In this document: piece by piece, positions 1 to 34,590 of the stretch
Position numbering within the stretch: the stretch's first letter is position 1
How the letters are laid out: each line of letters opens with the position of its first letter
IMG/VR virus record: IMGVR_UViG_3300049222_000458
Location: 1 to 34,590 of that record
Direction: 5' to 3' (one strand)
Length of the DNA: 34,590 nucleotides
Source: a virus
The notes under the pieces: generated by a model
What the model was told of the DNA's origin: nothing
What the model saw: the letters and a program-made list of their open reading frames with translations, nothing else
Databases searched by the model: none
Translations under genes and position numbers: made by a program

Positions 1-22
1 ATGCCAATAAATCAGAAAGTAG
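1..22. repeat. Terminal direct overlap, left copy (same as 34569-34590)
   Basis: Bases 1-22 are identical to bases 34569-34590, and the portal frame is continuous when the copies are merged. This is what an assembler leaves when it walks round a circular or circularly permuted genome. It is too short to be a typical terminal redundancy carried in a virion. Confidence 0.9.
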
Positions 23-359
23 GAAGCAGCTTTATTTAGATAACGTTATACCTGAGCTTACTAGAGATTATGCGGAACTAAATAGATCTTTAGTACCTGT
101 TTTTAACAAGGCTACCGGTAAAAACTACCACTTAGATTTTGACGTACAGGCTATTGACGCGTTAAATAAAGATAATAGCGAAAAGGTAGATTGGCTAAGC
201 AAAGCATGGTGGCTAACTGCCGATGAAAAGCGTATTGAAATGGGCTACCAACCAGTCGGGGACAATAACAGATACATACCAATGAATCTAATACCCGATG
301 CCGCAAGTGAACTAACCGATGATGATATTAAAATGTTGAAGAATGAATACGGGTCTTAA
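1..359 (+). CDS. Portal protein, C-terminal part (split by the contig ends)
   Basis: This is the 3' end of the portal gene that begins at 33533. The reading frame enters with codons starting at base 3 (GCC AAT AAA) and ends at TAA 357-359. Joining it to the other end through the shared 22 bases gives one uninterrupted protein of about 464 residues, the usual size for HK97-type portals. Portal forms the dodecameric ring at the capsid vertex through which DNA is packaged and ejected, and it docks terminase and then the connector. This segment carries the C-terminal helical region, including the stretch WWLTADEKRIEMGYQPV, which is typical of the portal tail end. The endolysin gene starts inside it at 343 in another frame. 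Confidence 0.9.
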   Translation, partial: ANKSESRKQLYLDNVIPELTRDYAELNRSLVPVFNKATGKNYHLDFDVQAIDALNKDNSEKVDWLSKAWWLTADEKRIEMGYQPVGDNNRYIPMNLIPDAASELTDDDIKMLKNEYGS

Positions 360-714
360 ATATTTTTCACAATCAGATTTTGATAAGTGTAATCCACCTT
401 GCAAGCTAGAGGACATGGATGATAAATTCATGAAGAAGCTAGATATTGCAAGACAGGTATGTAAGACACCATTCGTGGTTACATCGGCCTTTAGAAGCGA
501 AATTTGGGAGCGAGAACAAGGCAGGGACGGTACAAGTAGTCATACAAAAGGTTTAGCAATAGATTTAAAAGCTGAAAGTAGTATTTTTAGATACAAATTA
601 ATAGTCTCATTACTTTCTGTTGGTTTTAATCGTATAGGTATCGGTAAGAATTTTATTCATGTAGATATAGACAAAGATAAAGCATCAAACGTAATTTGGC
701 ATTATTATGAGTGA
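343..714 (+). CDS. Endolysin, peptidase M15A-like (D,D/L-endopeptidase fold)
   Basis: A 123-residue single-domain peptidase of the M15_3 type, which hydrolyses peptide cross-links in peptidoglycan. The zinc-site motifs are clear: SSHTKGLAIDL (His67, Asp74) and FIHVDID (His106, Asp108), with the usual upstream TSAFRS stretch around residues 47-52. There is no signal peptide or cell-wall-binding domain, so it probably depends on the two membrane or holin-like proteins downstream for access to the wall. It overlaps the portal stop by 17 bp, and the next gene overlaps it by 8 bp, forming a compact lysis cassette. A lysis gene directly behind portal, ahead of the capsid genes, is unusual. Confidence 0.88.
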   Translation: MNTGLKYFSQSDFDKCNPPCKLEDMDDKFMKKLDIARQVCKTPFVVTSAFRSEIWEREQGRDGTSSHTKGLAIDLKAESSIFRYKLIVSLLSVGFNRIGIGKNFIHVDIDKDKASNVIWHYYE

Positions 715-973
715 TAAAGAATTAAACGACTTAAAATTTAAAGTTAACAACCTTGAAGCTATGATTGAGTTGCTTGCTAAAGATATTCAAGACATAAAAG
801 AAGCTTTGCTTGGTAATGAGTTCGGTCAGGAGGGGCTTGTTAAAAAAGTTACAAACAATGAAAAGCAAATAGCTGAACTAATAAAATTCAAACAAAAAAT
901 AATTGCATGGGCAACGGGTGCAGGCTTGGGGTCAAGTGCTTTATTCAACGCTATATCGGAAATGATGAAATGA
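707..973 (+). CDS. Holin-like or lysis accessory protein: coiled coil plus C-terminal hydrophobic segment
   Basis: An 88-residue protein. Residues 1-65 are highly charged with heptad-like spacing (coiled coil), followed by a short hydrophobic stretch around residues 66-84 (IIAWATGAGLGSSALFNAI). This layout resembles XhlA/hemolysin-type lysis proteins that tether to the inner face of the membrane. It lies directly after the endolysin and overlaps the next small membrane protein by ATGA, so a role in lysis is likely from context. No enzyme motif is visible. A spanin-like or purely structural role cannot be excluded. Confidence 0.6.
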   Translation: MSDKELNDLKFKVNNLEAMIELLAKDIQDIKEALLGNEFGQEGLVKKVTNNEKQIAELIKFKQKIIAWATGAGLGSSALFNAISEMMK

Positions 974-1269
974 AAAAATTAAAGGAAATAAAAATTGTAC
1001 GTATCATATCAGAAATTGCCGAAGGAAAAAACAAAGCCGGCCAAGTGTTGCACGGAGCACTCGACATCTTGCCATTGCCAAACCAATTCATTGGGAAGGC
1101 GCTTAAAGCGGTGGTTGCAGGCGAATGGAATCAAACTAAAAGCGAACTTATCGAGGCTTTTACGCTCCGTAATATTGTAGCTATTGGTCTTACAACTGCC
1201 CTTATTATGGGTTGGTTAAGCCCTGAAGATATAGAAAAATTTATGCAAGTACTAAACGAGCTTCTGTAG
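970..1269 (+). CDS. Small membrane protein, candidate holin
   Basis: 99 residues when started at ATG 970, which overlaps the preceding TGA as ATGA. A longer in-frame start at 907 would read through the previous gene and is rejected. One clear hydrophobic segment lies near residues 69-84 (IVAIGLTTALIMGWL), preceded by an amphipathic region with LPLPNQFIGKAL. The position immediately after the endolysin and a coiled-coil membrane protein supports a holin-type role, forming the membrane lesion that times lysis. The family is not recognised by sequence alone. Confidence 0.55.
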   Translation: MKKLKEIKIVRIISEIAEGKNKAGQVLHGALDILPLPNQFIGKALKAVVAGEWNQTKSELIEAFTLRNIVAIGLTTALIMGWLSPEDIEKFMQVLNELL

Positions 1270-1321
1270 ACATATCTCTTTTGTTATTTTATACTAAATT
1301 GTGAAAGGTTTAGTATTTTTT

Positions 1322-2125
1322 ATGCCTATCCAAGAATCAAATACAAACCAAGAACATAGAAGATATATCACTTGGAAAACATTCGATAATAAGCGCCGAG
1401 CTTTTGAGCGTTTTGCAGAACGTACCTTTTACCGTGCTTTAAGAAAGCAACTAAAGCAGTACCTAGACGCAGTAGAACAAAGGCAAGCTATAGACTTTGA
1501 CCTAGAAGGTATTATTACGGTTGAACCTATGCTAGATGCTTATGAAAAAGTCTATACTAGGGTAATGAAAACATTCGGCCAAGAATCCTACGCTAACTTA
1601 AAGGAATCAATGCAGAAAGAAGTGGGCGTTGATTGGGATGTATTGATTGCACAGTGGATAGCAGGGAATGAAATACTAAACCCTTCAGATACGACTAGTA
1701 AAATAGTTTTAGTTACTAATAGCACTAAAAAGGGAGTGCGTGCAGCAGTGGCAGCAGCTTTAAAGGAAGGTACTAGTATTCAGCAATTCGCAAGGGAATT
1801 AAGTATGATGCCTGATTTTAGTTTAAGGCGTGCTACATTAATAGGTAGAACGGAAATAATAGCGGCTTCAAATGCTGGTTCAGTTTTAGGTGCGCAAGCA
1901 TCAGGAATACCGACTAAAAAAGTATGGCTAGCTACACAAGATGATAGAACTAGGGATTTACATTTAGCTGTAGATGGACAGAAAGTACCGAACCTAGAAA
2001 CGCCTTTTAATGTAGGCGGCGATGAAATGCAATACCCTGGTGATTCATCATTAGGAGCGGCTCCTAGTAATACTATTAATTGTAGATGCACTGTTATATA
2101 CGAGCCGTATGATATTGATTTTTAG
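1322..2125 (+). CDS. Mu gpF-like head morphogenesis (minor head) protein
   Basis: A 267-residue minor head protein from ATG 1322; a GTG start at 1301 would add seven residues and is less likely. The C-terminal third has the Mu F-domain signature: the GRTEIIAASNAG helix, KVWLATQDDRTRDLHLAVDGQ, then a YPGD segment and the terminal INCRC motif with paired cysteines. Proteins of this family (also SPP1 gp7) enter the procapsid with portal and help head assembly or DNA ejection. It follows the lysis cassette rather than portal, so the usual portal-MuF pair is split here. Its last 17 bp overlap the start of a glycosyltransferase gene. Confidence 0.88.
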   Translation: MPIQESNTNQEHRRYITWKTFDNKRRAFERFAERTFYRALRKQLKQYLDAVEQRQAIDFDLEGIITVEPMLDAYEKVYTRVMKTFGQESYANLKESMQKEVGVDWDVLIAQWIAGNEILNPSDTTSKIVLVTNSTKKGVRAAVAAALKEGTSIQQFARELSMMPDFSLRRATLIGRTEIIAASNAGSVLGAQASGIPTKKVWLATQDDRTRDLHLAVDGQKVPNLETPFNVGGDEMQYPGDSSLGAAPSNTINCRCTVIYEPYDIDF

Positions 2126-2753
2126 TTATAATAGGCCTTCCATGTTGGCTAAAGTTATCGATCAATGCCCAGAGAAACCAGTTGTTATTGATGATGGTTC
2201 TGACTTTGATGCTCTTTTATTTGCTAAGAAATGCCAGTTTCACAGGTTAGAACATAAAGGCAAAGAGCAATACTTTCTTAATTGGCAGTATGCTTTTGAA
2301 ATATGCAAGCAGTCTAATGATGATTTTTTTTTATTCTTGCCAGATGACTTTTTAGATATAGACTTTGATACGATTCATAAACTATATTCACAAATTAAAG
2401 GCAAGTACGCTTACAATCTTTTAAATGATGGCAGACCTAAAATCTGGACCTATATAGAACACGAAGAAATAAACGTAGAAGGTGTTGATTCTATTCAAGT
2501 TAGCTATTGTGATGGTGGTTATTTTACAAATAGACAAACACTAGAAGCAATAAATTTTGAACAAGATTTTATCACATCTAGTAGGTTTGGTAGATCAAAT
2601 ATTTCATCGGGTATTGGTGAAAGTCAAAGCCATAAATTTTTTAAATTAGGGATTCCTATGTATTGCCCTAAAAAAAGCTTATGCTATCATGGTGATCACG
2701 AAAGTATGATGCATACAGAACTAAGAAAACAACAACCACTTATAAGCCAATGA
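2109..2753 (+). CDS. Glycosyltransferase-like protein (GT-A fold)
   Basis: 214 residues. The start MILIFSYNRPSMLAKVIDQ is the first beta strand and nucleotide-sugar loop common in family-2-like transferases. VVIDDGSD follows near residue 25-32, and FLFLPDDF around residues 73-80 carries the acidic metal-binding pair expected of a DxD motif. The acceptor is unknown. In a head-gene setting it might decorate a capsid or tail protein; it might also glucosylate hydroxymethylated DNA bases, since a hydroxymethylase-like gene is present at 28453. The start overlaps the MuF gene by 17 bp. The fold assignment is good; the substrate is inference. Confidence 0.68.
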   Translation: MILIFSYNRPSMLAKVIDQCPEKPVVIDDGSDFDALLFAKKCQFHRLEHKGKEQYFLNWQYAFEICKQSNDDFFLFLPDDFLDIDFDTIHKLYSQIKGKYAYNLLNDGRPKIWTYIEHEEINVEGVDSIQVSYCDGGYFTNRQTLEAINFEQDFITSSRFGRSNISSGIGESQSHKFFKLGIPMYCPKKSLCYHGDHESMMHTELRKQQPLISQ

Positions 2754-2923
2754 ACAAAATAGGAATTATAGCAGGATTATTGTGTTTTATCTATGCCTTC
2801 ATCTATAATTACCATATAGGTATAATCTTATTACTTTATTTTGTAGCTAGTAAAAGCGACACCGTAATACTGATAGACAAAAAAATAGAACTATTGGTCA
2901 ACATGATTAGCAAAAAGTTATAA
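2750..2923 (+). CDS. Tiny two-segment membrane protein
   Basis: A 57-residue reading frame from ATG 2750, overlapping the end of the glycosyltransferase gene, and ending at TAA 2921-2923, four bases before the next start. Residues 4-20 and 22-34 are strongly hydrophobic (IGIIAGLLCFIYAFIYN, then IGIILLLYFVA), followed by a charged tail with SKSDTVILIDKKIELL. It fills what would otherwise be a gap between two glycosyltransferases, uses codons like its neighbours and fits the overlap style of the operon, so it is probably real. It might anchor a neighbour to the membrane or act in lysis; no family is recognised. Confidence 0.6.
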   Translation: MNKIGIIAGLLCFIYAFIYNYHIGIILLLYFVASKSDTVILIDKKIELLVNMISKKL

Positions 2924-2926
2924 CCA

Positions 2927-3595
2927 TTGGTCATTACAGCCAACTTAGCAACAATAGAAGCCCGCAAAGATACCCTTCAGGGTGTAATAGATAGCTTAAA
3001 AGACCAAGTTGATACCGTTCGGGTATATGGTAACGACTACACGCCCGAAGTAGAAGGCGATAACGTAGAAGTCTATACTGGCCCAGACTACACAGATAAC
3101 GCTAAGTTTTTTTGGCTACCCATAAGCAAGGGCATCTATCTTTCTTGCGATGATGATATTATCTATCCACCAGACTATGTAGAAACCATTTTAACCGCGC
3201 GTAAAAAATACCCTAATGCTTGGTTAACATTCCATGGTAGAGAGCTTAAGGGTTTGAATTTAACATATTATACAGAGCATAATGTGTATTCATGCCTAAG
3301 GCAAGTACAAGGCGACTACGAAATACATGTTGCGGGTACTGGGGTTAGTGCCTTTGATACCAATTTAATTAAGTTTGACCCACTAACATGGGGTGATTAT
3401 AGAATGAGCGATTTAATGGCTAGCCTTGAGTTAGCTAAAAAAAATATAAAAATAATATGCTTATCTCATGAAAAGTCATGGATAAAAAGCACAAAAACCC
3501 ACCTAAGGCAGTCTATACACCATAGCGAGCGGAGTAACACTAGGCAGAATCACTTGTCTAACGTTATTTATGAACTTGTTTCCAGAAACAAATAG
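2927..3595 (+). CDS. Second glycosyltransferase-like protein (GT-A fold), TTG start
   Basis: 222 residues read from TTG 2927. A stop codon lies two codons upstream in frame and there is no ATG for more than 100 residues, so TTG is effectively forced. The opening VITANLATIEARKDTLQGVI matches the N-terminal strand and helix of small family-2-like glycosyltransferases, and YLSCDDDIIYPPDY near residues 72-85 gives the acidic metal/nucleotide-sugar motif. It is clearly related in plan to the gene at 2109 but not a close copy. The acceptor is unknown: virion protein, host glycan or modified DNA base are all possible. Its 3' end overlaps a possible small ORF on the opposite strand. Confidence 0.68.
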   Translation: MVITANLATIEARKDTLQGVIDSLKDQVDTVRVYGNDYTPEVEGDNVEVYTGPDYTDNAKFFWLPISKGIYLSCDDDIIYPPDYVETILTARKKYPNAWLTFHGRELKGLNLTYYTEHNVYSCLRQVQGDYEIHVAGTGVSAFDTNLIKFDPLTWGDYRMSDLMASLELAKKNIKIICLSHEKSWIKSTKTHLRQSIHHSERSNTRQNHLSNVIYELVSRNK

Positions 3596-3683
3596 CAAAC
3601 ATAAGCAAGGCTTGAATATCAGATTTTTCTACTGCCCAATTATTATCTAGTTGCTCTTGTACTCTATTTATTAACTTTTCCAT
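3564..3683 (-). CDS. Possible small antisense ORF (39 residues)
   Basis: On the minus strand an ATG at 3683 opens a 39-residue frame ending at 3564. The peptide starts MEKLINRVQEQLDNNWAVEK and continues with a hydrophobic IQALLMFAICFW stretch. Its codons resemble those of the genome and it fills most of the 173-bp space between the glycosyltransferase and protease genes. It would be the only minus-strand gene of the phage and overlaps the 3' end of the glycosyltransferase gene by 32 bp. No family is recognised. It may be a chance frame. Confidence 0.3.
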   Translation of the reverse strand: MEKLINRVQEQLDNNWAVEKSDIQALLMFAICFWKQVHK

Positions 3684-3721
3684 ATTAAAAATAAAGGGTT
3701 TAATCAAACTAATTATTGTAA

Positions 3722-3751
3722 TTGTAAAATGATGTTAAAAATGTATATTTT
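3722..3751 (+). promoter_or_regulatory. Putative Bacteroidota-type promoter for the capsid genes
   Basis: TTG at 3722-3724, then exactly 19 bp, then TATATTTT at 3744-3751. This is close to the Bacteroidota consensus (TTG near -33 and TAnnTTTG near -7). It lies 17 bp before the ATG of the protease/capsid operon, in one of the few real gaps of the late region. Expression of the abundant capsid protein would profit from a promoter here. No mapping data; the call rests on motif and position. Confidence 0.5.
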
Positions 3752-3768
3752 TATAACAAACTATTAGT

Positions 3769-5058
3769 ATGAGTTATACCGATTATCCAAAAAGCGCAAG
3801 CAATAATGCAAAACGTGCCTTAAAGTACAAGGAGGAATCCGGTAACCCTAAAGGGTGCGGTACTTCTGTAGGATGGAGGCGCGCTACGCAGCTTGCAAAC
3901 CGTGAACCTATTTCTGAGGACGTTGTAAAACGTATGGCATCGTTTAATCGCCATAGACAGCACAAAGATGTTCCTTACGAAGATGGTTGTGGCGGATTGA
4001 TGTGGGATGCTTGGGGAGGTACATCTGGAGTAGACTGGGCGATACGTAAATCAAAACAAATCGATGAAGAAAAAAATATGAAAGCTAAAGCAGGTGACTT
4101 AAACGTTGGTGATTTTGTTTCATGGAATTCACCAGGCGGTAGAGCTAGGGGAAAGATAACAAGAATCAAAACCAGTGGAAGCTTAGAGATACCAGATTCA
4201 GCATTAACTATTAGCGCCAGTGAAGATGATCCAGCTGCATTAATTAGAATTTATAGAGGCGATGAAGCCACGGATAGAGTAGTAGGTCATAAATTTAGTA
4301 CCCTTACAAAAATTAACCCAATAAAAAGTGCTATGAACTTACCATGGAAAACTAAAAATACGAGTGCATCTGTAAAAGGTGTTGATATGGACCGTAGAAT
4401 TATCGAAGGGTATTATTCTATTTTTGATTTTAAAGATTCTGATGGCGATGTAATGCTAAAAGGATGCTACGAAAAAACATTAAAAGAAAATGGCCCTAAC
4501 GGCAAGAACAGAATCATGCATCTTTATCAACATGACCCACTACAGGTACTAGGTAAACCAATGACATTAATGGAAGATGAAAAAGGTTTATATTTTCGTA
4601 CTATGATCTCTGATACAGAGCTAGGTAATGATGTTTTAAAATTATACCGCGATGGTATTTTAACTGAACACTCAGTTGGTATTAACTTTATCCAGCGAGA
4701 GTATGATTCTCAAGAAGATTCGTACTTAGTAAAAGAGTGCAAAATGTGGGAAGGATCCACTGTAACCTGGGGAGCGAATGAAATGGCCATAGGCGGAATG
4801 GCTAAGGGAATACAGAAAGATCAAGTAGAAAAATACAAAGAGCTTTCTAAAGCCTTCTATTCTGGTGATTATACTGATGAAACATTCAGACTAATAGAAG
4901 CACAACTTAAACACATAGAACAATCGTTCAAAGATTCACTTCAAACCGAAAAGCCGGTTCAAGCCACTTTAAAGAATGAAGCCGATAGTATTGCCGACAT
5001 GTTCAAACAATTCAATAATCAACTAAAAATAGAAAAGGAGTTCAAACAATGGACTTAG
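3769..5058 (+). CDS. Three-part prohead (HK97-type S78) protease with two extra N-terminal domains
   Basis: 429 residues. Residues 196-370 are the HK97 prohead protease domain: the catalytic His lies in HLYQHDPLQVLGKP (His255), Ser in TEHSVGINF (Ser302) and the acidic partner in MWEGSTVTWGAN (Glu329). It matures the capsid by removing the delta region of the major capsid protein, whose gene overlaps by 10 bp. Upstream are two additional domains. Residues 1-97 are Cys/Gly-rich, with NPKGCGTSVGWRRATQLAN and DGCGGLMWDAWGGTSG. Residues 105-182 resemble a small TUDOR-like beta barrel, with GDFVSWNSPGGRARGKITRI. These domains add roughly 190 residues to a usual protease of about 200. The C-terminal tail (370-429) is helical and charged, as in scaffold-linked proteases. 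Confidence 0.88.
   Translation: MSYTDYPKSASNNAKRALKYKEESGNPKGCGTSVGWRRATQLANREPISEDVVKRMASFNRHRQHKDVPYEDGCGGLMWDAWGGTSGVDWAIRKSKQIDEEKNMKAKAGDLNVGDFVSWNSPGGRARGKITRIKTSGSLEIPDSALTISASEDDPAALIRIYRGDEATDRVVGHKFSTLTKINPIKSAMNLPWKTKNTSASVKGVDMDRRIIEGYYSIFDFKDSDGDVMLKGCYEKTLKENGPNGKNRIMHLYQHDPLQVLGKPMTLMEDEKGLYFRTMISDTELGNDVLKLYRDGILTEHSVGINFIQREYDSQEDSYLVKECKMWEGSTVTWGANEMAIGGMAKGIQKDQVEKYKELSKAFYSGDYTDETFRLIEAQLKHIEQSFKDSLQTEKPVQATLKNEADSIADMFKQFNNQLKIEKEFKQWT
5035..5040 (+). promoter_or_regulatory. Strong Shine-Dalgarno sequence before the major capsid gene
   Basis: AAGGAG lies 8 bases before ATG 5049, inside the end of the protease gene. Most genes in this window have no such site, only A-rich leaders, so a near-perfect ribosome binding site here is notable. 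It fits the need for very high translation of capsid protein and supports this start codon. Confidence 0.6.
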
Positions 5059-6278
5059 AAAAAACCTTAAAAGAAGGGCTTGAATCGGTAAAAGGACACA
5101 TGGATGTTCTTAAAGGCGATTTAGAATCCCGTTATGACAAACTTCAAGAGCAAGTAAAACTTGCAGGCGAAGCTGATTCTGCTACTAAAAGCGAAATCAA
5201 AAACATTGAAGAATTAATCTCTGGTCAAAAAGATCGTATTGAAAGCATCGAAAAAAGCACTAGCCGACTAGGCTCTAGTGCTCAACCTGCTTCAATGAAA
5301 TCAAAAGTACAAGAGGCTTTAGAAGCTAAAGAAGTACAAGACCAAATGGAAGCATTTAAGTCTGGTAATATCTCAGGTTTCACTATGAATACCAAAGCAG
5401 TTATCACTGAAGCAGATGCTTATACTGGTGATGTTGTTCCTGCTGATTATGTTGCTGGATTTAAATTTGACCCAGAGCGAAGAACGCACGTACGTCAGTT
5501 CTTACCTAATGGCACGACTAATAGCGACAAAATCCGTTACATCAAAGAAAGCAACTTCACTGATGGTACAGCGGTTACTGCCGAGGGCGTTGCCTCAGGT
5601 CAAAGTGATTTCGATCTAACTGCGACTGATGCTGTTGTTGAAAAAATTGCCGCGCATTTCCGAGTTTCCAAAGAAGCTCTTAATGATACCGCAGGACTAG
5701 CTAGCCATATTTCACTACGTGGAATGGAAAAATACATGGTAGAAGAAGATGCTTATTTGCTATATGATTCTACTTATGGGCTAACAATAACATCTACTGA
5801 TTACACTTTAGACCAATATACTGGTGATGCTGATGCTCAAGAGCATGACGTGTTACTAGAGGCTATCAAACAGGTAGAAAACAGAAACTTCCGACCATCT
5901 GCAATTATGATGGGTATCGGGCGATTCTACGAGATGATTCGTAGAAAAGATGCCGATGGACGTTACATTTTCCCTAATGATGTAGTATTTGGCCAAAGAG
6001 TACCAGTAGTACGTGGTGTACCTATCATAGCTACTAATGCGATCAATGCAACAGACGGGAATGCTAATGATTTCCTAGTTGCTGATTTTGCACAATTAAC
6101 TACTTTATTCGACCGTGAGTCTATGCAAGTTCGTTTCTACGAGCAAGACCAAGACAATGTTGTTAAAGATCTAGTTACTGTTCAGATTTCTGGCCGTTTA
6201 GCTCTACCGACTTACCTACCTAATGCAGGTGCTTTCGGTAACTTTACGACTGCAATTCAGAATGCAGGTAATTCTTAA
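5049..6278 (+). CDS. Major capsid protein, HK97 fold, with N-terminal coiled-coil delta region
   Basis: 409 residues, the typical length for an unprocessed HK97-family capsid protein. Residues 1-75 are a charged coiled coil (EKTLKEGLESVKGHMDVLKG and following), the delta/scaffold region expected to be cut off by the upstream protease. The core begins about residue 105-130 (AVITEADAYTGDVVPADYV), with the usual FRVSKEALNDTAGLASHI helix and GVPIIATNAI near the end of the P and A domains. Gene order protease-capsid-connector is standard. Translation is favoured by an AAGGAG site 8 bases upstream. A short tRNA-like hairpin lies 9 bp after the stop codon. Confidence 0.93.
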   Translation: MDLEKTLKEGLESVKGHMDVLKGDLESRYDKLQEQVKLAGEADSATKSEIKNIEELISGQKDRIESIEKSTSRLGSSAQPASMKSKVQEALEAKEVQDQMEAFKSGNISGFTMNTKAVITEADAYTGDVVPADYVAGFKFDPERRTHVRQFLPNGTTNSDKIRYIKESNFTDGTAVTAEGVASGQSDFDLTATDAVVEKIAAHFRVSKEALNDTAGLASHISLRGMEKYMVEEDAYLLYDSTYGLTITSTDYTLDQYTGDADAQEHDVLLEAIKQVENRNFRPSAIMMGIGRFYEMIRRKDADGRYIFPNDVVFGQRVPVVRGVPIIATNAINATDGNANDFLVADFAQLTTLFDRESMQVRFYEQDQDNVVKDLVTVQISGRLALPTYLPNAGAFGNFTTAIQNAGNS

Positions 6279-6287
6279 TATTACCAT

Positions 6288-6331
6288 AAGGATGTTTGGA
6301 ACTTGGGCAGGTTCGATTCCTGCCCATCCTT
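6288..6331 (+). other. tRNA-like mini-structure: acceptor-like stem plus a TpsiC arm
   Basis: AAGGAT (6288-6293) pairs perfectly with ATCCTT (6326-6331) and encloses a 7-bp hairpin GGGCAGG / CCTGCCC (6305-6311 and 6319-6325). The hairpin loop is the canonical T-loop sequence TTCGATT. Only 11 bases separate the outer strand from the hairpin, so D-arm, anticodon arm and variable region are absent. It lies between the capsid stop and the next ATG at 6350. It could be a deleted phage tRNA, an old tRNA-end integration site, or an RNA element that mimics the tRNA elbow or stops 3' decay of the abundant capsid mRNA. It is not a functional tRNA. Confidence 0.5.
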
Positions 6332-6349
6332 CTAACTAAACTTATTGCC

Positions 6350-6631
6350 ATGTATAGATGTAGAAGAAACTTTAGATTAGGTAAGAAACCTTATAAGATA
6401 GACCAACCATTTAAAGGGCCTAAGGATTTGGTCAATGACATGTTTAATCGTGGTCTTCTTTACGAAACTAAAGAAAACAAAATGGCCTATAGTTTAGACA
6501 ATAAAGTGTATATTGAAAAAGATGAAAATACTAAGACAATGTACTACGTTAAAAAAGGCAACCAAATAATAGATAGACTGCCAGAAAGCAAGGCGGAACA
6601 ATTAAAAGAAGAATTAAATGCTAAGAAGTAG
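6350..6631 (+). CDS. Small conserved-looking head-region protein of unknown function
   Basis: 93 residues from ATG 6350. Upstream in-frame codons run through the tRNA-like hairpin, so longer versions are rejected. The protein is basic at the start (MYRCRRNFRLGKKPYKI), then mixed, with a charged helical end (ESKAEQLKEELNAKK). Its place between the major capsid and head-tail connector genes matches small proteins in related phages, where head decoration or head-completion roles are found. No domain is recognised. Its last 14 bases overlap the connector gene. Confidence 0.6.
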   Translation: MYRCRRNFRLGKKPYKIDQPFKGPKDLVNDMFNRGLLYETKENKMAYSLDNKVYIEKDENTKTMYYVKKGNQIIDRLPESKAEQLKEELNAKK

Positions 6632-7217
6632 TTTAAAAACACCAGATTATGGCCGTAATGGCGTCGTGACGGTCTCAAGTACCGCTACTGGTACTAATAC
6701 ACCATCAGATGTACTTAGCGCGTCAGATGCAAAATCTTGGATGAAGGTAGAAACCTCTGCAGATGACTCTTTGATAACGGATTTAATTGCTAGTACTATA
6801 GACGCGGTAGAGCAAGCTTATTCTTTTCAGTTGGTAGAAAAAACAGTAACGGCTGAATGGGAGATGTACGCTAAAAGAGTTGATTTGCCTTTATTCCCTG
6901 CTCAGTCGGTGAGTTCTGTCAAAACCATTAATAACGAAGGCACTGAAACTACATTGACGGCAGGGAGTGATTATTACTTACAAGGTGATGCAATAATATT
7001 AAATACCTTGTATGACTATAAAGAGCCTTTTACTAGGCTACGCCTTAAAGTGATTTATGTAGCTGGCTATACCTCTATTCCTTCAGGGATAAAGCTAGGC
7101 CTTAAAAAAGCAGTTTTATCAAGCTACGAAGATAGACAAGATCTAGTAGAGGGTGGTATTAGTGAATTACCTAATGGTTCTAAATCATATTTTAAAAAGT
7201 ACGCTAAACTAATCTGA
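6618..7217 (+). CDS. Head-tail connector protein (HK97 gp6-like / phage connector family)
   Basis: 199 residues. The central and C-terminal part has the features of gp6-like connectors: an SASDAKSWMKVETSADDSLI start of the domain, the ATIDAVEQAYSF-type helix, a W-containing strand, the YVAGYTSIPSGIKLGLKKAV helix and a short basic end. These proteins form a ring below portal and give a docking surface for the head-tail stopper. The gene position, two genes after the capsid and before the adaptor, supports the call. The first 30 residues, rich in Ser and Thr, are outside the family core. Confidence 0.82.
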   Translation: MLRSSLKTPDYGRNGVVTVSSTATGTNTPSDVLSASDAKSWMKVETSADDSLITDLIASTIDAVEQAYSFQLVEKTVTAEWEMYAKRVDLPLFPAQSVSSVKTINNEGTETTLTAGSDYYLQGDAIILNTLYDYKEPFTRLRLKVIYVAGYTSIPSGIKLGLKKAVLSSYEDRQDLVEGGISELPNGSKSYFKKYAKLI

Positions 7218-7220
7218 TGA

Positions 7221-7589
7221 ATGAAAACAAAAAACAGACAAGCGAACGTAGGTTTAATGAAGCAAAGGCTAACAATACAGTATTACAGCCTTTCATCAGA
7301 TGGTATGGGTGGAAATACACAAACATGGAATACACTTGCGACTGTATGGGGTAACGTGAGCGCCGTAAGCGGCCGAGAGAGCTACGAAATAGGCGGGTTG
7401 AAAGGTAAAGTAAAGTACAAAATTTTAACGCGTTATAGAGACGATTTTGTAAGCGCCGGATATGATAGAGCCACCTATGATTACTTATTAAGAATTCAAT
7501 ACGATGGTAGAACTTTTAACGTAGACTACGCTCAAGATAAGGGAGAGGAGCATAGTTATACAGAGCTAATGGCGGTAGAAGATGATTAA
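7221..7589 (+). CDS. Head-tail adaptor / stopper (SPP1 gp16-like family)
   Basis: 122 residues with the compact beta-barrel pattern of the family. It opens NVGLMKQRLTIQYYS (the first strand, 'rit i' type), then GMGGNTQTWNTLATVWGNVSAVSGRESYE, KYKILTRYR and a C-terminal WxV-type strand replaced here by YTELMAV. It plugs the connector after packaging and joins the tail. ATG 7221 is chosen; an ATG at 7217 is out of frame. The next gene overlaps by 8 bp. Confidence 0.82.
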   Translation: MKTKNRQANVGLMKQRLTIQYYSLSSDGMGGNTQTWNTLATVWGNVSAVSGRESYEIGGLKGKVKYKILTRYRDDFVSAGYDRATYDYLLRIQYDGRTFNVDYAQDKGEEHSYTELMAVEDD

Positions 7590-8013
7590 AGCAGAAATAT
7601 CGCAAGCTGAAATAAACAAAGCAATTGGCAAACTTGATTTACTTTTAAAAAAGAAACGAGATCAAGTAGAGAAAGTTATAAATTATCATGCCTTAAAAAT
7701 AGAGAGCGCGGCTAAAAATCGTGTACCTACTGATAGCGGCCGATTGAAAAGTTCTATAAAAACAGAAAAACTAGGCGAACTAGGCAGAAAAGTTTATACT
7801 AATGTAGAATATGCTCCTTATGTTGAGTTTGGAACTTATGGAAATGTAGAAACTACTATTTCAGGTGTTGACTATTCTTCTGTCGCATTACCTTTTAAGC
7901 GGTCTAATGGTGGGCCTGGAGGTATGCCTGGCAGATCATTTTTATTTCGTTCTTTTGAAGAGGCTAGACCAAAGATCATTAAAGATTTAAAAAAGGTAAT
8001 CAATGCCAAATAA
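7582..8013 (+). CDS. HK97 gp10-like neck / tail-completion protein
   Basis: 143 residues. The family core is plain: an N-terminal helix pair, the AAKNRVPTDSGRLKSSIKTE turn, the NVEYAPYVEFGTYG strand pair and the C-terminal PGRSFLFRSFEEARPKIIKDL helix. In HK97 and SPP1-type phages this protein sits at the head-tail interface and stops off the tail tube. Between the two conserved blocks a glycine-rich insertion (KRSNGGPGGMPG) is visible, as is often seen in the family. It overlaps both neighbours by a few bases. Confidence 0.85.
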   Translation: MIKAEISQAEINKAIGKLDLLLKKKRDQVEKVINYHALKIESAAKNRVPTDSGRLKSSIKTEKLGELGRKVYTNVEYAPYVEFGTYGNVETTISGVDYSSVALPFKRSNGGPGGMPGRSFLFRSFEEARPKIIKDLKKVINAK

Positions 8014-8890
8014 AAACGGTATAAAAAATCTGCATAGAACTACCGGTCGAATGATCCGTGAGGATGACACGTTTATAAATAGAGCGGACTATATCTATAA
8101 CTCACACAGAGACTACTACAAGAAAGTTCTTGATTTCCCTATCGAGGCATCTAAAGGAAATGTTCCTAGTCATACAGTTATACATAAATTTGGCCGTAAT
8201 TCAGCTATAACTAACTCATTTGATCCTATAACCGAATCTACTTTTTATCGAACTCCTACATCCAATACGGCGCTCGAAGTATTATCTGATGATGCTGATG
8301 ATAATGCAACCGGTGCAGGAGCAAGATCGATAACTTATGAAGGCTTACAAGAGTCCGGAGGCAATCTAGTAGTAGTAACTAATACAGTGTCTTTAAATGG
8401 TACAACTGCGGTAGCTTTACCTGATTCACTTATAAGACTGTACAGATGGCAAGTAGCAACTACTGGCACTTATGCGAATCAAACTACGCCAAGTCATCAA
8501 GGAACTTTGACTATTAGAGAGAGCGGAGGCGGTGATACTTGGTCTCAAATAGCAATAAATACATTCGGAAGAGGTCAATCTCAAATAGGAGCTTATACAG
8601 TTCCTTCGGGATATAAAGCCTATATCTCTGACATCGTTTATAGTGTAGAAAATGACAAAGAGGCAGAGATACTTTTATTTCAAAGAAATGGAGTTTTAAA
8701 TACTTCTGCTCCGTATGATCCTATAAGGCTAGTAACAGAAATAAGCTCAGCCAAAGGAGCATCAAATGTTCATTATCCTGCGCCGTTAGTATTTGATGAG
8801 GAGACTGATATCATATTTTTTGGTAAATTACAAGCAGGCTCAGGGCCAGGAACAGTAGATTTCACCTTATACCTCGTACAAAATGGCTAA
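8003..8890 (+). CDS. Conserved phage structural protein, probably virion surface or neck fibre
   Basis: 295 residues. After a basic helical start comes SHTVIHKFGRNSAITNSFDP, a motif shared by a family of phage structural proteins whose exact role is not settled. A beta-rich remainder follows: TALEVLSDDADDNATGAGAR, VSLNGTTAVALPDSLIRLYR and YTVPSGYKAYISD. The strand-loop pattern suggests a surface spike, fibre or decoration protein. It is inserted between the neck protein and the tail-completion protein, an assembly-related location that in some phages holds a head fibre or neck whisker. There is no catalytic motif. The function is inferred from position and composition. Confidence 0.6.
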   Translation: MPNKNGIKNLHRTTGRMIREDDTFINRADYIYNSHRDYYKKVLDFPIEASKGNVPSHTVIHKFGRNSAITNSFDPITESTFYRTPTSNTALEVLSDDADDNATGAGARSITYEGLQESGGNLVVVTNTVSLNGTTAVALPDSLIRLYRWQVATTGTYANQTTPSHQGTLTIRESGGGDTWSQIAINTFGRGQSQIGAYTVPSGYKAYISDIVYSVENDKEAEILLFQRNGVLNTSAPYDPIRLVTEISSAKGASNVHYPAPLVFDEETDIIFFGKLQAGSGPGTVDFTLYLVQNG

Positions 8891-9311
8891 AGATTCAACA
8901 ACTCAATTACAAACAGCTTATTACACGTTGCTTAATAATAATGTAACCATATCTGGTAGCGCTATACCAGTATATGATGATGTACCCTCTAATGCTACAT
9001 ACCCATTAATACATTTTAATGATACAACGTTAGTTGATAATTCTACTAAAAGTACATTCATGGATGATGTAACATTTAGCTTATCGGTTGTAGATAGGTT
9101 CGGATTAGATAATGGGTCACGCGCTAAGATTAATAGCATAGTAGATCAGGTAAAGCAAATAATAAGAGCAAGACCAGTTCCTTTTAGCTTAAACGATTTT
9201 AATGTAATCACCTCAGTGGTAGATAATGATGTCTCAAGGAAACAACGTACAGATACTTATACGTATTTCATACGCGAGCTAAGATTCCGCCATATCATAG
9301 AGGAAAAATAA
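8883..9311 (+). CDS. Tail completion protein (DUF3168-like)
   Basis: 142 residues. The layout matches the small tail terminator or completion family: an N-terminal helix (QLQTAYYTLLNN), IPVYDDVPSNATYPLIHF, FSLSVVDRFGLDNGSRAKI and the helix of VDQVKQIIRA, ending in strands with YTYFIRELRFRHIIEE. It caps the tail tube and links it to the neck. It lies directly before the major tail protein, the usual order. The following 72 bp gap is very AT-rich and contains two TATATTTT boxes (9330-9337, 9340-9347) that might serve a tail promoter, but without a good -33 partner. Confidence 0.78.
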   Translation: MAKDSTTQLQTAYYTLLNNNVTISGSAIPVYDDVPSNATYPLIHFNDTTLVDNSTKSTFMDDVTFSLSVVDRFGLDNGSRAKINSIVDQVKQIIRARPVPFSLNDFNVITSVVDNDVSRKQRTDTYTYFIRELRFRHIIEEK

Positions 9312-9383
9312 GGCTGTATTAAAAGTCCTTATATTTTTTTATATTTTACAAAGTTTAACCTACAAACAAAACTTAATATTATT

Positions 9384-9830
9384 ATGGCCGCAATAAATGG
9401 AACTTTAATACTTTTCAAGGTTGACGTTGATGGAGGCACCCCTGCAACATTGGGAGCGACTACTTCAGCAACTTTGAATATTGACATGGATTTACCTGAT
9501 GCTTCATCAAAAGATTCAGCAGGGTGGGCAGATCATATACAAGGGCAAAAGTCTTGGTCTGTTGATGTAGATGGGATTGCAAATTTTGTATCTTCAACTG
9601 GTAATGTAGAAGAACTAGGGAATTACATACTTAACAGAAATACTGTTGATGTTGAATTTGTACCAAATGATGCTGCAGGCGATTTGCCATCTGGTACTTA
9701 TGTGAAATATACCGGCGAGGCTTCTTGCACATCTGTAAGCTTTGTAGCAGGAAATGAAGATACCGCAACTCTTTCTGGGTCTTTTACTGGAAAAGGCGCG
9801 TTAGCTGCATCAACCGTTACTAAGGCTTAA
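9384..9830 (+). CDS. Major tail (tube) protein, TP901-1-like family
   Basis: 148 residues. The sequence begins AAINGTLILFKVDVDGG and contains the typical tube-protein pattern: a strand with SATLNIDMDLPDASSKDSAGW, then GQKSWSVDVDGIANF, and the loop region before YVKYTGEASCTSVSF. The C-terminal GNEDTATLSGSFTGKGAL is the usual end of the TP901-1 major tail fold. It polymerises into the tail tube around the tape measure protein. The stop codon overlaps the start of the chaperone gene as TAATG, linking their translation. Confidence 0.85.
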   Translation: MAAINGTLILFKVDVDGGTPATLGATTSATLNIDMDLPDASSKDSAGWADHIQGQKSWSVDVDGIANFVSSTGNVEELGNYILNRNTVDVEFVPNDAAGDLPSGTYVKYTGEASCTSVSFVAGNEDTATLSGSFTGKGALAASTVTKA

Positions 9831-10111
9831 TGAAGGGAACTAAAAAAGTTACCATAGATGGCAAGGCTTACGCGTTTAAGTTTGACTTAAATGCTTTGGA
9901 GCGATTTACTGAAGAAGCAGGGGTAGGATTAAATGGTTTAGATGCAGCACTTGATAAAGTTGTTAACATTAAGCTATTTATACAAGCCCTTTCAGCTTCT
10001 GGCGGTGATGAGATACCTAAAGAAGCTATCGGAACTATGGACTTTGCGCAATTATCCCAAGTGTTTGAACTAGTAAGGGAATCAGTGGGAAACCTGACGG
10101 GCCCAAAGTAA
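9830..10111 (+). CDS. Tail assembly chaperone, short form (gpG analogue)
   Basis: 93 residues: a short beta-strand start (KVTIDGKAYAFKFDLNALER), then helices with FTEEAGVGLNGLDAAL and TMDFAQLSQVFELVRESVG. It is the frame-0 product located between the tube and tape measure genes, exactly where lambda-type tail chaperones lie. These proteins coat the tape measure during tail assembly and are not in the finished virion. The gene ends at a tandem slippery sequence two codons before its stop, so a minority of ribosomes should make the longer G-T product. Confidence 0.8.
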   Translation: MKGTKKVTIDGKAYAFKFDLNALERFTEEAGVGLNGLDAALDKVVNIKLFIQALSASGGDEIPKEAIGTMDFAQLSQVFELVRESVGNLTGPK

Positions 10112-10437
10112 AGGGCCAACCGATTGAAAGTTTGGAGGAACTGTACATACTAGGTTATCAAATGGGATTAAAGCCTAACGAGTTAAGGCATACAACTATG
10201 TATGATTTTAACTTAATGGCAAGGGCATTTTCAGAAAATAGAAAGCACGACTATAATGTCATGCGAATAAACGCCTTTTTAATCTCTGCATATTCAGGAT
10301 TAGAAGGGAAAGCGAGAAAAAAATTAACACCAGAAAAAATGTTCCCCTTAAAATCAAATAGCGAAAAACCAAAAACAGATAAGAAGAAGCTTTTTGATTT
10401 AATAAAAATGGTGGAAAAAAGTAGGGGGATGGCATGA
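9830..10437 (+). CDS. Tail assembly chaperone, long frameshift product (gpGT analogue)
   Basis: A -1 shift at 10099-10108 would fuse the short chaperone to the open frame that runs to 10437, giving 202 residues. The second frame has no ATG near its beginning; its earliest possible start, TTG 10132, has no reason to be used, which supports expression by frameshifting. The T-part is helical and basic (YILGYQMGLKPNELRHTTMY, then KKLTPEKMF and KKLFDLIKMVEKSRG). In lambda, the T domain recruits tube subunits to the tape measure. The tape measure gene starts 4 bases before this frame ends. Confidence 0.8.
10099..10108 (+). promoter_or_regulatory. Programmed -1 frameshift site (overlapping slippery heptamers)
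   Basis: In frame 0 the codons are ACG GGC CCA AAG TAA. The bases G GGC CCA (10099-10105) and C CCA AAG (10102-10108) both fit the X XXY YYZ rule, and they overlap. The frame-0 stop follows at once. After a slip, reading continues as CCC AAA GTA AAG into the T-frame. Placement between tube and tape measure genes is exactly as in lambda G/T. Confidence 0.82.
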
Positions 10438-12215
10438 TAGCTGCTTTAACCGCTAAGATAGGGGCGGATATAACAGGGTTAACTACTGGGCTTAAAAAAG
10501 CTAGTAAAGATCTTAATAAGTTTGGTAGTGATGTATCTAAACTTGGTGCAGCAATTTCTGTAGGTATTTCTGCTCCACTAACGACCGCAGCTGCTCAAAG
10601 TGTAAAAGCTTTTGATACCCAAATACAGGCGGAAAAAAGACTAGAAGCTGCCTTAAGAAGCGCGGGAGAATTTAGTCAAGCGGCTTTACAGGATTTTAAG
10701 TCTTTTGCTAGCGGGCTCCAGCAAGTAACGACTGTAGGCGATGAGTCTACATTAAAGATGCTACAGCTTGCAAAGTCTATGGGCTTATCCAATGAGCAAG
10801 CTAAAAGCGCGTCTAAAAATGCTATTTCTTTAGCTAAGGCAATGGGTATAAACGAGCAGTCTGCTATACGCTATACCGCCGCTTTAGAACAAGGCGATGC
10901 CACAATGCTAAATAGATATTTGCCAACCTTACGGCAAATAGATGATGAGACCGAAAGGGCTGCTAAGGCTCAGGAGTTACTAGGTCAAATGTTTAGTGCG
11001 GCTACGTCTGAGGCTCAGAATGGTTTAGGACCATTAATACAATTGCAGAATACTCTAGGTGACTTTCAAGAAGATATAGGTGGAATAGTACTAGAGTATA
11101 TGCAGCCTTTTATAGATGGCTTAAAGGATTTTGTAACAGCATTTAAAAATAGTTCTGAAGAGACTAAAAGATTTATAACACAAGTTGTTTTAATAGGCTC
11201 TGTAGCAGGGCCGGCAATTGTTACTCTTGGACTAGCAATTAAGGGCTTAGCTTTAGGATTTGCAACTTTGCTTAGCCCAGTCGCTTTAACTGTAGCCGCT
11301 ATTGCTACTTTAGCGGCAGGATTTATATATGCAGGCTATAATTTTGATGCAATAGTTGAAAGATTCAAAGATATTTCATGGTGGAAAAATAGTATCTTAG
11401 ATATGGCTGCGTTTTTTGCAGCTAATATGCCATTACTTGGCGGAGGTGTAGATGTAGCGGCTAAGTTTTTAGCATTAAAAACACCCATCGATGACACTAA
11501 AACAGAATTTAAAAGCTTAGGTGAGGTAGCAAAAGAAGTTTTCGCAGATATTACTGGGCTAAACTTTGACAAAGTGTTTACTCTAGAAGAGCCAGAAGGG
11601 ACTAAAGAAACTGGTGATTCTATTAAAAAATCATTCGAAGGCGGGGTAGAATCTGTTAGCGCAATGAGTGGCTTAATAAATAATACACTTGTGCCATCTG
11701 CTAATATGGCAAAAGTAGCCCTCACTGATTTACCTGGTTTAATAACTACCCCGTTAATCAGCGCGGCTCAGGCCGCTACATTACTTACAGACATAACTAA
11801 TACCTTTACTAGTTCTTTCGGTCAGGGTATGGCTAACGTCGTTGTCCAGGGTGAAAAACTTGTAGATACACTAAAGAATATCGGGAAACTCTTGGCTAGC
11901 GCGGTAATACAAAAGGGCATAAGTATACTCTTGACTGGTGGATTAGGTGGCACTGGATTCTTTGGAGATGGCGGTGGTATATTTGGATCCTTACTAGGAA
12001 AAATAACTGGTACAAAAGTAAACGATGCCCTTATAACTAGCGCTGGTAAAATTGTAGAATTTCACCCTAATGATAATATACTTGCAATGAAAGATTTCGG
12101 TGGGCTACAAGCCCAGGGTGGGACTCAGAGAGTGCAACTAGGCGGAGAGTTCAGAGTAAAAGGTACAGACTTAGTACTAGCACTAGATGAGGCTAACTAT
12201 TCATTAGGTAGATAA
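10434..12215 (+). CDS. Tail tape measure protein
   Basis: 593 residues. The N-terminal part (IAALTAKIGADITGLTTGLK) is the standard start of tape measure proteins, followed by long helical, Ala/Lys/Gln-rich stretches. A hydrophobic region lies around residues 243-300 (LIGSVAGPAIVTLGLAIKGL and following), of the kind thought to insert in the host membrane. The C-terminal end has a Gly-rich segment (GGLGGTGFFGDGGGIFGSLL). Length sets tail length; using the commonly quoted 0.15 nm per residue, the tail would be about 90 nm, a fairly short siphovirus tail. No lytic transglycosylase motif is seen. Confidence 0.85.
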   Translation: MIAALTAKIGADITGLTTGLKKASKDLNKFGSDVSKLGAAISVGISAPLTTAAAQSVKAFDTQIQAEKRLEAALRSAGEFSQAALQDFKSFASGLQQVTTVGDESTLKMLQLAKSMGLSNEQAKSASKNAISLAKAMGINEQSAIRYTAALEQGDATMLNRYLPTLRQIDDETERAAKAQELLGQMFSAATSEAQNGLGPLIQLQNTLGDFQEDIGGIVLEYMQPFIDGLKDFVTAFKNSSEETKRFITQVVLIGSVAGPAIVTLGLAIKGLALGFATLLSPVALTVAAIATLAAGFIYAGYNFDAIVERFKDISWWKNSILDMAAFFAANMPLLGGGVDVAAKFLALKTPIDDTKTEFKSLGEVAKEVFADITGLNFDKVFTLEEPEGTKETGDSIKKSFEGGVESVSAMSGLINNTLVPSANMAKVALTDLPGLITTPLISAAQAATLLTDITNTFTSSFGQGMANVVVQGEKLVDTLKNIGKLLASAVIQKGISILLTGGLGGTGFFGDGGGIFGSLLGKITGTKVNDALITSAGKIVEFHPNDNILAMKDFGGLQAQGGTQRVQLGGEFRVKGTDLVLALDEANYSLGR

Positions 12216-15200
12216 TGGCATACGGACTAAAATACTATTTTGTGGATAAGAAAATAGTAGGGTCAACTACTACCGCATATAAATTTGAGATCCTTGAAGA
12301 TGGGTATACTGGATCATCAACTGAGTGGATAGGTATAGATATAAGTAGACAGTACGAGGAGCTATCCTTTCGTAAGTTAAATTATCTGCAAAAATCAACT
12401 TGTAACGGTTCAGTTAGGGTAGAGGATGCTACACAAAGAGCCATTCTTGAGTCTATAGGCAGTTCTCAAATAGGTGATTATAAAGTTCAATTAAAGAAAA
12501 ACGGAACAATAGTCTGGACAGGCTTAGTCATTCCAGATCTTACGGTTATTGGCGAAGAAAACTATGGAAACCAATCTGCTAGCATACATGCTAAAGATAT
12601 TTTTATAAAAGGAGATTTTCCTCTTACAACGATATTCCCAGATACAAGAGGCATAGAAAAGGCTATTGTATTAATAGCTGATATACTTGATACAATAGGC
12701 TACCAGCTAGATATTGTATCTTATACTTCTTGGATAGAAGGAGGCCTTACTCAAACTGATGATATATTAAATCAATCGTACCACGAGAAAGAGCGCTTTC
12801 GTATTTATGGTAAAAATGATGACGAAAATGATAGACCATTAACAAACCAACAAGCGCTTGAGTATATACTTAAATCCTATGGGCTTATTTTACGTCAGGT
12901 TAATGGAGATTGGAACTTAGTACAAATAACTGCTTATGATAATATTTCATCGGTTAGACGGTATGTATATGATTACGAAGGTACTCAGACCTCAAGCACG
13001 GTTAGCCATTCAATGGGCACATCAACTGGCAGTGATACTCTTTATATACAAGGCAGCTCAAGTAATAATTATTTTGCAGGAGTAAAAAAGGTTAGTAGTA
13101 ACTTTAAGCACGACTCGATTATCCAGGGGATTAAATTCAATAGAGAATACTGGATAGATGATGCTAGCGAATTAGCAAAAAGTCAATATTGGCAAGCTGA
13201 CGGAACAGGAAACATTGAATTATTTTTTGTTACTTGGTTTGCAAAAACTACCGCGACAGATCTTGGCAACCCAGTCGTCATGTCAGTCTCTATATATGTA
13301 GATACTGGTGGAACAGATTACTATTGGAATGGGACCGCGTGGGTAACCTCTCCTGCAACAATAAACGTAGAGGTACAAGAATCATACTCTTCTAGGGATT
13401 CAGATAATAATTATATACACAAAAATGCGGGTATTACTATAGTTACTGACCCAATACCCGATGCCGCGGATGGCACGTTAAATGTAAAAATAACACCAGA
13501 TGCACTGGCCGCAAATTACGCGTATTGGTATTTACGTAGCTTAGATTTTAAACTTACCTACTCAGATACTGTGGACGGTATAAGTTCGGCTATAAATTAT
13601 GAACTAGAACAAACTGGAGATTACTCTGACGAGTACGACTATGGATCATACTACTTTGGCGATGGGCCTACATCCGCTTCACTATCAGCATTAAAAAATT
13701 CATCAAGAGCATTACTCGCCTTGTGGAAAAGATACGGAGACGCTTCTACTACTAATCACCAGAATCTTATACTTAACGAAATTTTAAATGTTAGAAGAAA
13801 TCAAAGAAGAAATATACGCGCTAGCTTATATGGGGAATACGAGCCTGATGATATATTAGTTTATGATAGTAGTAATTTCTTTTTCCTTGGTGGCTCATGG
13901 AGTTCTAAATCATACCAATGGTCAGGGAACTTTATACAAATAAACATACAAGAAGGCACTGATACATTAAGTACTTTTTATATAACAGATGGATCAGGTG
14001 TATCAAGTGGAGCTATTGGATCAACAGGAGAAACGACAGGTGCATCAAGTTTATATTTAGAAAAAGGAAAAAATCTTAGCGATATACCAAGCGATGTCAC
14101 CGCTAGATCTAATATAGGCCTAGGTTCGACTGATCAAGTAATATTCGCGACTGTTAATACTGGCCAAGGCGATAACGAGCTATATGCCATGGACCAAGAC
14201 GTTAAAACAACGGATGATGTTCAGTTTGATGATATTACTGCTACCGGTGTTATAAGAACCAATGAGCTAGATGCTCAAGCTGATCTAGTATGGAATACTG
14301 CCACAGAAGTTTGGAATACAAGCGACTACTATTTTACCGGTGCAATAAATCTAGCAGGTAGCTTATACATTACCGATGAATTAGATGTAGCAGAATCCTT
14401 AACGGTAGGTACTACATTAGATGTAACTAGCAATACCACAGTAGGCGGAACGTTAAGCGTAACGGGTAATACTACAATATCGGGAACACTAGATGCTCCT
14501 ACCTTGAATACTGGTCAAGGCGATAATGAGTTATACGCTATGAACCAAGATGTGCAGACTACGGATGGCGTAATCTTTGATACTTTATCTGTTACAAACA
14601 ACGCATCGGTAGGTGGTTCGCTAACTCTAACGGGTGAAGCTGACTTTAATAGTACGATGAACCTACAAGGCAATCTTACAACGCAAGCCAACCTACAAGA
14701 TGATGGCTACGCAACGGGATGGTCGGGAACGAATTGGCAGATACAAGCAGATGGCTCGGCAGAACTCCAAGAGTTAAGGGTACGTGGAGCGTTACGGGTC
14801 TTTGAATTTATAGCGAAGCAGATTAGTACGATAGGTGGTTCTGAAATCCTTAGTATTGCTCAAGGTAGAGTAGTAAGCGTTGATTCTGATAACGACACTA
14901 TCACAGTTGAAAACGTAACGGGAACGGCAGGCAATTCATTCAAAGTAAATGACTTGTTTATCTGTCAGGTTACTGATATAAATAACGACTTAGAAAGTGG
15001 TGGAACTGGCTCTATTGTTAAGTCGGTTCGTGGTGGTGTTATTGATGTAAATGGTAATGATATAGAAGTTTCTATTACTTCGGGCAATCTTACTGACTTA
15101 GTTACGGGTGATTTGATTGTTGCTTATGGTAATACTACCGATGCAGATAGGCAGGCGATAATGTATCGTAACGTAGATAGGTCAGAAGATAGCCTTATAA

Positions 15201-16468
15201 TGAGAATGCAAACCGAAGTAAATGCGTTTGCTGATTTACAAAACGAAGCAAATACAAGAGTAGCTTTTGGAGATTTAGGACCAAGACCAAGTAATTCTAC
15301 TGGATATTCGGGTTTAACTTCTGAAACCTTCGGATTCTTTGCAGGCGATAATTCAAGCGAACACATTTTAGTAACCAATGGTGGTTTATTTCTAAAGGAT
15401 GGAACGACAGTCTTAGCTCAACTTACAAGCAACACCTTCAAAGTAGGGGATAGTACAAACTTCCTATCGTTTAATGGTTCAAGTTTTGATATAGCAACTA
15501 CTTCGTTTAGTTTAAATACTGCAAACCTAGACATAAGTAGCGCAAATCAAAATATAGTCATTGGTACGGGTTCGGCATTGATGACCGTTGGTAGATTAAA
15601 TGCTAATGAGCAAGGTTTACAAATAAATTCTAGTGGAGTAACAAATCAAAATTATTGGAAAGTAGGTCAGGGTACTGTACTGTTTAAGGTAGGCGATGGT
15701 ACTAACTTCTTATCTTTCAATGAAAATGCAGGAACGTTTGAAATACAAACGCAAGAATTTAAATTAGACACAACTGCATCGGGCACTACTAGCGGTATAA
15801 ACATTGAATCGGCTAATCAAGAAATAGAGTTATACGATACCAATAAAGTCCGAACTGTAATAGATATAAATAGTGGTGGCTATACCTTAACAGAAACAAC
15901 GCATCACAATGCAGGTTTAAATACAGTAGTAACACAAACAACAACGCCTTACGAAACTAGCGTATTTGCAATAGACCAAGGCGATTCATTGTATGTAGAT
16001 GTTGAAGCAAAACTATCTAACGCAGGTTCGGGAACACCTGACCCTAATCCAAGTTTCTATATTGAAGGTCAAATATATGGCGGTACAAGTGGAACTGCTA
16101 CAAATCTAGTTGCAAACTTTCTAGGAACTGATTGCGTATCATTAAATGATTTGTCTAGGGTTACGTTTAGTGCATTTAATTATTCTTATACGCATTACAA
16201 AGTAAAAATTGTTGTAAATGGAAACAATACTGGCAACGATGCTCAATTTACACTTACGTCAAATTTACTATTTAAAAGTGCAGACAGTAGAAGCCGATTT
16301 GGACTAGATGGTTTATATATAGATTCAAGTAATGAGCAGTATGCAAGGCTAACAAGGGAAGAAAATAAATTAGCAGGTATTACGAAGCTAGTTAATATAC
16401 CAAGCACTAAACCATTAGAGCCTAATGTAGTGTATAAAGACAGTAACGGTTTCTTAAAGATTTCATAA
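12215..16468 (+). CDS. Large distal tail / tail fibre protein
   Basis: 1417 residues, the largest gene. Residues 1-280 look like a distal tail or baseplate hub part (a beta-rich start MAYGLKYYFVDKKIVGST, then a helical LTNQQALEYILKSYGLILRQ block). From about residue 640 the protein turns into fibre: a repeated element NTGQGDNELYAMDQDVKTTD occurs twice (bases 14156 and 14508), with low-complexity TLDVTSNTTVGGTLSVTGNT between. A long beta-rich part follows (VDSDNDTITVENVTGTAGNS and onward), ending in a globular domain. The two DNA copies of the repeat differ mainly at third bases, so they are old. The C-terminal half probably contacts the host receptor. Codon use seems to change near base 14,680 (more TCG and ACG). 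Confidence 0.78.
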   Translation: MAYGLKYYFVDKKIVGSTTTAYKFEILEDGYTGSSTEWIGIDISRQYEELSFRKLNYLQKSTCNGSVRVEDATQRAILESIGSSQIGDYKVQLKKNGTIVWTGLVIPDLTVIGEENYGNQSASIHAKDIFIKGDFPLTTIFPDTRGIEKAIVLIADILDTIGYQLDIVSYTSWIEGGLTQTDDILNQSYHEKERFRIYGKNDDENDRPLTNQQALEYILKSYGLILRQVNGDWNLVQITAYDNISSVRRYVYDYEGTQTSSTVSHSMGTSTGSDTLYIQGSSSNNYFAGVKKVSSNFKHDSIIQGIKFNREYWIDDASELAKSQYWQADGTGNIELFFVTWFAKTTATDLGNPVVMSVSIYVDTGGTDYYWNGTAWVTSPATINVEVQESYSSRDSDNNYIHKNAGITIVTDPIPDAADGTLNVKITPDALAANYAYWYLRSLDFKLTYSDTVDGISSAINYELEQTGDYSDEYDYGSYYFGDGPTSASLSALKNSSRALLALWKRYGDASTTNHQNLILNEILNVRRNQRRNIRASLYGEYEPDDILVYDSSNFFFLGGSWSSKSYQWSGNFIQINIQEGTDTLSTFYITDGSGVSSGAIGSTGETTGASSLYLEKGKNLSDIPSDVTARSNIGLGSTDQVIFATVNTGQGDNELYAMDQDVKTTDDVQFDDITATGVIRTNELDAQADLVWNTATEVWNTSDYYFTGAINLAGSLYITDELDVAESLTVGTTLDVTSNTTVGGTLSVTGNTTISGTLDAPTLNTGQGDNELYAMNQDVQTTDGVIFDTLSVTNNASVGGSLTLTGEADFNSTMNLQGNLTTQANLQDDGYATGWSGTNWQIQADGSAELQELRVRGALRVFEFIAKQISTIGGSEILSIAQGRVVSVDSDNDTITVENVTGTAGNSFKVNDLFICQVTDINNDLESGGTGSIVKSVRGGVIDVNGNDIEVSITSGNLTDLVTGDLIVAYGNTTDADRQAIMYRNVDRSEDSLIMRMQTEVNAFADLQNEANTRVAFGDLGPRPSNSTGYSGLTSETFGFFAGDNSSEHILVTNGGLFLKDGTTVLAQLTSNTFKVGDSTNFLSFNGSSFDIATTSFSLNTANLDISSANQNIVIGTGSALMTVGRLNANEQGLQINSSGVTNQNYWKVGQGTVLFKVGDGTNFLSFNENAGTFEIQTQEFKLDTTASGTTSGINIESANQEIELYDTNKVRTVIDINSGGYTLTETTHHNAGLNTVVTQTTTPYETSVFAIDQGDSLYVDVEAKLSNAGSGTPDPNPSFYIEGQIYGGTSGTATNLVANFLGTDCVSLNDLSRVTFSAFNYSYTHYKVKIVVNGNNTGNDAQFTLTSNLLFKSADSRSRFGLDGLYIDSSNEQYARLTREENKLAGITKLVNIPSTKPLEPNVVYKDSNGFLKIS

Positions 16469-16521
16469 GGGTAATTTCAAAAGACATAGAAATTGCTTAA
16501 TTTGTAAACAAATGTAAAACT

Positions 16522-16854
16522 ATGGCACAAATCAGAACGGCAACAATTACAAGCGGTCAATCTGTTTCTTCAGCAGTAGAAATACAAGGCAGAAACATTG
16601 ATTATGAAATGGGGTCTTTAATCCTAGAAGGCACGTACACCAACGCATCATTTGACATACAAGTGGAAATTGATGGAACGTGGTTTGATATATACGATAC
16701 GTTTGGCAATAAGTATGCGGTAACAGTAGCAACTGGCAAGCACTCACTTCCTGCTGATGTGTTTAAAGACGTGAACAAGGTTAGGTTAAAGGGTGCTAGT
16801 AACGAAGCGAGCGACAGAACGGCTAAATTTTTACTAATCGATATACTAGATTGA
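16522..16854 (+). CDS. Small beta-rich tail-region protein
   Basis: 110 residues with alternating strand pattern (ATITSGQSVSSAVEIQGRNI, FDIQVEIDGTWFDIYD, YAVTVATGKHSLPADVFKDV). It resembles small proteins that cap or decorate fibres in related gene clusters, but no named family is certain. It lies between two fibre genes. A 53-bp gap before it contains TTAATTTG (16497-16504), close to a -7 box. The 98 bp after it (16855-16952) hold only a weak inverted repeat (CACAC 16873-16877 / GTGTG 16888-16892). Confidence 0.6.
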   Translation: MAQIRTATITSGQSVSSAVEIQGRNIDYEMGSLILEGTYTNASFDIQVEIDGTWFDIYDTFGNKYAVTVATGKHSLPADVFKDVNKVRLKGASNEASDRTAKFLLIDILD

Positions 16855-16952
16855 AGTTCTTAGCTTATATATCACACATACGATGGGGTGTGTTATCACG
16901 CTCTAATCAAGTTTGGAATCAATCAACCATGTATTTTGACAAGCATTAAATT

Positions 16953-19268
16953 ATGGCATCACTAGTAGGACAACAACTAAAAGACACATACGATTCACTT
17001 CTAAAGACGAGCGACAATGACGCTCTAGGTGGAACGTACAAAGAAATTACAGACGGTTCGGGTAATGGCTCGAATCTTTACTTGGGTACTAGTGGAAGTG
17101 TAGGGATTGGTTCTGCACCAACAAGTTTATTACAATTAGAGCAATCAATAGTACCTAGAATTACTTTAATAAAAACGGGCGTATTAAGTTGGTACTTGGG
17201 TAATGTGCTACAAGGCTCAGATAATAATTTTACTATTGGTACTGACTCAGGTGGTAATACTAATATATTAACCTTAGATACTTCGGGTAAAGTAGGGATT
17301 GGTACTAATCCAGCAGACATTTTGCATTTAAAACAAGCAAATGGTGCTAACATGAGATTTGAAAATTCAACCACTGGCAGGAATATCAGAATAGGTGAAG
17401 GCGTTGGTACGACTGATGTATTTTCTTTCAGGGGTTCTGGTGTAGGCACTGACACATTAAGCATTGACTTTGCAAATGATAGGGTCGGGATTGGTACGAT
17501 TTTGCCTGATTCTAATTTACACATATACGATGCTTCAGGTGGAGCAACCCTTAAAGTAGCATCTAATACTGCAAATGCTTACGATTCAAGTAAAATACAG
17601 ATGTTAGGCGGTAATCTTAGTACATCGGAATTGATATTTGGTGATACGGCTGATTCAGATGTGGGTAGAATTATTTATAGACACGATGGTAATTCTTTGG
17701 CATTTGATGTTAATGCAGGCGAAAAAATGCGCATCGACAGTTCGGGTAACGTAGGGATTGGTAGTGATGACCCTGACAATAAATTAGTCGTAGCTGACTC
17801 AAATGGAGCAGGGCTAGAAATTATACCACAAACATCAAATGACAGAACAACTTTACTGTCTTATGACCGAAACGCATCTACTTATCAGATATTAAACTTA
17901 GACGGTTCGGATTTCCGTTTCAATATTTCGGGTAGCGAAAAGATGCGCATCGACTCAAGCGGTAACGTAGGGATTAATACGGATAATCCTTCGCAAAAAT
18001 TACATACTTACGCATCAAGCGGAGCAGTTTATAACAGAATACAAAACAATCTAAACTCTATTTATTTAGGATTAGAAAGTGGTGGTATTGCACAAGTCAG
18101 TAGTGATTCTTCTTCATTAAAAGTTATGGCGAGCACATACACTTCTTTTGAAAATGCAGGCTCCGAATCAATGCGCATCGACTCAAGCGGTAACGTAGGG
18201 ATTGGTACGGATTCGCCTGCTAATGGCGTTTCAGGATTACACATTTCAGTAGCATCAAGTACTGACCAATTATATTTAGAAAGAACGGGTAGTGCAACTG
18301 GTAGATATTATTTAGGTGCAGCAGCTAATTCATTTTTAATAGTTGATGACGCTCAATCTGCTGAACGCATGCGCATCGATGCAAGCGGTAACGTAGGGAT
18401 TGGTACGGATTCGCCTGCTTACAAAATGCAAATAAATAGTTCTGGTTTATCTGATGTTGTAGCATCTACTTCAGCAAATGACAATTCTGCTCTTTTTAGT
18501 ACCTTTAATTCAAATGCTAGTAGTGGTAACTTCATGCAGTTGCGTTCTTATGGTGCAGGAACAAGTGGAACTGTTTTTGGGGCATCTGTTGCGAAGGCTA
18601 ATATGCTTTGGAGTAATAATGATGCTTTAATGGCAATTGGTACTATTGGTAATACACCTTTGATTTTGGGTACTGGAAATTCAGAACGCATGCGCATCGA
18701 TTCAAGCGGTAATATTCTTTTCGGTGGGATATCTGCATTACCTAATGGCACAAGTGTATATGGTTCAGCGTTTAGAACAGATACTAATGGCAGAATGGGA
18801 TTAAGATTAGCAACTTCTGCTACTGGCGCACAAACTTTAGCAGAATTTTTTAATGGAAATGGTTCAGTTGGAAGTATTCAAACAAATGCTCTCGCAACGT
18901 CTTACGTTACTTCTTCTGATTATCGACTAAAAGAAAATGTAGTAGCTATGACTGGTGCATTGGATAGGGTTGACCAACTCAATCCTAGTAGATTTAACTT
19001 TATTGCTGATGCTGATACAACAGTAGATGGATTCTTGGCACACGAAGTAGCTGACATAGTACCCGAAGCGATTACTGGTGAAAAGGATGCTACCGAAGAA
19101 TACGAAATAACACCTGCCGTTCTTGACGAAGACGGAAACGTTGTAGAAGAAGCAGTAATGGGTACAAGACCAGTTTATCAAGGTATCGACCAAAGCAAGC
19201 TAGTTCCTTTATTAGTGGGAGCTATACAAGAACTTAAAGCAGAAATTGAACAACTTAAAAACCAATAA
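16953..19268 (+). CDS. Tail fibre / spike with C-terminal S74 self-cleaving chaperone domain
   Basis: 771 residues. The middle is built of repeats of the form EKMRIDSSGNVGIGTDSPAN, about eight times, typical of long trimeric fibres. The last 110 residues are a Peptidase_S74 intramolecular chaperone: SSDYRLKENVVAMTGALDRV with the Ser/Lys catalytic pair, FLAHEVADIVPEAITG and the coiled-coil end LVPLLVGAIQELKAEIEQLK. In this family the chaperone trimerises the fibre and then cuts itself off. Host recognition most likely lies in the repeat-bearing part. Several repeats are nearly identical at DNA level, which gives room for recombination and change of length. Confidence 0.88.
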   Translation: MASLVGQQLKDTYDSLLKTSDNDALGGTYKEITDGSGNGSNLYLGTSGSVGIGSAPTSLLQLEQSIVPRITLIKTGVLSWYLGNVLQGSDNNFTIGTDSGGNTNILTLDTSGKVGIGTNPADILHLKQANGANMRFENSTTGRNIRIGEGVGTTDVFSFRGSGVGTDTLSIDFANDRVGIGTILPDSNLHIYDASGGATLKVASNTANAYDSSKIQMLGGNLSTSELIFGDTADSDVGRIIYRHDGNSLAFDVNAGEKMRIDSSGNVGIGSDDPDNKLVVADSNGAGLEIIPQTSNDRTTLLSYDRNASTYQILNLDGSDFRFNISGSEKMRIDSSGNVGINTDNPSQKLHTYASSGAVYNRIQNNLNSIYLGLESGGIAQVSSDSSSLKVMASTYTSFENAGSESMRIDSSGNVGIGTDSPANGVSGLHISVASSTDQLYLERTGSATGRYYLGAAANSFLIVDDAQSAERMRIDASGNVGIGTDSPAYKMQINSSGLSDVVASTSANDNSALFSTFNSNASSGNFMQLRSYGAGTSGTVFGASVAKANMLWSNNDALMAIGTIGNTPLILGTGNSERMRIDSSGNILFGGISALPNGTSVYGSAFRTDTNGRMGLRLATSATGAQTLAEFFNGNGSVGSIQTNALATSYVTSSDYRLKENVVAMTGALDRVDQLNPSRFNFIADADTTVDGFLAHEVADIVPEAITGEKDATEEYEITPAVLDEDGNVVEEAVMGTRPVYQGIDQSKLVPLLVGAIQELKAEIEQLKNQ
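17727..18740 (+). repeat. Direct DNA repeats within the fibre gene
   Basis: The segment beginning ATGCGCATCGA and continuing through AGCGGTAACGTAGGGATTGG recurs at about 17727, 17943, 18171, 18369 and 18690. The copies at 18171-18221 and 18369-18419 match over about 51 bases with only two differences. They encode the MRIDSSGNVGIG element. The near-identity at silent positions suggests recent duplication or gene conversion within the fibre. Confidence 0.8.
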
Positions 19269-19270
19269 AA

Positions 19271-19588
19271 ATGAACTGGAAAATAAACACACTAGAATAC
19301 ACTAACGACTCCGACAAAGGGATAATCAATGCCCATTGGGATTGTACCCATACCGAAACAGTAGGCGAAGGCGATGACGCTTTGTCTTATTCAGCTAGAA
19401 GGTACGGTTCTTGCTCTTTTCAACCTGAGCCATCATCTGATGACTACGTTGCTTATGATGACTTAACCGAAGAAATCGTTCTTGGTTGGGTACAAGCTGA
19501 AGTAGGCAAGGAAGATGTGGAGCAATCATTGACCGACCAAATAGAAGCACAAAAGAATCCTTCGACTTTGAAAGGAATGCCTTGGTAG
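19271..19588 (+). CDS. Small phage protein of the DUF7936-like type
   Basis: 105 residues. The pattern is that of a family common after fibre genes: an N-terminal beta strand with NAHWDCTHTETVGEGDDALS, a YGSCSF strand, DDLTEEIVLGWVQAEVGKED and the ending DQIEAQKNPSTLKGMPW. The last two stretches are the conserved core of these proteins. Biochemical function is unknown; fibre assembly or virion association is plausible from position, two bases after the fibre stop. Confidence 0.7.
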   Translation: MNWKINTLEYTNDSDKGIINAHWDCTHTETVGEGDDALSYSARRYGSCSFQPEPSSDDYVAYDDLTEEIVLGWVQAEVGKEDVEQSLTDQIEAQKNPSTLKGMPW

Positions 19589-19662
19589 TTATATTTAATT
19601 AAGAAAATTATTACTTTAAATAATAAGTAGTTACTTTTTATATAAATAAAATAATTAAATAA

Positions 19663-19806
19663 ATGACACTAGAAGAAAGAATCGAAGAATTAAAGATCCA
19701 AGAAGCACGATTGCAAATGCAACTTGATGAAATCAGATACGTTAAGCAAGGGTATGAAAATACCTTAAAGGCTCAAAAAGAAGAAGCCGAAAAGACTGAA
19801 GAATAG
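19663..19806 (+). CDS. Small coiled-coil protein
   Basis: 47 residues from ATG 19663 to TAG 19804-19806. It is almost entirely a charged heptad helix: MTLEERIEELKIQEARLQMQ and then LDEIRYVKQGYENTLKAQKE. Such short coiled-coil proteins are frequent near phage tail ends. It sits after a 74-bp AT-rich gap and before the metallophosphoesterase. Composition and codon use are coding-like. No function is known. Confidence 0.6.
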   Translation: MTLEERIEELKIQEARLQMQLDEIRYVKQGYENTLKAQKEEAEKTEE

Positions 19807-19890
19807 TTCTAGTGTGTGGGTAACTTGTTGCTTATTTTACTTTTCCGATAAAAAAGCATAATTTAGATAAACCTTCACTAACCAAAGGTT

Positions 19891-20781
19891 ATGAAACATT
19901 TTGTCGAAGAGTTATCTGAAAATGTACATTTATTTGAATTTCAGAATGTAAGATCAACTGATGTAGTTCCCACACTTTTTTGTTCTGATATACACCTTGA
20001 CTCTATTGGGTGTAAAAGAGACATCTTAAAAAAACATTTCGATGAGATAAAGGAGGCTAATGGCCTCATTTTTATTTTTGGCGATTTGTTAGATGTTATG
20101 GGATCATACGGAGATAGAAGATTACAACGTGAGGATATCGATCCTATATTTATCCAACACGGCCGTACCTACCTCGATCTAGTAGCTGAGTTCACTATTG
20201 ACTTTCTAAAGCCTTACGCAAAGAATATAGCGCTCATATCTTACGGTAATCACGAAAAGACTATTAACAAATTCCACAATCACGATATTCTACGTAGTAT
20301 TGTTTGGGCATTGAATCTTGATCAAGACGTGAACATTCAGCTCGGCGCTTATTCGGGTTGGGTATTTTTAAGAATGAAGTCTCCAGCAGGTACTAGCACC
20401 GTTTGTAATATACATTACCATCACGGTTTTGGCGGAAACGCTAAACGCTCAAAGGGTATGCTAGATGTACAAATCGAGGCGATGAAATATCCGGATGCAC
20501 ATATATTAGTAAGAGGCCATACCCACCAAAAATGGTTTGATCCTTCTACTGCTAGAATGCGAGTAACACGAAACGGAAAAATCTACAAAGACAAGATCAA
20601 GTATATACAGTCAGGGTCTTACGTTGATGGCATTGGTGCAGGTAAATCTGGGTGGCCAGTAGAAAAGAATTTTAATCCTACTGATATTGGTGGGTGGTTT
20701 GTTGATTTTAAGTACAAGAAATCTAACGACTCTCAAATTATTATTACTCAAGTAATAGAGACACCAGTAGAAACATTTTAA
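19891..20781 (+). CDS. Calcineurin-like metallophosphoesterase
   Basis: 296 residues with the complete five-block metallophosphoesterase signature: SDIHLD (Asp33, His35), FGDLLDVMG (Asp65), YGNHEK (Asn120, His121), HYHHG (His178) and RGHTH (His210, His212). These coordinate two metal ions and cleave phosphomonoesters or phosphodiesters. The substrate is not evident; phage homologues lie near nucleotide and replication genes. Here it precedes the hypermodification-like cassette, so removal of a phosphate or pyrophosphate from a modification intermediate is a possibility, as is trimming of DNA ends. A 6-bp inverted repeat (AACCTT 19870-19875 / AAGGTT 19885-19890) abuts the start codon and might regulate translation. 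Confidence 0.85.
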   Translation: MKHFVEELSENVHLFEFQNVRSTDVVPTLFCSDIHLDSIGCKRDILKKHFDEIKEANGLIFIFGDLLDVMGSYGDRRLQREDIDPIFIQHGRTYLDLVAEFTIDFLKPYAKNIALISYGNHEKTINKFHNHDILRSIVWALNLDQDVNIQLGAYSGWVFLRMKSPAGTSTVCNIHYHHGFGGNAKRSKGMLDVQIEAMKYPDAHILVRGHTHQKWFDPSTARMRVTRNGKIYKDKIKYIQSGSYVDGIGAGKSGWPVEKNFNPTDIGGWFVDFKYKKSNDSQIIITQVIETPVETF

Positions 20782-20800
20782 TTATTTTTAAAAAAAGTTT

Positions 20801-20839
20801 AAAAAAAGTTTTTTATTAATAAAAATACGTGTATATTGC
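20801..20839 (+). promoter_or_regulatory. Early-type promoter, copy 1
   Basis: A block of seven A, G, then TTTTTTATTA (20801-20818) is followed 13 bases later by TATATTGC (20832-20839). The same arrangement occurs at 24212 and 31772 with the same spacing within one base. Each is followed by a similar leader (GAACAA, AATAACAAA, TACAGA) ending in the ATG. TATATTGC resembles the Bacteroidota -7 element TAnnTTTG, with a T-run 19 bases upstream in the -33 position. Start codon 20873. Confidence 0.68.
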
Positions 20840-20872
20840 TTCTGAACAAACAATAACAAAACATACAGAGCA

Positions 20873-21217
20873 ATGAAAATAAAAGTAATACAGAACAAAA
20901 GATTAGCAAGAAACGTAATGCACATGTCAGGTTTTAGAGCCTATCTAGGTGGTTGCATTAGTTATAAAGATCTAATAGACACATTTGGCGAGCCTACTTT
21001 TACTCCAGAAGATAGCGGAGACGGAAAAGTAAATTACGAATGGGTATTTCGATTTGACGACTCATACTTCAGCGTATACGATTGGAAAACTTATGACGAA
21101 GAATATACTCGTAATGAATATACTAATTGGCATATTGGTAGTCACGCCGGCGCTATAGATACTAATAATTTTATTAACGCCGTATTAGATCAAATGCGCG
21201 AATCACTTTTTGCTTAA
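20873..21217 (+). CDS. Conserved phage protein of unknown function
   Basis: 114 residues. The core has ISYKDLIDTFGEPTFTPED, YEWVFRFDDSYFSVYDWKTY and NWHIGSHAGAIDTNNF, a pattern (DLI-FGEP, then FSVYDWK, then WHIG) recurring in small proteins of many phages. No enzymatic residues stand out; a binding or regulatory role is possible. It is the first gene behind early promoter copy 1 and joins the next gene by TAATG overlap, so it is co-expressed with the modification-like cassette. Confidence 0.6.
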   Translation: MKIKVIQNKRLARNVMHMSGFRAYLGGCISYKDLIDTFGEPTFTPEDSGDGKVNYEWVFRFDDSYFSVYDWKTYDEEYTRNEYTNWHIGSHAGAIDTNNFINAVLDQMRESLFA

Positions 21218-22119
21218 TGAAGACGGCAATAGTAGGAATCCTAAATAACCCGGCCAAGTCGTTAAACTCACACTCGGCTGGCTGGGTTCATATTGTAAAA
21301 GAATTATTAGACAATAATGCTGTAATAGAAACCGAAAATGGTAATTGGGATCAGTATGACAGGTTAATAATCTGCCATGGTACTAATTATAAAGCCGGAT
21401 CTTTTAACGTTATAGGTGGCATACAGCAATCTCATATAAATAGATTACAAAAGCTTAATAATTTTAATGGCATTATAGATAGTTTAGATGATTTCGATGT
21501 ATTAGAATATATAGAAAAGCGTAAAATAGATTTTAAATGGACTAAGCCTAAAGAATTTTATAATAAAATATCTTTGCATAATTACGAAAAAGAAGTAATC
21601 GGAGATAGTCACTCCTTATCAGTATGGAGGCCTGGCTATAGTATTAATAGAAACGATGGTAAAACATTATTTGGTTTTTTAAAAAATCCTAGTGCTAAAA
21701 AAGGATCGATAATATACTTTGGAAATATAGATATAAGGTTCCATTTACCTAGACAAGACTCTGCTTTATTTGCTACGCTGCAATTAGCTAATAGGTATGT
21801 GGATTACTGTAAAGAAAATGATCTAACTCCAGTTTGTTTATTGCCTATAGAAAGTGAATCAAGGAAAATACCTAAAAGCGGCATGTACAAGGGTCAGCCA
21901 TTTTATGGCGATCAAAAGTTAAGATCTAAATTAGTAGAAATATTTAACGCAGTATTACTAGATAATTTAACTAACGTTATTACATGGCCAGAAAAATGGT
22001 ACAAAGATCTTTTGTTTTACGAGAATGAAGTAATGGAATCTAAGCAATCTGTGCACGTAAGGCCTAAGCATTATAAGCATAATTTCAATAAAAAGACTGA
22101 TGAGCCATTACTCTTTTGA
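21217..22119 (+). CDS. SGNH-hydrolase-like protein, candidate DNA modification accessory
   Basis: 300 residues in two parts. The first ~115 form a Rossmann-like region starting MKTAIVGILNNPAKS. The rest carries SGNH-type blocks: IGDSHSLSVW (Ser131 as possible nucleophile), YFGNIDIRFHLPR (Asn170, Asp172, Arg174, His176) and, near the end, KQSVHVRPKHY (His280). SGNH proteins are esterases, acyltransferases or, in degenerate form, binding proteins. It overlaps the aGPT-PPlase-like gene by 20 bp and the three genes are tightly coupled, so it probably acts on the same substrate, for instance attaching or removing an acyl group on a modified base. The fold call is moderate; the role is inference. 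Confidence 0.55.
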   Translation: MKTAIVGILNNPAKSLNSHSAGWVHIVKELLDNNAVIETENGNWDQYDRLIICHGTNYKAGSFNVIGGIQQSHINRLQKLNNFNGIIDSLDDFDVLEYIEKRKIDFKWTKPKEFYNKISLHNYEKEVIGDSHSLSVWRPGYSINRNDGKTLFGFLKNPSAKKGSIIYFGNIDIRFHLPRQDSALFATLQLANRYVDYCKENDLTPVCLLPIESESRKIPKSGMYKGQPFYGDQKLRSKLVEIFNAVLLDNLTNVITWPEKWYKDLLFYENEVMESKQSVHVRPKHYKHNFNKKTDEPLLF

Positions 22120-23140
22120 TATAAAGCCAGAGCTTCTTGAAATGCTAGATGATTACCATGATAAGTCTATGCTTATGGAGCGTCACGTAATAGAGAAAAA
22201 ACCTTTTGAAGGTGATCTAGAAAAAAAAGTAAATGACGATTTAATCTATAATGTTCCTATATATGATATGGGATCAAGGAAATATGCTGCTTTTTGTAAC
22301 TTTACTCAAGCAGTTGTTCACAAGGAAAAGGACGTAAAAGGAAATGGCAAATGGTTTAAAAATGCTGAGATAGCTGAGTTTGATTTGATATACATGATGT
22401 ATTTATTTAGACTATGCGGCAGCGGTATAAATTATAAGCCCATGCCTAGTGGTAATAATTTATTTGAAGACATACCTTTTTTAGGTAAACATGGATTCGG
22501 TAATTTTTGGATTGTAAACTCATTATTGCAAGGTAAGTACACGAAAGAAGAATGGATAAAAGATTTAACACATCATGACGGGCCTTTTAGCAATAACAAG
22601 GGTTACATAATACCTCAGTTTAGTATTGGCTTAAAACGATACATAGTAGATTACTCGGAAGATTTTTTACGCGCGTTATATAGCGAATTCACAAAGAGTA
22701 AAATGCAGATCTATCAATTGACCGACCTTGGTAATAAGATACTAAAAGAAAAATATGGATTTAAACGGCAAAACTTTGTTTTAACAGCGCTAGCTGCTGA
22801 CGTGGCAGAATATTTCCCTGAATATATAGACGCTAAAGGAATGGTTTACGCAGGTACTAATGCTCAATTATGTATTAAGACTTTGTTTAAAAAAACAAAA
22901 AGAATAAAAGACTTTGATTTCTTTAATGAAGTCTTGCGCTTTCAATCAGAAAGGTATAATTTAAATCCAATAGATTGCGAAGATAGTCGTAATTGTGACG
23001 TTATAAGATACTTAAGAGAATACCAGTCTAAGTGGCATATACAAAAAAACAATGGAAAAATAATGAAAAATAATTCTAGTTTAAAAAAGGAACTAGGTAA
23101 CAAAGGATATTATGAATATACAAGCGAAATTCAAAAATAA
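22100..23140 (+). CDS. HhH/DNA-glycosylase-fold protein of the aGPT-PPlase type, candidate thymine hypermodification enzyme
   Basis: 346 residues, mostly helical. Visible features match the alpha-glutamyl/putrescinyl-thymine pyrophosphorylase group (now split into amino acid:DNA transferases and the helical domain of 5-hmdU DNA kinases). These are a YAAFCNFTQAVVHKEKDV start of the core, FDLIYMMYLFRLCGSG, PFLGKHGFGNFWIVNSLLQ, VYAGTNAQLC near residue 254, and a C-terminal element NPIDCEDSRNCDVIRYLREY. The last resembles the family's ending 'D-E-LCE-KY-R'. Members act on 5-hydroxymethyluracil in DNA, replacing an activated hydroxymethyl with an amine. Sequence identity is too low to choose the exact activity by eye. 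It overlaps both neighbours. Confidence 0.55.
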   Translation: MSHYSFDIKPELLEMLDDYHDKSMLMERHVIEKKPFEGDLEKKVNDDLIYNVPIYDMGSRKYAAFCNFTQAVVHKEKDVKGNGKWFKNAEIAEFDLIYMMYLFRLCGSGINYKPMPSGNNLFEDIPFLGKHGFGNFWIVNSLLQGKYTKEEWIKDLTHHDGPFSNNKGYIIPQFSIGLKRYIVDYSEDFLRALYSEFTKSKMQIYQLTDLGNKILKEKYGFKRQNFVLTALAADVAEYFPEYIDAKGMVYAGTNAQLCIKTLFKKTKRIKDFDFFNEVLRFQSERYNLNPIDCEDSRNCDVIRYLREYQSKWHIQKNNGKIMKNNSSLKKELGNKGYYEYTSEIQK

Positions 23141-24026
23141 TCAAATAGGAATAGAAAATAAAGATCTAGATACGTTTAGAGATTTAAATTATTACTTAGA
23201 TATAACAAAAGATCACAAGAGCAGCTTTGAAGATTTCTGCATAATAAATGAAAATGGTTTTAATGTAATAGATGAATCTAAGGCTTGCCCTGTTGGTTAC
23301 AAAGCTAGAGCAGGCGAGTTATTAGTGCAAACATTAAAAAAGCAGGGTATAAAAGAGATCGTCTATGTTCAACCTAGAACAGGGTTTGCTGGCATAAGTC
23401 TTTCTTATTTATGTAAAATACATAACATGGACTTAACACTAGTTATGCCATCCTCAAGACGAGTAAGTGATCACCAGGCTTTATGTATAGAATACGGTGC
23501 TAAACCTTTATTTGTTAGAATAGCTGCTATGCCAGTGGCTAATTCTTATGCAAAAAAATATGCACAACAAAGTTCTAGTAGAAAATATATAAAGTTAGGC
23601 TTGTATCACGATCTTGTAATTGCCTGCGGGGTAAGATGCATATATGATTATTTTGTAAATAAAGAAAAACCGCGCGTAATGTGGTCAGCAATATCAACAG
23701 GTGTACTAACTAGGACATTGCAAATAGCGTTACCAGATACCGAGTTTAGAGCCGTAGCGGTCGCTAGGAATATACAACAAGGAGAATTAGGTAAGGCTAA
23801 GTTTTATGGTTACCATAAGAATTTCACATCAATTAGTGATTACGTACCGCTTGGATTTGAAACAGAGCCGACTTATGATGCTAAAGCTTTTGACTACATG
23901 AATAGATATGGAGACAAAGGTGATTGGTTTTTTAATGTTGCTGGTATTGCTCCAGAGCCTACCATAAATAGAAAAGATATACATTCTTATAGGGAATGGA
24001 GGGATTTAAGCGATCTAAACTTGTAG
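23112..24026 (+). CDS. PLP-dependent enzyme, tryptophan synthase beta / cysteine synthase superfamily
   Basis: 304 residues. CPVGYKARAGELLVQTL places a Lys (Lys64) and an Arg where the fold-II PLP Schiff-base lysine is expected. YVQPRTGFAGISLSYLCK corresponds to the substrate/PLP phosphate loop, LTLVMPSSRRVSDHQALCIE to the next strand-helix, and WSAISTGVLTRTLQIALPD to the Gly-rich cofactor loop. The order and spacing fit the superfamily (threonine dehydratase, cysteine synthase, ACC deaminase). It is diverged enough that host-type amino acid metabolism is unlikely. PLP enzymes occur in known thymidine-hypermodifying phages, acting on the amino acid attached to the base; this is the natural reading here. 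The stop codon abuts the 10-bp repeat array. Confidence 0.65.
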   Translation: MNIQAKFKNNQIGIENKDLDTFRDLNYYLDITKDHKSSFEDFCIINENGFNVIDESKACPVGYKARAGELLVQTLKKQGIKEIVYVQPRTGFAGISLSYLCKIHNMDLTLVMPSSRRVSDHQALCIEYGAKPLFVRIAAMPVANSYAKKYAQQSSSRKYIKLGLYHDLVIACGVRCIYDYFVNKEKPRVMWSAISTGVLTRTLQIALPDTEFRAVAVARNIQQGELGKAKFYGYHKNFTSISDYVPLGFETEPTYDAKAFDYMNRYGDKGDWFFNVAGIAPEPTINRKDIHSYREWRDLSDLNL

Positions 24027-24175
24027 TCAGATCTTAACAGATATTGTTAGTAGCCGTTAGTTATTGACAGATATTAAGACTCCATGTTAGTTATTGTTAG
24101 CAGTTGTTAGTTATTGTCAGTTATTGTAACAACATGTCAGTTATTGTTAGTTATTGTTAGCAGTTGCTAGCCATA
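24026..24175 (+). repeat. Fifteen-unit array of 10-bp repeats (consensus GTTAGTTATT)
   Basis: Starting at the last base of the PLP gene stop codon, the DNA can be cut into 15 consecutive decamers. Exact GTTAGTTATT lies at 24056, 24086, 24106 and 24146; GTCAGTTATT at 24116 and 24136; GTTAGCAGTT at 24096 and 24156. Related units are GTCAGATCTT (24026), AACAGATATT (24036), GTTAGTAGCC (24046), GACAGATATT (24066), AAGACTCCAT (24076), GTAACAACAT (24126) and GCTAGCCATA (24166). Units are helically phased (about one turn) with no spacers. It fills most of the 255-bp gap (24027-24281), the longest gene-free stretch in the window. Likely a binding array: operator, origin or packaging site. Confidence 0.85.
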
Positions 24176-24211
24176 ATAGCCATATTTTTACCATGTTTTA
24201 AAAAAAATTTT

Positions 24212-24251
24212 AAAAAAAGTTTTTTATTAATCTGGATTGTGTGTATATTCC
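24212..24251 (+). promoter_or_regulatory. Early-type promoter, copy 2
   Basis: Seven A, G, TTTTTTATTAA (24212-24230), then TGTATATTCC with the -7-like box at 24244-24251. It matches copies at 20801 and 31772; its spacing is one base longer. The leader that follows (AACAACAATAACAAAACTAC, then AGAATC) leads to ATG 24282. It drives the small-gene and recombination cluster, and the decamer array ends 36 bp upstream, so a protein bound there could control it. Confidence 0.68.
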
Positions 24252-24281
24252 TTATAACAACAATAACAAAACTACAGAATC

Positions 24282-24503
24282 ATGACAACAAATAAACACC
24301 ATAACGTAACACTATTAGAACTAATTGAAAAGAACCAAGACCAATTAGATTCATTACGTTCAAGAAAACACTCTGAAAATGCAACACAAGAATGGATAGA
24401 TGTAATGGATAGCCATTGGGATGTTGAGCATTGGTTGATTACAGAAGTAATAAAGCCTGCACTAAAAGAGGCTTTAGTAAATCAAGAGTTGAAAAACTGG
24501 TAA
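24282..24503 (+). CDS. Small early protein of unknown function
   Basis: 73 residues, acidic and helical (VTLLELIEKNQDQLDSLRSR, then WDVEHWLITEVIKPALKEAL). It is the first gene after early promoter copy 2, a place where phages often put host-takeover or anti-defence genes. No motif links it to a family. A leader with the shared AATAACAAAAC element precedes the ATG. Confidence 0.6.
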   Translation: MTTNKHHNVTLLELIEKNQDQLDSLRSRKHSENATQEWIDVMDSHWDVEHWLITEVIKPALKEALVNQELKNW

Positions 24504-24513
24504 ACATAACATT

Positions 24514-24696
24514 ATGAAAAACTATCAAATAAACATTATCAAAGAATACGTATCTACTGCTTTAATTAGCGATGATCCTGAAGAACATTTACATATAATT
24601 TTAGAAAGATTGTTAGACTATCTAAATGTAGAGCAGTTAGAAAATGAACTAGAGTTTATGTATCAATTTGAAAAACAAATGCCTTTAAGAAAATGA
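24514..24696 (+). CDS. Small early protein of unknown function
   Basis: 60 residues, acidic and predicted all-helical (INIIKEYVSTALISDDPEEH, then LDYLNVEQLENELEFM). It ends in a short basic tail, LRK. Translation is linked to the next membrane protein through an ATGA overlap. No family is recognised. Confidence 0.58.
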   Translation: MKNYQINIIKEYVSTALISDDPEEHLHIILERLLDYLNVEQLENELEFMYQFEKQMPLRK

Positions 24697-24842
24697 AACT
24701 ACTAGCTTACATTTGTGGCTTTATCTTCTTCTTCTTTCTTATGGTAGAAGGTGAAACATTAAAGCACATACTTATACAATTTGCAACAATAACAATAACT
24801 GGAACATACCTAGTATATTATGTCAATAGAAGAACCGTATAA
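24693..24842 (+). CDS. Tiny membrane protein
   Basis: 49 residues from ATG 24693 (ATGA overlap with the previous stop) to TAA 24840-24842. Two hydrophobic segments: residues 3-18 (LLAYICGFIFFFFLMV) and 24-41 (HILIQFATITITGTYLVY), then a positively charged end (NRRTV) consistent with the cytoplasm. The next gene begins inside it. Possible roles such as superinfection exclusion are only guesses. Confidence 0.55.
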   Translation: MKLLAYICGFIFFFFLMVEGETLKHILIQFATITITGTYLVYYVNRRTV

Positions 24843-25242
24843 CTTGATCAAGAAGGTAGAAGGAGGGCAGCTAAAGGCAAGTAATGCCTATGTAACACTC
24901 CGTGCTTTAAAAAGCGAAATTGAATATGCTATAAAGCAAATAGAAAGTCAAATCATTGACGAACTAACTTATTTAGATAGCAAAGAAGCTCTAGTTGTAA
25001 ATGGGTACAAAATTACTCATGTTGCAGGTAGATCATCTTATGACTATAAAGAAAGTTCAATGTGGAAAGAAGCAGACACAGAAAAGAAGCGAATCGAAAG
25101 ATTAATAAAGGTAGCAACTAAAGACGGCGTGTCAATAGTGGACCAACATACTGGTGAAATAATAGAGCCGGTAAAAATTAAACAAGGAAACGGATATATA
25201 AAAATGGAACAAACAAATGAAGATTTACAAAAAATTATTTAA
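24820..25242 (+). CDS. Phage protein preceding ERF, unknown function
   Basis: 140 residues. A helical N-terminal half (LKASNAYVTLRALKSEIEYA, IKQIESQIIDELTYL) is followed by GYKITHVAGRSSYDYKESSM and a charged end. Proteins of this plan frequently precede single-strand annealing proteins in phage operons and are thought to assist recombination, but no activity is established. It starts within the preceding membrane gene and overlaps the ERF gene by 26 bp. Confidence 0.6.
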   Translation: MSIEEPYNLIKKVEGGQLKASNAYVTLRALKSEIEYAIKQIESQIIDELTYLDSKEALVVNGYKITHVAGRSSYDYKESSMWKEADTEKKRIERLIKVATKDGVSIVDQHTGEIIEPVKIKQGNGYIKMEQTNEDLQKII

Positions 25243-25753
25243 AGTAACAAGTACAATGGATAAGATGAAAAAGGATTCTACTAATCCTTTTTATAATAGT
25301 AAATACTTTGACATTAATCAACTAGTAGAAGCCGTAAGGCCTGCATTAATTGCAGAGGACTTATTGCTATTACAGCCAATAAGAGATAATCAAGTTGGTA
25401 CTATTATTATTGACACGGAAAGCGGTGATTCAGTAGAGGCGTTTCTACCTTTACCAGATCTACAAGATCCACAAAAAATTGGATCATGTATTACATACTA
25501 CCGTAGATACACATTGCAATCATTACTAGGTATAGAAGCCGAAGATGATGATGGCAATAAAGCAGTCGGGCCTAAGCCAGAGGTATCTAAAGCATTTAAA
25601 AAAGATGATAAAAAGCCTTGGCTTAACGAGGGCCAACCAGAGTGGGATAAAGCTGAGGACTGGGTTAAATCAGGAGGGGACCCTAAGCTTTTACGGCAAA
25701 AGTATGCAATATCTAAGCCTAATATGGATTACTTCTATTCTATTGCTAAATGA
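25217..25753 (+). CDS. erf: ERF-family single-strand annealing protein
   Basis: 178 residues. The ERF core is unmistakable: KKDSTNPFYNSKYFDINQLV, then LIAEDLLLLQPIRDNQ, and the GSCITYYRRYTLQSLLGIEA motif followed by EDDDGN. These Redbeta-like recombinases anneal complementary single strands in phage recombination and circularise or concatenate genomes. A lysine-rich linker joins a small C-terminal domain with WLNEGQPEWDKAEDWVKSGG, often present in this family. It stands with SSB, NinB-like and NinG genes in one operon. The start at 25217 overlaps the preceding gene; a start 13 codons later (ATG 25256) is possible. Confidence 0.88.
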   Translation: MKIYKKLFKVTSTMDKMKKDSTNPFYNSKYFDINQLVEAVRPALIAEDLLLLQPIRDNQVGTIIIDTESGDSVEAFLPLPDLQDPQKIGSCITYYRRYTLQSLLGIEAEDDDGNKAVGPKPEVSKAFKKDDKKPWLNEGQPEWDKAEDWVKSGGDPKLLRQKYAISKPNMDYFYSIAK

Positions 25754-26133
25754 AATTCAAAAGAATGTTTAGAATAACAGACGGCGAAACGACTAAGGCT
25801 TGGAAGTTTGACCTCCGGGACTATTTAGCTTCCTTGCCTAATGGTGAATATACCATAGAAGTATGTAAGACCATTAACAGTAGAAGCGCTGAACAAAACA
25901 AGCTTTACTGGAAATGGATAGCAATAATAAGTGAAGATTTAGGTTATTACCCAGAGGAGCTACACGAGGCTTTTATAGATCAATTTTCACCTGTTTATAC
26001 AACTAGGGACTTAAACAAGAAACCAAAACAAAAAAGAACAAGAACTAGCCAGATGAACGTGGATCAGATGTCTAAATATATGGACCGTATTTCACACTTC
26101 TGTGCTGAACACTCAATTAAACTACCATTATGA
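25750..26133 (+). CDS. NinB-like recombination protein
   Basis: 127 residues. A short strand-rich beginning (KRMFRITDGETTKAWKFDLR) leads to TINSRSAEQNKLYWKWIAII and LGYYPEELHEAFIDQFSP, the pattern of NinB and related ssDNA-binding recombination mediators. A lysine-rich stretch and the helix SQMNVDQMSKYMDRISHFCA follow. In lambda NinB links recombination with SSB-coated DNA. Coupling by ATGA to ERF, and NinG downstream, supports the call. Confidence 0.72.
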   Translation: MKFKRMFRITDGETTKAWKFDLRDYLASLPNGEYTIEVCKTINSRSAEQNKLYWKWIAIISEDLGYYPEELHEAFIDQFSPVYTTRDLNKKPKQKRTRTSQMNVDQMSKYMDRISHFCAEHSIKLPL

Positions 26134-26324
26134 CACCAGAAAAAGAACTAGAACAAATACGTGAATGGCTTGCAACTCAGGATTTAGATGAGCTAAGCTA
26201 CGATGTACAAATACCTGTACCTAGACTGAGGGCATTTAGAAATATGCAAACAGTAGATCCCGCATATACTACAATACGTAAATTACAAAATTATAAAAAT
26301 GGAAATAATAAAAGTATTACTTGA
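26130..26324 (+). CDS. Small helical protein, possible HTH, paralogue-like to 32918
   Basis: 64 residues. KELEQIREWLATQDLDELSY, then VPRLRAFRNMQTVDPAYTTI: an amphipathic helix followed by a helix-turn-helix-sized segment. The plan matches the protein at 32918 (EEQEIWEWLQDK, IYYFKNGKAKNASFQLIRSL), with shared W, L and N positions. Both could be small DNA-binding regulators of the Cro type. ATGA coupling joins it to the NinB-like gene. Confidence in function is low. Confidence 0.55.
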   Translation: MTPEKELEQIREWLATQDLDELSYDVQIPVPRLRAFRNMQTVDPAYTTIRKLQNYKNGNNKSIT

Positions 26325-26454
26325 TTCAATAGACTTAATAGCTAAAATACTGGGATTCTTATCTCTATACGCAATAGCTATAGCTTTATTAGATTGGCGA
26401 AAGACGTCTAATTACGAACAACAATGTAATGATATAAAAAATGGGCCTAAGTAA
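26299..26454 (+). CDS. Tiny membrane protein
   Basis: 51 residues from ATG 26299 to TAA 26452-26454. A single hydrophobic helix covers residues 13-31 (LIAKILGFLSLYAIAIALL), followed by a polar, basic end (DWRKTSNYEQQC). It overlaps its neighbours at both ends in the same style as the surrounding genes. No function is known; tiny membrane proteins are scattered through this phage (2750, 24693). Confidence 0.55.
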   Translation: MEIIKVLLDSIDLIAKILGFLSLYAIAIALLDWRKTSNYEQQCNDIKNGPK

Positions 26455-26863
26455 AAGTAAAAACCTAAGCACTGCTAAAAAAACATGCGACGCGTGGTTT
26501 AGTAAGTACATACGAATACGAGATGCGAATCATAATGGCTTATGTAAATGTATTACTTGTAACACTGTCAAGCATTGGAAAGAAATGGATTGCGGTCACT
26601 TTCAAAGCCGTAGATTTATGGCTACAAGATGGCACGAACAGAATGCACATGCACAATGTCAATCCTGTAATAAATATAACGCAGGTGAACAGTACCGACA
26701 CGGCATCGAAATAGACTTATTATACGGTGAAGGAACGGCAGATTATTTAGAACAATTGTCTAGGAGCATGATTAAACTTAATAAGGTTGATGTCATGGAA
26801 CTAGCGCAATATTATCAACAAGAAACAATAAAACTAGCAAAACAAAAATCATTAGAATTATGA
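26441..26863 (+). CDS. ninG: NinG (Rap)-like Holliday junction endonuclease
   Basis: 140 residues. The NinG signature is present: STAKKTCDAWFSKYIRIRDA, CKCITCNTVKHWKEMDCGHF (a Cys pair, then Cys and His), FMATRWHEQNAHAQC and QSCNKYNAGEQYRHG. The cysteines and histidines bind zinc. Lambda NinG/Rap cleaves branched recombination intermediates. Here it sits in the ERF-NinB-NinG-SSB cluster, which is a full set for recombination-dependent replication. Confidence 0.9.
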   Translation: MGLSKSKNLSTAKKTCDAWFSKYIRIRDANHNGLCKCITCNTVKHWKEMDCGHFQSRRFMATRWHEQNAHAQCQSCNKYNAGEQYRHGIEIDLLYGEGTADYLEQLSRSMIKLNKVDVMELAQYYQQETIKLAKQKSLEL

Positions 26864-27264
26864 ATAAAGCAATATTAATAGGTAGACTAGGCAGCAATCC
26901 TGAAACAAGATTTACGCAAAGCAATACACCAGTATGTAACTGGTCTTTAGCAACTAGCAAAAAAGTAAAAGGCGAAGATAAAACAGAATGGCATAACATT
27001 GTGGCATTTAGCAAAACGGCTGAAATAGCACAACAATACTTAACTAAAGGTTCTTTGGTTTGTATTGAAGGCTCTATTACTACAAGCCAATATGAAAAAA
27101 ATGGCGAAAAGCGTTACAGCACACAGATTATCTGTGATAGACTAGAGATGCTAGGTGGTATGAATAATAACGATAATAAAGATTGCGCGTTAGAACAAAA
27201 ACCTGGAAGCCAGAAAGTAGACATAAGCAACTGGGATCAAATATCAGACGATTTACCTTTTTAA
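26860..27264 (+). CDS. ssb: Single-stranded DNA-binding protein
   Basis: 134 residues. The OB-fold begins MNKAILIGRLGSNPETRFTQ, continues SLATSKKVKGEDKTEWHNIV and YLTKGSLVCIEGSITTSQYE, and the protein ends in the acidic interaction tail DDLPF as in bacterial SSBs. The intact tail suggests contacts with host replication and repair proteins. The linker is short. It starts by ATGA overlap with the NinG gene. Confidence 0.93.
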   Translation: MNKAILIGRLGSNPETRFTQSNTPVCNWSLATSKKVKGEDKTEWHNIVAFSKTAEIAQQYLTKGSLVCIEGSITTSQYEKNGEKRYSTQIICDRLEMLGGMNNNDNKDCALEQKPGSQKVDISNWDQISDDLPF

Positions 27265-27266
27265 TT

Positions 27267-27515
27267 ATGGAAACAGAATACAAAGTACTACAAAAAATAG
27301 GGCCTTATGATGGTCCTTATCAAAAAAATCTAGTAACTTATATACTACTTTCTAAAAGCAAAAGAGTAGCATGGCATGAAAAGCCTGGTAGAAAGTTTCC
27401 TTATAACAAAGGAGACGTTGTTACAGGCATAGCGCTAAAAGGCGACAATATAGATTACAAAAAATCAAATCCTAAACTAATATTAAAACAACTTAATTTT
27501 TATGGAAATATTTAA
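27267..27515 (+). CDS. Small beta-rich protein of unknown function
   Basis: 82 residues from ATG 27267; upstream in-frame codons lie inside the SSB gene and are rejected. Strand-rich with many aromatic and lysine residues (TEYKVLQKIGPYDGPYQKNL, RVAWHEKPGRKFPYNKGDVV). The size and pattern suggest a small barrel. Two bases separate it from the SSB gene and it overlaps the MazG-like gene by 14. No family recognised. Confidence 0.55.
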   Translation: METEYKVLQKIGPYDGPYQKNLVTYILLSKSKRVAWHEKPGRKFPYNKGDVVTGIALKGDNIDYKKSNPKLILKQLNFYGNI

Positions 27516-27816
27516 TAACATAAGATCATGGGCTAACGAAAGAGGCCTTTATGACAAAGGAGATACTAAAACTCAATTTATTAAACTAAACGAAGAGGTA
27601 GGAGAATTAGCAGAAGCTATACTAAAAAAAGATGAAAAAGAAGTCATCGATGCTATAGGTGATATAGTAGTTGTCCTTACAAATTTAACATACTTAGCAA
27701 ATGTTGATATAATTAGATCAGATTATATTAGGATAGAGGACTGCGTGCAATCGGCATATAATGAAATAAAAGATAGAAAAGGTAAGATGGATAATGGAAC
27801 CTTCAAAAAAGCATGA
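27502..27816 (+). CDS. MazG-like nucleotide pyrophosphohydrolase
   Basis: 104 residues. The metal-binding ExxE...ExxD motif is visible: KLNEEVGELAEAIL (EEVGE) and KEVIDAIGDIVVVL (ExxD-like, with IDAIGD). Helical all-alpha NTP pyrophosphohydrolases of this type cleave dNTPs or NTPs to monophosphates. In a nucleotide operon with dCMP deaminase it may remove dUTP or a canonical dNTP that competes with a modified one, or lower ppGpp. Overlaps its neighbours at both ends. Confidence 0.82.
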   Translation: MEIFNNIRSWANERGLYDKGDTKTQFIKLNEEVGELAEAILKKDEKEVIDAIGDIVVVLTNLTYLANVDIIRSDYIRIEDCVQSAYNEIKDRKGKMDNGTFKKA

Positions 27817-28201
27817 TCTATACATGCGTATAGCCGAAGCAGTCGCATTAAGTAGTCACTGCAAAAGAAGCAAAGTTGGTTGTATTATTGTAAAAAATGA
27901 TAATATTATAGGTATTGGCTACAATGGTACGCCTTCTGGCTTTGAAAATAACTGCGAATGTAATAACGTTACAAAAGACGAGGTTTTACACGCGGAGTCA
28001 AATGCAATAACAAAATGTGCTAAAAGCACTATAAGTTCAGACGGTTCTGTAATGTACTGTACATTAATGCCTTGTTTTAATTGCGCTAAATTAATAATTC
28101 AAAGCGGTATTAAGCAAGTTGTTTACAAAGACGATTATAGAAATAGATCAGGAATAAAACTATTAACAAAAGCAAATATAGAGGTTTTAAAATATGAATA
28201 A
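27794..28201 (+). CDS. Deoxycytidylate (dCMP) deaminase
   Basis: 135 residues. Zinc-dependent deaminase with HAESNAI (His66, Glu68) and TLMPCFNCAKLI (Cys94, Cys97), an N-terminal VALSSHCKRSKVGCIIVKND and GIGYNGTPSGFENNCE, all typical of dCMP deaminases. It makes dUMP from dCMP and so feeds the TS-family enzyme two genes downstream. Phages with modified thymidine or cytidine often carry it to redirect pyrimidine pools. Usually regulated by dCTP/dTTP; the sequence does not tell whether that applies here. Confidence 0.9.
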   Translation: MEPSKKHDLYMRIAEAVALSSHCKRSKVGCIIVKNDNIIGIGYNGTPSGFENNCECNNVTKDEVLHAESNAITKCAKSTISSDGSVMYCTLMPCFNCAKLIIQSGIKQVVYKDDYRNRSGIKLLTKANIEVLKYE

Positions 28202-28466
28202 ATCATTATGCGAAATAGCACATGAAATAGTAAACGAAAGAAGCGAAGAAAAAGAAAGAGAATACGGGCCCTTCTCTGAAGGGATGGAAAGAGCCGCACA
28301 TATATTATCAGGATTAATTGGATACGAAGTATACGCTGAGCACATGTATTTAGCGATGATAGCTTTAAAATTAAGTAGAGAATCATACAACCATAAAAAG
28401 GATAATTTATTAGACGCGATAGCATATTTACAAGGATTAGAAAATTATTATAATGAAAACAAATAA
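28194..28466 (+). CDS. Small MazG-like/DUF6378-like helical protein
   Basis: 90 residues. The pattern REYGPFSEGMERAAHILSGL, then EHMYLAMIALKLSRESYNH and DNLLDAIAYLQGLENYY corresponds to a small all-alpha family found next to phage nucleotide genes (R-YG, ALKL-R and D-DAI-Y). The invariant acidic residues resemble those of MazG-type pyrophosphohydrolases. The activity is unproven. It sits between dCMP deaminase and the TS-family gene with overlaps on both sides. Confidence 0.65.
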   Translation: MNKSLCEIAHEIVNERSEEKEREYGPFSEGMERAAHILSGLIGYEVYAEHMYLAMIALKLSRESYNHKKDNLLDAIAYLQGLENYYNENK

Positions 28467-29097
28467 CGCAACAACAGCCTTTGAGTATTATTACGATTTA
28501 ATTATAAATATCGGCAAATCAAAAAAAGGCACAAAATATTTAAGAAATATTTCATTTACGATGCTAAACCCATTGGATAATGTTATAAGTACAAAGTGGA
28601 GAAATTTTAACGTAGACTACGCTGAAAGAGAATGGCAATGGTATTTATCAGCTGATAGGAACATAAGCGCCATGGAGCCACCTGTGCCTAAGATATGGCA
28701 AGATATTAGCGATGATAATGGTGATACATTCTCTAACTATGGGTGGCAATGGCAAAGATCTAACCAGATTGATTATGTAATAAATGAATTGAGATCTAAT
28801 CCTACAAGTAGAAGGGCTTGTATTTCGATATATGATGCAAAAGAAAACCAAGATTGGATAAGAGACGTTCCATGTACTCTAGCCATCTGTTTCTATATAG
28901 AAGATGATTCTTTATGCATGAGCGTATACATGCGATCTAATGATCTAGTCTTTGGATTTTGTAATGATCAATACTGCTTTAGTAAGCTACAAGAGTATAT
29001 AGCCAAAGAAATTAATATAAAAATTGGTTATTATCATCACTCTGCTACAGATTTACATATATACAAAAGACACTTTGATCTGAAGAAAAATGGATAA
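28453..29097 (+). CDS. Thymidylate-synthase-family pyrimidine 5-hydroxymethylase-like enzyme
   Basis: 214 residues, shorter than ThyA (264) and T4 dCMP hydroxymethylase (246). Family features: YGWQWQRSNQIDYVINELRS, TSRRACISIYD, the catalytic cysteine in DVPCTLAICFYI (Cys141), YMRSNDLVFGFCNDQY (Arg161, Asp164) and DLHIYKRHF (His202, Tyr204). Counting from Asp164, the residue equivalent to ThyA Asn177 is Asp172. The same ND arrangement occurs in T4 gp42 (MRSNDVVFGFRND), where Asp gives dCMP preference. So a hydroxymethylase rather than a thymidylate synthase is suggested, acting on dCMP or dUMP. The nearby dCMP deaminase and the 21-24 kb cassette favour a role in base modification. Confidence 0.75.
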   Translation: MKTNNATTAFEYYYDLIINIGKSKKGTKYLRNISFTMLNPLDNVISTKWRNFNVDYAEREWQWYLSADRNISAMEPPVPKIWQDISDDNGDTFSNYGWQWQRSNQIDYVINELRSNPTSRRACISIYDAKENQDWIRDVPCTLAICFYIEDDSLCMSVYMRSNDLVFGFCNDQYCFSKLQEYIAKEINIKIGYYHHSATDLHIYKRHFDLKKNG

Positions 29098-29743
29098 AGG
29101 ATGGATTAAACTACACAGGCAATTCCTTGAGTGGGAATGGTATGACGAGCCAAATTGTTTGCGGGTATTTTTACACTGCTTACTAAAGGCTAATCATAAA
29201 GATAAGCGATATAGAGGTGATGTGATTAAGCGAGGTACCTTTGTTACAAGCTTAGAAATACTTTCATTCGAACTAAACCTAACTGTACAGCAAATTAGAA
29301 CTGTTTTTGACAAACTGGAAAGCACTGGTGAGATTAACAGGCAAAGTAACAGACGTGGAACTATTCTAAGTATATGTAATTACAACAATTATCAAAATGA
29401 GGAAACAAAAAATAACAAACAGGATAACAGGAAAGTAACAGGAAAACAACAGACGTCTAACAGAAAACTAACAGGTACTAAGAATGAAAAGAATGAAAAG
29501 AATGAAAACAATATAGTACCCACACTATCTGAAGTAGAAGAATACTTTAAAGAATCTAATAAGATAGATAAAAGCCATGTTAAGTTAGAAGCTGAGAATT
29601 TTATCAACCATTATGAATCATTAGACTGGAAGCGTAATCGTAAAAAGATTAAAAACTGGAAGCTCCAGGCTTCTACTTGGTCAAATAATTATTTAAAATT
29701 CAATACAACAAAAAGAAATGTTCACGATAACCCATTTGATTAA
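29090..29743 (+). CDS. DnaD-like replication initiator
   Basis: 217 residues. Residues 1-100 form a winged-helix N-terminal domain of the phage replisome-organiser type (WIKLHRQFLEWEWYDEPNCL, then GTFVTSLEILSFELNLTVQQ and RTVFDKLESTGEINRQS). Residues 105-145 are a low-complexity linker (repeats NRKVTG and NRKLTG, then KNE three times). The C-terminal part (FINHYESLDWKRNRKKIKNW, LQASTWSNNYLKF) is a DnaD-like tail. Such proteins open the origin and recruit the host helicase loader. The DNA encoding the linker carries phased 11-bp repeats, as with the lambda O gene, so the origin may lie inside this gene. Confidence 0.8.
   Translation: MDKGWIKLHRQFLEWEWYDEPNCLRVFLHCLLKANHKDKRYRGDVIKRGTFVTSLEILSFELNLTVQQIRTVFDKLESTGEINRQSNRRGTILSICNYNNYQNEETKNNKQDNRKVTGKQQTSNRKLTGTKNEKNEKNENNIVPTLSEVEEYFKESNKIDKSHVKLEAENFINHYESLDWKRNRKKIKNWKLQASTWSNNYLKFNTTKRNVHDNPFD
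29335..29479 (+). repeat. Iteron-like phased TAACAG repeats inside the initiator gene
   Basis: TAACAG or a close variant occurs at 29335, 29347 (12 bp apart) and then 29413, 29425, 29436, 29447 (as CAACAG), 29458 and 29469, that is at steps of 12, 11, 11, 11 and 11 bp. Eleven bp is about one helical turn and is not a multiple of three, so a protein repeat alone would not produce it. An AT-rich run with three AAGAATGAA units (29480-29506) follows directly, a candidate unwinding element. Confidence 0.7.
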
Positions 29744-30288
29744 TGAAAATACAAATAGCCAATAACAAACAAGACGCTAAGAACTATAGTAGCTCAGGGA
29801 TAGAATTTGATTACTCAAATGATCTTATGAAACTATTGTACGACTTCCATACTGATATAGGTGCGACTAAGGAATTGCCAACTGATAAGGTTAAGGTAAA
29901 GGAGTATCTTATAAGATTACATGAGACTATAACCATAAAGAATCCACTATACCCAAATGATGTTAACTTTGATATGATATATGGTGTATGGATGATGGCT
30001 GTGATATATGAAGAAGCACCAAGGTATGGTAATAATATATCAGCACTAGCAAGGTGTTTTAATGAATGGTATAAAAAAAATTCTGATCAATTTATTAAAT
30101 CTAGTCAAGAACATTTAGTTAGTAAGTACAGAAATATTACAGACTTTACAAATGTAGAAATCGCACGACTCCATGATGTTGTAGAAATGCTAAATGATGG
30201 TGATTTAATTGGTGGTTTGTTTAATACAGGAGGAGCTAAATCATTCTTCAAAAGGTTAAAATCTGAGTATATTGCAAGAGGTTTGTAA
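29743..30288 (+). CDS. Protein following the initiator, possible helicase loader or partner
   Basis: 181 residues, mostly helical (YSNDLMKLLYDFHTDIGATK, VNFDMIYGVWMMAVIYEEAP, NNISALARCFNEWYKKNSDQ). The start overlaps the initiator stop (TAATG). In many phages the gene after a DnaD-like initiator encodes a helicase loader or inhibitor, but no Walker motif is present, so an AAA+ loader is excluded. It could be a small adaptor for host DnaB. Not recognised as any family. Confidence 0.55.
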   Translation: MKIQIANNKQDAKNYSSSGIEFDYSNDLMKLLYDFHTDIGATKELPTDKVKVKEYLIRLHETITIKNPLYPNDVNFDMIYGVWMMAVIYEEAPRYGNNISALARCFNEWYKKNSDQFIKSSQEHLVSKYRNITDFTNVEIARLHDVVEMLNDGDLIGGLFNTGGAKSFFKRLKSEYIARGL

Positions 30289-30304
30289 TTTTTTTGTATA
30301 TTAT
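30272..30304 (+). promoter_or_regulatory. Putative promoter before terminase genes
   Basis: TTG (30272-30274) and TATATTAT (30297-30304), 22 bp apart. TTTGTATATT (from 30293) is shared with early promoter copy 3 (31798-31807). Only 25 bp separate it from ATG 30330, with a T-rich leader. The box is weaker than those of the three repeated promoters, and its longer spacing makes the call tentative. Confidence 0.4.
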
Positions 30305-30329
30305 ACTTAATTAATCAAGTTTTTTCAAG

Positions 30330-30584
30330 ATGGCACACGGTGGTAAAAGAGCAGGAGCAGGTAGAAAGCCTAAGGCTGATGAAATATCCATGATACAATC
30401 TATGGATGCTACATTAGCACCAATAGAGGTATGGCAAAAATTAGCTCTTAGAGTTAACGAAGGATCTGACACAGCGATAAAGACTTGGTTATCTTATAGG
30501 TATGGGCAACCTAAGCAAAGCGTAGACCATACAACTGATGGCGATAAAATAGAAAGCGTAACGGTGAGAATAATTGAACCATAG
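30330..30584 (+). CDS. terS: Terminase small subunit
   Basis: 84 residues. It begins AHGGKRAGAGRKPKADEISM, the Gly/Arg/Lys-rich start common among small terminase subunits, followed by a helical segment with APIEVWQKLALRVNEGSDTA and TWLSYRYGQPKQSVDHTTDG. It recognises the packaging site and regulates the large subunit. At 84 residues it is short, but the position directly before terL supports the call. The terL start lies 11 bases before its stop. Confidence 0.8.
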   Translation: MAHGGKRAGAGRKPKADEISMIQSMDATLAPIEVWQKLALRVNEGSDTAIKTWLSYRYGQPKQSVDHTTDGDKIESVTVRIIEP

Positions 30585-31761
30585 CTTTGATGCAAATAAG
30601 CTTTATTCATTAACCTATAATAGCAGGAAGCCCTACATAGTTCATCAAGGTGGCACTTCAAGCGGGAAGACTTATGCTATATTGCAAGTCTTAATAATGA
30701 AAGCCGCCACTATACCCAGCTTAGTAATAACAGTCGTAGGCCAAGATATACCTAACTTAAGGGTAGGCGCCTATAGAGATGCTCAAAGCATTATATTTAA
30801 TGATCCATTCTTTACGCAAGAGCTTAAAGATCACAACAAGAGTAACAGGCTTTTTACTTTTAGCACTGGATCTAAGATTGAATTTAATTCATATAATGAC
30901 GAGATAGATGCTAGATCAGGTAAAAGAACCCATTCTTTTTTTAACGAGGCTAATGGTATAGATTACGGCATATTTGAGCAGATCAGCATGCGAACTACCG
31001 AGCAGACTATTATTGACTTTAACCCGTCTGCCGCGTTTTGGGCACATGAAAGATTACAAAGCAGAGACGATGTTGATTGGTTCGTATCTACATTTAGAGA
31101 TAATGCATTTATACAGTCTAGTATTAAACAAAAGATACAAAGCTACGAGCCAACTGATGAGAATATAAAAGCCGGTACAGCAAATCAATACCGATGGCAA
31201 GTATATGGATTAGGAGAGGTAGGTAGGTTAGAAGGCTTGGTGTTTCCTAATTTTGAGATTACAAGCGAGTGGCCTGATAATTACAAATGGCGATGCTTTG
31301 GCCTTGATTGGGGATATACAAATGATCCTACAGCTTTAGTAGAAATAAGGTATAATGGTGGCGCGCTATATTGGAAAGAGCATATTTATAGAAAGCAACT
31401 TACCAACCAATATATTAGTCGTTTAATCAAAGAATTGAACATAACTGATGAAATAGTAGCAGATAGCGCTGAGCCTAAAAGTATTGCCGAGTTACGTAAT
31501 ACAGGTGTATGGGTAAAGCCTGCTAAGAAAGGCAAGGATTCTGTCATGTTTGGAATTCAATTACTACAAGACTATCCTATAAAAATACATACTAAAAGTA
31601 AAAACATAATCGAGGAATTTAGCAGTTATACATGGGCAAAGGATAGAAGTGGCACATCAACAAACAAACCTATAGATGATTTTAACCACGCTATAGATGC
31701 AGGTAGGTATGCAATAATGGACAGAATGAAGAAAAAAACACTAGATATATCACTTGCTTAA
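30574..31761 (+). CDS. terL: Terminase large subunit (ATPase and nuclease)
   Basis: 395 residues, read from TTG 30574; no ATG lies near the beginning and the Walker A motif is at residues 26-33, so a later start is ruled out. ATPase motifs: GGTSSGKT (Lys32) and the Walker B-like HSFFNEAN (Glu125). Nuclease acidic residues: FGLDWGYTNDPTAL (Asp245), VADSAEPKSI (Asp297) and NHAIDAGRYA (Asp375). It drives DNA into procapsids and cuts concatemers. It belongs to the PBSX/Terminase_3-type family. Packaging type (pac or cos) is not decided by sequence; a headful mechanism would fit the circularly closing contig. Confidence 0.93.
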   Translation: MNHSFDANKLYSLTYNSRKPYIVHQGGTSSGKTYAILQVLIMKAATIPSLVITVVGQDIPNLRVGAYRDAQSIIFNDPFFTQELKDHNKSNRLFTFSTGSKIEFNSYNDEIDARSGKRTHSFFNEANGIDYGIFEQISMRTTEQTIIDFNPSAAFWAHERLQSRDDVDWFVSTFRDNAFIQSSIKQKIQSYEPTDENIKAGTANQYRWQVYGLGEVGRLEGLVFPNFEITSEWPDNYKWRCFGLDWGYTNDPTALVEIRYNGGALYWKEHIYRKQLTNQYISRLIKELNITDEIVADSAEPKSIAELRNTGVWVKPAKKGKDSVMFGIQLLQDYPIKIHTKSKNIIEEFSSYTWAKDRSGTSTNKPIDDFNHAIDAGRYAIMDRMKKKTLDISLA

Positions 31762-31771
31762 AAAATAATTT

Positions 31772-31810
31772 AAAAAAAGTTTTTTATTATTAAATAAGTT
31801 TGTATATTGC
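31772..31810 (+). promoter_or_regulatory. Early-type promoter, copy 3
   Basis: Seven A, G, TTTTTTATTATTAA (31772-31793), then TTTGTATATTGC with the -7-like box at 31803-31810. It has the same architecture and spacing as copy 1 (20801). The leader GAACAATTAATAACAAACTA, then CAGAACA, leads to ATG 31842, the true start of the following gene. Confidence 0.68.
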
Positions 31811-31841
31811 TCTTGAACAATTAATAACAAACTACAGAACA

Positions 31842-32054
31842 ATGACAAATACAAAACAAGATTTCGACACGCTTTCAGCAAAAGCATATAGCTCTATACA
31901 AGATCTAATTGAATATTGCAATAATAATAACGAATCAGAAGAGGCTGCTCTTTTAATGAGTATAAAAATAGAGATGATACGATTCGAGGATCGTATGACT
32001 TATGGTGAAAATAAAAATAACAAACCAAACCTTTTACCTTACCAAAGAGTTTAA
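31842..32054 (+). CDS. Small early protein of unknown function
   Basis: 70 residues from ATG 31842. A TTG at 31800 would place the promoter inside the gene and is rejected. The protein is acidic and helical (TKQDFDTLSAKAYSSIQDLI, then NNESEEAALLMSIKIEMIRF), ending in a Lys/Pro-rich tail. It is the first of a block of seven very small genes between terminase and portal, all behind promoter copy 3. No family recognised. Confidence 0.6.
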   Translation: MTNTKQDFDTLSAKAYSSIQDLIEYCNNNNESEEAALLMSIKIEMIRFEDRMTYGENKNNKPNLLPYQRV

Positions 32055-32057
32055 ATA

Positions 32058-32249
32058 ATGAAAGAACAAAAAGTGTATTATTACCTTTACAATTTTACCT
32101 CAGGTGGGTGGAATTGTGAGACAACTAGAACAATGGCGGAAGCTAGAAAGCAAGCAAAAAAAAGATTCCCTAATAGCGATATAGATTTAAAAAGCTTTAG
32201 AAGAATCTCATACAATGATCTACAATCTTTACTATTTGAAACACGATAA
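32058..32249 (+). CDS. Small basic protein of unknown function
   Basis: 63 residues. A tyrosine-rich start (KEQKVYYYLYNFTSGGWNCE) is followed by a basic helix (TMAEARKQAKKRFPNSDIDL) and FRRISYNDLQSLLF. A compact alpha/beta protein is likely, possibly nucleic-acid binding from its charge. Three bases separate it from the previous gene. Confidence 0.55.
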   Translation: MKEQKVYYYLYNFTSGGWNCETTRTMAEARKQAKKRFPNSDIDLKSFRRISYNDLQSLLFETR

Positions 32250-32259
32250 CAAATAACAA

Positions 32260-32277
32260 GGGCTACTTCGGTAGCCC
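32260..32277 (+). other. Very stable UUCG hairpin within a conserved leader
   Basis: GGGCTAC (32260-32266), TTCG, GTAGCCC (32271-32277): a 7-bp stem closed by the C(UUCG)G tetraloop. There is no following T-run, so it is not a classical terminator. It splits a leader like those of the early genes: AACAAATAACAA lies before it and ACTACAGAACAATG after. It may protect or divide the transcript, or regulate the gene at 32295. Confidence 0.7.
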
Positions 32278-32294
32278 ACTAAAACTACAGAACA

Positions 32295-32516
32295 ATGGAA
32301 AACGTAATAGCAAAAATACAAAACAGAATAGAACAAAACGAGCGAAGAATCATAGCGTTAATTGATTTTATGCAAAGTGTAAAAAAAGATGAATACAAAA
32401 AAGAATTACGCTTAGAAGCAAGGCTACTTAGAAACCAAAACATTGCATTTAAAGAAACTTTAGAAATGATACAATTTGAAGCAGACGGGCAATACTCTAA
32501 TAATTTAAACAGATAA
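32295..32516 (+). CDS. Small coiled-coil-like protein of unknown function
   Basis: 73 residues, highly charged and helical (IAKIQNRIEQNERRIIALID, then KKELRLEARLLRNQNIAFKE). The arrangement fits a short coiled coil. The leader ends ACTACAGAACA just before the ATG, similar to those of the early promoter genes though no promoter box is directly upstream. No family recognised. Confidence 0.58.
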   Translation: MENVIAKIQNRIEQNERRIIALIDFMQSVKKDEYKKELRLEARLLRNQNIAFKETLEMIQFEADGQYSNNLNR

Positions 32517-32532
32517 CAAAATACAGATAATA

Positions 32533-32739
32533 ATGACTGGAACACTTAGAACTATAGAATGCAAAGACTGGAAAAATGAACCCATTACTTATTATGAAAT
32601 GGATTTAAAATTCCAACACGCCTACCATAACTTTACCTACTTCAGCTTAGAAGGTGAAAGCATGATTGGATTCACGGACCGTATTAGATACGAAGTACGT
32701 AAGATGTATGGCGCAGAACTCACATGGGTAGAAGAATGA
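32533..32739 (+). CDS. Small protein of unknown function
   Basis: 68 residues with a strand-rich, aromatic sequence (GTLRTIECKDWKNEPITYYE, then FQHAYHNFTYFSLEGESMIG). The end (YGAELTWVEE) overlaps the next start as ATGA. A small barrel fold is possible. It is likely an early accessory protein. Confidence 0.55.
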   Translation: MTGTLRTIECKDWKNEPITYYEMDLKFQHAYHNFTYFSLEGESMIGFTDRIRYEVRKMYGAELTWVEE

Positions 32740-32918
32740 TTAAATGCGAATGTTCAGACGAAGAACTAGAAATAGAAGATTTGGAAATCGAAGACAATAG
32801 TTTTGATCATGCATTCGGTACAAAATACGAATATGAAGTCACATGCCCAGAATGCGGCGCATCCATGGGCGAATTTGCAAGCGTAGAAGAAGTTATAGAA
32901 GCTAAACGAGGATATTAA
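32736..32918 (+). CDS. Small zinc-ribbon-like acidic protein
   Basis: 60 residues from ATG 32736 (ATGA overlap). Four cysteines in two pairs: CEC (residues 4 and 6) and CPECG (residues 41 and 44), separated by an acidic stretch (SDEELEIEDLEIEDNSFDHA). The pairs could bind zinc, in the way of small transcription-related ribbons. It may target host RNA polymerase or another nucleic-acid protein; no family is proven. Confidence 0.55.
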   Translation: MIKCECSDEELEIEDLEIEDNSFDHAFGTKYEYEVTCPECGASMGEFASVEEVIEAKRGY

Positions 32919-33109
32919 TGATACAACCACACAAAGAAGAACAAGAAATATGGGAATGGCTTCAAGATAAGCACGTTCCAGATCTAGCAAGAAAAACTGG
33001 ACTAGGTACAACACCCATTTATTATTTTAAGAATGGTAAAGCTAAAAATGCTAGCTTCCAGTTAATACGTTCACTTCAATTAATAAAACAAAAAGAATGT
33101 ACACGTTAG
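32918..33109 (+). CDS. Small HTH-like DNA-binding protein
   Basis: 63 residues. EEQEIWEWLQDKHVPDLARK, then TGLGTTPIYYFKNGKAKNAS and FQLIRSLQLI: the order helix, 'LARKTGLG' turn, recognition-like helix matches small Cro/XRE-type domains. It resembles the protein at 26130. It starts at the last base of the previous stop (TAATG) and overlaps the DnaA-like gene by 13 bp. It could regulate one of the early promoters. Confidence 0.58.
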   Translation: MIQPHKEEQEIWEWLQDKHVPDLARKTGLGTTPIYYFKNGKAKNASFQLIRSLQLIKQKECTR

Positions 33110-33417
33110 CACTAGATGCCTTTAAGCGATTTGAACAATGTATTACTGGGGAACTAGAAGATAATCACGTAGAACTGATTGCAGAATTTTGCAACAAGAT
33201 AAACATAGGCTATGATGCTTTGTTTATTAAAAGTAGAAAATCTAAGTTTGTTAATTACCGTTCACTATTCTTTAACTGGGTAAACTTAAGTCATGTAGAG
33301 CTTGCAAGATTGTTTAATATGCACCATTCTAGTATTATGCACTTAAGGCAAGACCATGCTAATAGATTGAAGTACGACAATCAGTACAAAGATTTACATA
33401 AAAGATTGATATTTTAG
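33097..33417 (+). CDS. DnaA domain IV-like DNA-binding protein
   Basis: 106 residues. The middle and C-terminal part (SRKSKFVNYRSLFFNWVNLS, then HVELARLFNMHHSSIMHLRQ) matches the C-terminal duplex-binding domain of DnaA: a basic SRK start and the FxxxHHSSIM helix-turn-helix in place of the usual HTTV motif. The AAA+ part is absent, so it can bind DNA but not assemble as an initiator. It may occupy DnaA boxes of the host or help at the phage origin. It is the last gene before a strong terminator. Confidence 0.72.
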   Translation: MYTLALDAFKRFEQCITGELEDNHVELIAEFCNKINIGYDALFIKSRKSKFVNYRSLFFNWVNLSHVELARLFNMHHSSIMHLRQDHANRLKYDNQYKDLHKRLIF

Positions 33418-33442
33418 TAGAGTTATACATTCTGTAGATATG

Positions 33443-33474
33443 CCACTTGATTTGAAAGTCAGGTGGTTTTTTTT
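33443..33474 (+). terminator. Intrinsic terminator between early genes and portal
   Basis: CCACTTGA (33443-33450) and TCAGGTGG (33459-33466) form an 8-bp stem with one G-T pair and an 8-base loop, followed by eight T (33467-33474). It separates the small early genes from the late head genes. It is the best terminator in the window. Confidence 0.85.
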
Positions 33475-33510
33475 GCTTATTTCAATAGTTGTAAATATTT
33501 GTTAATTTAG
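33472..33510 (+). promoter_or_regulatory. Possible late promoter before portal
   Basis: TTTG (33472-33475), 18 bp, then AATATTTG (33494-33501), one mismatch from TAnnTTTG; TAATTTAG (33503-33510) is another near-match also seen at 19859 before the phosphoesterase. It lies between the terminator and ATG 33533, where a late promoter is needed. The -33 element overlaps the terminator T-run. Tentative. Confidence 0.35.
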
Positions 33511-33532
33511 ATGCAACTTTAAAAAGTAAATT

Positions 33533-34590
33533 ATGGCTTTATCTGATCTTCTACCTTTTGCTAGGACAAAAGCGCCAAATAATAATTTGGTAAATGAATT
33601 AAACAGACAGTTATTTAGATTTCATAGGGGTATGCCCATCAGTCTGGATGATACCCAGAACGCTTACGTAGAAGATGGGTATGAATTAAACCCTGATGTA
33701 TATAGCGTTGTAAATGGGATCACAAAAGCAGCTGCGGCTGTACCCCCAATTATTCATATCGTTAAAGATCAACAAAAAGCATTAAAATATAGGCAGCTAT
33801 CTAATACTGTAAAAGACAAGGCTACACAAGGGAGTGTAGATAATTTATTAGAACTTAAAGAACAGGCCTTTGATGAGGTGAACGATGAGCGCGATCCTTT
33901 ATACAAGCTAATTAACCAACCTAATCCGTTACAAGGTTACCCTGAATGGTATGAAAACATGAAGGGTTTTCAGTTAATCACAGGTAACGCTTATACGCAT
34001 TTTATAGAACTTGGAGACGGTACTTTTGGCGAAATGTGGGTAATGCCATCTCAATTTACTAAAATAGTAGCTGATCCTACTTACGAGACTTTAATAAAGG
34101 GTTATATTATCGACATGTATGGCCACGATGGCCATCAATTACCATCTGAAACAGTAATGCACTGGAAATACTGGAATCCTGATTACGATGCTGTTGGTTC
34201 TCACCTGTATGGCATGTCGCCATTAAAAGCCGCTAGAAGGGCTATAACACTAGGGAACGATGGTGATCAAGCACTAAGCAAAGCACTAAGAAACGGCGGC
34301 GCATCAGGCGTGGTCTATCCTACTGATCCAGATCTAGAGCAACTTACACCAATGCAACGTAGCCAACTGGAGCAATACCTGCGGCAAATGCAAGGCCCTG
34401 ATAATTATAAAACTTGGTTAGTAAGTAATGTTAAACTAGGATTCGAAAAGTTCGGAATGCCGCCAGTCGATTTAGAGATCATAGAAGCTGGTAAAATGAC
34501 CCAGCGTGATATATGTAATGTTTACAACTTTCCTAGTGAATTATTAAACGATCCTGATAACAAAACTAATGCCAATAAATCAGAAAGTAG
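33533..34590 (+). CDS. Portal protein, N-terminal part (continues at 1-359)
   Basis: 352 complete codons from ATG 33533 up to the end of the window, where the frame continues at base 1. The sequence is a typical HK97-type portal: an ELNPDVYSVVNGITKAAAAV helix, then PNPLQGYPEWYENMKGFQLI and TGNAYTHFIELGDGTF, YGMSPLKAARRAI and MTQRDICNVYNFPSELLND near the end of this part. About 464 residues in total. Portal forms the packaging ring and receives terminase. It is the first gene after the early/late terminator, so it likely starts the late transcript. Confidence 0.93.
   Translation, partial: MALSDLLPFARTKAPNNNLVNELNRQLFRFHRGMPISLDDTQNAYVEDGYELNPDVYSVVNGITKAAAAVPPIIHIVKDQQKALKYRQLSNTVKDKATQGSVDNLLELKEQAFDEVNDERDPLYKLINQPNPLQGYPEWYENMKGFQLITGNAYTHFIELGDGTFGEMWVMPSQFTKIVADPTYETLIKGYIIDMYGHDGHQLPSETVMHWKYWNPDYDAVGSHLYGMSPLKAARRAITLGNDGDQALSKALRNGGASGVVYPTDPDLEQLTPMQRSQLEQYLRQMQGPDNYKTWLVSNVKLGFEKFGMPPVDLEIIEAGKMTQRDICNVYNFPSELLNDPDNKTNANKSES
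34569..34590. repeat. Terminal direct overlap, right copy (same as 1-22)
   Basis: Identical to bases 1-22. The merged molecule is 34,568 bp and the portal frame runs across the joint. Interpreted as assembly overlap from a circular or circularly permuted genome. Confidence 0.9.

Follow-up and report, generated by a model that had tools for sequence, protein, structure and literature searches.

A syntenic phage gene trio encoding SGNH-fold, helical and PLP-dependent proteins as a probable DNA cytosine-hypermodification cassette

What is the function of three overlapping viral genes that code for an SGNH-fold protein (ORF1), a helical protein (ORF2) and a PLP-dependent enzyme (ORF3)? The window analysed here is the whole 34,590-nt stretch of IMG/VR record IMGVR_UViG_3300049222_000458, and its initial annotation had read the three genes as a cassette for hypermodification of DNA bases derived from 5-hydroxymethyluracil. 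We confirmed that they form one block at 21217-24026, on one strand and with overlaps of 20 and 29 bp (Table 1). In our reading, to which we assign a probability of roughly 0.7, the trio is a phage DNA cytosine-hypermodification cassette with an SGNH enzyme in place of the DNA kinase. The proposed folds, the missing kinase and the link to DNA-base modification are retained from the earlier interpretation, but its 5-hydroxymethyluracil premise conflicts with an Asp177 signature in the associated thymidylate-synthase-family enzyme.

Table 1 Features of the trio and of the associated nucleotide-metabolism genes in the window.
Feature	Coordinates	Strand	Basis or remark
Promoter-like block	20793..20860	+	Precedes the 20873 gene; shared AAAAAGTTTTTTATTAAT block and downstream TGTATATT
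114-aa ORF	20873..21217	+	Probably opens the transcription unit; outside the conserved cassette
ORF1, SGNH-fold protein, 300 aa	21217..22119	+	AlphaFold2 (AF2) model, PDB fold search, invariant residues
ORF2, helical protein, ADDT/HMUDK_hel-type fold, 346 aa	22100..23140	+	Fold search; weak HMUDK_hel profile similarity
ORF3, PLP-dependent enzyme, fold type II, 304 aa, Lys64	23112..24026	+	PALP; phrog_7093
MazG-like nucleotide pyrophosphohydrolase	27502..27816	+	PF03819, E 1.2e-7; recurs with the trio
dCMP deaminase	27794..28201	+	PF00383, E 2.9e-26; phrog_174
DUF6378 protein, recurrent cassette member	28194..28466	+	PF19905, E 4.1e-10
Thymidylate-synthase-family protein with Asp177, probable dCMP hydroxymethylase	28453..29097	+	PF00303, E 7.9e-29; residues and controls

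An early-type promoter had been placed ahead of the trio. A promoter-like block is indeed present, but it precedes the gene at 20873 and not ORF1, so the transcription unit probably begins with the 114-aa ORF, whose only other carrier among the loci compared is a close relative (L001). A near copy of the block lies at about 24204-24270 (recurring at 24214), ahead of the next gene.

The SGNH assignment of ORF1 was borne out by its AF2 model (pLDDT 92.5), for which SGNH/GDSL hydrolases led the PDB fold matches (probability mostly 0.94–1.00, E 1e-3 to 2e-2); a Pfam search gave no match and a PDB sequence search with the ORF1 profile returned nothing usable. All 44 homologues compared keep GDS131H, N170 and H280, which supply the catalytic Ser, Asn and His of SGNH enzymes, with roles assigned by motif and Ser131 as the candidate nucleophile. 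The Asp that usually stands three residues ahead of the catalytic His is absent in these 44 homologues and replaced by an invariant Gln277, close to which Glu274 is likewise invariant; ordinary hydrolase activity may therefore be changed or lost in ORF1. Homologues were found in Aeromonas, Stenotrophomonas and Tenacibaculum phages.

For ORF2, which had been assigned an aGPT-PPlase/ADDT/HMUDK_hel-type architecture, the support came at the level of fold. Among viral proteins, its AF2 model, of middling confidence (pLDDT 74.7), matched two that bear the name 'amino acid:DNA transferase domain-containing' (probability 1.00; E 7.6e-9 with TM 0.65 and E 3.5e-3 with TM 0.49); a fold search of the PDB gave no match. 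Pfam, PHROG and PDB-sequence searches gave nothing significant, neither PF18724 (ADDT) nor PF18723 (HMUDK_hel) reached the Pfam cut-off, and the best Pfam signal in the family was one of 33 homologues against HMUDK_hel (E 0.031). In profile–profile comparison (hhalign), ORF2 aligned with HMUDK_hel at P 0.016 and, not significantly, with ADDT at P 0.16, while ADDT and HMUDK_hel align with each other at P 0.011. The profile check that had been proposed for this 346-residue protein came out divided, with no Pfam match but a clear fold match to ADDT-named proteins. Relatives of ORF2 in IMG/VR numbered 213; tblastn against annotated phages gave zero matches even at E 10, and a scan of genome contigs with the first ORF2 alignment turned up no relative.

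The reading of ORF3 as a fold-II PLP enzyme with Lys64 also stood: it matches PALP (E 2.3e-7, 30.9 bits, slightly below the curated cut-off of 35), and Lys64, the Schiff-base lysine, is invariant in 32 homologues. It further matches phrog_7093 (E 1.8e-17), which includes gp52 of Pseudomonas phage M6, and hhalign against the M6 gp52 family profile, which includes an Erythrobacter sequence, gave a probability of 99.5. By these profile matches, ORF3 is homologous to the PLP enzyme of the M6 thymidine-hypermodification cassette, despite the lack of a BLASTP match to M6 gp52; a PDB sequence search with the ORF3 profile yielded nothing usable.

To examine how the three genes travel together, we compared 80 IMG/VR loci retrieved with ORF2 as the only query. 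ORF1 was found in 68 of the 69 loci where it could be tested and ORF3 in all 73, and synteny of the trio is kept across dozens of diverged loci, which rules out a chance grouping; many uncultured viruses carry it. Purifying selection acts on each of the three genes (dN/dS 0.04–0.09 in comparison with L001), and ORF1 and ORF2 are fused in one metagenomic locus (L086), so that synteny and fusion together make a pairing of these two proteins well supported. The trio is thus real as a unit, but the cassette is larger than had been described: relatives usually add a DUF6378 gene (77 of 91 loci), a hydroxymethylase gene, and a MazG-like and/or dCMP-deaminase gene. A thymidylate-synthase-family gene lies near the trio in 44 of 45 testable loci of the same set, and was found in 25 of 26 contigs searched end to end.

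This synteny with a pyrimidine hydroxymethylase gene supports the link to DNA-base modification. It also bears on the possibility that the trio works in small-molecule metabolism or on the nucleotide pool, or that its target is RNA or protein, and that it has nothing but an early-gene location in common with the hydroxymethylase. The gap of about 4 kb between trio and hydroxymethylase in the window and the lack of a known activity for ORF1 and ORF2 would fit such a role; however, in many relatives the trio is contiguous with a dCMP-hydroxymethylase-type gene, co-occurrence reaches 44/45, and the folds and homologues are otherwise known from DNA hypermodification, which leaves this reading very improbable.

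Which base is modified is suggested by position 177 (E. coli numbering) of the thymidylate-synthase-family protein. The catalytic Cys146 and Asp177 occur in all 73 such proteins, this phage's included, and controls separate at the same position: T4-type dCMP hydroxymethylases carry Asp, whereas dUMP hydroxymethylases (M6, CampHawk and others) carry Asn. Asp177 has also been linked to modified-cytosine contigs (PMC8670742). From these residues the protein is probably a dCMP hydroxymethylase, and the modified base is therefore probably derived from 5-hydroxymethylcytosine and not from 5-hydroxymethyluracil; the MazG-like protein could possibly have a dCTPase-type role. That no P-loop kinase for 5-hmdU in DNA is recognised, as remarked earlier, held up: PF18748 found none in the window or in 25 related contigs, some of them fragments, while M6 scored as a positive control.

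A thymidine (5-hydroxymethyluracil) pathway might run with a host or unrecognised kinase, and such a kinase may be at work here. In its favour, thymidine systems are where the PLP family of ORF3 (that of the M6 enzyme) and the ADDT-type fold of ORF2 are otherwise known. Nevertheless, we regard such a pathway as distinctly unlikely, given that the Asn177 marking dUMP hydroxymethylases of the 5-hmdU pathway gives way to Asp177 in all 73 associated enzymes, that the 5-hmdU kinase was not found, and that T4-type phages of Aeromonas carry SGNH homologues, one of these phages, 44RR2.8t, having a gene annotated as dCMP hydroxymethylase (gp42).

These cultured phages offer a second view of ORF1. In 44RR2.8t, ORF233c (phrog_17781) is homologous to ORF1 in its N-terminal half and weakly matches HMUDK_hel (PF18723) in its C-terminal domain, and the same fusion of an ORF1 homologue to an HMUDK_hel-like domain is found in AS4, also a T4-type phage. 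Alignment of ORF2 with the ORF233c C-terminus was not significant (hhalign P about 0.4), and no PLP gene is among the listed neighbours of ORF233c. Aeromonas phage 25 and IME13 encode an SGNH protein with no detected helical domain beside a glycosyltransferase-like gene, and it may therefore act on a sugar. The 358-aa neighbour of the SGNH protein in these two phages was considered as the missing helical domain and rejected; by eye it looks like a GT-B glycosyltransferase.

It is common for SGNH proteins to act on the acyl groups of sugars, by removal or transfer. ORF1 could accordingly be an esterase or acyltransferase on an already decorated 5-hydroxymethylcytosine, for example a glycosylated one, with no amino-acid part and with ORF3 making a small-molecule donor. 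The arrangement in phage 25 and IME13, the latter with an annotated UDP-galactopyranose mutase as well, points in this direction, but no glycosyltransferase turned up in the genes that recur around the trio, and amino-acid-type pathways include relatives of both ORF2 and ORF3; we consider this version unlikely.

Under the cytosine-hypermodification reading, residue signature and T4 precedent suggest that the Asp177 homologue would make 5-hydroxymethyl-dCMP, that the MazG-like protein and dCMP deaminase would lower the dCTP/dCMP pool, and that hm-dCTP would enter phage DNA. ORF2, paired with ORF1, would recognise 5-hydroxymethylcytosine in the DNA. ORF1, with Ser131 as nucleophile, would fill the place of the P-loop DNA kinase of thymidine systems, and could transfer an acyl or aminoacyl group to the 5-hydroxymethyl oxygen or otherwise activate that oxygen. 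ORF3 might tailor the amino-acid part, for instance by decarboxylation, or provide it by beta-replacement, and with its cytosines modified the phage genome would be protected against host nucleases. More tentatively, and at somewhat below even odds, the ADDT/HMUDK_hel fold may be a DNA-base recognition module whose catalytic partner varies (on 5-hydroxymethyluracil a P-loop kinase, on 5-hydroxymethylcytosine, as here, an SGNH protein), the trio installing an amino-acid-derived or acyl group on DNA cytosine without phosphoryl activation. No base modification of that type is described in the literature searched, and a search joining SGNH, hydroxymethylcytosine and bacteriophage found no paper, although the trio may have been mentioned before.

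Taken together, the trio would probably be a new branch among the systems by which phages disguise their DNA. If so, a widespread kinase-free 5-hydroxymethylcytosine counterpart would extend hypermodification chemistry and might provide new enzymes for tagging 5hmC; it also yields a specific, directly testable hypothesis on how cultured Aeromonas phages, 44RR2.8t among them, modify their bases. To our knowledge, amino-acid-type hypermodifications that involve ADDT and PLP proteins have so far been found on thymidine, from 5-hydroxymethyluracil and with a DNA kinase (on the reconstituted thymidine pathways, see PMC9476957 and PMC12783734). The M6 cassette comprises ADDT gp51, PLP gp52, radical SAM gp53, 5-hmdU kinase gp54, HMUDK_hel gp55 and thymidylate-synthase-family gp58. 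Common to it and the present system are a hydroxymethylase of this family, a helical protein of ADDT/HMUDK_hel type and fold-II PLP enzymes homologous to each other. The M6 hydroxymethylase, however, has Asn177 and belongs to a uracil pathway, and a P-loop kinase and radical SAM protein are used in M6 where we find an SGNH protein and no PF18748 kinase.

The T4-type 5-hydroxymethylcytosine pathway consists of the gp42 dCMP hydroxymethylase, the gp56 dCTPase and glucosyltransferases. Its Asp177 signature and nucleotide-pool genes recur here, whereas SGNH, ADDT-type and PLP proteins, and no glucosyltransferase, are seen among the trio and its recurrent neighbours. The MetaGPA 5-hydroxymethylcytosine carbamoyltransferase contigs likewise combine an Asp177 thymidylate-synthase-family gene, a dCMP-deaminase gene and a PRA-PH/MazG-like gene with an adjacent modifying enzyme, which there is a TobZ-type carbamoyltransferase in contrast to our SGNH/ADDT-type/PLP trio (PMC8670742). 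Synechococcus phage S-B43 has a carboxymethylcytosine system, CmoX/CmoY, that resembles the proposed pathway in placing an amino acid on a modified cytosine of phage DNA, but does so through carboxy-SAM and an ATP-dependent amide ligase, with no thymidylate-synthase-family hydroxymethylase, SGNH or ADDT-type protein described (PMC12783734). Finally, 44RR2.8t ORF233c differs in being one fusion, without a PLP gene in its listed neighbourhood, and in having a C-terminus that does not align to ORF2 by profile, yet it resembles the trio in its ORF1-homologous N-terminal half, its weakly HMUDK_hel-like C-terminus and the presence of a dCMP hydroxymethylase in the same phage.

The three overlapping genes that the initial annotation had proposed as a hypermodification cassette are present on a single strand (overlaps of 20 and 29 bp), and each is under purifying selection (dN/dS 0.04–0.09 against the close relative L001). 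They form a real unit: among 80 loci retrieved with ORF2 alone, ORF1 was found in 68 of the 69 with sufficient upstream DNA (≤1 kb away in 66) and ORF3 in all 73 with sufficient downstream DNA (always ≤1 kb), invariably on the same strand. A thymidylate synthase (TS)-family gene accompanies the trio in 44/45 loci with ≥5 kb downstream and in 25/26 contigs searched whole. Other cassette-associated genes encode DUF6378 (77 of 91 loci), dCMP deaminase (45) and MazG-like proteins (43), several loci being truncated. Many relatives have such genes contiguous with the trio; in the window they form a separate second run. The window spans an entire IMG/VR virus record of 34,590 bases and is probably a phage of Bacteroidota, because, among named sequences, those most related to its terminase come from Phocaeicola phages.

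Coordinates of cassette genes and associated features
Sequence	Feature	Coordinates	Length
Window	ORF1, predicted SGNH fold	21217..22119 (+)	300 aa
Window	ORF2, predicted helical ADDT/HMUDK_hel-type fold	22100..23140 (+)	346 aa
Window	ORF3, PLP fold II	23112..24026 (+)	304 aa
Window	Accessory gene run	27502-29097	
Window	Tandem repeats	24038-24170	
Window	Promoter-like blocks	20803; 24214	
L048	Lipoprotein-like ORF	11046-11729	~227 aa
L068	GroEL-like gene	7415-9037	
L137 (44RR2.8t)	ORF233c	6001-8388	795 aa
L147 (AS4)	SGNH fusion	2965-5382	
L146 (phage 25)	SGNH homologue and neighbour	1276-4547	
L138 (IME13)	SGNH homologue and neighbours	2270-6047	
L141 (BF486P2)	Two paralogues	3153-3914; 5986-6666	

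Several further features surround the cassette. Between the trio and the next operon lies an imperfect tandem array of TGTTAGTTAT-type units, possibly an origin or a region with a regulatory role, and a near-identical pair of promoter-like blocks precedes the operons beginning at 20873 and 24282. The lipoprotein-like ORF of L048 lies between ORF2 and ORF3, as in 15 similar loci. In one phage group, GroEL-like genes (about 30 loci, by eye) and GroES-like genes (about 25, by eye) occur a short distance upstream of the cassette.

Residue 177 of E. coli TS sets specificity, Asn for uracil and Asp for cytosine, and PMC8670742 links Asp177 to phage contigs with modified cytosine. Every one of the 73 TS-family proteins encoded in trio-bearing loci, including that of the window, has Asp177 and Cys146, with position 147 being Thr or Asn. 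Controls separated as expected, with Asn177 in M6, CampHawk, P26218 and ctpVu19, and Asp177 in the dCMP hydroxymethylases of Shigella phage Sf23 and Aeromonas 44RR2.8t. Numbering follows what we take to be the E. coli TS sequence, whose landmark residues agree with PMC8670742. This residue pattern argues that the handle base is most likely 5-hydroxymethylcytosine (5hmC), and the earlier premise of 5-hydroxymethyluracil was not supported. Bacteroides phage BF486P2 encodes two paralogous dCMP hydroxymethylase-type proteins, both with Asp177, one of which ranks first among annotated relatives of the TS-family enzyme in the window (46%).

ORF1 had no Pfam match. Its AlphaFold2 model (44 sequences, pLDDT 92.5) had SGNH/GDSL hydrolases as its foremost PDB matches (probabilities mostly 0.94–1.00, none passing E 0.001), with TM-scores of 0.2–0.5 indicating that the core alone is in common. 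Together with a GDSH block, N170 and H280, invariant across 44 homologues, these matches uphold the predicted SGNH assignment; an invariant Gln stands where such enzymes usually have Asp, three positions ahead of the His, and Glu274 is likewise invariant. The aGPT-PPlase/ADDT-type (amino acid:DNA transferase, PF18724) proposal for ORF2 stood at the level of fold but not of sequence, since searches of Pfam, PHROG and a phage collection gave no significant match. The main evidence is its predicted model (pLDDT 74.7), which retrieved viral proteins that bear the name amino acid:DNA transferase domain-containing, at E 7.6e-9 and 3.5e-3 (probability 1.00), with plainly unrelated matches appearing from E 1.7. 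Profile comparison with HMUDK_hel (PF18723) proteins gave P 0.016; ADDT against HMUDK_hel, which are known to be related, gives a similar 0.011. These two pairings and HMUDK_hel–44RR C-terminus were the top three of 28 pairwise scores, which is only suggestive of an HMUDK_hel relationship. ORF3 proved to be a PLP fold II enzyme as described (PALP E 2.3e-7), with Lys64 invariant in 32 homologues. An ORF3-like PLP region also occurs within gp1 of Erythrobacter phage vB_EliS_R6L (L139), annotated as a DNA modification methylase.

As anticipated, a search of the window and 25 related contigs for 5-hmdU DNA kinase (PF18748) found none (M6 control, 1.1e-19), and the sole P-loop motif found in the window's forward frames is that of the terminase. 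Fusions suggest that the SGNH protein may replace the kinase. In L086, ORF1 and ORF2 form a single 713-residue protein. In the T4-type phages 44RR2.8t and AS4, an ORF1 homologue (hhalign 100% for ORF233c) continues into a domain with weak similarity to HMUDK_hel (E 0.0036 for the ORF233c C-terminus; 4.1e-4 and 3.0e-4, respectively, in single-genome searches, below the curated cut-off). The fused protein, encoded by phages that are in culture, is a candidate for modifying DNA. 44RR2.8t also carries gp42 and gp56, with dCMP hydroxymethylase annotated, consistent with the fusion acting on 5hmC. In Aeromonas phage 25 and IME13, by contrast, the homologue adjoins a 358-aa protein reading like a GT-B glycosyltransferase, and PF18723 had no match in either, so this SGNH family may have more than one decorated form as substrate. 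IME13 additionally has an annotated UDP-galactopyranose mutase nearby; galactofuranosyl base modification is a possible reading of this arrangement.

We put at about 0.72 the probability that the trio is a cytosine-hypermodification cassette in which the TS-family protein, from its residue signature, would make hm-dCMP, ORF1 and ORF2, paired by synteny and fusion, would act jointly on 5hmC in DNA, and ORF3, by homology, would tailor the amino acid; any particular product is much less probable. ORF3 matches phrog_7093 (E 1.8e-17), which includes phage M6 gp52, and profile comparison gave probability 99.5 against a profile that also contains an Erythrobacter sequence. Around gp52 lie genes for ADDT (gp51), radical SAM (gp53), 5-hmdU kinase (gp54) and HMUDK_hel (gp55) proteins, and the corresponding genes of the M6 relative SN1 are listed as a thymidine-modification cassette (PMC9476957). 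Whereas the M6 cassette carries a PF18748 kinase and none was found in the trio contigs searched, both place homologous PLP enzymes beside proteins of, or in ORF2's case predicted to share the fold of, the ADDT/HMUDK_hel type.

Follow-up and report, generated by a model that had tools for sequence, protein, structure and literature searches.

The window, by which we mean the whole stretch of 34,590 nucleotides that was analyzed, is an IMG/VR virus record (IMGVR_UViG_3300049222_000458). Its last 22 bases (34569-34590) are identical to its first 22 (1-22) and, because the ends overlap in this way, the record very likely represents an entire phage genome of ~34.57 kb, assembled as a circle. The portal ORF extends off the right end, and the evident genes are all on the + strand. 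A search of INPHARED by DNA found no close phages, and the protein matches in that collection were two, both weak, to the PALP-like protein. The features at and around the locus are the following.

20787-20872, + strand: P1, which nearly repeats the promoter region of P2 (-10 TATATT at 20832-20837); it lies on the left border of the cassette and has no array
20873-24026, + strand: lineage-specific four-gene cassette (products of 114, 300, 346 and 304 aa, the fourth PALP-like) that stops at the array
24026-24175, + strand: decamer array of 15 head-to-tail units, consensus GTYAGTTATT, core TTGTYAG, reading toward P2
24181-24188, + strand: possible -10-like element CATATTTT (TATATTTT in L007, from the related contig IMGVR 3300017762_000073), proposed from sequence only
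24197-24223, + strand: A/T tracts TTTTAAAAAAAATTTTAAAAAAAG immediately 5' of P2, which P1 has too
24244-24249, + strand: putative P2 -10 (TATATT), followed by the leader AACAACAATAACAAAACTACAG and an ATG at 24282
24282-33417, + strand: putative operon 3' of P2, with ERF recombinase, NinB/NinG-like proteins, nucleotide enzymes, a DnaD-like initiator, a TerS-like protein and TerL
29414-29479, + strand: origin-type iterons TAACAGGAAAN with an 11-bp period, inside the DnaD-like initiator gene and separate from the array

Promoter-leader near-duplicates (20787-20872 and 24196-24281) are found on both sides of the cassette. Because they bracket it, insertion of the cassette by recombination at this conserved promoter-leader sequence is suggested. 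The window also encodes thymidylate-synthase-family, deoxycytidylate-deaminase-family and MazG proteins, which together with the cassette suggest a putative thymidine-hypermodification pathway. The promoter-leader layout of P2 recurs in relatives, with 3.8% divergence between the window and L007, and P2 is presumably an active promoter; scans for sigma-70 promoters and terminators returned sites that were not above those of shuffled sequences. The genes from 24282 to 33417 would form a single operon as judged from their order. At the end of this early operon, the hairpin CCACTTGA...TCAGGTGG followed by T8 (33440-33475) is likely a terminator, and relatives keep the hairpin. The last gene of the early module (33097-33417) codes for a 106-aa protein ending in an HTH, which we take to resemble DnaA domain IV; PHROGs and Pfam gave no family match for this protein. 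When the region after gene 33097 (late promoter) was checked for the array decamers, only two TTGT words located 10 bp apart were found.

The array exactly occupies the gap between the stop codon of the PALP-like gene and the conserved P2 promoter/leader. Its description in the initial annotation, 15 gapless 10-bp units spanning 24026-24175 that begin at a stop codon and have no coding frame, was correct: the first base of the array is the final base of the TAG of gene 23112-24026, and no ORF of at least 50 aa lies within it. The unit variants were also as described, with four exact copies of GTTAGTTATT (24056, 24086, 24106 and 24146), two of GTCAGTTATT (24116 and 24136) and two of GTTAGCAGTT (24096 and 24156), as were the 20-bp block present at 24086 and again at 24146 and the five TTGTTAG words. 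The column profile (counts out of 15) is G13 T11 Y13 A15 G13 n n n T12 T13; column 4 is an A in every unit, and columns 1, 5 and 10 are G, G and T in 13 of the 15. The mean identity at lags of 10, 20 and 30 bp is 0.59, as compared with 0.278 (sd 0.034) for the window, making the array the top-scoring place and the strongest short-period signal in it, and none of 2000 dinucleotide shuffles reached this score. These results confirmed that the array is real and far beyond chance. Identity is also high at longer lags (0.67 at 50 bp and 0.66 at 60 bp), which shows that blocks were copied as well as units. The proposal that the units are helically phased held only in part. The decamer period is there, but it is exactly 10.0 bp and not 10.5 bp, so that the face drifts by ~7 bp, or roughly two thirds of a helical turn, over the 15 units and these lie only roughly, rather than strictly, on one side of the helix.

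Relatives were sought through the PALP-like gene, the 346-aa gene, the 114-aa gene, ERF and the metallophosphoesterase, and the array was present in only one other contig, that of L007 (also L003, L004 and L165). A comparison of unit number among related phages had been proposed. The 15 units are kept in L007 with no indel and 11 substitutions in 147 positions (7.5%), none of them in columns 2, 4, 5 or 7, but about 12 other relatives have no array, many of them sharing the same junction and some represented by contigs of 28-34 kb. Third-position divergence from L007 is 14-20% in most nearby genes (g300, 13.6%; PALP, 17.0%; ERF, 16.2%; terL, 19.7%), with outliers at the metallophosphoesterase (22.6%), the initiator (10.1%) and gene 22100 (only 6.9%), while the promoter regions diverge by 3-4%. 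Since the array has changed less than the third positions of most of its neighbors, it is likely under constraint, as gauged from one genome pair. The HTH-like proteins encoded at 26130, 32918 and 33097 had been named as candidates for binding the array. They are 78-91% identical in the array-less relatives L008, L009 and L011 and, being conserved where the array is absent, are not obvious partners.

Similar arrays were searched for in IMG/VR using four consecutive copies of the degenerate pattern GNYAGNNNWT, which was derived from this array, with the pattern read backwards as control. The pattern matched 107 stretches, some of them perfect simple repeats, versus 37 for the reversed control. 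In 21 of the 107, no more than 60 bp separate the start of the array from the stop codon of a DUF1492/sigma70-r4-like gene, as compared with 2 of 34 control loci, and the proteins concerned group into 11 clusters at 60% identity. These Ltr-adjacent arrays are oriented toward a TATAAT-like element, located in most cases 11-28 bp past the array, and HNH, TerS or TerL genes come after them in many of the cases examined. Examples of such stop-codon arrays include L057, L064, L077, L080, L097, L118, L129, L135, L141 and L150, among others. We predict that the decamer arrays located at the stop codons of these DUF1492/sigma-r4-like late activators of Gram-positive phages are operators. To avoid the bias of the pattern, 12 phages were chosen by their regulator gene and not by an array; in 10 of them, 10 bp was the best period among 8-13 bp around the stop codon, several exceeding the shuffle maximum and others being weak, with cores that vary. 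In phage phi13, deletion of repeats placed like these abolishes the Ltr-dependent promoter, and Alt of TP901-1 binds four direct repeats between -76 and -32; the phi13 repeats are 18 bp long, so a 10-bp period is not universal (PMC13123087). A separate set of GTTAG-type decamer arrays was observed directly 5' of TerL (L073, L082, L084, L092, L098, L111, L133, L137 and L142). In the window, HMMs built from 8 and 21 Ltr-like proteins gave no significant match to an Ltr/DUF1492-like protein.

The array had been offered as origin iterons, as an operator for the recombination operon or as a packaging site. The operator is the best supported of these candidates, through its location just 5' of P2, the constraint on its sequence and the layout of activator arrays elsewhere. 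We put at about even the chance that the array is a lineage-specific, Ltr-like, cis-acting operator that acts on the promoter just downstream. In such a mechanism, a phage or host DNA-binding protein would bind the TTGTYAG core in one decamer after another, oligomerizing head-to-tail along the DNA. The occupied array would set the activity of P2 (~24244) or, possibly, that of the nearer -10-like element at ~24181 (CATATT, or TATATT in L007), which lies ~11 bp past the last YAG core and is weaker than the -10 of P2. The activity of that promoter would thereby set the expression of the early recombination/replication/terminase operon. We infer protein binding, regulation and activation at the array, activation by the binder being more likely than repression if Ltr-type late activators are taken as the model, and the candidate binder could come from the host or be an unrecognized phage protein. 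The evidence against an operator includes the lack of an Ltr-like match in the window, the early character of the operon, the ~70 bp between the array and the -10 of P2, and a unit number above that of any Ltr array found. In addition, P1, a near-copy of the promoter, has no array, relatives have the same junction without any array, and only two genomes carry it, so the constraint comes from one comparison. A more specific version is possible though doubtful: in this phage, which would fall outside the Gram-positive groups, an unrecognized regulator would coat the 15-unit array to switch on the early/recombination operon, as a highly diverged or independent version of the head-to-tail Ltr arrangement that was acquired with the hypermodification genes.

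The alternatives that were tested are a drifting repeat, origin iterons, a packaging site and an RNA element, and all of them came out as less likely than an operator. The array could be a tandem repeat that arose by slippage and segmental copying, has little function or none, and is at present drifting. Its nested copies at 20, 30, 50 and 60 bp and its confinement to one lineage would fit such an origin. Against it stand the unchanged unit number, the lack of indels and the unaltered core columns 4 and 5 in L007, and a divergence which, in a comparison of two genomes only, is below that of the third positions of most neighbors, gene 22100 excepted. The location at a promoter also argues against a neutral repeat, which is an unlikely explanation.

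It is quite unlikely that the array is bound by the DnaD-like initiator (gene 29090), be it for autoregulation or as a second origin. On its reverse strand the unit has CTAACA, as do some of the iterons in the initiator gene; when TAACA/TGTTA words are counted over 150-bp stretches of the window, the array (8) and the initiator repeats (7) rank highest, and both consist of head-to-tail direct repeats. However, two random repeats of 10-11 bp would have a 5-mer in common on either strand in about 1 in 5 cases by our estimate, so the sequence link drawn in the initial annotation between the array and the initiator repeats is weak evidence. The 11-bp iterons of this phage are inside the initiator gene, 5 kb from the array, and occur also in array-less relatives, and the best match of an iteron matrix within the array ranks about 67th genome-wide; both disfavor origin iterons at this place. 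The suggested inspection of GC skew was uninformative, since the skew is one-sided along the genome with no origin signal at the array. The initiator genes of many relatives (L009-L018 and L166-L184) contain tandem repeats with an 11-bp period and lineage-specific units, which likely are origin iterons.

That the array is a packaging (pac/cos) site for a ring-shaped small terminase, with one HTH per decamer, is very improbable. Some decamer arrays in other contigs adjoin terminase genes, the overlapping contig ends are consistent with a permuted genome, and ring-shaped terminases display many HTHs (PMC4737164). Nonetheless, TerS (at 30330) and TerL are 6 kb from the array, and the DNA-binding domain of the SF6 small terminase showed little specificity for pac repeats. 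Moreover, a close TerS occurs without the array, which disfavors this candidate: the protein is 76-88% identical in the array-less relatives L008, L009 and L011, reaching 85-88% in L009 and L011, and the records of these two, 31-32 kb in length, lack the array. Finally, an RNA element in the cassette transcript (a terminator, an attenuator or a binding site) is very unlikely, because the fold of the array RNA, somewhat stronger than that of shuffles (z ~ -2.4) and accompanied in some relatives by a hairpin-like sequence at this junction, is not kept in L007, where 6 of the 8 changes at paired bases disrupt the pairing and the L007 sequence, placed on the structure of the window, has an energy of -23.6 kcal/mol versus -35.6 kcal/mol for the window itself; a conserved RNA structure was thus rejected, and an Rfam search of the array gave no match.

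If the operator reading is true, exact 10-bp head-to-tail operator arrays would be a way of controlling promoters that recurs in unrelated phages, with the present array as the longest of them found here. It could be used as bait for the missing regulator. The link between decamer arrays and the stop codons of DUF1492/Ltr genes, seen in 11 protein clusters, makes the predicted operators of many phage late activators directly testable.

Among known systems, phage origin iterons located in initiator genes resemble the array in being tandem direct repeats and in having TAACA in common with it. They differ in their 11-bp period, in their consensus, in their position inside the initiator gene and in their presence in array-less relatives. 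The pac regions of SPP1 and SF6 also consist of direct repeats near a promoter, but they are located at the small terminase gene, 6 kb away in the present case. The arrays upstream of TerL (L084, L111, L133 and relatives) share GTTAG-type decamers with this array; they have 4-6 units and differ in adjoining TerL, L084 having in addition a divergent TerS-like gene. The closest comparison is with the operators of the Ltr/ArpU/Alt/RinA type (TP901-1 Alt, phi13 Ltr; DUF1492). In these systems the operons are late, whereas the operon of P2 is early/recombination and begins with recombination genes instead of leading into HNH-TerS-TerL; here no Ltr gene is adjacent or elsewhere in the genome; the 15 units are more than in any Ltr array found (about 4-8); and the distance to the -10 is ~70 bp in the case of P2 instead of ~11-28 bp. 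Because there is no Ltr-like protein, the operon is early and the -10 of P2 is too far, the array cannot be filed as an Ltr operator. The likeness lies in the architecture: head-to-tail direct repeats, mostly with a 10-bp period, that start at the stop codon of the preceding gene or close to it, and a TGnYAG-type core that faces the promoter, a resemblance that is partly by construction since the search pattern came from this array. The spacing of the possible -10-like element at 24181 also resembles that of the promoters of Ltr arrays.
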